DNA from: Alitta virens
Lineage: Eukaryota; Annelida; Polychaeta; Phyllodocida; Nereididae
Assembly (NCBI GenBank): GCA_932294295.1
Contig: OW028585.1
Coordinates: forward strand, 30,054,720-30,118,719
Reading direction: 5' to 3'
DNA length: 64,000 nucleotides
The first letter of the stretch is position 1. Every line of letters starts with the position of its first letter. The notes beneath the pieces are model-generated. The model saw only the letters and a program-made list of their open reading frames with translations, did no database searches and was not told the origin of the DNA. A program made the translations under genes and the position numbers. This document shows, one piece after another, positions 1-64,000 of this stretch.

Positions 1-76
1 ACCGAAATCTGACATTATAATTATTTCTGTGTTGTTCACTGTGGTTTAACTATTATAATGTCTTTATATTTTGTAG

Positions 77-3000
77 TGTTGTGTGGTATTGTGACCAAAA
101 AGAAGAGAAAAGTGATGTATCATACAAAACAGAGTGCAGGTAAGCCACAAAAAGTGAAAGATAATTGTCGTATCATGAATAAATATGTTCCAGCTAGGCC
201 ATTTGCAAAGCCATGCCCGAAATTAAGTTAATATAGCTTTTTTTCCTTCCTTTTCAACTAGCTGGGTAGGTGCCCTATATGCCTCTGTTTAGGTGCCCTA
301 ATATCATTGTGCGCCATGCCCATTTTAAATTCTATTACCTCACTATGTTAATTTATGTATTTATCTTCTCAATTGTGGGTTAGTCATGTACAACAGTTAA
401 ATTCTTTATGAAATATCTCCTTCTGTTGTTCGACAGTTAATTCTTTATGAAACATTTCATTTTTGACTTTCAGAATATGATATGCACGAGTTGATGATCT
501 ATGAGGAGGTCACTCGCATGCCGCCGTTCCAGAGGAAGACCCTCGTGTTGATCGGACCACCTGGAATTGGACGAAGGACTCTCAAAACGCGACTTATCAA
601 GTCAGACAATTCGCGATTTGGAGCTGTCATACCTCGTAAGTTATCAGTTTATAGCTTTATCATGCAAAGAACCTTTGTGAGTAGAGTCGACCTTAGTGGC
701 AAGTGGGTGGATTAGGGCTTTATGTCCTGTATTTCTGCACCTGATGGGCTAATTAGGACAGGCAGGGACCATGGCAATGAGGTGATGGATGAAACAGCCA
801 TCCAACTTCGGCACGACCGGGAATCGAACCCGGGACCCAGTGGTTACCTTAGTGGCAAGCCATGGAAAACTGTTGTAGTAATTGAGCGAGCTGTCGTTAC
901 TGTGCCTAACCCGACCATCATCTGAAGATTTAATTGGATGACTGGCTTAAGAAAGACCGCTACACTACTAAAGCATCTTCATTCTTAAGACCTAGCCTGG
1001 CAGCAGTCCTGTCATTTTTCCTTGTATTTTGCATCATGTTGAATAAATATTGTCTGGACAGTATACACACATCAATACCAACTATCATAATTCCAGTTCA
1101 TTGAAAATGAGTAATTAGGTATTATAGGTGATGACGAAGTCATCCAGTGATAACATTAAGAATTATTAAGAAGCAGAAGTTGAAATTGCCGATTCATTGC
1201 ATGAAAATGATGGTTGTGGAGAATAGCAGCATGCAAAGATTAGTAATAATGTGTGCACTAATAATTTTTCACTATATAAAATAGATTCAGATAGGTAGGA
1301 AGGCTGTAAAACAATGTGCACATATAATCCCACGAAAAAAAAACCCCAATGACTGCTGCATGGCCCCTCATTCTGTGAACTCGGACACAAATGAGGGCCA
1401 TGCTTGCTTGGCTACTTAAGGCCATCTCCTTATTAATACGACACAATTATTTATAGATAGTATTCATGATAATGTCATTTACCTTACGATCAAGTTCACG
1501 TCATCATTGGGACCTGTAAATTTACCACAAAGACAACTTAGTTTGTATTTTATTTTAATAATCCATATACGGTAATTGGTGATATGCTAATTTTCAGACA
1601 CGTCTCGTCCAATCAGAGGAGGAGAGATTGACGGTGACGGTTATTGGTACGTCACTAAGGACAGGATGGAAGATGAAATCGCAGCCGGTAAATTCCTGGA
1701 ATGGGGTGAATTTGATGGACATGTATACGGAACCAAACTTGACGAAATCAGAAGAGTCATTGAAAAAGGAAAAATGTGTATTCTCGATCTAAATCCCACA
1801 GTAAGTGTAGAATGTGTTACTAATTAGTTTCCATGCTTATGTAAAAATCTAAATTATAGATGAAGCACAAAGAAAACCTGCAGTCTGAAAAAAGGTGGTT
1901 GCAACACCTTCGCTCTGTTCAGCGGGTACGTCTTTTGATGAATCGCCATGTCTGATGGCCTTGAAAATAATAATTTTTGGTTTTAGTGTGGAAGTTGTCA
2001 AAGCATGGATGCGATTTCAGGCAAAGTTTTCTTAGTGTGAAGGGACCCATGGATTGGAAAAACCTGTTAACTTTAGTTTCCATCTTTGATTTAAATTCTT
2101 GACTATAAGCATGGTTCAGATACCCCATTTTCAAAGCACCCAACAGGAAAGTTGTGACCATTAGTGACATTACATTTTTGAATTACATGTCTGAAACTTA
2201 CTTGGTAATTTTGAAGCCAAAAATAGTGTATTTTGTGTCTAGATTTCCTCCAATTTAAACGAATTATCACTGTCACGCTCTCAATTCAACAAGCGTTAGT
2301 GCCGAGCCCCAACTACATGTGTAAATGCCTTGTGATGTTTCTCCTCTTTATTGTATATAGATTGTTTCATAAATATTTATGAAATACTTAATTATAGAGA
2401 AACATAATTACTTTGAGCTATTGTATTTGTCGTTTCCAGGCACTCAAAGCCATGAAGATGTCCAAGTTCATGCCCTTCATCGTGTTCATCGCAGCGCCAC
2501 CTGTGGAGATCTTGAGAAACATGCACGAGTTTGCACGACAACAGGGAAAGACTGACACCATCAGATCCGTAAGTTTTCAATGCCAAACTGTTGGCTTTTG
2601 TCTAAATGTTTAAAACCAGTATTATAAATGCAAAAGGGTGAGACTATAATAAACATCTTTGACTTTGTTGCTCCTAACAGAAATAATCATGTAGTAGGAT
2701 ATTGGTCGTCTTCCTTTTTTATTTTTAGGCCCTTTTGTTGGTGCGTGGAACTCCTATATATAGCAGTGTATATTTCCAATCATATTTCATACCATGTGAT
2801 TGTCCAATATTTTGTTATTTCGGACAGGGAAAAGTTATATTGGACGGAAAAGTTATAGTAGACAGGAAAAAAAGTTATAATGGACAACAAATAATCAGTA
2901 TGATGTCACAACACTGCCCTTTGTCCTTAATGGATATTGTGATGTCATTACAATTGTTCGAGGATCATGTCATCCTTATATGTGCAAATAGCTGAGATGT

Positions 3001-3311
3001 GCATAGAGCCTATCAGAGGAATTGAAAGTCTCGTCCAATATAACTTTTTTTCAATAAAACTCTATATTGGACTCACCATCCACGATTGTAATAATATCCA
3101 TCAACTTTTCTCATATTTATATTTCTCTCATCAGGAACAAGATTTGCGTTTCACAGTCGACGAGAGTGCCAAGTTGGAAAAGAAGTACAAGTCGTTCTTT
3201 GACCTTGTAATCGTCAATGACAACATGAATGACACGTACCAAAAACTCCGCAGAGCTATAGAGAACCTCACAACGGAAGCACAGTGGGTACCCACAAGTT
3301 GGGTCTATTAA
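77..3311 (+). CDS. PALS2/MPP6-MPP2-type MAGUK, C-terminal exons (gene cut by left window edge)
   Basis: These are the last five coding exons of a membrane-associated guanylate kinase scaffold: 77-139, 474-635, 1598-1800, 2440-2568 and 3135-3311. All have GT-AG borders and the joined frame stays open for 243 residues to a TAA. The first exon carries the basic CGxxxKKKRK segment that links SH3 and GK domains in MPP2 and PALS2. The second has YEEVTRMPPFQRKTLVLIG and the P-loop-like GPPGIGRR. Later exons give the YGTK, CILDLNP and FMPFIVFIAAPP segments, and the protein ends QWVPTSWVY, the usual MPP2/PALS2/CASK terminus. The GK domain of this family is generally catalytically inactive and acts as a peptide-binding module; these proteins organise junctional and polarity complexes at the membrane through L27, PDZ and SH3 domains, which lie off the left edge here. 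PALS2 (MPP6) or MPP2 fits better than PALS1, MPP7 or CASK by recalled similarity; the exact paralogue is not settled. Confidence 0.9.
704..845 (-). mobile_element. tRNA-Gly-headed SINE, 5'-truncated copy with target-site duplication
   Basis: In minus orientation it starts inside the tRNA-like head, keeps the B box (GGTTCGATTCC in a CCCGGG context) and has the family tail GTTGGATGGCTGTTTCATCC, CCTGCCTGTCCTAATTAGCCC, CAGGTGCAGAAATACAGGAC. It is flanked by the exact 14-bp direct repeat ACCTTAGTGGCAAG at 690-703 and 846-859, a target-site duplication typical of LINE-driven retroposition. It lies in a MAGUK intron. This is a retroposon, not a functional tRNA gene. Confidence 0.85.
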
Positions 3312-5730
3312 TTCAGGATACTTTGTTTTTGTATTGTTTCACAGCTTAATAACCAATCATTGAATGTGCGTTTCGCATAAGATGTACGAAAAGTTTCATG
3401 AGTATTCTTGTGTGACTTCATTTTTCTAGTGTTCTCTGTCTTGTCCGTTATTTGATTTAATATATATACAACTACAAATGTATTAAGTGCATGGAAGTCA
3501 AGAAAGGATTAAATTTAATTGATTTGGATCGCATGAGAGAAGTTGTTGCATTAGGAATCTTTGGATTTATTTTGTATCGTAATTAAACTTATACTGAGGT
3601 TGTGATTCTTTTGGGCCAAGAATCTTAGTTTATAAACATATGACTGAATTAACTTGTCTGGCACAGCCCACTAATTCTTAAGTTGAAAGCAAAAAAAAAT
3701 TGACAAGTCGCATCTAATTTTAGTTTTGCTCGCTGCTACTTAAAGCTTACCCCATGACCATATTAGGATAATCTTTCAAACCTGATTATCGCGATGTGTT
3801 CTAAAAGCATAATCAATATTTAACATCCCTGATGCCAATTGTATTAAATATAAATTTGTAGCGCCAGTAATCTTGTGATGTCATGAAGATATTTTTAATG
3901 ACTTTGAGTTATATATATATATCAATGATTGAGTTCATTCACTTTAATTAATGACCTTTTGTACTTATATAAATTAACATAATTATGCGCATGATTGATT
4001 AGTCTCATTTAGTGCGATCATTTAATTGAAAAAGACAACATTATTATAATCTATTAAGGCAGCATATTACTTTTCATGAAGTACTTTAGTATGCTGAGTA
4101 TTATGTTGTATCATTGTGTCGAGCATTTGTGTGAAAATCATCGTCCGTAAGGGCAAGAGAGTGCAGATAAATGTAATTAAAGCTTGCGTTGTTCTCTGTA
4201 GTGTGAATATCGGAGAGATTTTGATGTATGGGTGAATATTTTAATGTGAAAATTAAATTTTTGAGACATTTTTCTTGTTAACATAAAACTGTTACTTGCT
4301 CTATGTAAAGTATTGAAGTGAAATCAAAAGTTGAAACTTACTGTATCGTAGACCTGGGGCTTTTATAAACATATTTTAGCTTAAGATGTTAAACAAGTTA
4401 TGAAAGTAATATGGTGAAAGCCTTCTTAAATTGTGCTGATATGAATGATAAGAAATAATTTAAAGTTCAGTCTGGTTGATTGCTTTGAACTTCGAGCTTC
4501 TGCCTGCAATATTTCTCTGAGGGTTTATTGATATTTTACATGTTTAAAATCATGAAGTGTGAGTTAGGAATAGAATTTTTGTGCAATCAGTTCTGGTACT
4601 TGATTATTTACTTTGTGCGTTATGTAGTAATTTTGTTACGTGCATTTTTGCTGAGCTTGAAAACTGTTTCTAGATTCCATCCAATTATGAAAATGTGATT
4701 CTATCAAAAATATGTGATTCAAACCAAGAATAATATATTCTTAACTGCGCTGTTCTACAAATTGCCAAGAAGTTAAAAGGTTGTGTTACCGTGGTAATTG
4801 GGAACAATGTTAATGAGTTATTTTCGTCCGATACTGAAATTAAGTGTAATTACCGTAGCGATGTAGCTTTAATGTTCGAATTGTAGAACGTGATTGGAAG
4901 CTGTTCGTTTACCGACGGCGAAAGTGTCTTATCCTGCACAGTGTCTAAAGGTTGCACAAGAAATTAGCGTAAGATGATAATGTGTATCTTACGAAATGAA
5001 TGATAGTATGCGAGTTACAGTACAGGGATGTTTTATTATATTTTACTCGTACATTGTAAAACACTAAACATTGCGTAAACCAGTTATCTTGTGTTAAACA
5101 ATCACAAATTTAATTGTGGATTTTATTTACAGAACATTGAAAATATTTTGTCTGAACTTTAAGCAGTGTAGCGGACAGCTTTAATTTGCCTAGCTTTTTC
5201 CATTCCATTGAAATATTTACAATTTTGTTTTTGCATATTCCAAGCTTTTAATATTTCAAAGTTATTCTCTTTATTTCTATGCAAATTATACTTATTCTGC
5301 ACCTACATTTTTGTGCGTTAAGATGTTATTAGTACGAGTTATATTTTCATTATTTTGTACTGTATTGTTCGGTAGTAGTTTTGAGTGAATGCCGACTTCT
5401 ATATACATGTGTATACACAACTGCATGCTATATACAAGAGATATATATGTAATTATGTACAGTGAATATAACCGACATAATTTGTGCTCTTTAAAAACTA
5501 ATGTAATCACTGTAATAGTTGTGACCTCTAAAATTGATGTGACAGTTAAATTCTTTATTAACTACAATGTATATGGATACGTCGTAAGCAATGCGTACGA
5601 GATATCACCTGTAAATTAATGTTAAACGATATTGATTATGAGAAATATTTTATATTTTGTACTCTTAAGAATTTAAGCAATCATTGGTGGAGGAAAAATC
5701 ACTGACATGAATAAACCATTAAGAAACTAA
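3312..5730 (+). other. 3' UTR of the PALS2-like MAGUK
   Basis: AT-rich non-coding sequence between the stop codon and an AATAAA signal at 5710-5715. No open frame of note lies in it; short frames around 5389-5619 look random. If 5710 is the signal in use, the 3' UTR is about 2.4 kb. Earlier AT-rich sites could also be used. The end is inferred from the signal only. Confidence 0.5.
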
Positions 5731-5752
5731 AATTGTGTTTTAATTCTTTATT
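5710..5752. terminator. Overlapping convergent polyadenylation signals
   Basis: AATAAA on the plus strand (5710-5715) and AATAAA on the minus strand (plus-strand TTTATT, 5747-5752) face each other about 30 bp apart. Each lies downstream of a gene reading towards it, PALS2-like from the left and AASDHPPT from the right. The predicted cleavage sites nearly coincide, so the two 3' UTRs would meet or overlap. AATAAA is short and frequent in AT-rich DNA, so actual use is inferred. Confidence 0.45.
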
Positions 5753-6698
5753 GATTCAATGTGAACCAGTAAAATCGATTACATAGTTCGTTAACACAGG
5801 CAGCTTTTAAATAATTATTAATACTAAGCCGGTCTCTTCAAGCAATTCAGCAACAGTTATAAGACAATACATCTTAATTTCATTCATTTTAAAGTCATGA
5901 ACATCTAATAGATTCCTCAGCAGCTTTAAGATGCAACTCAATAATGGGAATATTAGCTCACTAGAGGCCCTACAAAATATTGGGATAAAACGCTATCGGG
6001 TGATGACATCATTCATTGTAAAGGGATTGACATCACCAATGATGATGTTCACACATCAGATATATTTATCAGTATCTTCCAAAAGCAAGTCCACCTTTCC
6101 GCCCGACTCTGGGCGGCCTTGCTAGATTTCACGGAAATGCTGTGGTTTCTTTTCGCCATCACCCTCTAGAGGTAAATAGACGCGTGACTAAGCAGGTCAC
6201 CTTGCTGCGCTAAATACAGACACACTTCGTAAACATTATCGCTGATCTGGTGCTCCACAGATCCTCGCGACCAATCAAACTGGATGTGCACAAACCAGCT
6301 AATCAAGCCCATTTCTAGCAAGGCACACCTAGTAGCCGTGCGGAGGAGTGGGGCTTGCTTCAGGAAGATGTTCTATCAGTAACTTCCAGTGTTGCACAAG
6401 TTCTCTGTCACAATGAAACCACCGTCATGCATTCATTTTGATATGATACAGAAATCACAGTACTTGCGGATTGCGGATACACACGATACAAATATTGAAC
6501 ATTAAATTGAGATCAATAGAATTTATATATCATTATACAATATCGGGGTAGTTTTGATGTCTGATTAAGCAGCAGATATGTATGTAGTTTGCGCTTAAAT
6601 TACAAAATTTGTAAATAGATGCTTACGTGTAGATAATACTAGATATATTAAGCTAAATTTGAATAAAAATGGTAATTTGATAAAATGGCAAGGTTTGA
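5735..6698 (-). other. Putative 3' UTR of AASDHPPT
   Basis: Non-coding sequence between the AASDHPPT stop (6699-6701) and the minus-strand AATAAA at 5752-5747. It includes a locally GC-richer patch around 6090-6400 that matches nothing else I could see in the window. No open frame is convincing. Confidence 0.4.
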
Positions 6699-9175
6699 CT
6701 ATCTCCTCCCAGGCTTATCTAATTTAGCATCAAAATTCTTCCAGTACGGAATGTCTATAATAGATAATGGTTTGGCATTTTGAGTAAGTTCTTCAAAATC
6801 TAATACTTTAAAAGGAGGTGAGTTACTAGTTTGCTGTGGTGGACTTCCATCCTGAAAAAAAAAATAATAATTTCAGTGACAAAAATAAATTACAGCATCA
6901 TACAAATTTCTGTGGTTTTCTTTACTTGTTTACTAAAAATTGCTTTGAAATAAAGACATTTTAAAATTAATTTTTATGTTATTCTGAACAATAAAATTGA
7001 ATTGCGCTGGTTTAAAAAAAGTATGAACTTACCTTTGATCGAACTTGTTGTGCGACAGCGACGTAGTGTTCATCATCCAACTTCGTCTCTTCGACAATCC
7101 AATCATCTTGTTTTTCTTCATCAACATAAACCTCTGTATCCGTGACGATGATCCCTGGGGTCAAAGTCAATGTAGGTGTGTTGAAGGACACTCTTTGAAG
7201 GTCAAACCCAATGCCAATTCCGAGAGCTTTCACATAGCTTTCTTTCAAACACTGTAGAGTGAAATTAAACCAATACAGTTAGCTACGAATGTTGCACAAA
7301 TGATATTAAGGACATGAATATTGAACCAAATTATTAAGTAGCTAAACTAGAGAGTTAGTTGTTTTCATATTACTTATAATTTTATTGACAACCTCAATAT
7401 CATGAATTGATACATGTGTCAAAACACAAAAATCCGAAAAATATTAACTACATTTTATTCAAACTTTCAGTGCCTCAATCTGACTGGGTCTGAAGGCTAG
7501 TCAGCTGATATGACCACACCAGGCAGACATAATGATGAGATGATAAGGCTTGGAGTCAAAACCATGTTACAAATTTACCCCATCGGTGGGGTCTTTTGCT
7601 TGCCTCAGCATAGACACTTTAACATCTAATTTATTGTATTACGTGTAGTACTCTAGCCAGAGGAACCTCCAAGATATGAAGTGTCACTGCTTATAATGCA
7701 TTACATGAAAATTTTAAAGACCAATTACCCAAAATCTGTAGAAGCGACAAAGTTGTTCATGCTCATCAGCTGTGCATTTTATGAGTTTCCATTCTTCGAA
7801 CGTGAACTGCCGAGCCATTGTGTTAAAGAATTGTTTCAGGTTTCCTCCAGCTCCTTCGGATAAAAAATAAACAATATAATCACATCACTAGAACACAGTT
7901 CCAATCATATATTACATGCAACAATCGATATAGAATTTAATTTCCAACTTTCAACTGCACTAATACAATGAGATGATGTGATTTATCATAATTAATTATG
8001 TAAAAATTGTTTCCTTTTTTAGGTTTGTTGATACTGTTCATTGTGAATTAATTATTCCATTATATTCAGCATCTATTCCATTATAAGGAGACTATATACA
8101 TATACCATTCAAATTACAACACTGTTTCAACAATGTTCAAGTTAGCCTGCTAAAACATATATATTATACTCGACTTAAGATTGTTTTCCTATTGTTCTGA
8201 GCGAGCAATAACCAACAAAAATCTTAGTTAACTCCCTCCTGAGTGCAAACTGAACTCGTTTTGCGTAATAAAGGCATTAAAACAAACAATCAAACAAATG
8301 AGTAAATATGCCTAATGGCGTATAAGTTAGTTATATCCCTCATAGTCAGGAGTTAACTAATACCTAGATATTAATAGTGCATTATAATAATTATGCAGAA
8401 AACTACAAAACTCACTTGGTTCAACTTTCATGACATCGATTCCAACAAGGTTGTGCAATTCAGCGGCAAGAACAGCATAATCTCCCTGATGCGAGACGTT
8501 GAAGTTGAATTGAGAAAAATCTTGAGAGACTTGGTTGACGAGATATGGCTTCCCTTTCTCAGTTCTATCCAGCTTCATGTGGTTCCAACGTAGATTTAAA
8601 GTGTCACTCACAGCTTTTCGAAGAAGTAATCGACCCGCCTATAGTGAATAGAAAACAAAATTAGTAAAAATTTATTACAAACATGTATAAGCAATTTGAT
8701 GATCTACCAAGCTGATTCATATATGATAATTCGAACAGCTCATTCAAATGGTGCATGACATAAGAACTTTATATTTTCTCAAAGCATAATCAACGTGAAT
8801 TAAGGTTAAAGAAAAAAAATAATAAGTAAAATTCAACATTCGCAAGGAATTAAATGCTATGCAGATTGATTCAATTAATATGTAACATTAAATGTCATTA
8901 TGAATGAAATATTTATTTTAATAAAATAGATTAACTTTTCTAACAAATTCTTTATCATTACAAAATATATGCTTTTTCTTGTGGTTTTGAAACATAATTC
9001 TAAAAATTCCCCTCCACATAGACTATACCATTGCAGATTTAGCATCCTTCTTGAAGACAAATTTTCCTATTCTGTCTTTTTCCTCTGGCTGGATGAGACT
9101 GGCAGACAGAGTCCATTCTTTTTCTGTTGGCTTCCATTTTCCACAAGGAAAGGCCCATCTCAGTCCTGAAGCCAT
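6699..9175 (-). CDS. AASDHPPT: L-aminoadipate-semialdehyde dehydrogenase-phosphopantetheinyl transferase (4'-phosphopantetheinyl transferase), complete
   Basis: Moves the 4'-phosphopantetheine arm of coenzyme A onto a serine of acyl/peptidyl carrier domains (fatty-acid synthase, mitochondrial ACP, aminoadipate dehydrogenase, formyl-THF dehydrogenase). Five exons on the minus strand: 9175-9029, 8638-8416, 7853-7729, 7251-7033 and 6851-6699, all GT-AG with consistent phase, joining to 288 residues (human is about 309). The start MASGLRWAFPCG aligns with the human VRWAFSCG region. Seen: GKP near 78-80, NFNVSHQGDYAVLAAE (94-109), the metal-binding VGID with D117, and WCLKESYVKALG (165-176) with the second metal ligand E169 and K173; these motifs define Sfp-type transferases. 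The C-terminal exon keeps a KVLDFEEL segment seen in animal orthologues. Head to head with OLA1; tail to tail with the MAGUK. No broken residues seen. Confidence 0.95.
7475..7650 (-). mobile_element. SINE-like dispersed repeat, family 2 copy (in AASDHPPT intron)
   Basis: Minus-oriented copy of the family whose core reads, in sense orientation, GTGTCTATGCTGAGGCAAGT followed by AGACCCCACC(C)ATGGGGTAAATGT and, further on, CATCTCATCATTACGTCTGCC. The 3' tail here (TCAGACCCAGT in sense) also occurs at 47.1 kb and 55.9 kb. It lies in the intron between the third and fourth coding exons of AASDHPPT. Confidence 0.6.
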
Positions 9176-10167
9176 GCTTGACACTTTTCTATTCATTCCA
9201 TTGCTTGAATCATCACCTAACTCTTATATGCAGTGAAAAAACATCTGCTGTCATGAGTAATTCAATGGGCCCTCATATTTTTATGTAGTTCTTTTGTTAT
9301 CCGCAAGGTAGAATGTTGTGCGCGCCATCTGGAGTTTTCAATAGGTCCACTTTGCGCCATCTGGCGTTTTAGTTTTTCTTCCTTCAACGCCGAAGAGTCT
9401 TTTCAGACATTTCCACGTTTTGTGCCAGTGACAACTGCATAACAAGCCGGTAATTTATGTCGAATATCTGAAATATTAGCGCTCAAAATTTCAATGAAAG
9501 TCTTGAACTGAATTGTTGAAGTTATTCTAACTACCATAACATTTTAGTGGTTCTGATCATGGTAACTTCTCTTGAAATATGGCTTCTTTTCTGGATATGA
9601 ATGAAGAGACTTGCCCACATGTTGCAGTAGATTTGTTACTGAAAATTGCACAACTTATCTGAAAATTGTGTTATCTGTAATAATGGTGTTGTGAATATTG
9701 TAAGACAATCAAAGGAGCATTATGACAGCTTAATGGCAGGCTGTTGGCAGCTCATATTAGTTGTATATTGCCAGAGTACAGTAGTAGAGGCTAGATCATA
9801 AAATCAACATAAATATTAGTCCTACCATACATGGTAACCAGAATAAATCTTTGGGCTCAAGTCAACAGAAACCCGTGACGTCATATGCTTGGATGCAACT
9901 GATAACGTCACAACCAATTACTATATTTGTTTTCCTTATGTGTCGCCCTCAAATCCCCACTAAACATGCTAAACTACACGTTACACTAATTGTGTCAGAA
10001 CTAAAAGAGATGTCAAAATCACAATATACTTTAATAATAATAAACCGAATCACTACAATGTTACTACACCGTTGGCACTATTTAAGTTAATATTAGACTT
10101 GACCCAAATTCCATTATTTTATGATTTATTTTTAGCTTCTACCATTTTTTGTTGTTGTTTCTACCAG
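9176..10167. promoter_or_regulatory. Divergent AASDHPPT/OLA1 intergenic promoter region
   Basis: About 1 kb separates the AASDHPPT ATG (9175, minus) from the OLA1 coding exon (plus). The GCGCCATCTGG word occurs twice, at 9322-9332 and 9354-9364, 32 bp apart. Read on the minus strand it is CCAGATGGCGC, close to YY1-type or CTCF-type core words. The OLA1 ATG exon starts with an apparent acceptor at 10167, so a non-coding OLA1 first exon and the start sites of both genes probably lie here. No start site can be read directly. Confidence 0.5.
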
Positions 10168-10173
10168 GTCATC

Positions 10174-13100
10174 ATGCCACCCAAAAAGAAGGGAGTAGAG
10201 GAGAAGAAGCCCATTCTGATTGGTCGCATGGGCACCAATCTGAAATGCGGCATTGTAGGACTTCCAAATGTTGGGTGTGTATAATTTATATACCATCTTT
10301 GTGATTTTTTGTGATTTTATTGCTTTTAAAACTTTAAGTTTCTTCATGCTTATAGAATCTTATGAAATTTTCAGTGGGCAGGCAGTAAGCCAGTCACTGA
10401 TAAAGGTGAAGTGTTTAAAAGATTTTTTTAACATTAAATTCATTCACACACAACATTTCAGAAAATCAACTTTCTTCAATGTTTTGACAAAGAACAGCGT
10501 TCCTGCGGAGAACTTTCCTTTCTGTACAATCGATCCAAATGAGAGTAAGTCGAGACAGAATATTTTTGTCACTCACTAAATTATTTGTCTGGATTTCTAT
10601 GGCTTTGTTGCAAGACTACAAATTCCATTATTTTACATAAGGTGTTATTTATTTTACATTTCAAATTTTTCAGGCAGAGTTCCAGTACCTGATGAGCGAT
10701 TCGATTTCTTGTGTGAACACCATAAACCTGCCAGGTAGCTCTTATGTTTCGCAATTTTTTTCATAGAAAACAACATAGATGGAGTAGAGGAGTAGGCATA
10801 GTGATCTTAAAGTTCACCTGAGGTACTGGTACGTACAATGTAGAGTAAATCATAAGCTGAATGTGCAAGTCAAGCTTTGACCAATGAACCAAAGTTAACA
10901 GAACATATAAATTTTAATTAAACATTCTTTTCATAAATTTATAAAGCGGAAAAATTCTGGTTTTGCCACAATTTATAACTTTGCCAAATTGGTATTCTTC
11001 ATTCAAATATAACCACATTTGGGTCATTAAGGTCCTTAGACAGATGAACGTGTATTGTCAAAATAAATGACCTTTGGTGAAAGGTCAAGGTCACAATTGA
11101 CCTTAAAGTTTCATATTTTGAAGTTCCCTGTGTCTCTGTTTTCAGTAAAGTTTCAGCTTTCTTGAATGTCGTCGACATTGCTGGGTTGGTCAAGGGTGCC
11201 CATGAAGGCCAAGGTCTCGGAAACGCTTTCCTGTCCCACATCAAGGCTTGTGATGCGATTTTCCATATGCTTAGTAAGTATCTCAGTGTAAGGTGTCTAT
11301 GCTCAGGCAACTGAAGGGTGGCACCCATGAAATTAAATTAATGTGTAACATGGTATAACTCCAAAGCATGAGTTTTTCCATTCTTTACATTTGCCGCTGG
11401 CCTGTTATATATGGCGGGCTAAACTTTACAAGCAGATAGGAAGATGCATACTCTATTTGCCGTACAGAATTTGAGTTGCAAAGGAATGAACTAGCTTGAG
11501 AATGAAATGGTTTATGTAAGTAATGGATAATGAAAAATATCCTCTGAATCCTTTTGCTTGATAATTATGTCAGAGGGTCATGGACACTATTTTATTAATT
11601 TCTATGAGCGAGATTTAGTGCGATCTCAGGTGTACTGCCGCTTCCTCTTTTCAGCACTTAAGAAGCAAGTGCAAATGGAATAAGATTGAATAATTTTAAA
11701 TAGGCCTATGGTACATGATAGTGAAGAAATATTTTTAACACCTAGGATTACTTGTAATGTTGTTGGTAGAATGCAAATTGTAAATGTTTTACCATTATAT
11801 TAAACATTTCTCTCCCCAGGAACGTTCGTTGACGTTGAGGTGACGCACATAGAAGGAGACGTTGACCCCATCAGAGATATGGAGATCATCAACGAAGAGT
11901 TGCGGATGAAGGACATTGAATATCTCAGCAAAATCATTGAAAACTTGGAACGAACTGTCGTCAGGGGAGGAGACAAGACTCAAAAAGCTGAATATGTGAG
12001 AATCAGAATCTTATGGTTTAGTGCAGTATAGCGGACCCAAATTTATGACCATATTTGGCATCAAAGGAATATAAAATATATCACTATTTTGACTAAGTTT
12101 TGAAATATAAAAAATTAAATTTGATCGCCGTGATATGTTTGTGATGTCATCCATTGAAATATAGCATTTGACGTCATAAGCATAGCAACGAGGCATGCTT
12201 AATATGGTCAAAAATCTGGGATGGGCCATACTGCACTTTTTCCTGATCTTTTTACTGTCACTAAACTACTTATTAGTTCTTGGATTTTCCAGCTGGCAAA
12301 GACCGCCGTGCATGGAGCTGGCACAGCAACCTTTGCCCTGAATGGCTGTAATTTGTGTCGTTATTCAACAGAAACATATTGCACAATCAGAAAAGGCCTT
12401 TCCATATTTGCAATATAGTATTTAAAAAAAAAAAAAAACTATTGGGGTGTTAATTCTAAATCTGAAGCTGAGTCAGCTTGTATTACCAACTGCAGGCAGA
12501 TGTAATGATGAGATGATTGGAGTCCCGAAGTACATGTAGATATATACCCCATAGGTGGGGTCTTTTACATGTCTCAGCATAAACACTGAGTACAAGGCAC
12601 CACCAATTTAACATCTCATGCAACCATGGCGACAAGAGTAGACTCTTCGTGGAAGTTCAAAAGACAAAATGGTACAAAACTAGATTTCAACGAGTTTTTA
12701 TTAATGGTAAATAACTTGGAACTTGAACCTGCATTTATGCAATGTATATTTCCTCTTATGTCTGGTATTGTAATGAGGAAGGTATACAATTTGCAGATAT
12801 GTGACAAAATGGTATTAAGCTTAATGACAAATACACTTCTATAGTGTCTGCCAGCCATATTTAATGTACCTGTCATGGTTATTCATATTTCAATTTAATA
12901 CCTTGGCAAATAAAGTTGAATTGGAATATAGTTATTGTGATGGGGAGACTAACTTAAGAAAGAGAAGAATAGTAAACTCTTGATCTAGTAATACCAAAGA
13001 AACGGTCCATGGTAAAGCCGTGTACAGTATGATGAGTAAAATTTGTGCCACATGAATATACATGAAATCAATGAACTCTTATATGTGCTGTGCACTACAT

Positions 13101-16100
13101 GACTTTTATATGTCTTAAATTTGACAAAACTACATAACTTTTATGTTTCTTAAATGTTACAAATTGCAATTGTTAACCCGTTTGTCATTGTATTCTATTG
13201 TATTTGGACTTTTTCTTAGCTCAATTTCAAAACTTTTTGGATTTTAAGTCCCAATGGCTGGTTGTACTTCCGAGTATGAATAAACATAATAATAATAAAA
13301 TGATAATAATAATTCTGATTGAGGTCAATGTTCATGGAAAAACAGATTTGTTGACTTGTAATATTTGGCTTTATCATCAATGTTATATTTCTATTTTACT
13401 CTAGGATTGTTTAGCGAAGGTGCAGAAAATATTAACGGAAGATAAGAAGCCTGTGCGGTTTGGACGTTTTGATGCAAAAGAGGTAAATACAAAGTTTTTT
13501 AAGGAAATTTGAAGTTATCTAAACAACATTTTTACTTTCATAAGACCTTGCAGGTGATAGTAAATACTTTTCACATTCAATATCCCATAATTAGTGATGA
13601 TAAGATGAGGTTTGTGATGTTTTCCTGTGATCATATTTTTTTAGCTCAATTTGTGGCCAAAAAAAAGGGGGGGGGGGGGAAATGTAGATTTTTATGTATC
13701 AGAAATCAAATTAAAATGTATATATGCATCTCTTTATTTATTTATTTATTCCTAATATGGGCATTCATTTAAAGCTGCACTGTCTGTCAAATTTGCAAAA
13801 TTTTTCTAAGACTCTATCCAATAGTTAAAAATAACCTTTATTAATCCAGGCGCACTAAGTTTGTGTAAACTAAAAATAAATCATACATTGAGAGAAAATT
13901 CTTACCAAAACATTGGAAACCTAATGGAAATGACATCATCATCCATTGTTCAGTATTGAGACGTCAGGCCAAGGTTTGGTTACATGTTGAATTTTTGATG
14001 GAATGAAAAACGAATATTTATATTATATATATATATAATTAAAACTAAATTGGCATGTAACGCTGAAAAATATCATGAGACAAGAGGGTGGTAGTGTCTT
14101 GTATAACAACTTGAATGTGCTAAATCTGGAGACACAGTAACTTTAATGGAGACTGAAATTGCAAGGCAATCCGGTGAATCGTAACGTATTTGCAGATGAT
14201 TTTAATCAGATATTTTTTTCATGATTTTACTCTTCTTTTTATTTTTTTTTACATAGATGGAGGAGTTGAATAAGCATCTGTTTCTCACATCTAAACCTAT
14301 GATCTACCTTTGTAACTTGTCGGAAAAGGATTACATCAGGAAAAAGAACAAGTGGTAGGTTGAATCTGACTCCATTCCGGAACTTTTACTGGCTTTTGTT
14401 TTTCCCTTTTCACCACAAGATTCACATTTAATTGATTGCCGTTAATTGGGATTTGTCAGCAGTTGTAACTATGACATGTACAGGGGTAATAATGATAGTC
14501 ACTGAAAGGGACTATCGTGATTCAGTTTTAATAATTTCCTTTTGTTGTTTTGTATGATGATGTAAAAAAAGATTGATAATTACAATCTTTTAATAATAAT
14601 AATTGACTTTATTGAAAAAAATTTTTAAGATGAACAATATGGCACACTTTGTATATATTCCATAATACTAAAACAAACTATAGTTTAAATCAATGACATA
14701 AAAGGAGTTTAAAATTAAATGGTAAGTTTAATAAAAATGTTTTATTGAGTCACGGGTAATTGTAAAGGGCAGAAATTTAATAATAGAGTGTTTGCACGTT
14801 TCAGTTCATATTTTAGGCAATATGAATATCTTTCGATCTCAGGTTTTTAGAACGGACTTCTTCATGGAATTGTTCCGTATAATGTCATGCTCCTCAAAAT
14901 TATTTTTGCTTGCACTTTGAATAGTATTTACTTGCACTGAATATCAAATTTGCTATGTATTTAGGTTGCTAAAGATCAAGGAATTTGTGGATGCCAATGA
15001 CCCCGGAGCGGCGATCATCCCGTTCAGTGGCGCTTTTGAAAGTAAGGTGGCCGAAATGGAAGATGCTGAAAAAGAGGCTTTCGTTAAAGAAGCTGGAGCT
15101 ACGAGGTAAGTTGTAATTCCTGAGCATGATTCAACGTCATGTAAAATTGGGAAATGTGGCTTGCATTTGGCCTGTTATTATCTTTTGACTTGTAATACAG
15201 CAAGTTTTGGTGGTCTGATGGTCAAGACATTCCAAAGTTGTATCTCCCAACCTTGCTTTTTTTAACATGTAAATCTCAATGGATCTAATAAGCATAAGAT
15301 GTGCCGTAATTATGTGCGTTGCTACAACTCCCTGTGAGTGAATTTAATTTAATTTGATTAATCCAAATTGGCTGTGAACTTCTTGAATGTGACTATGGTG
15401 TTATCCGCTGTAATTTGCACGATTTTTGAAGCATCATCTCGCGGAATCGTTGATTAATGTATACTTTTCATAAAATTCGACAGTGCTCTAGACAAAATAG
15501 TTGTAACTGGATACAAGGCTCTTGGCTTGGTGTACTTCTTCACTGCTGGACCGGACGAAGTCAAAGCATGGACAATTCAGGTGAGAAATAGTTTGCGATT
15601 TATCCAAAAAGTTTGATATTAAGATAGATTATTTCTTTATTTTTAAACTCGCTCAACTGAAGCTAATGAAAGCTGGTGACATTGATATTGTTCTTATGTT
15701 GTATTATAAATTGTTTAGTCATTTTAAAACTTTATATTACTTATGGTTTATCACCAGAAAAATCAAAGCTCACTGTGTGCGCAAAAAGCCTGCAAATGTT
15801 TTTACATTAACACTTTCATACCATGTTTGGATAGTTTTCTGGTTGACTAAATAGCTTTTGTTCTGTATTTCCACAATCATACAATACAAAATTGTAGTGC
15901 ATGACAGTAAATGTTTTCCGCAAATTTTATCTTATTCAGATTGCTACAAAAGCGCCCCAGGCTGCTGGACGTATTCACACTGACTTTGAAAAGGGTTTCA
16001 TCATGGCTGAAGTTATGAGATATGACGATTTCAAGGAACATGGTTCTGAGAACGCCACAAAGGTACTTGATGTTGGTCAAAAATGATAATTGTTTATCTG

Positions 16101-16558
16101 CTATGTCATGAACGTATCCTATTGAATTGAATTAATATTTCTAAATATTTCCGAGTATCAAAAAATGATATGACAAGCTGTGCAAGTAAAAGATTCTCGC
16201 GTAAAAAGAATTGCTTTGACATTTCAACTGATAGCCTTACCATCTTGTCATTATGCCTTCCTCCAAATTATAATTGCACAATGAAAGTTTTTATTTATTT
16301 ATGTTAAACATTTTTTCACAAATTTTCACTTATGTAAGGATATTTAATTAAATGAATTAATGATAGAAATTTTCAACTAATGTGGCATAGATTATAGTAT
16401 GAAATAATAAAAAAAAAATAATCTGAATATATATATTTTTCCCAATTTAGGCTGCAGGAAAGTACAAGCAGAAGGGACGCGACTACGTGGTAGAAGATGG
16501 CGACATTATTTTCTTCAAATTTAACGCCGGAGCAGGATTACAAGCCAAGAAAAAATAA
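10174..16558 (+). CDS. OLA1: Obg-like ATPase 1, complete
   Basis: YchF/OLA1-family P-loop NTPase that prefers ATP over GTP, binds ribosomes and acts in translation and stress responses. Eleven coding exons: 10174-10274, 10462-10544, 10674-10734, 11146-11273, 11820-11995, 13405-13482, 14257-14354, 14965-15105, 15484-15580, 15940-16062 and 16451-16558. All have GT-AG borders and consistent phase, giving 397 residues (human 396). Seen: G1 loop GLPNVGKST (29-37, split across exons 1 and 2), switch region [11 protein letters not shown]3 DIAG (about 92-95) followed by [12 protein letters not shown], the coiled-coil arm, and NLSE (229-232) in the place of the GTP-specific NKxD; that replacement is the family signature for ATP use. 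The C-terminal TGS domain includes [32 protein letters not shown] and [12 protein letters not shown]. The ATG is preceded by GTCATC and an acceptor-like CTACCAG. Confidence 0.97.
12021..12236 (+). mobile_element. MITE-like family A, copy 1 (OLA1 intron)
   Basis: 216-bp element with inverted ends: GTGCAGTATAGCGGACCCA and ATTTATGACCATATT on the left, AATATGGTCAAAAATCTGGG...CCATACTGCAC on the right. No coding capacity. Two further copies at 23945-24159 (opposite orientation) and 38321-38635. Confidence 0.75.
12450..12620 (-). mobile_element. SINE-like family 2 copy (OLA1 intron)
   Basis: Minus-oriented copy with GCAGATGTAATGATGAGATG, then TACCCCATAGGTGGGGTCTT and CTCAGCATAAACACTGAGTA, and the end ACAAGGCACCACCAATTTAA. 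The last segment recurs exactly in the copy ending near 55706. Confidence 0.65.
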
Positions 16559-17225
16559 TGTCAATGTAACGTAGACAATGACTTTTTGTAATTGCATTGC
16601 ATGAATGACTAGTAACCATATTTTGGTCCGCATCGTCTTTATTTTATTTTAAGAATTTTACTCTTTATTTTTTCTGATTGAAAGTTTTTGTAATTTATTA
16701 TAATTTCCTCATAATTTGGATTTTGGCCTATAGTCCTATTTTCTTCCCTCATTTATAAAGCGAAAGTATGTTTTATGTTTTCATCAGCGGGTCCATATCA
16801 ATGACTTTCATTAGGGCTGTTCCATTTTTAAAAAAGAGGAGGGGCATGGACCTGAAGATAATATCGGGAGGAAATATTTTCCGCCCCCCCCCCCCCCTTT
16901 TTTAAAATGGAACAGCCCCAAGTTGTTAACAGAAATGGATTGAGAGTATCATAGCAAATCCTAAATTCAGTTTTATAAACTGTAAAATCCTTGGATACTG
17001 TTTATTAACTCCATTCTGTCTTGAATGCTTTTTCGAAATATGTATTTAGCATAACTGTTCATTATTGTATCATCAAATGTGCAAATTATGCAAAAACGCC
17101 TCCCTTCGGATTGTTTCGCTTAGAATAGCTTTTTTATTCTGAGCATTAAGTTGTTTGTCTTCTGAGCAAACCATGGAACTGCTGCATTGTGCAGAAGCTT
17201 AATAAATCTGTACATACACGGAGTC
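16559..17225 (+). other. 3' UTR of OLA1
   Basis: Non-coding sequence between the OLA1 stop and an AATAAA at 17201-17206. It contains a small inverted-repeat element (16812-16920). The next gene is on the opposite strand and ends at 17710, so OLA1 is also in a tail-to-tail arrangement. Confidence 0.5.
16812..16920. mobile_element. Short inverted-repeat (MITE-like) element in the OLA1 3' UTR
   Basis: Ends are near-perfect inverted repeats: AGGGCTGTTCCATTTTTAAA on the left and TTTAAAATGGAACAGCCCC on the right, around an interior containing GGAGGGGC and a run of about 15 C. Transcribed as part of the 3' UTR it could form a long hairpin. A related right end (TTTAAATGGAATAGCCCTT) follows a 21-C run at 39604-39688. 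Confidence 0.6.
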
Positions 17226-17709
17226 CTGTGAATTTTCTATTTTTATTAGAAATATATGAAATAAAATTTTTGCTAGTTTTCACCACAGACATGATTGACT
17301 TAAAACGTCAGCTCCAAATATTTTTCAACAAAATATACTTAGAAAATCACTATAGGACACTTCAGACAACGTGAGAAGTTTATAAAAGTATATAAATGGG
17401 TGTTAAATGTAGCAAAAAAGTATGGCGTGTTGACTAGATGAAGGCAGCGTGAATGGTTGGTTGTGATTGGCTGAGAGGAAAAGTTAAGCTGCAGAGGATT
17501 GTGGTTAATAAAAAGTTTTCCTGCCAGCAAAAATACTGCTGTGTTTACATCAGTAGATTATTCTTAAGTGATTCATATTTCGGAGCACACACAAAAACAA
17601 TAGCCTGAAAGACCATTTATGATCCAATGACAAATATGGAGATACATTAAGTTTGTACAATGCAAATAACTTGTGATTTGACAGAGAGTGATAACTCACA
17701 ATTGACACA

Positions 17710-20700
17710 CTACAGGTTTATGAAAATTGCAAAGAGGATTTGATAAAACATTTCCACACGCAAGCCTTCAATAAATAAATTTCCTTGTGTTAAGAAATAT
17801 GTCTCAGCAGATAAATGGGGTTTGCCAGGCATTCCACAGCAGTCTAACTGTGATCCATATTTCCGCGGTTTGCCAGGCATTCCACAGCAGTCTGACGGAA
17901 CCATATTTCCGAGATCCAATCGAACGAATTCACCTGCAAAAGTTTAAACGATAAAAAATTAAGAGGACAAGATTCTGTCTGAAACAATGCTTCCCTTGAT
18001 AATTCATCAAAGGCTAACAATAAAGGCAGGACTTTCTAAACGTTAGAATCCCAAACTATATCATTTTCGGTTGATAATATATACACACAACTTATATAAA
18101 AATAAAATAAAATTCCATAGGATACACATCATGTTCATGTTTCTTATAAGTTCATGAAATATTAGTCCAATGATACGATGCATATAATATTTTATTAAAC
18201 ACTGAATGTCATTTTAGACATAGGTAATCAACAATACAGGAACCAATTAAAAGTTACTTTGTAGAAATAGTTCCAGCCACCAAATTAGTATATTTGTTTA
18301 AAGTACAGTCAAAAAAAAAGAAGAAAAAAAGAGTCAACAAAATAGCTTTTCAAACACACGCTATACATATGCCTCCGTCAAAATATGCTTCAGAAGAAGA
18401 CACTGCCCCTCACATGTCATATAAAATTTAAGGACACATAGAATCAGCTAAAACATAAAAATTATGTTTGGTAGATGATTCCTTGTATATTCAACATCAG
18501 CATTTAAAAATAAATTTGCCGATCGACACCACTTGATAGTGAGTCAAAAGCTCCCTGGTGAGTTACAACCAAAGGATATGTCCCCCAATTCACAACCATG
18601 GTGCCATTGACTTAGAATCATGGAGCCAAAAAAGACATCAAGACGACTGAAAAAGTTCAGATACAGGCGATTATTCAAGTAAATGGATAGAAGAGGTTCC
18701 CCAGTCCATTTACTCGCTTAAAAAGACTTCAACATTTGCAACTACCAAGCCTAAGATTCCAAAGAACTCGAGGAGACATAATTAAAAGTTACAAGTTGCT
18801 TAATGGACTGACGAAGACGTGCAATTAACTCTCTTTTCAGGATGTCAAGAGGAAACGTTTTTAAGTTGTATAAAGAACAAACAAACAGTCTGGAACTTCT
18901 TAACTAGAGTCTATCGACGCTGAATCCAGAATGTGTTTTTACTGTTGTATAAATTGCAAATTACTGATACTGTCTCTCCACTGCAAATTGGTAAATATGA
19001 GATACCAAAGGAAATGCAAGAATTGAAAATACAAAAAGTAGAAAGTGCAATGAAATTAATGATTTGCTTTTACTAACTTTTTTGAACTAATTTGTTTCCT
19101 AACAAGTTGTTTATTTGGTTTTATATTATTATGACAGCAACTTTATTGTTATTATTGGACCTAATCTAGTTGAAGATATACCCAAGTCAAATTAATATAA
19201 AAAAATATCTCGGCGTCAGTACTGTTAACTCCATGTTCTTTTCCTCAGTATACAATCTAGGGATGAGATCATCAATAAGTTAAATAATAAGAAAGCATCA
19301 GGGCCAGATAACATACACATAAAAAACTATCAAAACTCCAGTAGGCATAGTGTCTCCGCTAATAAGTCAAACAGTAAATCAATTTTTCACTCAGGGTACT
19401 TATCCAGAACAGCTCAAAGTGCTGAAGAAAATACCCATACATAAAAAGAGTGAACTTATTAATCCCACATATTACAGGCCTATAAGTAATTTAAGATAAA
19501 ACTGAATTTGATAAATTAACCAAATGGATCTTCTTGCCTCAATTTTTGGTAATTTTTTCCTGTTCCCCTGAATTTATCTTTTGCCATTGTATTGATAATA
19601 CACTAAATATAAACACGGGAAATACTCAGCATATCATGGCTTGTAGAAAACAATATTTCCCGAGTAAGTATAATAGGGAATGCCATATATAGCTAATTAC
19701 TATATTTGTACCAGCAAAATATACAAAATTACACCGGCCTCTGAGTATCATGGGCTGTGCAAGTGACCCAAAAAGCACAAGTGATATAAGATCATATCAA
19801 TTTCAATAGCTAGCTGTCAAAAAAAAGAAGGAAAAGTACTCACAGAATTTCTGTCATTCCCCCTCATTTCTTATAAAAATGGGTGAGCTGAAAAGAAAGT
19901 ATCCATTTTATAATAACATATATTTATTTATTTAAATATATTTTAATTGGGTAACATGTGTCTGTTTTACAACAGGGCCCTGTAGATTAAAAATACAATA
20001 TATACCCATATAACACACAAGGATAAAATCATCAATAAAACATTCAGAATATAAGAACTTTTCTATTTACAATGGAAAAAGAATACATTTTGACCTTTCT
20101 TTTAAAATCATCAATTACTGTGCACTCTTCCATGTAATTGGGCAAATTATTCCATAGTTTTGGTCCCTGATAACTAAATGAAGCTTTAGTATTATTAATA
20201 TTAACATATGGAATCATAACATCATTCTCATTAACATGTTTGGTCAACCTTCCTGAAACTTCTATAGACATAATTATCTCACTCCAAGTAGTTCTGTTAT
20301 ACTGCTGTATACTATCATCAGTCATCTGATAGAAAAGCCACCACAGCGCAAAGGTCTCTATTTCTAGTTGATATTTATTAATTGGCACTGGATACGCGCA
20401 CTGGTCATGACGGCAGGGGGCAGGCGTCCTGAGGGGGTGGGCGTGACCACGTGACTGCCCTGCCATTGCTTCCACGTTCCATGCTTGCCGGTAGGCCTAT
20501 AAAAGTGTTCTTTTCACCAACTTCCTCGCCATAAATCTAATTATGAAGAACAGTTTGAGCTAACAACCTCACTGCCTGAGACAAACCATCATAGAGTCCC
20601 ACACACCCTAATTTTTCACTTTTTCTAGCTCAGCCCCAAGTGCCCAAGTCCTTCAGACCACATCCCTTTTGTCAAGATGGTACATAGTAATAGTATATAG

Positions 20701-23700
20701 ACACTCTTCATTACATCTGCCCAACCGATCATAATGATTCGCACTAGCTCGCTGAGCTTTAGCGAATTAATAAGATATTATCTGAGCATTTTGCATACAT
20801 TCATAAGCGAAAGTAAATCCAATTGTGGATTTTCACAGAAGGTTCTCTATATTTCTACCAGGTGGCTATGACAGAATACTGCAATTCAATTGGCTGAAAA
20901 GTTACCGCCCTTGGCGGTGATTGGCTGAAGCAAAGTGCATCCAAGCAGCAGTATTTTTAGTGCATTTTAATGTATATTTGACAACTTATCATTCAGTTGA
21001 TTTATTTTTATTTTTCTGATAAAGTTATATTTATTGAATAAGTCAGTGATTATCTTCTATGTCTGAAAAGCTAAATGAGTAATAAGAGGAGAAGAAAGAC
21101 TTGTGTCTTGCTGAATTCAGGGCTGCTCAGTGAAAAGACTCTATTGGATTTTCACCGAGACTATTGACAGAGCACTTCACTATCTACGTAATGGTGTATT
21201 GCAAAAACATATTGCAAAATTCTATTGCAGTACATACATCATTTTGGGCCCAGGTTAATAGGCCCATATTCAACATTTTACATTTAAGTTACATTCATTG
21301 CTTTATTTAACGAGGGTAGATAAGAAGACGCTTACCTGCCATTTGTAATGCCATCTTGTTAATTTCTTTTCTGTCACCGGCATCAAGAATAGAAAGTGGA
21401 CGAGTCATATGCACCAGTGTTTTGCTATTTAGCTGTTCAGGGATGTCTTTGAAAGCTAAACTTCCTTGGGCAGTAAATGTGATGAAAATGACCTGTAAAT
21501 AGATATTTTAGAATTTCACATAACTCAGTCATGGCCCATTACAAAAAAGGTAAAACATTATATGAAAAGTTACACTCTGATGGAATGAAGATATATGTAA
21601 TGAAGAGTGTCTATATACTATTACTATGTACTCTATCAAAGCAAACTATTTTCACTTTCTAGAAAAAACACAAACAAAAAAACTTGAGGTTCTAAATCAC
21701 CAGTTTGTCAAGTTTGACCATAATTTACTTGACCGTCCTGTATTCCTAGGCTAGTTCGCTCACTTAAGAGCCATTCCATGCTTGCAAATCCATTGATACG
21801 TCTCGGCATCAATGTACTTAGTAAAACAACATAACTGATAAGTTTTTAGATCTCTAGTCCTAATTGTTGCCATGGTAACTTTATTGACCACATATATATA
21901 AATGATCAACTAATACATGCTGGTATATTGAAATGAAGTTGTGTTAAATAGTAAAATACTGCAGTAACATCACTTAACTGTTTGTAGTTTTTTTGTTTTA
22001 TATATTTTTGTTACTTTATTAATAATAAATTCTAAATGTTAAATATAAAATGGGAGATACATCCACCCTTGGGTAATGGTATTTTGTAAATACTTGGATG
22101 TATCCCCTTCCAACACATTATATGTTATTTTTATACATGCTTTTTGTCACATATACTTGTAAATTAATGTACTTGAGTGTTGGTGAATAATATAATGTCT
22201 AAATGTCTGCACTGTGTCCATCTGTAAAATCCACATTAAACTGTCTAAAATCATGGCACAGCTGCACTGGCCTCTCGATGTCAAAATGCCAAAAACAGCC
22301 ATGGACCACACTGTTCAACTGTGAAGTAATTTGAAGTGCTTACTAGTGATGGCACGATTTCCTGATTTTAATCGATTATCGTCGACAAAACAAAATAACA
22401 GCCGATAATCAATGCTAGTGTTGAAAAATTGAAGTCATTCAAGTTTGAACGTTGAGGAGTTAATGTTCTTTTTTGCATTTGTCCTCAGTCCATGGAAAAA
22501 TGAATCGATTTAAAAATCGATTATCACATCGAACAGCTTACCGATTAATCGATGTCAGTTTTGAGACAAATTTGCCATCACTACTTGAAACTGTTTACAG
22601 GTACAGACATCTAGTTAAGAATAGATTTGGATAGCCAATAAGTGTATGCTGAATTATAACCTGTCTCAAGACAAAATGTGCCTGATCATAAAATTATATT
22701 TCAATCAGCAATGAGAATTCGTCCACAAGAAAGACCAAACACAATTCTGAACTTACCCGAAAGCCAACAACTCCAATTGCAAGTCTCTGCTGACATATTT
22801 CTTTATTTTCTGACAATTGATGGAATTCCAAGGCAAGCACTGATCCAAACAGTTGGCAGAAAAATGTCCTCACCAAACTCGATAGAGATTCTGGTAACCT
22901 TTCCCCAATGATCTCCATTTCTGTGCCGTCTTTGTCGGATTCCACTTCACTATCATTAGATCTTGTTTCAGATGAATCTTCCTGGCCTTCAAACAGTACT
23001 CTCCTTCCTGCTGGTTTAATGCTGTCTTCCTCAGTATCTTCTGCGGATAAGCGTTTCTTTTTGGCTGGACAGGGTCCTTCAGCTGTGCCACGTAAAATGC
23101 CTTGGCTTGGGGCTTCCGTGAAGGCATGCTTGAATGCCGGATCTACAGCCATCCTCTTCACCTAGAAAGACGAGATTGTTATTGCATGTACTTATTTTAC
23201 ATCGTTTGTTGTGTTTGTAGGTGTACGAGGACATCTTTTTAACAGCCTTTAAAAATCACTAGGGGTCTGTACCGGTTCACAATATATCGATTAAACTGGT
23301 TATTTCAATCGATACCATTTGGGTCAACCGATAATCGTTCGACTTCTTAAATCCTTCCATTTCCATGCAAAAAACCGAAATTGAAGCTGTTTCATGGGTG
23401 ATATTATGGTACAGCCACTATACCCTGTTGAACGTAATTTGCGCCGCCTGGTGAATTTTGCATTCACTATCATTTATTCCTTAATTTTGTCTTTCTTTTC
23501 AAGTTTTCGTATCAATCGATATATCGTGTATTGATTGTCCAATCAATAGATACGTACCGAATCGTGTGAAATAAACGATATGGAAATTGAGAAGCAATTC
23601 TGACTCACGATCTTGCACTGATAGTGATACAGCCTAATTTATGATATTTTATCCATAGAGTGGCCTTGTGGCAGCGGCATTAATTGCCATAACAGGGTCT

Positions 23701-26700
23701 CCTGACTATATTTTTATGTACAATTGATGTACCAAATTAATGTCAAATAAATTTATTGTCTGTCTGTCCATTACATTGAAGTAACTACATTTCCTGACCT
23801 CTTACCTGTACGACTCCAAAATTGAACAACGATTGATATCCCACGGAAAGAAGCAGATCTGGTAAACATGATATCCGCTCTCCATCCTTATAAGGGATTC
23901 CCAACTTGATGAAGTCTCCAGGCCTACAATGTAAAAGGGAAAAAGTGCAGTAATAGCGGACCCAGATTTATGACCATATTTAACGAGCCTCATTACCAGG
24001 CCTATGATGTAAAAATGCTTGAAATCTATGTATGACGTCACAAACTAATGTAGTTATGACGGCGGTTTCATCTTCACGGTAAAGACAGCGTTTATTTTTG
24101 CTTTGTCTTTAACTTCAAAATTTAAATATGGGCATAAATTTGGGTCCGCTATACTGCACCAAACCCTGTCCAAGTAATAATAGTGGATTTTCACGGAAGG
24201 TTAGCTATATTGTCACCAGGTTTAAATCTAGGCCGGTAGGGCACCATGAGGACCAATGTCTCACAGACGCATTTTAAAGGCAGTATCCCAAAAGGTGATA
24301 TTGCTCATTTGATGGCTTTGGTGAAGAATTTCATGCACTAGATGTGTTTTTTTGGAGTCTGACTGTCCAGTTTTGCATCAAGCCTACCAGAATAATTTTG
24401 ATCAAGTACAATAGCCTGTTGTGCAGATATTTGATTTATCAAGGAAGTAGTGATGGCAAATTGGTCTCAAAACTGACATCGATTAATCGGTAAGCTGTTC
24501 GATGCAATAAACGATCTTTGAACCGATATATTTTTCCATGGACTGAGAACAAATGCAAAGAAGAACATTAACTCTGTGATGTTTCAACACTAGCTTTGAT
24601 TATCGGCTGTTAGTTTGTTTTGCCGACGATAATCGATTAAAATCGGTGAATCGTGCCATCACTACAAAACACTGACATAGTGTATGGTTGAATTGTGCAT
24701 GTAAGATGGGAGTAATAATGGCCATAGAATGTTCAACGAACTGTTTCACACCTCTGTGTGCTTGCTTAGCCATAGAATAGTGCCATTAAACATTAAATAA
24801 TCTCATGTTTATAGTTGCAAAAAGGTTGCCGGGGAAACAGTTGCCACTGGTTTCGCACTAAATTTAAGTAATTTTCATGGCAATTTCCAGACAGCTTAGA
24901 TTTAAGGAACGTGTTGTTATATATGACGTTATTATAATAATACATGTATCGCAACCGATGCTTATCATCTTCCAAAACTAACCCTGACATGGCTTACTAT
25001 TTCTCCCCTTTTGGGCCCACAGAGACCAAATGTCCACATTGATCTAGCAAACGTGGCCTTGTACTCACTAGGGCACGGCGATTGTCGACGATTATAGACA
25101 ATTATCGACGATTATCGACGATTATCGATTAATCGAATCAAAAATCTGGAAAATTCGATTCTCGATTATTTGATTTGTAACCTCGATAACTTTGCGCACT
25201 ATATTATCCCCCCGTTTTGCCACAAAAATCCACCAGGTGGCCACAATTGTCATGTGCTGCCATCTGGATTGAACTGCAAGTACTAATGAATAAAAATTAA
25301 TATATTTTGGTATGAAAAAAAGTCTTATTTCATTGAAGTACCACAGCATTAACACTTTGTGTGGGTTACATAAAAAAATTGTTATTAATCGATAATCGGT
25401 TGCCAGAAGCCCCGATTAATCGATGAAAAAAATTGAACCGATTCCTAGCTCTAGTACTTACATACCAATACTTTCTTCCGTCTCACTGAGGATTCCCCCT
25501 TCGGTGATGCCGCCCACTCTCCCAGAGAATACCCAAGATTGACTGTAAGACCAGAAGGAATGCAAAAACTTTCCTACATGGGGAGTTCATTGAGTACTTA
25601 CCTACAATTGATGGAAAACATTTCAAGATACTTGGTAAAAAGGTACTGGTATGCATTTTCTTTGAGATCAGCTTGATGTTTGGCCACAAAGCCTGCTATG
25701 AGCTCACACCACACTGGTAATCCAGATATCATCGTAAGACCACTGGAAAAAAAAATAAGAAAGAAATAGTACATAGACTGACATGTTTATTAATTTCAAA
25801 CCAACAGTTTGACAGTGAGAATGGACACTTCAGAAGTTCATATTTGAAATTTGTATTATGGATTAAATGGAATGCTTGTGGGTCATTCCATATGAAGTCA
25901 ACCAGAGGCTTTGTTTCTGTTTACAACAATAGAGTCTTTTCACTGAGCAACCCTGAATTCAGCAAGACATAAGTCTTTCCTCTCCTCTTATAAATGACTC
26001 TTTTTGCTTTTTAGACATGGTAGGTCATACCTAACTGATTCCATAAATATAAATCACAGAAATTAACAAAAATATTAGATGTCAAATATACATTAAAATG
26101 CACTAAAAGTACTGCTGCTAGTATGCACTTTGCTTCAGCCAATCACATTCAAGGGCGGGAACTTTTTCAGCCAATAGAATTGCAGTATTCTGTCGTAGCC
26201 ACCTGGTGGAAATACAGAGAACCTTCCGTAAAAATCCACTATTCTATCAGTGCCCCATGGCAACCTCAAAAGTGCAAATACATGGTAACACCCTGTAGAG
26301 TACGTAAGACAGCTCAGGGTTGATTCGGCATAAAAGGCTTTCAGCACTGCCGAAATGACCACATGAAAAAGTGGTCCATTTGGCATTGGATTTTGGTCCA
26401 TTCGCCATCAATATTTGGTCCATTCGGCATAGGCCTATTTCAATAGCAATTGAACGGAGAGAAGCCATTCATAAACAATTACTTACCCTTAGTAATTGAC
26501 TGTTCAAAAGGTGCAAATGACACAGTAAAGTGCAATTAACACCCCTGAAAACATTGTTGAAATTTCCTATAAATTAAACAGTTCAGAGCATCGTAGTCAA
26601 TTTGATGGTTTAAATTTGACTCCAAGCTAAAATTTTGTTTGTTTTCATGCAGGCTATAGGCATTAGGCACTTGTCTTCAGCAATTTGTATAGAATGAAGG

Positions 26701-28960
26701 TTTGTAGAAAAGTCATGTCTTTTTTTAAAATTCTTATAGTTTGGTAGGTACTCCGGAGATGTTTTTATTTTTGCTCATTCAAGGGACTATCGAAGGTTCA
26801 GAAAAATTCCGGTCGGGTAAAATTAAACAGAAATTTAATATATAGGCCTACAGTGTGCATATTGAAAGAAATATATTGGTTCATAATTTCTTTTTCTTTC
26901 TGCAAAATATTATTGTTGCGCATATATATAGAACTTGAAGTTAAACTGTGCAGAGGTGTTTTATCAGTTTTCATTGGTTAGAATTGTGCTCTGATTTTTT
27001 AAGGTTTATTTTGTACTTGCCCGTAGTGATGGCACTATTCGCTGATTCAAGGGACTATCGAAGGTTCAGAAAAATTCCGGTCGGGTAAAATTAAACAGAA
27101 ATTTAATATATAGGCCTACAGTGTGCATATTGAAAGAAATATATTGGTTCATAATTTCTTTTTCTTTCTGCAAAATATTATTGTTGCGCATATATATAGA
27201 ACTTGAAGTTAAACTGTGCAGAGGTGTTTTATCAGTTTTCATTGGTTAGAATTGTGCTCTGATTTTTTAAGGTTTATTTTGTACTTGCCCGTAGTGATGG
27301 CACTATTCGCTGATTTTAATTGATTATCGTCTGCAAAACAAAGTAACAGCCGATAATCAATGCTAGTGTTGAAAAATCGACAGGTGGCAGCACTAGTCTG
27401 TGTTGCCACCTATGAGAAAAACAAAGTCATTAAAGTTTGAACTTTGAGGAGTTAATGGTCTTCTTTGCATTTGTTCTCAGTCCATGGAAAAATAAAATCG
27501 ATTATCGCATCGAACAGCTTATCGAATACTCAATGTCAGTTTTGAGACCGACTTGCCATCACTATAAAAAAGGATTGAAAAATTGTAATGTAATTATAAC
27601 TTTCACATATATGCGAGTGTGGTTTATACATGTATGATATTTTGTTATTAATATGAGATGCTGCTTCAGCATCATTTTATTATTCATTCTACTTTTATTT
27701 GCATGTATCCTGTAGTCAATCAAAATGTGATGTAAAGTTTACTCCAACATTATAACAAATAAGATAATTGATAAGACTGTACGTGCGGTTCAACTTTAGA
27801 TTCTTCAAAATTTATATGCAATTTGATTATCGTTTAGTTTTACCCTAGTACAAATTTTGTCTATGTATAGTTTTAGTTCTGACTTGATGTATCAGTATTG
27901 ATATAGATCTATGTCATTTTGAAATAAACCATTGAAACAGATGAACAGTCCTTCAATAACATTTATTTGCATACATGTACAAAATTTAATGCAGATTTCT
28001 TTAATCAAATAATTATACCCATCAACTAACTGATCTATCTTTTGTGAATTGCACTTGTAGACTAGGTAATGATTGCAATTATCTATGGACCCCTAAGCCG
28101 AACCGACCATTTTGAAATTATGCCGAATCGACCAATGCAATGCCGAATCAACCTATATCTGAATGCCGAATTGACCCGACTTTTTCAATGCCGAACGCAC
28201 CGAATAAACCAAATTCGTAAAGATCCAATGATCCCAATATAAGTTATTCCAATTAACCCATCATGGGGTAATAGGCCTACCTCCATGGTAACAATACCAT
28301 GCAATACACATTCATGATTAGATGTTAATGTTAAGCAAATCTTATCACTAAATTTGAATTGTTGTAGATCTAGTTATTTTTATTTCAATTTAATTAAAGG
28401 CATTTCAATTTTTATTTTTTTTATTTTTTAGGCCTATCGATGATGAATGTATCTCACCATGAATCATGATGCCAAAATCGTCAATAAAATATGGCTTCTT
28501 AATGCATTCTTCATAAATACATATAGGCCTATACTTACATCCTTTGATAAAGTTCCTTTCCAATTTGAATATCAAGAAGCTCCAGTCTTGGATGTGCGTA
28601 ATGAGACTTAGCCAATTGCATTATTTCTTTAGATTGGATCAATCGCGCAGTCTCAGCATCACCTCCAACTTGGAGAAAGGATGTTTCAGATATGTTGATG
28701 TCAGATATTGAATCAGAATATGACAGAATTTGTTGTACCTCAGTTCGCTTCAGCCAACTTTTATATGAACCAGAGGAACCTTTCCAGAAGTAATTGGTTG
28801 CGAATTCTTCAGTGGGTACCAATCGTCGTACCATCTTGAAGCGTTTTCGAATTAAAATGTCATTGTAAACGGAGCATTTATCACTGGCATGCAACTCGGC
28901 CATAACTTCGCTCACACGCAGGATTTGGTCAGTATCGATGTCACTAGATCGATCAGACAT
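17710..28960 (-). CDS. Unrecognised multi-exon protein (about 488 aa)
   Basis: Six minus-strand exons join in one frame: 28960-28539, 25742-25602, 23923-23806, 23161-22757, 21492-21336 and 17933-17710, each with good splice signals and matching phase. The start is the first in-frame ATG (MSDRSSDID); the frame stays open upstream to about 29066, so the true start could be earlier. Residues about 40-70 (RKRFKMVRRLVP...NYFW) look faintly like a BSD domain, but the conserved FW pair is not intact. The middle has a globular stretch (PVWCELIAGF, KYLEMFSINCRPGDF) followed by an acidic/basic linker with a PAKKKRLS nuclear-localisation-like segment and many D/E/S. The C-terminal third (VIFITFTAQGS, LSILDAGDRKEINKMALQMA) looks folded. 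The last exon has an in-frame 48-nt duplication. I cannot name the family. The final exon may run on: its last residues (FYQILFAIFINL) could be intronic read-through. Confidence 0.6.
17819..17898 (-). repeat. In-frame 48-nt tandem duplication in the last exon of the unrecognised gene
   Basis: The plus-strand word GGTTTGCCAGGCATTCCACA occurs at 17819 and again at 17867, 48 bp apart. In the protein this doubles a 16-residue unit ending DCCGMPGKP. The two copies differ at only a few bases, so the duplication is fairly recent or under constraint. Confidence 0.8.
18700..18815 (+). pseudogene. Non-LTR retrotransposon ORF2 remnant (post-RT segment)
   Basis: Plus-strand frame reads RLQHLQLPSLRFQRTRGD followed by IIKSYKLLNG, the signature of the region just after the reverse-transcriptase core in LINE ORF2 proteins (R-L..L.L.SL..RR.RGD.I..YK...G). 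It is short and has no surrounding open frame, so it is a dead fragment. Confidence 0.65.
19262..19499 (+). pseudogene. Non-LTR retrotransposon reverse-transcriptase remnant
   Basis: Plus-strand pieces read DEIINKLNNKKASGPDNIH, then after a frameshift SPLISQTVNQFFTQGTYPEQ and finally YYRPISNL. The K.AGPD..P, F..G..P..WK and YRPIS blocks are the early reverse-transcriptase motifs of LINE-type elements. Frame breaks show it is inactive. Confidence 0.75.
20044..20310 (-). pseudogene. Non-LTR retrotransposon ORF2 C-terminal remnant (opposite orientation)
   Basis: Minus-strand frame contains KASFSYQGPKLWNNLPNYME followed by a CTVIDDFKRKVKMYSF-type end, the standard C-terminus of LINE ORF2 proteins (SF.YRG..LWN.LP......S...FK..LK). 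The 143-residue open frame extends upstream to 20475 without further clear motifs. It is antiparallel to the two plus-strand fragments, so it is a separate insertion or an inversion. Confidence 0.65.
20821..21146 (+). mobile_element. MITE-like family C, copy 1
   Basis: About 326-bp element beginning AATTGTGGATTTTCACAGAA and ending GCTCAGTGAAAAGACTCTAT. The two ends are imperfect inverted repeats (consensus AATAGTGGATTTTCACGG against AATAGAGTCTTTTCACTG). Interior words GGTGGCTATGACAGAATACT and TTTTTAGTGCATTTTAATGT are shared with copies at 25928-26243 and 32528-32847. Confidence 0.75.
21866..21879. promoter_or_regulatory. RFX X-box match
   Basis: GTTGCCATGGTAAC, a canonical palindromic X-box, in the intron between exons 4 and 5 of the unrecognised minus-strand gene. 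Confidence 0.4.
22344..22583 (+). mobile_element. MITE-like family B, copy 1
   Basis: 240-bp element with perfect 11-bp inverted ends TAGTGATGGCA / TGCCATCACTA and AT-rich sub-terminal blocks based on ATCGATTA/TAATCGAT. Shared interior: AGCCGATAATCAATGCTAGT, TTGAGGAGTTAATG, CAGTCCATGGAAAAAT. The short inverted ends suggest a hAT-like non-autonomous element (inference). Confidence 0.75.
23265..23580. repeat. ATCGATTA-rich inverted-repeat region
   Basis: Contains repeated TATCGATTAAAC, CAATCGATACC, CGATAATCG and, at the right, TCAATCGATATATCG and TACGTACCGAATCGTG. The arrangement is roughly palindromic (GTACCGGTTCACAATAT left, GTACCGAATCGTGTG right), so it is probably another non-autonomous DNA transposon remnant related in composition to family B. 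Confidence 0.4.
23945..24159 (-). mobile_element. MITE-like family A, copy 2
   Basis: 215-bp copy in opposite orientation: GTGCAGTAATAGCGGACCCA on the left and TGGGTCCGCTATACTGCAC on the right. The interior has TGACGTCACAAAC, shared (inverted) with copy 3. It lies in the intron between exons 2 and 3 of the unrecognised minus-strand gene. Confidence 0.75.
24178..24220 (+). mobile_element. MITE-like family C, terminal fragment
   Basis: Only the left end is present: AATAGTGGATTTTCACGGAA, GGTTAGCTATATTGTCACCAGG. It directly follows the end of a family A copy (24159). Confidence 0.6.
24448..24664 (-). mobile_element. MITE-like family B, copy 2
   Basis: 217-bp copy in reverse orientation with intact TAGTGATGGCA and TGCCATCACTA ends and the same interior words inverted (TTTTTCCATGGACTGAGAAC, TTGATTATCGGCTG). 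Confidence 0.75.
25065..25455. repeat. Inverted-repeat element with CGATTATCGA tandem motif
   Basis: Left part has four CGATTAT/CAATTAT units (ATTATCGACGATTATCGACG near 25100-25120); the right part has TAATCGATAATCGG, CGATTAATCGATGAAAAAAA and TTCCTAGCTCTAGTA, which loosely mirrors CACTAGGGCACGGCG on the left. Probably a decayed MITE. Not present elsewhere in the window as a full copy. Confidence 0.4.
25928..26243 (-). mobile_element. MITE-like family C, copy 2
   Basis: 316-bp copy in reverse orientation, from AATAGAGTCTTTTCACTGAG to AAAAATCCACTATT, in the first intron of the unrecognised minus-strand gene. No coding capacity. Confidence 0.75.
26318..26440. repeat. GGTCCATTCGGCAT motif cluster
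   Basis: Words TGGTCCATTTGGCAT, TTGGTCCATTCGCCAT and TTGGTCCATTCGGCAT recur within about 60 bp, with TTCGGCATAAAAGG just before. The inverse cluster (ATGCCGAATCGACC, ATGCCGAATCAACC, ATGCCGAATTGACC) lies at 28090-28210. Confidence 0.6.
26777..27312 (+). repeat. 268-bp tandem duplication
   Basis: Two directly adjacent units, 26777-27044 and 27045-27312, read identically as far as I can follow (ATTCAAGGGACTATCGAAGG through ATGGCACTATTCGCTG). Each unit ends with the first bases of a family B element (TAGTGATGGCA). Such identity in non-coding DNA means a very recent event or an assembly artefact. Confidence 0.85.
27292..27564 (+). mobile_element. MITE-like family B, copy 3
   Basis: 273-bp copy, longer than the others because of a roughly 40-bp insertion near 27380-27420 that is itself partly palindromic (AGGTGGCAGCA ... 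TGTTGCCACCT). Ends TAGTGATGGCA/TGCCATCACTA intact. Its left end also forms the right edge of the 268-bp tandem duplication. Confidence 0.75.
28090..28210. repeat. ATGCCGAATCGACC motif cluster (inverse of 26.3 kb cluster)
   Basis: Five or so spaced repeats: AAGCCGAACCGACC, ATGCCGAATCGACC, ATGCCGAATCAACC, ATGCCGAATTGACC, ATGCCGAACGCACC. It is the mirror image of the cluster near 26.3-26.4 kb. Together they could be the sub-terminal repeats of one element of about 1.9 kb. Confidence 0.6.
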
Positions 28961-29242
28961 ATCACTTAAGTAGCCTGGAACCACAGTATCCCATATTGGG
29001 ACATTCGTGAGCTGAGGAGGGGACCGACTTTCGTTCGCCGCCCTCGCGCTCGCCTCGAAACTGGTGTCAGTGTAAACAGTAAACTGCGGGCCATGCAGAC
29101 TCTGTGAATTATGCGGACACGCTTACTGTGACCATAGAAAACTTCATTGCTAATACAACAAAGTACAGATTATACATGGTCAACACTAATTTTCTTTGCG
29201 AATCCGCTCAACCACGCCCCCAGCGTTTACGTGATTATGGCA

Positions 29243-30399
29243 GGGTCAGTGTATAATGCGGACCATGCGGACCAGCAGTAAACCAACACAGGAGGGGCGC
29301 TCGTTTGTTGGTCTAAGCTGTCCAACCAAAGAAGCCACGATTGTTCAACGGGGGGTGTAATGCGGACCAAAATCCCTGTAACTCATGTTAGGCATCATGC
29401 AGACCACACATATTAATATGAATTTAAGTTAATTATATTTATAAGATGAACTTAATTAAGAATTTGCAATGAAGACTGTGATTTCTCAAGTAATACAACA
29501 AAATTATGTCCATGAAATTAGAAATGAAGCATTAAAGATCATTTTTACTTGGTCTGCATTTCTTAGAATTTCTAATACCTGGTCTGCATTTTCCGTTACT
29601 GACATAAATTTGGTCTGCATTTTCTCATACCTGGTCTGCATTTTTGTAAACCTGGTCTGCGCTATCTAACTAACATAAAACTTGGTCTGCATTTTCTCAA
29701 TCTGCACTTCATCAGACTTGGTCTGCACTTTGTCAGACCTGGTCTGCATTTTATCAGATGGTCTGCACTTTCTGTTACTAATATGAAACATGGTTTGTAC
29801 TTTCAAATCTTAATGGTCTGTAATTCAGACTTTGGTCTTTTTTTTTTTCTCAGACTTGGTCGGCTTTCTTAGACCTGGTCTGCACTTTCCCAGAGTGGGT
29901 CTGCATTTTCTCAGATCTGGTCTGCAATTCTATACCTAATATAATCTGATCTGCATTTTCTATAACTTTCTATGATTAGTTAACTTTCTACTAACATCAA
30001 ACTTGGTCTGCATTCTCCGAAATCTTGTCTCATACCTGGTCTGCATTCTCCAAAATCTTGTCTCATACCTGGTCTGCATTTTCCTAAACTTGGTCTGCAT
30101 TTTTTAAACTTGGTCTGCATATTCTACAACATGGTCTGCATTATGATATTGGATATTAATTTACCCTTGGAGAGAAGCAAATCAGGATTGAGGAAAAAAA
30201 TGACCAATCAGAAGGTGAACATTTTCAATAGCTTCTGGCTAATCATATGGCAGTTTTTTATGTCCTTTCATTTTTTGTAATGTACGTGTTCTTTAATGTA
30301 CGCTATATATATATATTTTTTTTTTGTAATGAAAGCTGGTGATTGCTAAACTTCTTTTTGGTCTGCATGGTCCGCGTGGTCCGCATTATACACTCACCC
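29243..30399. mobile_element. Terminal-inverted-repeat element with internal minisatellite
   Basis: Left end GGGTCAGTGTATAATGCGG, ACCATGCGGACC (29243-29273); right end, read in reverse, GGGGTGAGTGTATAATGCGG, ACCACGCGGACC (30368-30399). The inverted repeat is about 32 bp with only a few mismatches. Between them lies an array of TGGTCTGCATTTTC-like units. No open frame of transposase size, so non-autonomous. Related but looser motifs (GGTGTCAGTGTAAACAGTAA, ATGCGGACACG) begin at 29066. Confidence 0.7.
29545..30145 (+). repeat. TGGTCTGCATTTTC minisatellite, about 20 degenerate units
   Basis: Units of roughly 18-30 bp share the core TGGTCTGCA followed by a T/C-rich tract and TCAGACC or ATACC. The core is almost the reverse complement of AATGCGGACC in the flanking terminal repeats, so the array probably grew from the element's own end sequence. 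Confidence 0.85.
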
Positions 30400-31154
30400 C
30401 AACAAATTCCCATTAGTTCACACAGTTTACAGCATGTCAATCAGTTTTGCACAAAACATGCAAATGCTAATTGCTAAAAGATAAGATCATTTGCACCTGC
30501 TGTTGCTACATTTCTGCAGTAGACTGCCAGTAGTACTATTCCCACTGCTTTAATTTACTAGACCAATCCTACCCTTTAGATTACTTGTTTCTTCTCCAAT
30601 GAATTAAACTTATAGAGTGAACAAAAAACCAGGAAATAATTAAGTAACTTTATTTTTCACACGGTGACAAACACAAAAACTTCAAATATTCAGAGAAGAA
30701 GGCCACAACTAAATTTATATTTTTTACAAATTTTTAGGTTCATATTATTTGGTACTATATATGTATAGGATTAGTTGAAAATAATCAGACTACATATCTG
30801 AAAACAAAAGTAAAACCAAGCCGACAAAAATGAACAACCACCAAATTTATATATATCTATGGATAGTAGATATATCTATACTAAATACTAAACCCTAGAT
30901 TTTTGTTATTTCAATTAATTTATTTTTCCTTGTATTTATGAAATAGATCCGAAATAATAAAACATATTAGATCGATAGATTAGAATTAATTACCTTTTAT
31001 TATAGTAATATAAATATATTCATATATAAGCACAAAAGATTAAGTAAATTGTCCTACGTTTAAGCAGGTATTGAATATTGGTTATCTTGTAATTTTTTCG
31101 AAAGTAAACAACATATATCTCGATCTGCACTGGTCTGTCACGCCGAAGCTCTGT

Positions 31155-31275
31155 TCAGCTTGTGTCCTGACACAATCTTGTCACGGCAGGCCGTCCCGCC
31201 TTTTAGACCGTCCCGCCCGTCCCGCCATGTCCCGCCCATTGGTCCCGCCTTTTAGGCCATCCCGCTGCATCTTAG
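31155..31275 (+). repeat. GTCCCGCC short tandem repeats
   Basis: GGCCGTCCCGCCTTTTAGAC, CGTCCCGCCCGTCCCGCC, ATGTCCCGCCCATTGGTC, CCGCCTTTTAGGCCATCCCG: five or more GTCCCGCC units in a GC-rich patch within AT-rich sequence. A 110-codon open frame covers it (31071-31403), but low complexity explains the openness. Confidence 0.6.
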
Positions 31276-31852
31276 TCTGGGACCTACCGACATGTCGCGA
31301 CAGGGGAATACCAATTCAACAAGTTCTTCTGATTCAACCATATGGTTCTAATTCAACCATGTCAGCGCCAAACATGTATATGTTGACATGTCAATGTGTG
31401 TAGCAGTAGCCAGCATATCTCGGACTTTGTGTCATGGCTGATGGTAACACAGATTTTGATTTTTGTTGTGATTTAACCAATTAACTGAGTCATTGTGACA
31501 ACTACATTATTTTTGATAATTGATTATTTAGGTTATCCTATTTGTGTAAACTAGTGTTATTGATATTATATATAAGTTTAAGTATTTATATATATAATAT
31601 ATTATATAATCATAGACACTTTGATATAATCATATAATAATATCATAATTGCACTACACTGTAAAAAGTAAACATTCATTCTATGGGTAATTAAAACCAA
31701 AATATATGTCATGGTAACACCTTGTAAAGAGAACTATGACTCTGCCTGTAATTTAAAACATAAAAGACCTTCATGATATGATTCATATATTTCAATTTAC
31801 TGACACATATAATTCAAATAAATTCATTAATCTATAACAATTTACTTATTTT

Positions 31853-32171
31853 AGCTCTGTGTATCTATTACATGAAAGAAATACTACATATTTATACTTA
31901 ATAATAGTTAGGAAAGAAGACATTTGCACTATGATTAGTTTACCTGGATTTTAGGTCGCGATGGGTCACGGTTTACACTATTTGCGAAAGTTATCTTATT
32001 TTATTTGACAAGTATTTAGACAAGAATGATCATCGACCGTCATCGCCAACAAAAAATAATTAATTTTACCGCCTCTCAGCCAATCAGACGTCTTGAATCG
32101 TCGAAATAAGCATATGCAAAACGTCGGACAAGCGTTGCAATGCCAAAAACGGAACCAACCAAAGTTCATAG
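31853..32171 (+). promoter_or_regulatory. Putative promoter of the GHKL-RING gene (duplicated segment, copy 1)
   Basis: About 320 bp directly upstream of the start exon, ending roughly 70 bp before the ATG. It contains a CCAAT box (CAGCCAATCAGACG) and TTTACACTATTTGCGAAAG. The same segment, roughly 90 percent identical by eye, occurs at 49453-49779. Position and conservation suggest a promoter; no start site can be read. Confidence 0.45.
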
Positions 32172-32242
32172 TGATATGTGTCCTTATTTGAATATTATTT
32201 GTTCTTGCAGGAATAAACTCTTACTCGGGAGATCTACCTGAG

Positions 32243-35200
32243 ATGACTGAATCAAATGTTACTCAGCAAAATTACATTTCCCTGAATTTAACAAATCATT
32301 ATGCTCGGAACTGGGGAACATGGGAAGGTGTCAGAGAAATCGTCCAGAACTGGCACGATGGGTTATATGAAGCGATGGAACAAATGAACATAAATGGACA
32401 GATTGTATTCAAACAGGTAACAACATAATATAATACCGTGGGATTAAGATAACTGTACAGCTCTGTTAATTGTTACATACATGATAACGAGGTTGTCATC
32501 CACTTTAGCACAAGACGGTTGCCAACTAATAGTGGATTTTCACGGAAGGTTCTCTATATTTCTACCAGGTGGCTATGACAGAATACTGCAATTCTATTGG
32601 CTGAAAAAGTTCCCTCCCTTGCCTGTGATTGGCTAAGGCAACGTGCATCCTAGCAGCAGTATTTTTAGTGCATTTTAATGTATATTTGACATCTTATCAT
32701 TTAGTTGATTTCTGTTATTTCCAAGATAAATTATATTGAATCAGTTAATAATGACCTACTATGTCTGAAAAGCAAAATGAGTAATAAGAGGGAAAGAAAG
32801 AATTATGTCTTGCTGAATTCAGGGCTGCTCAGTGAAAAGACTCTATTGCGGACAGCCTTTTAAAATATACCCAAGGTAATTTACTGAGTATTGTTTTTTC
32901 TGTCTTTGTAGTTGTGCATGGTCATGGTCATAGAAACATTTGATAAAATTAGATTATAAACTTTCATTTTGAAAACTTATATGATGGTGTATATAACCAA
33001 TTTTTAAATTCATTCTTTTGGCAGCATGGAGCCGAATATTTGGCCTACGCATCTGACAAAGAAAATGAACATTCACAACGCCAGTTACTGGGATTCATTC
33101 ATTACGACTGGCTGACGGAAAAGCTATTTCTTATAAACAAACACACATCTTTGCAACGGAAAATTCTGTTGCTAGGATACAGCAAAAAGGCTTATTCGAA
33201 GTCTGTGATTGGTCAATTTGGCGAAGGATTGAAAGTTGGTGCTCTGGCATTGGTTAGAGAAGGTCGAGATGTTACCATGACGACTGGGAAAGACCTTTGG
33301 AAATTTCAACTGCGGAAAGATGAACAGTTGGGTGAACAAGTCCTCACCGTGCAAGTTAGAGAGAGGGATGTCAAATCAACTGAAGGTATTTTCAGCAGGT
33401 ATGGCTCTAAAGATACCTGCCAATGATACTGTAATATGTGGTTAAAAAAAAATTTGTACAATAAAAGAGATCAATACATATTTGCGCTATAATTACTCTG
33501 GATGTCGTTTGGATAAGACGTTTAATTGGTGGTCCCTTGTACTCAGTGTATATGCTGAGGCAAATAATAGATCCCACCCATGGGGTAAATGTGTAACATG
33601 GGTGGACTCTTCATCTCTTGCCTCATCAATCAACCCTCGATAGCGACAAGAACTTGCCTTAGAGGGCTGCACTTCCCATATCTATCTATCTGTCTATATT
33701 TATTTCAGTGAATTTTTCCTGTGGGTAGATGCGCTGAATTAATTATTCCAACCCCTTTGTGAGGATTTTGCCTTAAAGCTCTTTAAATGTTGCGTAAAAC
33801 TAATACTTAAGTTTTGTACTAAGTAAGTTTTTTATTTTGTATAATTTTTTTATAGAGAGTTGCAGCCTGAGGATACGTTTGTCAGAATTACTTTGGAAGA
33901 AGAAAAATGGAAAAATGTGGTAAATAATTCAATTATTCATATATACAGTATGCAAAATGAATTTACTTGTTTATTCTCGTAAAGATTATTATTATTTAAG
34001 TGCACGATGTGAAACTACTTTTTGTGAAAAATAACTCAGTGAAAATAATCGTCAAAGATAAAATAGTTTTACATGGTAAAACTCAGCAAATCCGGGCGAT
34101 TGATTAATCATGTTAAAGAACAGATCAAATGATGAGCTCAAGGCCTATATTTTATAGAAAGTCTGTGTGATTAATGTAATTGTCTTATCAATGAATTCTT
34201 ACAGTGGTTTTTACACTTTTAGAGAAAGAAGTTTCTATTTTTGCACCCACCAAAAGATTATGTCATCTCCGAGATAGGTGAGCGAAATTCAGAATTTTAA
34301 TTTTACACATTCAGCAGCATATTATTTTTACACAATGTAATATGTATGCAACGTATACCTATCTTAACAAACTAATTAATTCTGTGCTTTTGTATTCTTT
34401 AAGTATACAATTCATAATTCTTATTTTACATATTCAGCAGTATACAATTTTGCGCAATGAAATGTGCAATGTATACGTATCTTAACTAATAATCTATCTG
34501 GTTATTTGTATGCTTGTAAGTATCGAGCCAGATTTTATGCTAGGTCAGTCCAACATTGACCCAACATTTGCCTGACATCGATATGATGTGGGGGGGGGGG
34601 GCTAGCTCAGTGGTAGTGCGCTGGGCTTCCAACCACTGTGTCCTGGGTTCAATTCCCGCTCGAGCCTCAGTTGGATGGCTGTTTCATCCATCATCTCATT
34701 GGCATGGTCCCTGCCTGTCCTAATTAGCCAATCAGGTGCTGAAGTACAGAACGTTAAGCCCTAATTCACCACCACCACCACCACATTGATATGACGTACG
34801 TCTGCGACACCTGGCCGATGTCTTGCCGATGTGACAATTTAAGCTGTAAATTAATGTTACAATTCTACTGCAGGCCGGTTATTACTTGACGAAGAACTCA
34901 GAGGTCAATTGTTTGTGAAGGGAACTTGGGTAGCAGACCATTCAAAAGAAGACTTGTTCGCCGGCGTTGATTTTGTCAACTTAAACATTGACCGGGATCG
35001 AAATGCGGTGCCAAAACCAAGTGAAATTGACCACATGGTATATATATTATTATAACTTATATATTAATGCTTTGATGGCCCAGAGGAAATTTAAAGTGTG
35101 GCTCGGGCAAGTGATAATTGGAGGAAAATTACATTTAATATATACACCTTCACTTGCAAGTGATAGTCGATCAGACTTTCGGGCGAGCAAATAAAAGATT

Positions 35201-38200
35201 TACATCAAGCCCTGATTAAAATAATTGTAAATGACTCAAGTTATTCTATTCTAATTTATTTATTACATGTAAGGTTTCATTTATTCACAAGTCAGTCGTG
35301 ATTACACATTAACGCATAGAATAAAAAAAAGATTAACTGGGCATGCATCCCTTGTACTCTGTGTCTATGCTGAGGTAAGTAAAAGACCCCCCATGGGGTA
35401 AATGTGTAACATGGGTGGACTGCTCCTCTCTCTCACCTCATCAATCAACACTCGATAGTGGAAAGAACTTGTCTCAGAGGACTTCACTTCCCATATCTAT
35501 CCATCTATCTTAATACTTACTATCGATCTATCTTACTATCTATCTATTCTATCTATCTATCTATCTATCTGTCTAGCTGTCTGTCTGTCTGTCTATCTAT
35601 TCTATCTATCTATCTATCTGTCTAGCTGTCTGTCTATCTGTCTATCTACAATTCCTAGGCTTGTTGTATTCTTTAATGATAGCTTTATTATAATTGAAAT
35701 ATCGGATATTTTTCAGGTTAGTTGTATGTGGATGCAAGCTCTCAAGACTCGGCCAGATCTTATTGAGAAATATTTCGATCTTTTAATGAATGGGTAGGTG
35801 CATTCTACTGGTGGATTTGCTGATGTAGTTTCCATAATCTTAATCGCTATTATTATTGTGGGTGAATAATTTGAACAGTCTCAAAAAAAAAAAAAAAGCA
35901 GTGCTTTGTTTTCTTTAAATTGAATAAATAGTGAGCTATCTTGATTTTCAGGAATTACAGAGATGTTCGACAAGCCCTTGTATTTAGTGATCATGAGAAT
36001 CTGGATATCATTTCCCAGTATTTCTTTGAGTAAGTTTCTTGATGTCACTAATAAGCGTGATAAGTTACTTTGAATTATCAATGGTATCTCGTACATAAAG
36101 TTCTAACAGAAGGAGACGGTCGTACTACTGTTTGATGAAATCATCGCAATGACCTGATTGAATGATGACATCATCAAACAATGGTTTGGAACGTCTTGCT
36201 GGTGGCTCCCTCTGGTAGTAATGAGATGCTCGTTACTTTCAAATAATTGAATTAAAGCAAAATGAGAGTGGGCCAAGTCTATTGCATTCACTTCATTGTC
36301 TTCTTAATACTGATTACCTACCATCCAGAGCCTTGCTGGGTTCACTATCTGTCTATAAAATAAATAAACTTCACCTTGTATTTAATTTTTCTTGCCAATA
36401 AAAATCCAATATGTAAACAAACCAAGTGGGTGATGATGCCATTTCCATTGTATTTCCAATGTTTTGGTCTTGATTTAATATATCATTTGTTTTTTGTAAT
36501 TAATGCCTGATAGATTCATTAGCTTACACATATTTAGTGTGCCTTGATCAAAGAAGGTGATTTTCAATCATTTGAGGAAGTTATAGAAAATTTTAATTTT
36601 GACAGACATTGGAGCTTCAAGAAAGTTTGCCTTAAAATATATTTATTAATGATGTCATTAAATAAATGTGTCTATCTCATGTTTATCTGACCATTGGACT
36701 GTCAGGTGTATTTATGGATGTACGAGTTAAGTATTTCTTGTTTTTACTAAATTCTCTTTCTTCCTACAGTCTCCATGGATCACAGGCCTATGCAGTTTCA
36801 CCAAATGCGACTGATGACGACTTGAAAGCTTTACGTGATACGCTCCATAAAAAGGTTGGCGTTCGCTTAAAATCTATATTTCATCATATTTTGCCTTTTG
36901 TTATGTAATGACAGTTATAAAGGACTAGACATGGTTGAATTTCACATTTAGCGGTCAGCTAGACAGTGACCATTTTGTTTGTGTGCGCTGTATCTACTTA
37001 AAATGGAATTATATACAAGTCCCCTTCCCTCCTTCCCTCCTTCCCTCCTTCCCTCCTTCCCTCCTTCCCTCCTTCCCTTATCTTCCTTCCCTTGATCTTT
37101 CTTCCTTCCCTCCCTTCCTCTCTTCCTTCCTTCTGCATATTTTCCTTTTCTTCAACTTATATTTACTGGTGCATAATTCTTTATGATTGTTCTTTAACTG
37201 ATTATTCCAGATTGTTATATGCAATGAAACAATTCTACGCATACTCCTTGACTCGGGATCTCAAATTCCACTCAACAAACTAATGTCCGGTACTTCAAAG
37301 CGGGAATCCACATCAACGAGGATCGTTCCATTCATGGAACTGATTAATGAGGAAAGAGACATCCTCCGTCATGCCATGAAAATGATAAATTCAAGTCAGA
37401 TTGGGACTTTCCAGCTTGAGCAAGTTGATGTTTTGGATATTGATGGTTCAAAGGAGGTATTGAAGCGCACTGAATTTAATTATCCATAGTGTTATATCTT
37501 GTACTGTTAATTTCCAAATCATTAGGTAACAGTTATGTATGTTATATAGTATAAACAAGAACCTGAGCAGCAGCTATATACCCCATCTCCTAGCACTTGG
37601 CAAGGAGGGATATCCTTCGTGGCAGATCGGTTAGATATGCAGGGTAAAGCTGCTCATGAAAGTTAGGACTGGGCACATTACATTCCTTCAAAATTGAACT
37701 TAAAATTTGTCAATCTCCAGTTCTTGTCTAATATCTCTATGCTGCTGCGTCTGAATCATAGCCAGCTTATATGACCAGATGTAATGATGAGATGATAAGG
37801 ATTGGAGTCCATACCATTTTACACATTTACCCCTTGGGTAGGGCCTTTTATTTGCCCAAGTGTTCATTTTCTAGTCATGTTTTCGTGTTTGTTAATAATA
37901 ATGGTAAAATTTTATATTTTACAGAAAAGTGGAGTGCGTCTCCATGGCGACAGGATGCAAGTGCCTCGTTGGATGTTAAATAAAGAAGTTGTTCACAAAA
38001 CTGTTCATGGTGGAAAAGTTTTGACTGAAGCCCAACAGGTTTGTGTGCACTTTATGACATTGAGAAAGTAACTATTTTGATCTAAAACTGTACAATGCAA
38101 CCCCAAGGCCCAAACCCCACCCACAGGTATATCATTGTGCATCAGTGTTAAGTTAATTTGGGTGCGAGTCCGAAACCTCACCCACAGTTACCCTCAGATA

Positions 38201-41200
38201 TTTAGACGTGTCACCATATCATTCAACTATTAAGTAATTTAATTTCTTTAAAATGCATCCATTCATTCTCAGCACTTTTGTAATTTATTTAATCTATATA
38301 TATATATATCTTAGGGTTTAGTGCAGTATAGCGGACCCAAATCTATGCCCTTATAAATGTGGCGTCCATTAAAAATTAAATTTTTTATCAAATATTTCAC
38401 AACTTTGAAGTTCTAGCACAATTAAAATAACATTTGGTGTAGAATAGCGGGGGTTTGGGGGCTGTAGCCCCCTAGAAAAGCAAAATAAACTCTTGTCTTT
38501 ACCTAAATATGAAAACCGCCGTCATAACTAGATCAGTTTGTGACGTCATAAATTTATTTCAAGCACTTTTACGTCATAGGCCAGGCGAAGAGGCTCGTTA
38601 AATATGGTCAAAAATCTGGGTCCGTTATACTGCACTTTTTCCATATATTATTCAAATATCATTTGTGTTATTATTTTTTCTTATCATCTATAAGTATTGT
38701 ATAGAAATGTACTCTTTTATTCTTGCAAAAGGGCGACAATTACGGTGTTAAAAAAACTCTTTTGTGTGTCCCAACCTATTTTCAAATTTCAAATAAAGCA
38801 TTTCCGACTCGTAACTGTTTTGTTTTTATAAATAAAAATGTCGAAATAAAATCAATGTCAATGTCCACCTTACTGTTAAGACCATTGAATTTTGATCAGT
38901 AGAAATGTAATCTTGAGATTACGCTGTGTTTCTGTTATAGATCGTAGGATTTCGTCTGCGGCATATGTCTCATTTGTGTTTATCATAATTTTGTTGTTGT
39001 TGTCGTTTTCAGTGTCTCTGCGCTGTGACTCACTTAGCTCTTTGCCTGGTGAACAAAAGCCCCCAAAGACTCAATTTGACAGGGTATGACAAACTCAGAG
39101 AAAATACTGGTACAGCTGGCTGGGTTTTTAACTTACTGTTTAACATGGCTAACCAGGTAAGCGGCACAAGTTTGCGAAGTAATTTACTGAAGTATGGAAA
39201 TAATTACGAAATGTACTATCTTAACTTTGATATATATTGAAATTGATGCATTTGCGTTTCTAGTGTAAATGGGGTCATTTGGATGCAAGATTACTATAGT
39301 TTTTTTTCCTCAAAAGTATATTTGACACTTTCTTTATTTTGATGCACCTTTTGTGAGATTTTGAACATGATCAATTTCTTGATGTGTAACAATTTTGAAT
39401 GACTTCTTGTCTATGTCGCTGTCATAATTATTTTAAGGAGATATTGATATGTCGCAATTTCAACGATTTCTTATCAATGCCATTGACATAATGTTAGAAC
39501 TTGAACAATTTTCAGACATCCTCTCCCTTAAACACCCGCTTTTGGTTTTTTGACAGACCCCGACCCTTCTTTGTTCTCTTTTTTTCTCTTTTGGAGAACC
39601 CGTCCCCCCCCCCCCCCCCCCCCCTTTTATTTTTTTTTCAAAAAAATGTCCTTTGCATCCCCTCCCCTTTTTAAATGGAATAGCCCTTACTATACTTTGA
39701 AAATAAGCTAAGTTTGGTATCATATTTATTAAAAAGGTCTGTGGATCAGCCAAAAAGTTCTGCATTGAATTGCATCAAGCACCTACCCCAGGTGTCGCCA
39801 CTGATCATGCTGAATGTGTGAATCGGGAAAAGGAATACCAAAGAGAACTTGCAACTTTGAATGTAAGTAGGGAATTATATTTGTTGCTTTCAGTGAATTT
39901 TTGTGAACTATTATTACCGTCAAGTTTGTTTTCTCTTGTTGTAATTTAGACGCATTTACTTGTCGTGAAATAAACTAGTAAACTAGCTATTGAATTATAA
40001 TGTTTCCACATATCAGTGATTGCAGCTGACTAGAAAAACTTAATCATTGCTTTTGTGGACTCCAAGCCATGCCATCTCGTCATGACGTATGCTCCTAGTA
40101 GATATGTCAGCCGACTATATGCTTCAGCCTTGTAGAAAGAATGGAAAAAATGCAGTATACATTTATTTCACAGGAGAGAATGGAAAAAATTCAAGAATCA
40201 ACGAGCAAAGAAATGAAGTCCGTGCAAGAGCACATCAAAGAATTGGAAAACGAACTGGTTCAGTGGGAATTGAAATTAATGAATGGCGAGGAAAAACTAA
40301 AGAAATACTACGAGAAAGAATTTAGTTTGGAAAAAGTAAGTTGTTTGATGTATGCTATTTCAGAGGTTATTGAAATCAGAGATGTGATTTGTTTAAAAAA
40401 ATGATATTAAAAGATAAATAAAAAAATATAAGAACATTTTTTTTCTCCCCAGCGTAAATTTTTTTTCTCCCCAGTGTTAATTTTATGTCGGATGAAATTG
40501 TAACGAGCTACAAAATATTTCATTTTCATTTTGTTTTTCTACTCACTTTTATAAATATTTCTGTTATGTATTTTGTTATTTAGGAAAAACAGAACGACCT
40601 TGTCCAAACAATTGAATACTGGAAGAAAAAATGCTCAGAAGAAATGAATCTGGTTAGTATCAATTATACTGTATCAATTATTATACTATGATATTAACTT
40701 ATGTATTACTAAGAGGTTTTATTTGATCCGTCACTATAATAAAGATGAATTGATTTGCTAAAGGGGTATACTGTATTTAGTGTTATAATTTTCCCAGTTA
40801 TTTTTGCTTTGGCAAGTTTTGATGATAATCGACAAACAAACTTTGTGACCAAATTTTTTTGATGATGATTGACAAAACAAACTTTGTGACCAAAAAAAAA
40901 ACTTATCAGCTCTTATCATGCAGTAAAGATTTGACAACTGTATCATTGATAAATTGGTGATATTAATTAACAAATTTAAATTCGATGAAGTCAACAGTAG
41001 CCATGCATGTTCATGTAAAATTAGAAAATAGTAATTTTGACAGACAGTGGAGCTGTTTAATAGAGGGGTAAAACAATGAAAATCCGGTCTGGTGGAATTG
41101 GAATATTGTCGCCGTTTACAGCAAGTGATCGTTCTAAACGGATGACTGTGATCACGGGTTTGACTGTATTTAGAATTGTAGATATTGGGGGAAAAATTTT

Positions 41201-42360
41201 TATACAATGCATTTTTTATTGTGGCTATTTATTATTTTATTTTCAACCGGAACAGAGAGAAGAAATGCAAGATATATTCACGAGAAAGGAGAGAACACTT
41301 CTGGAAGAATTGAATCATTATGTAAAAGAATGTCAGAAAAGGTAACCAGTGAAAGTTAATTTTAAGACCGCCGAACTATTGACCCATTAAATTGTGGACT
41401 GATAATATATCACCATTGTAATTTGTCTCAAGACCCCCAGTAAATAGTTAAAAAAAACTCAAGTGGCAGCATAAGTGAATGGCCAAATGCGGAGTGAAAA
41501 AACTTAGCAGCTGCCATTTTTATTTTACTAGTAGATTATAGATTGTATACACTAGAGTAGATATAGACGCCAGACTTGGTTTTGTAATGTTGTATGTTTT
41601 GTATGTTTGTTTTGTGATGTTAGATGACACATGTATCAATTTCTGATATCAAGTTTGTCAATAAAACTATATATATATAGGTTATTATAATGCTCATTTT
41701 CATGTAAAATTGCAAATATATGTATCTGAATTTGGATTGTTACTTAATTGACCACTAAGTAAGAGCACCTTTTCCTGTAGTTCAATCAATAATTGACCAC
41801 TTGTGCTCTCAATTATTACTTTTCAATAGTTCTGAAAAAATTCAGGATTTATGTGATAATTCTTCAGGACGGATGCATTGCAAATATTTATGGGTGGGCA
41901 AGCAGCGGCAGCAGGTGACCAAATCAGTGGAATTGGCATACTTCAATTACAGGAGTTGATTAAATCAATATCAGAAGATTTACAGGTAGTGACAATTATA
42001 AAGAGATATTTAAATTACTGACATTTTTTATTTTTTAGCAAACTAACAAAAATTGTCATAACATAAACAAATCATCAATCATAGTGACAATCATTCAATC
42101 AATCATTCTTAGTCATTCATAGTCATTCATAGTCATTATCATCAATATACATGATCATGGTTAAAGAGTACTTTGTATCTTTTCAGGAATCCCACTTCAT
42201 GTGTAATGTCTGCTTCCAGCACCGCAAAACCCACATGTTCCTCGATTGCGGACATTATTCTTTTTGTGAAACATGTGCAAGTCAACTGTTTACCTCAAGT
42301 GTTCCTTTATGTCCGCTATGCAAATGCGACATTACAAGAGTTATCAGAATTTATGAATAG
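32243..42360 (+). CDS. GHKL (Bergerat-fold) ATPase - coiled coil - RING finger protein, complete
   Basis: Seventeen exons with GT-AG borders and consistent phase give 769 residues: 32243-32416, 33025-33398, 33856-33919, 34223-34277, 34874-35037, 35717-35793, 35952-36029, 36770-36854, 37211-37456, 37925-38038, 39013-39156, 39737-39862, 40174-40335, 40584-40652, 41256-41341, 41868-41985, 42187-42360. Residues 32-40 (EIVQNWHDG) match the GHKL N-box ExxxNxxDA/G. GQFGEGLKVGA at 121-131 matches the GxxGxG lid loop. The usual DxGxG box is not obvious; LFLINKHTSL (92-101) lies where it would be expected. Residues about 555-672 are charged and heptad-like (coiled coil). The last 57 residues form a C3HC4 RING: C718, C721, C733, H735, C739, C742, C754, C757, of the compact IAP/MDM2-like type. 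Predicted role (inference): an E3 ubiquitin ligase whose shape or assembly is switched by ATP, as in MORC or HSP90-like clamps. An in-frame TGA at 32189 supports the ATG if the leader is unspliced. No name known to me. Confidence 0.85.
32528..32847 (+). mobile_element. MITE-like family C, copy 3 (GHKL-RING intron 1)
   Basis: 320-bp copy from AATAGTGGATTTTCACGGAA to GTGAAAAGACTCTATT, lying between the first two coding exons of the GHKL-RING gene. Confidence 0.75.
33510..33690 (+). mobile_element. SINE-like family 2 copy, variant 3' end
   Basis: GGTGGTCCCTTGTACTCAGT, ATGCTGAGGCAAATAATAGA, CCCATGGGGTAAATGTGTAA, then a variant tail TCAATCAACCCTCGATAGCG, ACAAGAACTTGCC, ending in ACTTCCCATATCTATC. 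The same variant tail is at 35.4-35.5 kb, so at least two subfamilies exist. It lies in an intron of the GHKL-RING gene. Confidence 0.65.
34589..34782 (+). mobile_element. tRNA-Gly-headed SINE, near full-length copy
   Basis: Begins with a G run, then an A box (TAGCTCAGTGGTAG), a glycine-like anticodon loop (CTTCCAA) and a B box (GGGTTCAATTCCC), followed by the family tail. Imperfect flanking repeats ACATCGATATGATG (34575-34588) and ACATTGATATGACG (34783-34796) look like a decayed target-site duplication. Its 3' end has a CACCAC repeat. It sits in an intron of the GHKL-RING gene. Confidence 0.85.
35345..35515 (+). mobile_element. SINE-like family 2 copy, variant 3' end
   Basis: CCCTTGTACTCTGTGTCTAT, GAGGTAAGTAAAAGACCCCC, ATGGGGTAAATGTGTAACAT, then TCAATCAACACTCGATAGTG and ACTTCCCATATCTATC. 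The tail runs straight into a TATC/GTCT microsatellite, as if the array grew from the element's 3' end. Confidence 0.65.
35505..35650 (+). repeat. (TATC)n/(TGTC)n microsatellite
   Basis: Tetranucleotide array of CTAT and CTGT units with small interruptions (CTATTCTATC, GTCTAGCTGTC), in an intron of the GHKL-RING gene, adjoining the end of a SINE-like copy. Confidence 0.9.
37020..37130 (+). repeat. (CCTTCCCT)n microsatellite
   Basis: Pyrimidine-only run of CCTTCCCT units followed by degenerate CTTCC repeats, just upstream of the exon starting at 37211. Open frames across it are low-complexity artefacts. Confidence 0.9.
37745..37860 (-). mobile_element. SINE-like family 2 copy, partial
   Basis: Minus-oriented: CAGCTTATATGACCAGATGT, AATGATGAGATGATAAGGAT, TTGGAGTCCATACCATTTTA, CACATTTACCCC, GGGCCTTTTATTTGCCCAAG. 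It lies just upstream of the exon at 37925. Confidence 0.6.
38321..38635 (+). mobile_element. MITE-like family A, copy 3
   Basis: 315-bp copy, about 100 bp longer than the others; the extra interior includes GGGGGTTTGGGGGCTGTAGC. Same terminal inverted repeats (GTGCAGTATAGCGGACCCA / GGGTCCGTTATACTGCAC). Similarity to copy 1 continues a few bases outward (GGTTTA before, TTTTTCC after), so the true element is slightly longer. Lies in an intron of the GHKL-RING gene. Confidence 0.75.
39604..39688. repeat. Poly-C run with MITE-like right end
   Basis: A run of 21 C followed by T/A-rich sequence and CTTTTTAAATGGAATAGCCC, which resembles the right end of the inverted-repeat element in the OLA1 3' UTR. 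The left end is not recognisable. Intronic in the GHKL-RING gene, just before the exon at 39737. Confidence 0.5.
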
Positions 42361-42865
42361 TGAAAGAAGACCTGTTTTCCAAGCTCACTAAATAGTTTTG
42401 TAGAATTTTGTATTCATTATATTTTGAATCGTATTATAATGTAATATTGAATAATTTTGTACCATTTGATAAGTTCACAAACATTCCAGTAAACTAGTAA
42501 GTTTATCCTGTATACATGGAAGAGCTTATATACAATTTTAACCATATTGTGATACTGCAGACTATGTGTTAATTGCTGTTGATGATATGTATTTTTAGGG
42601 GAATATAGTATAGAATCTACATTGTTGCAGGCAACATTTATATATGGTCTCTACATTATTCAAGAATTAAAGGTTGCACCAGTTTACGTTGTTTATTTAT
42701 TTTTTGTTTATCACTTTTTTTTCTTGTCATCTGTATATGACTGCTTTTACCATGTTTAGCAGTGCTGAAGATGAATTTAATGCAATGAATGTAAATTTTA
42801 ATGGACTACTTGCATGGTATCTAAATTAATTTTCTTTTGAAATAAAGCACAAAAAGAAAAACCAC
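42361..42865 (+). other. 3' UTR of the GHKL-RING gene
   Basis: Non-coding AT-rich sequence from the stop to the AATAAA at 42841-42846. Unremarkable otherwise. Confidence 0.5.
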
Positions 42866-43489
42866 ATAAAAATAGAATTTGTTGGCAGCGACAAAAAACA
42901 ATGATTGTGGATCGAACGGATCGCAGATTATGGTGTCGTGATCCTGCAAACTTCCCCGCCCGCACTATATTATAGGCGTAAGTGTGTCGTGCTAATTACC
43001 AAAATCCATAATATGAGAAATTCTTGGCTTGTTACTCAATATTTTAGTATATAAAAAAAAGTGAAATATTTGGTTATCTGATTAAAAATGTTTGAGGCCT
43101 GCTTCACATACACGTAGAGCTGTGTATTCAACGGGCGTTTTCAGGATCCAAGAGCTTTGCAAACACACCGCCAGGTTCGCCACTTGCGGTGATTTCCCTA
43201 TTTGGTCACGTGACGTTTGACGTCAAACTGCCAAATAAAGTCAGGTGACTGGCTGTTCCAGGAATACGCTATCCACCCCAGTATTCTTGATCTTTAAGTG
43301 CAATTTATGAATGAAATAAAGAACCGATGACATTATATTGATGTCACAACCATGAAAAATAATATTTATAAGTTTTCCGAGGAGTAGATAGCTATTAATT
43401 GTGGGTTTGACAAGGAAAATCCATATTAAGACATTCACTGGCTGTTCCGTCAATTGAACAACAACAAATACCAGACAGTGTTGGTGACA
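42866..43489 (+). promoter_or_regulatory. Candidate promoter for a rightward gene
   Basis: Intergenic after the GHKL-RING gene. It contains an E-box CACGTG at 43207-43212 and a perfect CRE TGACGTCA at 43218-43225, followed within 270 bp by a candidate first exon. The GC content rises relative to the surroundings. Supported only by motifs and position. Confidence 0.35.
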
Positions 43490-43497
43490 ATGGCGGA

Positions 43498-43550
43498 ATG
43501 ATCAGAAACGTCGCTGAAGATCCAAATTGTGAGGCCCGTTATTCTATCAG
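43498..43550 (+). CDS. Candidate first coding exon (weak)
   Basis: ATG at 43498 opens MIRNVAEDPNCEARYSIR up to a good donor (CAG/GTATGT) at 43550. A three-codon upstream frame (ATG GCG GAA TGA, 43490-43501) overlaps this ATG through ATGA, a layout that would restrain translation. No downstream exon in matching phase was found, so the gene, if real, has a long intron or is non-coding. Confidence 0.25.
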
Positions 43551-45400
43551 GTATGTCTGTATCTTTATATTTACAATGTCGGTCAACTCAAAATGACTTG
43601 AACTTTCCATTTACGTGCATGTTGTGTCGGTAAATGGCTCAGAATGTAGGATTGACGGCTGGTTGGTCACGTTGCATGCGACTGCCTTTTTTGGCGGGTT
43701 GGGAATCACCTCAGCTTTGGATCCAGATTTGAGGCAATATTACGCAATTTTACCCTAATCTATTCATCTGACACCCCTAGCTACCTTTAGAGGAGATTAT
43801 ATTCTCCCCAAGAAGCCTCTTATTTGGATCTACATCCAAATCATGGCTTGTTGATGTCTTAAAGATTGCAGGTGATTCGTTTTCACAGCCATTTTGCTCT
43901 TGGATCAATAAATCAATGGACGTGGAGGTCCGAGTAATTATACCCGGTATGATCTCTAAATGTTAGAGATACATTTAGGATTTAAATTAATTCATAAAAT
44001 TCATGTGTAACCTCTATGTGATTTAAGGCATATATTGCACAAGGTAGAGGCCTGTGCTTTACCAAACCTCTTTGCTTTAACTTTAGGCCTAAGTACAATG
44101 TAACACTTACAGCTTGTATATTTTATCACAATACTTGGTAATATATTTATACACGTACACTTTCTTGTCCTTCTTGTATGGTTTTTTTTTAGTTACAATC
44201 ATCATACAAATAAGCCATTAATTCTGGTCAATAATGACAATATCATATTTAGCTAAAGTCTAACAGGTACAGCATGTACACCAGTCGAATTATCAACATT
44301 CTGGTTGTTGATATTTTTCTTATTGGCTTACTTACACAGGTGTTTATTTTATCAGATCTATTTTTGTATGTTTGCACCTGGCTATATCTTATCACTTCTG
44401 GTATTTAGTTTGAGCTGATAAACGATTGCATATATATATATATATATACTTGCATTTTAAAATACTTGATTGTTCAAGAAACTATTAGATAAACTCAAGA
44501 TGATTGAATTAATCATAATTTAAAAAGGATGTATTAAAATGTTCTTTGCATGAATCATATTATGATTGTTTGAAAAATTAAGGCCAACCCAGCAGAAATA
44601 CATGTATGATAAAAATTTCTTTACAAAATCTATTTACTCATATTGCGATAGAAAGCACAGAATGTGCAATTTCAGGTCCTGTTGGAGTTAAAAACCTGTT
44701 GGAGTTAAAAACCAGATGTATAGTGATGTTTTGACTTTTAGCATTTTTGACACGCACCCATGAAACAATTCCTCTTGGATCAGAATTTAAAATTGGGTAG
44801 GGAAAAAAACGCACCCAAAAAAAAAACTCCAAAGAAATAACTTGTAAATGCTAGTGACTGCTCAATCAGCAACATGATGTTAGCCATGTCTGTGCTGTGA
44901 AAATTATGCTTGACTCCTGTAGCCGTTTCATTCCATGCTATGAACTGCTATGAACTGCTATGCCTTCATGTCTGAACATCAAAGGCCCAAAAATCATGTC
45001 TTCGAAAGCCAGAATTGCATCTTCAAAGACGCGATACAGACTTCAAAGAAGGAGAAATATCCCAAATTTACCACTGATACCACAGTGTGCTAGTAATATG
45101 TCACTAGGTTTTTGTTTATAGTCTGTTACCTTGGTAACTAGCGCCTCTTTTGAAGAGATAAGGGTGTTCCAGCCTCACTTTGAGTTGAGATGATCATTTG
45201 TTACTAGATTGTGTAAGTACTCAGCTGTCTAAGAGTTCTCATGATAAAAAATGATTTCAGAGCAAAAGGAGTGTAAATGATGTTCGTGTAGGTCCACGAT
45301 TATTATGCACTTATGTAATTAAGGGTTAACTCTATTTGAATTAAAATAAATATGTTTTTATATATAAAATAAATATGTTTTAATATATTCATAAATACAA
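43551..45400. other. Gene-free stretch
   Basis: AT-rich intergenic or intronic sequence without convincing exons or dispersed repeats shared with other parts of the window. Confidence 0.4.
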
Positions 45401-45405
45401 TATAA

Positions 45406-45775
45406 TTCATAAATACAAAAATTACAACTTGTAATTATCATAATTAATGACACAATATATGACTGTGGGTGATATATATCAACTCATATTGTTATAATGT
45501 ATTTAATGTCACAACACATGAATTAAAATAAATATGTTTTAATATATTGTCTGAAGCTCCGAACCAGCAATTTTTTTAGCGTTAAATATTGTATGTAATT
45601 TGTATTTTTCCTTCAATTACCCGAGAGATACTTTGGCTTGCCCCGGCAATAATAATGCTCAAGTTAATTCATAAATACAAAAATTACAAGTTATCATAAT
45701 TGTCATAATTAATATAATGACACAATATATGACCGTGGGTGATATATTTACTCATATTGTGATAATGTATTTACA
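45406..45775 (+). repeat. Direct duplication of about 110 bp, 262 bp apart
   Basis: TTCATAAATACAAAAATTAC, followed by ATCATAATTAATGACACAAT and ATATGACTGTGGGTGATATA, occurs at 45406-45510 and again, slightly diverged, at 45668-45775. AT-rich, non-coding. Confidence 0.7.
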
Positions 45776-46199
45776 CATTTTATGGCAATGTATTTACCAT
45801 TTACTAACATGAATGTCACTGTCATTAAATGGACAGACGTACAAATTCTTATTGCTGTGGTTTGGTAAAATACAAATTTTAAAGTCACATAAAATGTGTT
45901 ATTCAACCAATGAAACAGCAGGAAAATGCAGAATTATTACTGATATATGTGCTAAGTACAAATGATAGCCAAATATTGCTGATTTCAAAATAATTGTGTT
46001 GTTAGTTAGATAGTAAGGATAATGCTGAATAGATTACTGATAATGTGTTAACAACTAAGCATAATTGTCTATTATTTGCAGATAAATGCCAACTTCTTTT
46101 TTGTTAAGATGTTTTTGATATATTCTAATGTTGCTCTCCACCATACACATGAAGACACGTGCCACTTGTCTGTCAAAGTGTGCAACCTGTCTGACTTCA

Positions 46200-46460
46200 A
46201 AAACACCCCCCCCCCCCCCCATTACTTGGGAAAGAAGAAGGGGGGGGGGGGGGAGAATCGCCTAAATGTTTCTCTAATAATGCACTGGGGGCTCTAATTG
46301 TGTTGTTGCAACACTTCTGTGAAAATATGATTAACACTTATAATTTGCAGAGCAAAAATGAAATTGCTCCTTAAAGACCTAATTATTTACCTCTGATAAT
46401 GCACCGGGGCTCTAATTGTGTTGTTTGCAACACCTTTCTGAAAATGTGATAAACTCGTTA
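46200..46460 (+). repeat. Poly-C/poly-G hairpin and local direct duplication
   Basis: A run of C at 46206-46220 and a run of G at 46241-46253 are inverted relative to each other and could fold. Just after, TAATGCACTGGGGGCTCTAA, TTGTGTTGTTGCAACAC (46280-46315) is repeated as TAATGCACCGGGGCTCTAAT, TGTGTTGTTTGCAACAC (46396-46432), a direct duplication about 115 bp apart. Confidence 0.65.
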
Positions 46461-46511
46461 GTAACAGTATACTTTCATATATATATATATACTTGTTTGT
46501 TACATACTCGG

Positions 46512-46696
46512 TGGGGGGCCTAGCTCAGTAGTAGCGCGCTGGGCTTCCAACTACTGGGTCCCGGGTTCAATTCCCGGTCGAGCCTATGTTGGATGGCTGT
46601 TTCATCCCTCATCTCATTGCCATGGTCCCTGCCTGTCCTAATTAGCCCATCAGGTGCAGAAATACAGGACATAAAGCCCTTATCCAGCACCACCAT
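46512..46696 (+). mobile_element. tRNA-Gly-headed SINE, full-length copy
   Basis: The best-preserved copy: GGGGGCCTAGCTCAG start, A box, CTTCCAA anticodon loop, B box GGGTTCAATTCCC, then the tail GTTGGATGGCTGTTTCATCC to GACATAAAGCCC. Flanks TGTTACATACTCGG before and TGTTACAACATACTCAGG after suggest an imperfect target-site duplication. Confidence 0.85.
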
Positions 46697-46939
46697 TGTT
46701 ACAACATACTCAGGAAAATGATTGTGTACCATGGGGAAATAAGATGGTGTGCTGTGGGTCTGGAATATTATGCTCATAACTTGTAAACATGTTTTACATC
46801 AAAAGTTGATTTTCCTGTCATGTTTTGGGGTGAAATACAAATAAATTGTTACATTAGTATGTTATGTAATAAAGTGATAATTGAAATCCATACAATTATT
46901 ATTATTTAAGGCTAAAGGTAAACTCGTTAGTAACACCTT

Positions 46940-47140
46940 GTTGTCAAGGTGGACTTGCACTGAGTGTCTATGCCAAGGCAAGTAAAAGACCCCACACGCA
47001 TCCATGGGGTAAATGTCTAACACGGTGGATGTGGACTCTGAGCAGCCTTATCATCTCATCATTACCTCTGCCTCTGGCAGCTAGCTCGTCACATAAGCTG
47101 ACTAAGCTTCAGACCCAGTAGCATTGAGAAATTATATGCT
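46940..47140 (+). mobile_element. SINE-like family 2 copy, near full 3' part
   Basis: Plus-oriented: TTGTCAAGGTGGACTTGCAC, TGAGTGTCTATGCCAAGGCA, AGTAAAAGACCCC, ATGGGGTAAATGTCTAACAC, CTTATCATCTCATCATTACC, then GTCACATAAGCTGACTAAGC, TTCAGACCCAGTAGCATTGA. It defines the sense 3' end of the family (CAGACCCAGTAGCATTGAGA). Confidence 0.7.
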
Positions 47141-47324
47141 ATTAGACATGTTAAAACTAGGATTTCCTTTAGACCTTAATAGTGATAATCTAGTTATCAG
47201 GTTTCACTAATTAGACAATGATATATCAGGTTGTGTATTAAAAAATAATTATGTGTTTTATTACAATTAAGACCATGGACTTCCCTCTAATATCTCAGCT
47301 AGACATCAGTTGCTTTAGGCGTAA

Positions 47325-47450
47325 AAGTAGCAGTGCCTTGTACTCGGTGTCTGCACGGGAGCAAGGAATAGACCCCACCCATGGGTAGATGAGTAACATT
47401 GCTGACATGGTGGAATCCACATCATCTTAACATTACGTCTGCCTCCATTA
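47325..47450 (+). mobile_element. SINE-like family 2 copy, partial
   Basis: GTGCCTTGTACTCGGTGTCT, GGAGCAAGGAATAGACCCCA, CCCATGGGTAGATGAGTAAC, ATCATCTTAACATTACGTCT, GCC. About 200 bp after the previous copy. Confidence 0.65.
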
Positions 47451-48574
47451 TAAACTTATATTATTGTCTGTTTTGTCTATTGATATGTATTCCAGTTACT
47501 TGTGAATTGGAAAGATAAATAAGTCCCACCCCATCTGTAATTCTTGGTACTTTGAAGTCTACTTGCGATAATGGATGTGTGATGGATGTAAGGGATGTTA
47601 TTTCCACCTGTCACCGCTTGGTGGCTCACTTGTTGAGAAGGAGATTAATGAGGTCACTGTAGGTGGCGCCCTTGTTGAAAGGAATCGTATCATGTTAAAC
47701 CAGTTTGAAATTGGTGGCAGAGCTAAAAGAAGACAACTCAGTATTTCTTATTAAGTGAGTTTATGAAATTTATTTACTGAATCATATTAAAAATAACCAA
47801 AACAAAAATTTAAGTGATTATGTCGATTTCTCGTGAACATGTTAATCGAATGAAGTGTAGCACGGTGGTCACGACTTTCATTTGAAAATGTTATGAAGCA
47901 GTTTTTGAAATACATATATTTTTGTCATGAGAGCATTGAAATATTGCATATATCTTAACAATATAAACCCCTTTTTTACAGTTGTACATTTTAATTCTTA
48001 AAAGGCATTATTCACCTTTAGATCTAATATTGCCACTCAAACTAAATGATATATATATTTAAACTTCCAGGGATTATATTATGTCTCGAGTAGCGATTTT
48101 AATTAGGAACTTGGTTTTATGCAAGTGAGTTATAAATATAAAAGTAGAAGTTACTTAAAGTCATGTTTTACCTTTAGTCTGATTAGATAATTGAAAAAAC
48201 ATAATTGCAAAAATGAATATATATATAATAAATTGGTTATTGATAAATATTAAATATACAATCAAATGAAATAATCTATTAGTAGATTAAAGGAATTAAT
48301 AGAATTTTGGCTAATTGAGATGGCATGTTGTTGACCTAATATATTGCTAATGAGTAATAGTTCAATGCTAGTGTAAGCCAAGGGGCACCTGTATAGCCCC
48401 TTCTACAGACAGAAGGGCACCACAGACCACCCCAGGGCAGACCTTGGGCAGACGGAGGGGTTCTGAGTGGACAATACCCAGACATTGTGGGTCCAAGATC
48501 CAGGCAGGGTAGACTGTGAGGGCCCAGGATGACCTCTGATTGTGATAACGGTGTCTTTGTATTGAGAGATTAAA

Positions 48575-48755
48575 ATTGAGGAGAGGAGAGGAGAGGAGAG
48601 GAGAGGAGAGGAGAGGAGAGGAGAGGAGAGGAGAGGAGGGGAGGGGAGAGGAGAGGAGAGGAGAGGAGAGGAGAGGAGAGGAGAGGAGAGGAGAGGAGAG
48701 GAGAGGAGAGGAGAGGAGAGGAGAGGAGAGGAGGGGAGGGGAGGGGAGGGGAGAC
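48575..48755 (+). repeat. (GAGGA)n pentanucleotide microsatellite
   Basis: About 36 units of GAGAG/GAGGA, with GGGGA variants at 48638 and near the right end. The plus-strand frame of 70 codons across it (RRGEE repeats) is an artefact. Confidence 0.95.
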
Positions 48756-48796
48756 TTAAAGAATTTGAAATTTACTGTCGGAAAATAAACAAATTA

Positions 48797-48965
48797 GGAT
48801 AGGATAGGGTTTGGGAAATTAGGATAGGATAGAATAATAAAAACAGCAGAACAGGTTAGGATAGGATAGGATATAATAGGATAGGGAATTAGGATAGGAT
48901 AGGGTAGGACAGGATAGGGATTTAGGAAGTTGTAATAGGATAGGAGAGGATAGCATGTGATGGGA
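48797..48965 (+). repeat. (AGGAT)n pentanucleotide repeats, interrupted
   Basis: Clusters of TTAGGATAGGATAGG-type units separated by short spacers. A different pentamer from the adjoining GAGGA array, possibly derived from it. Isolated AGGATAGGATAG recurs at 50040. Confidence 0.85.
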
Positions 48966-49452
48966 TAGTATATTCTATGTAAGCATAGTAGTAAAAAGTA
49001 AGTTAATTGGAAAATGGCCTGTGTCAGCGAAATAGAATATAATAGAATAGAATGCAGTACATAGTAAAGTCTTGAGTAACGAAAAAAAAAAAGAATACAA
49101 TTTATACAAAGTTACAGCAGACAGCTCTCTAAATTGAGACTTCTTAAGATACAATTACAGACGGAACACACAAAAACGCATTAAGATCACATGCAGAAGG
49201 AAATTTGTCATAATATCTATTCATCAATCTTGTCTCACAGCGTGTTCCAGGAACTGCATACACAATATATTGTACATCAATGGAGAAATACTGCGCAGTG
49301 GCCCCGCTTCAAAAGACATCATTTGTCCGGGGCGTCTTGATTCGACTGGGGGATGTTACACAACTTTGTGAGGCGAGCTATATTTAAGTCATTTTACAAC
49401 GTGGTAATTCCCACTGCACTATGATTAGTCTACCTGGATTTTAGGTCGCGAT

Positions 49453-49779
49453 TTAACTCTGTGTATCTATTACAATGAAAGAAGTACTACATATTTATAA
49501 ATACTGAATATTAGTTAGGAAAGAAGACATTTGCACTATGATTAGTTTACCTGGATTTTAGGTCGCGATGGGTCACGGTTTACACTATTTCCGAAAATTA
49601 TCTTTTTTTATTTGACAAGTATTTAGACAAGAATGATCGTCAACCGTCATCGCCAACCAAAAAAAATTAATTTAACGGCCTCTCAGCCAATCAGACGTCT
49701 CGAATCTTCGAAATAAGCATACGCAAAACGTCGGACAAGAGTTGCAACGCCACAAACGGAACCAACCAAAGTTTATAGT
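49453..49779 (+). repeat. Second copy of the GHKL-RING upstream segment
   Basis: Matches 31853-32171 nearly throughout: TCTGTGTATCTATTACA, AGTTAGGAAAGAAGACATTT, CTGGATTTTAGGTCGCGATG, GGTCACGGTTTACACTATTT, CAGCCAATCAGACGTCT, CAAAACGTCGGACAAG, GGAACCAACCAAAGTT. Similarity stops at about 49779 just after GTTTATAGT; no GHKL exon follows. A third partial piece (CTACCTGGATTTTAGGTCGC) at 49413-49452 sits right before it. Confidence 0.85.
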
Positions 49780-50340
49780 ACACTGCGCGTAGTACTACAC
49801 TAGTCCTTCCTGCATCGTAAATTAGTCAATATTTCCGTCTGGTTGTTATATTTGGGATATATTTGTATTTTGTCTGAGGTACATACGGATAATTAAAATG
49901 ATGAGTAGGAAGTAAAAAAAGATCAAATTTGAGTATTTAAAGGAAAATCGTTATCATAATGATTATATCGGAGTATTAAGTTCATGATACATGTATATTT
50001 AATGCGAAAATACATTTGAAAATTGTGTTGTTATCAGACAGGATAGGATAGCATCAGGTCCTTTTCAACAAAATGATTCTTACTGATTCTTTTGTTGGAA
50101 ATTGAATACATGCAAAGAACAGAAAATAAAAATGGCTGGATTACTTCAGATATCGAACACAGCGATTGGTTTACGGTTCTTTTTCTTAATGAAAAAGGAC
50201 AATTCCATAATCTTCTTAACGTTCTTTATTCAGATTTCAATTTAGAAATGTCAACAGCTTTTCTTATTGAATTGGATTTATGTTTGATGAAAAGAAAGAA
50301 CCACTCCTCTCCTCTCCTCTTTTTGAATATTATGACATGT

Positions 50341-50600
50341 ACAGGGTTCCCACAGTCGTGGAAAATTCTGGAAAATCTTGGGAAAATTGGTTGTCATGGA
50401 AAAGTCCTGAAATTTTAAAAAGACATTGTCAGCAATAAAATGGGTTGTGAGGAAGGCTGTAAGGGGTGTGTGGAGGCCGTTATTATTTTCTAAGTTCGAT
50501 TTTGTTGTGCAGATTTTATTGATAGAAAGTCAAGGAAATTCTGTGAATGGTCATGGAAAAGTCATAGAATTTAATTTCATGATTTCTGTGAGAACCCTGT
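50341..50600. mobile_element. MITE-like element with ACAGGGTTCYCACAG ends
   Basis: Begins ACAGGGTTCCCACAGTCGTG and ends TCTGTGAGAACCCTGT, near-perfect inverted repeats of about 15 bp. The interior has palindromic TGGAAAATTCTGGAAAATC and TCATGGAAAAGTCATAGAAT. Single copy in the window; no coding capacity. Confidence 0.7.
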
Positions 50601-50683
50601 ACACTGTAGTAATAAACTTGAGTGAATGAAAAAATGAATAATTTACATAAGTTTATTTTAGCACTGGTCTGACTGTATGCATA

Positions 50684-50697
50684 GTTACCATAGCAAC
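50684..50697. promoter_or_regulatory. RFX X-box match
   Basis: GTTACCATAGCAAC fits the two-half-site RFX consensus (GTNRCC, 0-3 spacer, RGYAAC). No gene start is apparent next to it. Confidence 0.45.
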
Positions 50698-51889
50698 GAG
50701 GTCAACCTGTACACTGTACTGACACTACTGTGCCTCGCTCTCATCACCCTTACACAATCAGTACTTACAGTACAATACCCCATGTTTTGTTTATTTACCA
50801 TATTTTTTCACCCCCTTCCAGACTATCCAGGCCAACCCGGAAGTAATCAAGGGGGGTAAAGCAAAACCAAGGGTGTGATAAACTCATGATAAACCCTGGG
50901 GTAACTAGGAGAGGGTGTAAGATGATAAAAGGGTGAAATGGGGGCTATGGGGCAAATGGAAACAGGGTGCAGACAGGTGTGGGTAACCAGCAACTCTAGA
51001 AGATTTTGATATACTAGCCATTTCCAAACTTTTTTTTTCCAAACTGTTTTTCAAAATAATTTTTCTTTTTAACTCACTGACTCACTGACCTATAGTTTAC
51101 TGTAACAGATATGAATGCTTGATATTTTTTTTAAACACTTTATTAGAATTAAATTAGTGAAAATTTTAATTTATGACATAATTTATTATATTATCCAAGT
51201 TGCAACAACCAGGACCCCAGTTAACTTCACAATTACTGACTTTGTGTGGACTACTAATGAAATATGTACAAATTTATTTATAAGTTTGTATTAATATTAT
51301 TCAATACCATTAATAAACTAAGTTATTAAGAACTAGCATTTGTTCAGATCAATTTAGGCAGCGATGTCTTCGCAAAAACATTACATTATAAATCTCTTAC
51401 CAAGACGTTCACAGTACTTTATAGTAAGTAAATGTTTGCTTAGTATTTTTGGCATATTACAAATTATCATTATATTATCATTATATGTTTATTGTGAAAA
51501 TTTGAATAACCTTTTCTCCTGTAGTCTATGCAGTGGCAGGATTATGACACCAGCTGGTTTCTCGTTAGTCTTAGTGATCTGAGCCATTTACCATGTTAAT
51601 TTACCATGTTAATGCGTTTAGTTTCAACTGTTTAATATGTTGCTATTTCAATTTGAAATGCATCCATTAATGTTTGTTATTTGAAAATGTTAGTTTTCTC
51701 GTTGAATGCACTATTAATTAGTTGACTTTAATCTTTATTTTAAACCCGGATTTCAATATTATTTGAAATGCATTTAATTCAAATGCTGTATCATTATGAA
51801 AATATAATCGTCTCGTTCAATACACTGTTAATTTCTTGACTCTAATCTTTATGAATGAGTCCAGAATGACATTATTTTAATTCATGATT

Positions 51890-52192
51890 TCAATTTTATT
51901 TCAGTCATGGCCCGCAAATTAGACTGTTTTACCATCGCTGTGGGTTCTAATCGGATACAATAGTCCTGATACAATCTGATTTAACGCCGGTCGCCTACAC
52001 ATTGTACAGACTACGGAAATCTGGATATTATCAAAAACTGAACGTTCGTCTCTCTTGTGGAGCTTTCCTGGATTATTTCAGAAGAACAAAAGAAAAAAAA
52101 TAGGAGAATACAGAACGGAACTCGCTACTGGACGTACCCAAGTATTACAAGACTCCTCACACAACTGCGCACAAATATTATATTTTTAGTAA
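51890..52192 (+). other. Possible non-coding first exon (weak)
   Basis: A less AT-rich stretch ending in TTTTTAGTAAGTACATT, which contains a good donor (AG/GTAAGT-like, TA/GTAAGT). No start codon with a useful frame precedes it. Proposed only because of composition and the donor. Confidence 0.2.
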
Positions 52193-52969
52193 GTACATTT
52201 TGCCTTCTAGTAGATTGATAAATTTCTAGACATGTATATTTCAACTATTTTCAAGTGATATGCGTCGTGATATGATTGGTGATCTTTAGTTGTCGCAAAG
52301 TGGAAATATCTCGAGTCGTGAATGTATGGTCGGAATGATTTTTGTGTTATTTATGAAACCAAAATGGAACGATTTGTTCGATATGTCTTGATAATGGGCA
52401 GTTGTCGTGCTTTTCATACTGTTATAGCGGTTAAGTACAATTTTCTTGAACTGATAACTAAATAATAAGGCAGAATTGTAGTCTTAGCGATGTTAATCTT
52501 ACGGGTTTTTGGTCACGAGTTACCAATATCGGAGTTTAATTTTTCATCGGAGGATATTTGACCTTTGCCTTGTATGGTAATGGCGATGTTTTTGTCAAAT
52601 TTTATTCATCATGTTCTGAACAATTTTAGTCCGTTGAACAAGCATTCTTGCAAAAAATAATGCTATAGAAAATGCACGTATTGTCTGAAGGATTTTGATA
52701 CAGCTCTGGGGCCATTGGAGAGGGTATTCGCATTTCGATATTCAAATTGCGAAAAAGAAAAAGATATTGCTCAGCCCACATTATGATTTTTGTCTGACAT
52801 TAAGCATGTGACATTTCACCTGTCACCAACTTGCTGCTTGGAAAAACATTCTATGGAGAACGCTTCCCGCTGTTCCGCTGTGGAGGTGTTGTTCCGCCGT
52901 TTACCTAATCAGACGATAGAAGTTTAGAAGTCGATGGAGTGTTGCTATTTATAGCAGTGTCTCGTCTTT

Positions 52970-52983
52970 GTTGTCATGGCAAC
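52970..52983. promoter_or_regulatory. RFX X-box match
   Basis: GTTGTCATGGCAAC is a near-palindromic X-box with both half-sites intact. It lies about 800 bp downstream of a possible non-coding first exon (about 51900-52190). Confidence 0.5.
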
Positions 52984-53619
52984 TCATCTGGCACCTCCCA
53001 CGCCTCCTTTACTAGAGAGCTACATCGGAGAATCGGAGAGATTCATTCACGAAATAAGATGGGCATGTTTTTATTTCAATGAAATGGAGTGTTGAATTAA
53101 TGCAAAAATTGATAATTTAGAAAGGCTTGGCTCACAGAATTAATGCTTCACATGATGTTAACATGAATTTAACATGATGTAGACATGGTTTACATTGCAA
53201 TATACATGATGTTACATCATTTTACATGCTGTAAATATCCATAATTTAAGCGGGGTGACCTAGCAGTTAAGTCATTGGCTAAAGGTAGTTAGATAGATAG
53301 ATAGATAGATACTTTATTTTGATGGAATGGTACAAAAATTATTATGATGTTAACTCCTGAGCATTAGCTGTAATGGTGGCACCTTCAATAAAAAGAAAGA
53401 AAATTAAATTAAGATTAAACAAAAATAATATGCTATTATTATTTACAAGTTATATAACATGGATAGAATATTTTTTTTGTACTAAAATGTAATAATGATA
53501 ATGTAATAATGACATGAAAGGGATGGGATGAGTTGAGTTTTATGACTGACAAATATAGCAGCCTGGGCACTCTTCATGAGCTGGCTGAATTTCATTCAAG
53601 TGTCTGTGTTAATTGAAAC

Positions 53620-53690
53620 ATCCAACCCAAGGGGTAAATGTGTAACCTGGTGTGGACTCCCAATATCTTTCTCATATCTTCTAATTTCAA
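53620..53690 (+). mobile_element. SINE-like family 2 fragment
   Basis: CCAAGGGGTAAATGTGTAAC, CTGGTGTGGACTCCCAATAT. Short piece of the family core. Confidence 0.45.
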
Positions 53691-54630
53691 TCAACTTTCA
53701 TGAAGATCAAATTGCATATATCCTAAAATTGATAACATACATGCTGTTAACATTATTTCATTATATTATCAAATATCATAATCATATCATAAATCATAAT
53801 TATATAAGCATAATAGCCATACTGCCCCCTATTTACTGACCAGTTTTTCAAGGTCATCATACAATAATTGTCATGTCATGAAAATGACCGCTTTGGGTAT
53901 ATGAAATATTTCTGAATGGCCAATTTTTTTTTTCAAGGTTAATTGCTATATATAGCTATATATTCATGATATATGTGTCATAGTACACATAGGTCAGTGT
54001 TGTGTTTACAAAGACTCAGCTGCTCAGCTGAACAGCTCTGAATATATTAAACAAATATATACACTTGAACAATATGTAATATTATATATTAATATAATTA
54101 TAGGGTTACAAAGAGGCCTGTTCTGAGGGTATAGGTTATATTAGGTCTTTTTTTTTTCGTTAAAAATAATAAAATGGTAAAAAACTTACAACAATGTGCA
54201 ATCATAAAAGGGTAAATTATTTTATAACAATTTACAATTATAAAATGGTAAAAAATAATTTTACCACAACATTGAAACAACACTACAGTAACATTGGCTG
54301 AATATCAAATTACTGTGTTTTAAACAGATGTTAAACATATTGTTAAAAGCAGGTATTTAGGTTTTGATTGGGTATTTTAGTAAATATTATAATATCAATA
54401 TATAAGTGGATGATGTAAACAAAAGATGTGATTTATATATACATTAATTTTGTAAAATGATATGATGATGTTTTCACTTCACAGCCATGAAAGGTAAGAA
54501 AAAAATATGCAAAGAACATTGAAAAAATTAAATTAACGTTTGTCAATCACAACAGTACTGTACTTAGCAGCTCCTTATAAATAAACAAAAAATGCAATTA
54601 ATTATAAATAAATTATAAAATAATTGAACA

Positions 54631-55090
54631 GTGTTAAATGGAGATTAATTATATTTTGTTAATGGAAAGTTGTGTTATTATGTTCCTTGTTCAGCTTTAA
54701 CAGCCAGAAAAAGTTGGAAAATTACATGAAAGCAACTTTGAAAAATATTAAAGTATAAGTACAATATTAAGCTGTTCCTAGTCCGACAAAACTGCCTAAC
54801 GACTCGCTTGCAAAATGACAGCAATATTTCGGTCTAAGCTGTTCCTAATCATATAACTGGATACCGTAGTACTGTAAAATCAGTATATAGGTGGATTTAT
54901 AAAAATATGTTGTACAAAAATTATACAATGTTAAATGGAGACTTATAGTAAGTTATGATATTGTGTTCCCATTTACAGTTTTACAGCCAGCCATTAAAAG
55001 TTAGCAAACTCCATGGAAACAACGTTGAAAGAACATTATACTAACGTTTGTCCAACACCACAATACTGCTGTAGTAAGCTGGTCCTAATC
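54631..55090 (+). repeat. Diverged tandem duplication, period about 297 bp
   Basis: GTTAAATGGAGA, TGTGTT..TGTTCC, TTACAGCCAG.., AAAAGTT, AAC.TTGAAA in order at 54631-54760 and again at 54929-55045; TAAGCTG.TCCTAATC follows both. Clearly related but well diverged. A further piece (TTAACGTTTGTCAATCACAA, 54533) resembles 55048 (CTAACGTTTGTCCAACACCA). Confidence 0.55.
54770..54835 (+). repeat. Two-copy inverted dispersed repeat, copy 1
   Basis: TAGTCCGACAAAACTGCCTA, CTCGCTTGCAAAATGACAGC, AATATTTCGGTCTA. The inverted copy is at 63428-63482 (AGACCGAAATATTGCTGTCA, TTTGCGAG, GGCAGTTTGTCGGACTA), 8.6 kb away. Confidence 0.65.
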
Positions 55091-55289
55091 TAATATAGAG
55101 GATTGGCAGTAGCTGGGAGCAGTACACTGCAGCCTTTAACAGAATATACATCAAAACAAGTGGGCTGTATTACTTGCTATAGACATCCCGAGCTTGTTTT
55201 TTGCTCCTTCATATATGCATTATGGATGGGAAGTCTCTGCCACCTGGCATATGAGAAACTTGGTGAATTAGTGATATTTCTGGGTAGCT

Positions 55290-55332
55290 ACAGCATCAAG
55301 CAGCAGCATCAGCAGCAGCAGCAGCAGCAAAA
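55290..55332 (+). repeat. (CAG)n run
   Basis: AGCAGCAGCATCAGCAGCAG CAGCAGCAGC-type trinucleotide run, leading into a tRNA-like SINE head. A similar short CAG run lies at 59817-59850. Confidence 0.85.
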
Positions 55333-55560
55333 GTGGTGTGGGCTTGTGCTCAGTGGTTTTGTTGCATCTCGAGAAAAAGAGAGCGATTGGTCCCGGGTTC
55401 GATTCCTGGACCGGGTACTAATTGCTACTCATTGTGAGTTACTTCTCAGCCGGATGCTGATGTTGATGTTAAGAGGTCCTGTACACGGTGTCTATGCTGA
55501 GGCAAGTACAAGACCCCACCCTTGACTCCATCATTCATTACGTCTGCCTTATTGGATGGT
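55330..55560 (+). mobile_element. SINE-like family 2 copy with a tRNA-like head
   Basis: GGCTTGTGCTCAGTGGTTTT resembles an A box, and GGTCCCGGGTTCGATTCCTG is a clear B box with T-arm. It then runs through GTGAGTTACTTCTCAGCC, TTAAGAGGTCCTGTACACGG and TGTCTATGCTGAGGCAAGTA into the family 2 core. It is the only copy here with the head, and it shows that family 2 is probably also tRNA-derived. Confidence 0.6.
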
Positions 55561-55564
55561 TTAT

Positions 55565-55710
55565 ATGAACGGTCACCAGAGGCAGACGTAATGATGAGAT
55601 GATGTTGATTGGGAGTCCAGACCATGTTACCGGTTTGGTCATTTTTGGTGGGGTCTGTTACTCGCCTTAGCATAGACGCCGAGTACAAGGCACCACCAAT
55701 TTAACATCTC
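55565..55710 (-). mobile_element. SINE-like family 2 copy, opposite orientation
   Basis: GGCAGACGTAATGATGAGAT, GGGAGTCCAGACCATGTTAC, GGTGGGGTCTGTTACTCGCC, TTAGCATAGACGCCGAGTAC, AAGGCACCACCAATTTAACA. Together with the previous copy it forms a long inverted repeat (tail to tail around 55560). Confidence 0.7.
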
Positions 55711-55839
55711 ATGTAAACAACATCCAGCTGGGATGTAGCTTATGAAGCATGCCCGGGCTAGAAACCGAACTATGTTGGATAGATAGATTGGGAGGAACTT
55801 AGTGCAGCCCTCTAAATCCAGTTCTTGCCATTCACTAAC

Positions 55840-55930
55840 AATAGAGTGTTTGTAGACTCCGAACATTATCATCTCATCATTACATCTTCCGGCAGCTGAT
55901 CACATAAACCTTCAGACCCAGTTGCGTTGA
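55840..55930 (+). mobile_element. SINE-like family 2, 3' fragment
   Basis: GTAGACTCCGAACATTATCA, TCTCATCATTACATCTTCC, AGCTGATCACATAAACCTTC, AGACCCAGTTGCGTTGA. Confidence 0.55.
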
Positions 55931-56029
55931 TAATGTTTTTATTGTAGAGCTCAGCCAAGAGCTATGTCAATGATCATGATGATAGTTTTATCTCGTTATG
56001 GCAATTACTCCGTATATGAACAGTAGCGT

Positions 56030-56043
56030 GTTGCCATGGCAGC
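56030..56043. promoter_or_regulatory. RFX X-box-like site
   Basis: GTTGCCATGGCAGC; the first half-site is perfect and the second has one mismatch (AGC for AAC). Confidence 0.35.
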
Positions 56044-56229
56044 GAACATGTTTAGGCAGACGTCATAACTGGGAAACGGTGATAAGGGCCGACCTGATAT
56101 TGTTGCAGCTTCTCTTGGGAGACACCCACTCAGTATATATATAAACACTTTTGTGTATTCTCCAATATCATGTTGGCATTGGGAGCTATTTATGTGACCA
56201 GAGCTGTTGAATTACTCGAATACAGTAAA

Positions 56230-56800
56230 AAATATGCGTCCATGTGGGGGCAAGTAAAAGAACCCATCCCATGGGGTAAATGCAGTGTTCCAGCTAGGAT
56301 TTGATTCGGGCATAGCGCACAAGAATATTAGGACACCTAAATAGAATCGTTATGGGTGGCTATCTACTTGAAAAGAAAAAAACAAAATCTTGATTTAATT
56401 TCGGGCATGGCACTAACAAAATCGGGCATGGCGCAAGGGGCGTCAGATATGGCCATGCTCAAATGGCTTAGCTGGAAACAGTGAAATGTATGATGGACTC
56501 CTTGTCTCAAAGCACTAGCAAGCAGTGTTATTTCATCATTATGTCTGCCTGCAACTGGTCGGGGGTGGGAGCGCATAGCTCAGTGGTTGTGTGCTGGGCT
56601 TCCAACTACTGGGTCCCGGGTTCAATTCCCGAGCCTATGTTGGATGGCTGTTTCATCCTTCATAACATTGCCATAGTCCCTGCCTGTTCTAATCAGCCCA
56701 TCAGGTGCAGAAATACAGGACGTAAAGCCCCAAGCCACCCACCCACAATGCCTGCAACTGGTCACATAAGTTTACCGAGCTTCAGACTGGTCAGTAGCTA
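56230..56800 (+). mobile_element. SINE-like family 2 copy, interrupted by two insertions
   Basis: Core pieces CATGTGGGGGCAAGTAAAAG, CATCCCATGGGGTAAATG (56240-56282), then after unrelated sequence GTATGATGGACTCCTTG (56486), TTTCATCATTATGTCTGCC, and after the tRNA-Gly SINE GGTCACATAAGTTTACCGAG, CTTCAGACTGGTCAGTAGC (56761-56800). The unrelated block 56283-56480 contains ATTCGGGCATAGCGCACAAG and TCGGGCATGGCGCAAGG words and may be another insertion. Confidence 0.5.
56561..56748 (+). mobile_element. tRNA-Gly-headed SINE nested inside a family-2 repeat
   Basis: Full-length copy with A box (TAGCTCAGTGGTTG), CTTCCAA loop and B box, bounded by the exact 15-bp direct repeat TGCCTGCAACTGGTC at 56546-56560 and 56749-56763. 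The duplicated target is itself part of a family-2 element (CATTATGTCTGCCTGCAACTGGTC continuing as CACATAAG...CTTCAGAC after the SINE, in pieces). The tRNA-Gly SINE is therefore the younger of the two. Confidence 0.9.
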
Positions 56801-57349
56801 GGCTTCCTCAAAATTAATTCCAGCCTTAGCCACTGTGGCTAAAACAGTCCAATATTTTTTAGCCACAACAGAGACAGTTTAGCCACCACCATTATTTGAA
56901 GCAGCTTTGAAAAGTTTCTAATTCCCATTCAAAAACATACTTGACCTGATGTATTGTGATTTTATAGTGTAAATGGTACAAAAACGATACTGAGAATCTA
57001 GTCTTTTCGCTACTAAGTTTGACAGATTTTTGCCACTCAAGCATTTAATTTAGCCACAGTTACTTAAATTTCGCCAAGAGGACCGTGGCGAACGTTTAGC
57101 AGAAGCCTAGTGTCTCATAGCTTTATCTCAGCTGGAAGTCATTTGCAAGAGACATTTAATTGGTGGTCATTGTACATGTTGTCTATGCTGGGGCAAGTAA
57201 GTTGTAGTGAATTAACTCCCTCCTTGTAAATGTCATTCCTTCATCACAAACATGTCTTAATATATCTATTATATAAACGTCAGTTGTACCTGGTGAGTTT
57301 TAAGTATAAGTTAAATTCTAATTTATTTATTGTGTGCACTGTTGTAAGG

Positions 57350-57361
57350 GGGGGGGGGGGT
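57350..57361 (+). repeat. Poly-G run
   Basis: A run of about 12 G. Comparable G or C runs lie at 13660, 16886, 34591, 39604, 46206 and 46241. Confidence 0.9.
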
Positions 57362-57470
57362 GAAATATAACTGAGTTATTCACACTGCCTTATTAATAAT
57401 AATTTATCATATTGATAATTAGTAATAATTACATAAATGTGGTCTGTCATTTGGGACTTCATTTCCTAAT

Positions 57471-57640
57471 ATGACACCAATCAGAAATGCAGCTTTGCTA
57501 CTTGTAGGTTACAGTGGGAGGTCTAATTATGTGATACAAGAGAAAGCCCAGAAAATGCTGACAAGCATTAGATCAAACCAACCAGCCCACATAATTAGAT
57601 TTTTGCAAGAATACAGGCATAATTTGCTGGGATGTGTTGA
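57471..57640 (+). other. Possible coding exon (weak)
   Basis: Open frame reading MTPIRNAALLLVGYSGRSNY and IRFLQEYRHNLLG with non-repetitive, protein-like composition and a possible donor near 57645. No family recognised and no partner exons in phase were found. It ends where the TTAAGACCACC array starts. Confidence 0.25.
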
Positions 57641-57644
57641 GGTA

Positions 57645-58275
57645 CAGGTGCAACCTCACAGTTAAGACCACCCTTGGGAATCACTGAAGTGGTCTTAATA
57701 TCGAGGTGGTCTAAATATTGGATAGTTTGTATATACAATGAAACCTCACAGTTAAGACCACCCTTGGGAGTCACTGAAGTGGTCTTAATATTGGATAGTT
57801 TGTATATACAATGAAACCTCACAATTAAGACCACCCTTGGGAGTCACTGAAGTGGTCTTAATATTGGATAGTTTGTATATACAATGAAACCTCACAATTA
57901 AGACCACCCTTGGGAATCACTGAAGTTGTCTTTAGATCGAGGTGCTCTTAATTCTGAAACTTTACTTCAAGATTATTTTTTGGGGACCAAATCTCTTCCA
58001 CATACAGTGGAATCCCAAATTTAAGACCACCCTTGGGAATCACTGAAGTGGTCTTGATATTGAGGTGGTCTTAATTCTGGAATTTGGTTATACTGTAATC
58101 GAAACCTTGGGGCCCAGTGAAATGTAATATCGAAGTGGTCTGAATATCGTGGTAGTCTTCATTTTGTAACCTTGTGTGACCTTCTAGAATCTAATATGAT
58201 TTATAATACTGATAGTTTTGGAACCCACAAATATGATCTTTAAATCGAGGTGGTCTTAATATTAAGGTGGTCTTT
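57645..58275. repeat. TTAAGACCACC / GGTGGTCTTAA tandem array
   Basis: Units of about 73-90 bp start at about 57650, 57740, 57813 and 57886, with a further copy at about 58007: AAACCTCACAGTTAAGACCA, CCCTTGGGAGTCACTGAAGT, GGTCTTAATATTGGATAG. Each unit is internally palindromic (TTAAGACCACC ... GTGGTCTTAA). Later copies (to 58275 and at 58515) are diverged. Confidence 0.85.
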
Positions 58276-58602
58276 ATTGTGTAACCAATAATGCTCATTT
58301 CAGTAAACCTTCGCTATTCTAAGTCTAAGATTATCACGGTTATAATCTAAAACATTCTGAACACACAAATGGTCTTAAAATCTAGGTAAATAAAAGCCAA
58401 TATCTTTTTACACCGAAGTAAGAATTTCATGATATTCAGAGGTCAAGTTTCATTATAATACCCTATACCATATTCTGGCAAAGTTTGATTTTGATTGCCC
58501 ATGACCTTGAACATTGGGTGGTCTTAAGTTTTTGGTCTGAGTGCATCTGCAGTTTTTCAGCCATTCTAACAGTTCTAACTGACCTCTAGTATTGTAGGTT
58601 GA

Positions 58603-58787
58603 CCAATGGGAGGGCAGTATTTCTAAGAGAGGCGCGATCTATTGGTTTTGGCAGGGAGCAGTGTGGAGTGTGTAGAGAAACCTCGCCCACATTGGTCCGA
58701 GCCCTGAATTGGCTAGACCCTTTTCATTGATAAGGCGCTGTGGTTGTCATGGCGACCGTGTGTGGGAGGTGGTCCCTAGTGACGTCA
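58603..58787. promoter_or_regulatory. CCAAT / X-box / CRE regulatory cluster
   Basis: Within 185 bp: CCAAT at 58603-58607, three inverted CCAAT boxes (ATTGG at 58641, 58691 and 58708), an RFX X-box GTTGTCATGGCGAC at 58743-58756 and a perfect CRE TGACGTCA at 58780-58787. The stretch is GC-richer than its surroundings. X1 (RFX), X2 (CRE) and Y (CCAAT/NF-Y) boxes are the parts of vertebrate MHC-II type promoters and also occur together in ciliary promoters, though here the spacing and order differ. No first exon is obvious within 1 kb downstream. Confidence 0.5.
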
Positions 58788-59214
58788 TCACATTCAATGG
58801 AACGATTTGGAGACACGCAGCGCCCCCACTCGCGAGTTTGCTCCAAACAGCAGCAGCATCCCTGTCTTAAGGCTCTGTACGTTGGTGGATAAATTGGCAA
58901 AACAATTCAGATTTTTCTGTTTGGTTTTGATTTTTTTAAGAGGGAGGGGGTGTTTGATATATTTTATCTCCTATAGATAGAAGAACCCCCACACTATATT
59001 CTTGTAAATGTGATGGGTTTTGTGGTTGCTTAATCATGATTTGATATTAGAACGATTTGGAAACTATTGTTCTTGCCCAGGGAAAACAGTATCATCCGCA
59101 ATGACATATTCCCACAGCTAAATACGGATTGGAGTCTCTTGTAAGATATATATGCATAATCACTGCAATGGCTTTATTGGATATTTCTTGAACCTTTAGC
59201 ACCTAGGTTTTGTG

Positions 59215-59370
59215 AATAGAATAGAATAGAATAGAAAATAATAGAATAGAAAAGAAAATAATTTGATAGAATTATAATCATGGCCTTTTATTGGATATTT
59301 CTTTTACCCAAATAAATCACTTGGGCTGTGAGCAGAATAGAATAGAACAGGAAAGAATAGAATAGTACCA
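59215..59370 (+). repeat. (AATAG)n repeats
   Basis: GAATAGAATAGAATAGAA at 59215-59240 and AATAGAATAGAACAGG at 59335-59365 with AT-rich sequence between. Confidence 0.8.
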
Positions 59371-59816
59371 ACAATTTGCAGCCCTTGAAAATTACTTCTA
59401 TTCGCTATAGATTATTTCTTCGTAAGAGATGACAATTTCATTCTGTGATCGATATTTGATACCAAAATAATTGGTTATATAGCTTAATAAAGATTTATAT
59501 ATAACTATATAACTGCAGCATAACTATATATATATAACTACAGCATATTCTGTATAAACAAAACTGTTGTGATCTCTTTAACAATTTTCAAGACAAATAA
59601 TAATACACTTTAAATAAACAATTAATATAAATGGAACAATGCAATATAATACTGTTCCATGTAGCTCACATACAATATATTATTTACAAGTGACAAATGA
59701 TGGCCATTGAAGTTATCATGTTGACATAGACTGAGGTTAGCACAAGAGTCCCCCTTAAGAGAAATCAATAATTTGTGGCTATTTATAGAACTGCTGCTTT
59801 AACGTTGGGGAGTCTT

Positions 59817-59849
<33 letters not shown>

Positions 59850-59969
59850 GAGAGCAAGATGTAGGGATGCTGTGATGCTGTGACAAAATGTATTTATAGA
59901 AAGGGGGTAAAAATAGACACTTTTAAAGGCTTACCATTTTTCACAACTTAGAGGCATATTGTACTGACT

Positions 59970-60055
59970 ATGTCTGTATCTATGACTATATATATGACTA
60001 TATCTATGACTATATATCTATGACTATATATCTATGACTATATATCTATGACTAT
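59970..60055 (+). repeat. CTATATATCTATGA tandem repeats
   Basis: Five or so units of about 14 bp (GACTATATATCTATGACTAT) directly upstream of a family 2 copy. Confidence 0.8.
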
Positions 60056-60061
60056 TTCTCA

Positions 60062-60245
60062 ATGCTACTGGCCTGCTTAGCCAGTTTATATGACCAGTTG
60101 CAGGCAGACGTTATGATGAGATGACAAGCTTTGGAGTCCACACCATGTCAAACTTTTACAGATTTAGCCCATGGGTGGGGTATTTTACTTGCCTCAGCAT
60201 AGACACCGAGTATGACGTGGCTGGTTTGCTCTCCCCAATTCAACA
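60062..60245 (-). mobile_element. SINE-like family 2 copy
   Basis: Minus-oriented: TCTCAATGCTACTGGCCTGC, TTAGCCAGTTTATATGACCA, GTTGCAGGCAGACGTTATGA, TTGGAGTCCACACCATGTCA, CCCATGGGTGGGGTATTTTA, CTTGCCTCAGCATAGACACC. Good match to the 46.9-kb copy in reverse. Confidence 0.7.
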
Positions 60246-60384
60246 TTACATTAGAGAATTCATTGACTACATCAGGCTGATTTGAAAAACAAATTTACAT
60301 TTAATATTGTCAAGATTGATTCCCCCTGAGACACCCCCTTTGTTTTTCTTTTTCAAATGTTTTGTCATACCATGAAAATCACCC

Positions 60385-61545
60385 CTCTTAATTGCAATCA
60401 AATTCTGGAATATTTCAAAATGCCATCATAGTCCATTTGCAATAACATTGTCAACAAGACTTTGAATTAGCAAACATAGATCCCCAAAGCCCTTTGAGGA
60501 TGTATTGCATCATATCAAAAACCCCTTAAATAAATTTCAGCCTTAATTACAATCAAATGCAAAATTGTTTCGAATCCCTAAATTTTATCAAATTGCATGG
60601 TAGCCCAATTAAAAAAAAACTTTTATTTACCAGCAAATATTTTTTTGAGAATCATAGTAATGCATCCAAATATTCTTTTGAGAACCCCCTTCAAATCATA
60701 GTAATGCATCATACTGGTTACAACACCCTTAAATGAATTCCATCCGGGGCCTTAAATCTAATTAAATTTTGGATTATTTCAAATTCCATCAAAATCCTTA
60801 CATGCCCCATTTACAAAACACTGTCAACAAAGCATTGATTCACCAAATATTGACTGGTAAATCATGTAATTTTATTAAAAAAAACCACTTGATGCTTCAT
60901 AGGGCACTTACATAAAATTCCTTTCAAATTCTGGAATATTACAAATTCCATCAAATTCATACCCCGATTTACAAAACACTGTCAACAAAGCATTGATTTA
61001 GCAGATATTGACTCGAAAATCATGTAATTTGATGAAAAACCACTTGATGCTTCCATTGGGAATTTGGTAGACCATAACAGGACAAAGTATTGCATCATAC
61101 TGGTTACAAACTCTTAATAAAATTCATTTCATAAATCCAGTCAAATTCTGGAATATTTCGTATTGAAATTCCATCAATTTCCATCAAAATTCCGTTATAC
61201 CCCATTTACAAAAACAGTCAACAAAGCATCGTTTTAACAAATATTGACTCGTAAATCTTGTAATTAGATGAAAAACCACTTGATGCTTCCCATAGGGCAA
61301 TTTGTCGACCATAACATGACATAATATTACTTCATACTGGTTACAAGTTCTTACATAATATCCATTCTTTAATCCAATCAAATTCTGGAATATTTCAAAG
61401 TAAATTCCATCAAAATTCCATCATATCCCATTTACAAAAACAGTCAACAAAGCGTTGATTTAGCAAATATTGACTCGTAAATCATGTAATTTGATGAAAA
61501 ACCACTTGATGTTGCCATAGGGCAATTTGTAGACCACAGGCATCG
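60385..61545 (+). repeat. Diverged satellite-like tandem repeat, period about 160-370 bp (mostly about 230)
   Basis: The phrase CCATTTACAAAACACTGTCA, ACAAAGCATTGATTTAGCAA, ATATTGACTCGTAAATCATG, GATGAAAAACCACTTGATGC, TTCCCATAGGGCAATTTG recurs with GTCAACAA at about 60450, 60822, 60981, 61217 and 61442. AATTCTGGAATATTTCAAA separates units. The last two periods are about 236 and 225 bp. Non-coding. Confidence 0.85.
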
Positions 61546-61799
61546 AAGGGTTAACACTGGAGTCTGGTGAGTCAGTCTCTGTTTACCTTCATCATTGGAG
61601 ATGCACAGCCATGGATGGTTGTGTTGTCCGGAGGATGGGAGAGGATAGGGCGATAAAATGGTTGATTGATGAAACTGGCTAATGGTTGTCTTTTTTTTTT
61701 TTTTGCTATAGAATTGTCTTAAGGTGAAGATGCGATTCACTTGAAAATAAAAATTTATAAAACATTTTTTAGAACCTATTTTTTTTTTCATATATATAT

Positions 61800-62107
61800 A
61801 TATTTTTTATAATATATTATTTGATGAAATTATCAAATATACTTTGAATATCAATCGTAGTTTCAGCTTGCACGTTTTATTGGCAATCAATTGATTAACC
61901 CTGGTATTGAAATTGGGTCAGTAGTTGACCTAGAAACGTACATTCAGAGAAGTTCAATGCAGTGACAACACCGCTGACACGAATTATTGATTTGAAAGAA
62001 ATAAACCAAAATACATTTTACGTGTATTTACAATCAGTATTGTCAGTGTACTTAAGAACAGGATTTTGTAATGTCTGGGTTAATTCTACAATGGAAAATA
62101 CAAAATA
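61800..62107. other. Gene-free stretch
   Basis: Nothing recognised; AT-rich sequence between the satellite-like array and the TTAAGACCACC-type element. Confidence 0.4.
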
Positions 62108-63315
62108 AACATATACAGTGAAGCCCTTCAGATAAGACCACCCAATATTAAGACCACCTCAATTTTAAGCTCACAAAATGGTCCATGACTGTAATGCAAT
62201 GCTAAGTTCTAGAATTAAAAATACCTTGATATAAGGTCCTAAAATAGTTAAAATAAATTATTAAAAATATATATTATAATTGTTATACCAAGATTTTACC
62301 CCTGTTTACTGGCAAAAAAAAAAAGTCTTTTGAATTATTTATTTATGAATATTTATTAATTGCTATATACATTTTTAAAATTAATATCACATAGTATTAA
62401 AGTGAATGTTTATCACATCGAGCCTAAATATGCTAAATAGTTAATTGAAAGTTTTGTTATGATTGGATTCATGGACTGTGCAAGTGTACTATAGTAAATT
62501 GTTGCATCAGTGAGGTGACTGTAATATCGATTTTGTTCTATAAATAGCTTTGTAAAGGTAGGTTAGTCAATTATTTGGTCAATATTTTATGGTTTGTTTT
62601 GATGGGGTACAATCTGCAGTGGAATTGCTCATGCTGTCAGATTAACATAAGTACATTGCGTGAATCACATACCACAGCAATGAGGTCATATGACTTATAT
62701 ACTTGGGATTTACATATAGAAGTATGTATACATTTATGTGTATATTATAGTATAGTGCAACCTCGTAATTAAGACCAACCACCCTTGGGAATCTCCCTTG
62801 GTAATTACCCTTGGGAATCTCCATTGGGAAGTTCCATTGGGAATCTCCATTGGGAATCTCCCTTGGGAATCACCCTATGGAATTACCTTTTGGAAACACT
62901 AAAATGGTCTTAATGTCGAGGTGGTCCTAATTCTATAGATTCTTATATTGTATTCAGTTTTACAAATGAATGAATTGGTCTTAAAGTCGAAGTGGTACCT
63001 CACAATTAAGATAAAAAATTATTGAAGTGTTTGTAATACTGAGGTAGTCTTAATTCTGGAACTTTTTTATTGTGCAATGTGATCAGTTTTGGGATTCAAT
63101 TGAATTTGGTCATATTATCATCTTAATTTATCAGAAACTATTAAGGATTCTGATTTTATTTTTTCACTGCCAAATGCAGTAGCCCAAGTATGACAATTTG
63201 GCAAATTTACATTGGATTCCAAAAAGGGGCAGTTTAAAGAAAAGATTCCCTTTAACTATTCTTAATATATCTGAATATTGGGTGGTCTCGCATGTTGGGT
63301 TCCACAGTATAACAT
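62108..63315. mobile_element. Probable DNA-transposon remnant with TTAAGACCACC-type ends
   Basis: Left end CATATACAGTGAAGCCCTTC, AGATAAGACCACCC; right end GGGTGGTCTCGCATGTTGGG, TTCCACAGTATAA, an imperfect inverted pair. Internal repeats of the same motif at 62757-63060 (CAACCTCGTAATTAAGACCA, GTGGTCTTAATTC). Ends of the form CAGTGGAACC suggest a pogo/Tigger-like or related cut-and-paste element (inference). No transposase frame. Confidence 0.5.
62772..62890 (+). repeat. 12-bp minisatellite (CCATTGGGAATCT)
   Basis: About nine units of CCCTTGGGAATCTC / CCATTGGGAATCTC / CCTTGGTAATTA within the TTAAGACCACC-type element. The unit is a slipped copy of the CCCTTGGGAATCAC segment that is single in the 57.7-kb array. 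Confidence 0.8.
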
Positions 63316-64000
63316 CGTGGTCGTATCAGTGAAGTTATAAAACGAAATAATGTGGTTATAATTTAGACAATATCTTATTAGGCCTTCGATGAATTCTTCA
63401 ATAGAAACATGATATACAGCAATAAGTAGACCGAAATATTGCTGTCATTTGCGAGCACACCGATAGGCAGTTTGTCGGACTAACAATATGCACAGCAATA
63501 TTTTCTGTAGAATACAGCAATAGTTAGTGTGGTAGACAACAATAGTCAGAGTAAACTTTGTATTTTGGAATTTGGCAACGATTGAACGACAGAAAAATCA
63601 TGGAACAACTCATGACTTACAAATTAAATTCTCATTTCAAACATCAATTGACATTCCTGTGGTATAATTGAGATTCATTGTTTGCCCACTGTAAAATTTC
63701 CCAGATATATTGTTTGCAAAGCTATGTTGGAATTTATCGATATGAATAATATATACAGTAGAGTTATGAAGTTTAATCTTCGATAACATTGAAGTTGAAA
63801 ATTCCATGTCTTTGCCACATTACTTGTAAATGTAGCTGCTAAATACATTTACATTAGACATTGTAAAAGTCCATTTTAACATCAACTCCTAAGTCCCAGC
63901 TTCTGGTAATTACTTTAAAATATATTTCCAGAATTACTGCAACATGTAAAACCTAATGGAATTTGACATGATATTGTCAAGCTAGCCTAAAATAGCTCTT
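63316..64000. other. Gene-free stretch at the right edge
   Basis: Apart from the inverted dispersed repeat at 63428-63482 and a nearby ACAGCAATA.. repeat, nothing recognised. Confidence 0.4.
63428..63482 (-). repeat. Two-copy inverted dispersed repeat, copy 2
   Basis: Reverse complement of the 54770-54835 segment with about 10 bp difference in the middle. No coding frame. Confidence 0.65.

Follow-up and report, generated by a model that had tools for sequence, protein, structure and literature searches.

A divergent Bergerat-fold protein with a C-terminal RING in Alitta virens, a candidate nucleotide-gated ubiquitin ligase with phage-type relatives

Introduction

The dimeric RING E3 ligases IAP, MDM2, MEX3C and IDOL carry their RING at the C-terminus behind other N-terminal domains and are not known to contain a Bergerat module. 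RNF213 unites an ATPase and a ubiquitin ligase in one chain, the ATPase being of the AAA+ type and not of the Bergerat fold. Among phage proteins, T4 rIIA has an N-terminal GHKL-type domain (PMC7824862) and a variable C-terminal domain.

Here we describe a gene of the annelid Alitta virens in a stretch of 64,000 nucleotides (the window). Its predicted product resembles the dimeric ligases in RING fold and tail, RNF213 in its combination of modules, and HSP90, TRAP1, GRP94, GyrB and MORC in a predicted Bergerat and transducer-like fold. It differs from this last group in having Asn for the adenine-binding Asp, and it lacks the HSP90 C-terminal domain and the CW domain of MORC. A targeted search of the open-licence literature found no report of a Bergerat fold and a RING in one chain, which leaves uncontradicted the remark in an earlier note on this DNA that no characterized metazoan protein has this domain order.

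Results and discussion

Gene model and domain layout

As the earlier note held, the seventeen exons join into a single open reading frame; it has 2310 nt, encoding 769 residues and a stop, and all 16 introns are GT-AG. A polyadenylation signal (AATAAA) lies downstream of the coding gene at 42841. The RNA fold of the last exon gave no signal (z -0.66).

Table 1. Features of the Alitta virens gene, in positions of the window; residue numbers refer to the joined protein.
Feature	Position	Strand	Basis
Entire coding region (17 exons; 769 residues)	32243..42360	+	joined frame, GT-AG introns, splice sites
Bergerat-type N-terminal domain, ~aa 1-222	exons 1-4: 32243-32416, 33025-33398, 33856-33919, 34223-34277	+	phrog_6077 at aa 12-309; Haliotis model vs HSP90 N-domains
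N-box codons E32, N36, D39	32336..32359	+	alignment conservation
Asn96, at adenine-binding Asp column of DxGxG	33136..33138	+	alignment
Glycine lid GQFGEGLK, aa 121-128	33211..33234	+	alignment conservation
Transducer-like region, ~aa 223-302	exons 5-6: 34874-35037, 35717-35793	+	structure alignments of relatives
DRDR, aa 262-265, candidate phosphate-sensing motif (putative role)	34990..35001	+	alignment conservation
Middle region, aligned with domain preceding peptidase motif in phage-type relatives	exons 7-9: 35952-36029, 36770-36854, 37211-37456	+	sequence alignment
Region matching phage-type HExxH domain, motif lost	exons 10-11: 37925-38038, 39013-39156	+	alignment
Coiled-coil stalk	exons 12-16: 39737-39862, 40174-40335, 40584-40652, 41256-41341, 41868-41985	+	Haliotis-model helix, heptad score
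C3HC4 RING at aa 717-764, with C-terminal tail RIYE (aromatic)	exon 17: 42187..42360	+	Pfam, genome search, predicted Haliotis structure, residue conservation

A divergent Bergerat-type module

Conservation was counted in an alignment of 43 eukaryotic and 17 phage-type rows. The N-box residues and the lid GQFGEG (121-126) sit at the positions claimed for them earlier. Among eukaryotic rows the N-box Glu is found in 39/43 (four gaps), the Asn in 42/43 and the Asp in 42/43 (one gap), and each is present in 17/17 phage-type rows. Lid residues G121, F123, G124, E125, G126 and K128, which match a GxxGxGxK-type G2 motif as G121xFGEGxK, are invariant in both sets (43/43 and 17/17), and so is DRDR (43/43 and 17/17). 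The latter belongs to the transducer-like region, the best conserved stretch between phyla, through which the structure alignments with TRAP1, GRP94 and GyrB extend.

The earlier note had found no evident DxGxG box, and the alignment agrees: the Asp column holds Asn in all 43 eukaryotic and in 16/17 phage-type rows, and the Gly positions are not kept in eukaryotes (K97 H98 T99 S100 in the Alitta virens protein). In Hsp90, the substitution D79N stops nucleotide binding (PMC10148809), and the Asn at this position weakens the "ATP" part of the earlier interpretation. Because of Asn96 and the lost Gly positions, we call the protein a divergent Bergerat-fold homologue, whose status as a GHKL ATPase is not proven.

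Of the two families for which an HMM search had been suggested, Pfam recovered the RING and no HATPase family at E<=5 in the 769-residue protein; CW and HSP90 families were likewise absent at this threshold. The N-terminal module is seen instead through PHROGs (2.5e-33), relatives and predicted structures. A Bergerat fold with a transducer-type domain appears in predicted models of two relatives, from Haliotis and from a phage, and not of the Alitta virens chain itself; the nearest folds are HSP90 paralogues, GyrB and MORC. The N-terminal half of the Haliotis model is HSP90-like, so that the comparison with HSP90 and MORC N-domains proposed earlier returned the fold and not its absence. The lid is weakly modelled in the Haliotis protein (pLDDT <50 at 118-123; pTM 0.61), which counts against the main reading given below.

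RING, tail and stalk

The C3HC4 RING had been placed at the extreme C-terminus, where Pfam finds zf-C3HC4_3 (8.1e-10, residues 717-764, over the family cut-off) and where an independent six-frame genome search also detected the exon (C13:30096915-30097061). All eight zinc ligands are present, and in the Haliotis model the RING resembles those of MEX3C, MDM2 and cIAP. Across the 37 RING-bearing members, the E2-contact hydrophobic residue is kept in 35 and the R/K linchpin in 36 (V and K in Alitta virens), while an aromatic residue falls within the last five positions in every one (Trp in one; RIYE is the Alitta virens tail). Together these features suggest a dimeric, IAP/MDM2-like RING. Only 19/37 have the R/K that cIAP1 carries two residues ahead of its tail aromatic, which counts against the main reading given below.

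The coiled coil, earlier put at about 555-672, is present and longer than that: the predicted Haliotis model has a single helix at 553-711, and residues 554-712 of the Alitta virens protein are free of proline. On heptads, 12 of 500 shuffles scored as high as this stretch, a modest result, weak alone, that likewise counts against the main reading; for P0071 the figure was 51/500.

An old family

The Haliotis relative matches at 37% identity over 99% (E 3e-143), far beyond chance. The same order of Bergerat-type module, coiled coil and C-terminal RING recurs in molluscs, amphioxus, hemichordates, coral, sponges and EukProt protists, and Alitta virens groups with molluscs, amphioxus and hemichordates in an unrooted tree (7 rows, SH-aLRT 98). 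No vertebrate, arthropod or nematode is named among 63 rows of one search for relatives and 120 of 150 rows of another, but most of these rows are nameless and each search scored only about 8000 candidates, so we claim no absence from these groups. The earlier interpretation is upheld in part, as to one gene with a Bergerat-type N-terminal half, a coiled coil and a C-terminal RING; the architecture marks an old family and no lineage oddity.

Proposed mechanism and alternatives

Sequence and structure prediction together show the domain order and how widely it is kept, the Bergerat-type fold, a RING with dimeric-type features, the kinship with phage proteins and the loss of HExxH. Our main reading, with a probability of about 0.5, is a dimeric RING-type E3 ubiquitin ligase that is gated by nucleotide and derives from a phage-type clamp protein with a zinc peptidase. 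The Bergerat-type domain would bind nucleotide, its lid would close, and it would pair with its counterpart in another chain, while DRDR in the transducer, judging from HSP90, GyrB and MORC, would sense the nucleotide phosphates. The coiled coil would keep the two chains paired. Two RINGs would thereby meet as a dimer of the IAP/MDM2 type, and, as RING type and tail suggest, each C-terminal aromatic tail would brace the E2-ubiquitin of its partner. Substrate might be gripped by the clamp together with the middle region that now stands in place of the peptidase. If true, clamp closure driven by nucleotide would control ubiquitin transfer, unlike in RNF213-type AAA+ ligases.

The Asn at the adenine-binding column, binding-defective in Hsp90, weakens this reading and lends some weight to a pseudo-ATPase scaffold, a fixed dimer or protein-binding platform that binds no nucleotide and serves a constitutive RING ligase. 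The lost Gly positions and the missing Pfam HATPase match point the same way. We nevertheless consider such a scaffold possible but rather unlikely, since the catalytic Glu, the Mg-type Asn, the lid and DRDR hardly change from phage-type proteins to animals, which is hard to account for without phosphate chemistry, and since the Asn at the Asp column, shared by the phage-type rows, is ancestral in most of the family and not a late decay.

It is improbable that the protein works mainly as a clamp in the manner of HSP90 or MORC, as a chaperone or in chromatin, with a RING that serves dimerization or localization and not E3 activity: the RING keeps its E2-contact, linchpin and tail residues, and no CW or HSP90 family was found, against the nearest folds of the N-terminal half and the coiled coils and zinc modules that MORCs often have. 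That two adjacent genes, or a transposon-borne RING, were joined by eye is scarcely credible and largely refuted already, for although RING exons are numerous in the genome (60 six-frame matches), the 17 exons keep one phase-consistent frame and full-length relatives in many phyla, including P0072, named like an assembled transcript, join both halves in the same order, so that these belong to one gene, as the earlier note held, and not to different genes.

Phage-type relatives and the lost peptidase motif

By sequence, the front half belongs with the phage family phrog_6077. The phage proteins of this family and their HExxH relatives are alike with the eukaryotic members over the N-terminal 300-400 residues, including N-box, Asn, lid and DRDR; in contrast, they end in HExxH and have neither RING nor coiled coil, the reverse of the eukaryotic members. 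The HExxH zinc-peptidase motif stands at the C-terminal end of 153/157 collected phage-type proteins; it is absent from the Alitta virens protein and occurs in 0/78 eukaryote-type sequences (two of the 78 are too short to hold it). The stretch aligned with it is VHKTVH (462-467), which lacks the catalytic Glu. The phage kinship, this loss, the conserved Asn and the aromatic tail go beyond the earlier note.

When 60 phage-type members were searched with Pfam (E<=1), HATPase_c matched 39, HATPase_c_3 26, SprT-like 12 (best 5.4e-4) and M48 5, most matches being under the cut-offs. The VIA-align rows of the phage model list no zincin; as the whole chain was modelled, they are uninformative on the C-terminal domain. 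Isolated phages mostly have a shorter version of the relative, only 5/111 records covering 80% of the 444-residue query, which counts against the main reading. The annotation "RIIA lysis inhibitor" is attached to some of the phage relatives, and the likeness to T4 rIIA lies in a GHKL-type N-terminal domain in a phage protein (PMC7824862); the phage-type profile matched T4 rIIA weakly (probability 17, 73 columns, E 0.0015), and the case for a single family is weak. Phage gene neighbours offered no functional hint, the most shared one matching phrog_1221. As to defence-system families, PADLOC matched the phage-type rows only weakly and in part, to TmtA (best 8.1e-7), and P0001 only weakly, through a coiled coil; the sole NCBIfam match was a sacsin-type N-terminal domain under the cut-off.

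Members of this old, unstudied family may represent a phage-type machine for destroying proteins that was refitted to tag rather than cut. Transfer from phage to eukaryote is proposed, not proven; the tree is unrooted, was made by a quick method and has long branches at P0062 and P0063. In a bolder and doubtful scenario, an early eukaryote captured a phage clamp and zinc-peptidase device that now grips and ubiquitin-tags its targets, the peptidase having decayed and the stalk and dimeric RING having taken over destruction. Since Asn replaces the adenine-binding Asp throughout, the clamp may be switched by, for instance, a guanine or signalling nucleotide instead of ATP; it would then be a nucleotide-sensing ligase, possibly antiviral. 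If the main reading is right, the family lets one trace how a phage-type protein cutter turned into a eukaryotic protein tagger. The Asn kept across the family amounts to a natural "D79N" clamp, which lets its nucleotide preference be probed directly and cheaply.

As a separate observation, the eukaryotic middle region contains a possible new zinc site (CxC and CxxxH) that is frequent, not universal.

Gene structure and domain architecture

The window gene lies on the + strand at 32243-42360, where joining 17 exons gives a single frame of 769 codons plus a stop, bearing out the seventeen-exon frame proposed in the earlier note. All 16 introns are GT-AG with mostly pyrimidine-rich acceptors, and an AATAAA is located at position 42841. 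The C-terminal RING that had been read by eye is recognized by Pfam (PF13920, 8.1e-10, aa 717-764) beyond the family cut-off, and its exon was recovered independently in a six-frame search of the genome. The Bergerat-type residues E32, N36 and D39 and the GQFGEG motif at 121-126 proved exactly placed on recheck; Pfam returned no HATPase family for the protein at E<=5. No second copy of the gene was found by tblastn elsewhere inside the window. Sequence analysis and structure prediction together show the architecture, conservation, fold and RING type.

No paper describing a Bergerat-type module, coiled coil and RING in one chain was found in literature searches of open-licence papers, and an article on MORC origins (PMC2292703) gave no hit for RING, zincin or rIIA.

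Eukaryotic relatives

One search of ~5.8 billion proteins gave 63 relatives, headed by Haliotis rufescens (E 3e-143, 37% identity across 99%). Region by region, conservation against Haliotis is highest in the transducer region (64%), followed by the Bergerat domain (47%) and the RING (44%), and lower in the middle (31%) and the stalk (23%). Named full-length RING-bearing relatives include Haliotis, Lottia, Pecten, Mizuhopecten, Ylistrum, Branchiostoma, Oculina, Glandiceps, Ptychodera, Dysidea and Oopsacas. A profile search added Argopecten, Corticium and three EukProt entries. Two of these carry the RING (P0071 and P0072, the latter named in the style used for assembled transcripts); in the third, P0080 from the dictyochophyte stramenopile Florenciella, the RING starts normally and then diverges as if frame-shifted. 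By motif search, a RING lies near the end of 37 of the 78 eukaryote-type rows, window protein included. Many eukaryotic rows of ~500-600 residues have no RING, and many of these were probably predicted from a single exon on coral-type contigs.

Kinship with phage proteins

Residues 12-309 match phrog_6077, a phage protein family (2.5e-33), which is also matched by Haliotis, one sponge and one protist member. An animal profile (12 rows) aligned to a phage-type profile (60 rows) with probability 100 and E 5.4e-68 over 399 columns, extending as far as the phage-side peptidase motif. T4 rIIA is matched only weakly by the phage-type profile. Two phage records (L009, L010) hold phrog_6077 relatives labelled 'RIIA lysis inhibitor'.

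Isolated phages contributed 111 records (Vibrio 38 and Pseudomonas 16 among them); most carry a shorter form, since only 5 reach at least 80% query coverage, and the proteins in four opened regions have ~363 to 381 residues. IMG/VR gave 125 relatives, of which 80 were retained; 32 of the 80 match to residue 413 or further, 7 of them on contigs >200 kb. Three plasmid records matched, as did 17 loci in bacterial and archaeal genomes, 8 of them Pseudomonas. The eight Pseudomonas genomes (L014-L019, L023, L024) carry a short form, perhaps prophage-borne. The animal profile yielded only two distant relatives in viral contigs, so no viral copy with a RING was seen.

HExxH falls within the last 40% of the chain in 153 of 157 phage-type proteins, a class set by length and family rather than taxonomy (exceptions P0059, P0062, P0169 and P0225). 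It is absent from all 78 eukaryote-type rows, two of which (P0039, P0085) do not extend far enough to contain it. An additional His lies downstream in 144/157, and Pfam gave weak SprT-like (12) and M48 (5) matches among 60 phage-type proteins. The profile alignment sets phage LVHEVAH opposite animal EAVHTEM; the window protein reads VHKTVH, Lys replacing the catalytic Glu, although the exact residue pairing here is unsure as alignments differ. The middle region of eukaryotic relatives, in the former peptidase place, has recurrent CxC and CxxxH motifs, which could be a new zinc site.

A quick maximum-likelihood analysis placed 29 eukaryotic and 36 phage-type rows in an unrooted tree (SH-aLRT support without bootstrap) where all eukaryotes lie on one side of a branch (95), animals group together (98), and the window protein groups with molluscs, amphioxus and hemichordates (98); P0062, P0063 and P0059 form long branches. 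The simplest reading of these sequences would be transfer from a phage-type source to early eukaryotes, then vertical descent. Transfer from eukaryote to phage is a less simple, still viable alternative.

Nucleotide site and RING type

Across 43 eukaryotic rows (window protein among them) and 17 phage-type rows, the N-box E/N/D, the DRDR motif and the lid G-x-F-G-E-G-x-K show almost no variation or none. The DxGxG Asp column is Asn in 43/43 and 16/17 rows, respectively; the canonical box pattern fits 1/157 phage-type rows, and P0063 reads DEGAGI. According to PMC10148809, the same change in yeast Hsp82, D79N, is the standard binding-defective mutant, and the earlier caution about ATP binding was therefore right. 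The main rival reading, a scaffold that has lost nucleotide binding, is favoured by this substitution; the conserved N-box, lid and DRDR weigh against it. A natural clamp with Asn but intact catalytic parts may read adenine differently or, we infer, use another nucleotide.

Among the 37 RING-bearing members, the linchpin R/K is present in 36, the hydrophobic E2-contact residue in 35, an aromatic within the final five residues in all, and R/K two positions ahead of it in 19. The window protein's tail R-I-Y-E matches the spacing of cIAP1 Arg614 and Phe616, partner-tail residues that stabilise donor ubiquitin; the source (PMC6349121) states the mechanism for dimeric RINGs having a tail Phe or Tyr.

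Gating, dimerisation, ligase activity and role are inferred. The best reading, given roughly even odds (about 0.5), is a dimeric RING E3 ligase that nucleotide would gate, its substrate being held by the clamp together with the region where the peptidase once lay.

Other features of the window

Additional features, with Pfam evidence and suggested identity
Feature	Position	Strand	Evidence	Suggested identity
Guanylate_kin exons	467-1824	+	Pfam 2.4e-21 and 5.6e-6	MAGUK-type or guanylate kinase gene (probable)
Phosphopantetheinyl transferase exons	7015-8638	-	PF22624 6.5e-22; ACPS 7.4e-5 (below cut-off)	AASDHPPT-type
GTPase exons	9973-12028	+	MMR_HSR1 7.7e-6	Resembles OLA1 by eye
Open stretch	20047-20496	-	No Pfam match at 0.01	Resembles the end of a LINE-type element by eye
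Open stretch, 195 residues	28538-29122	-	No Pfam match	
GGAGA-type simple repeat	48371-48800		Produces long repetitive open frames
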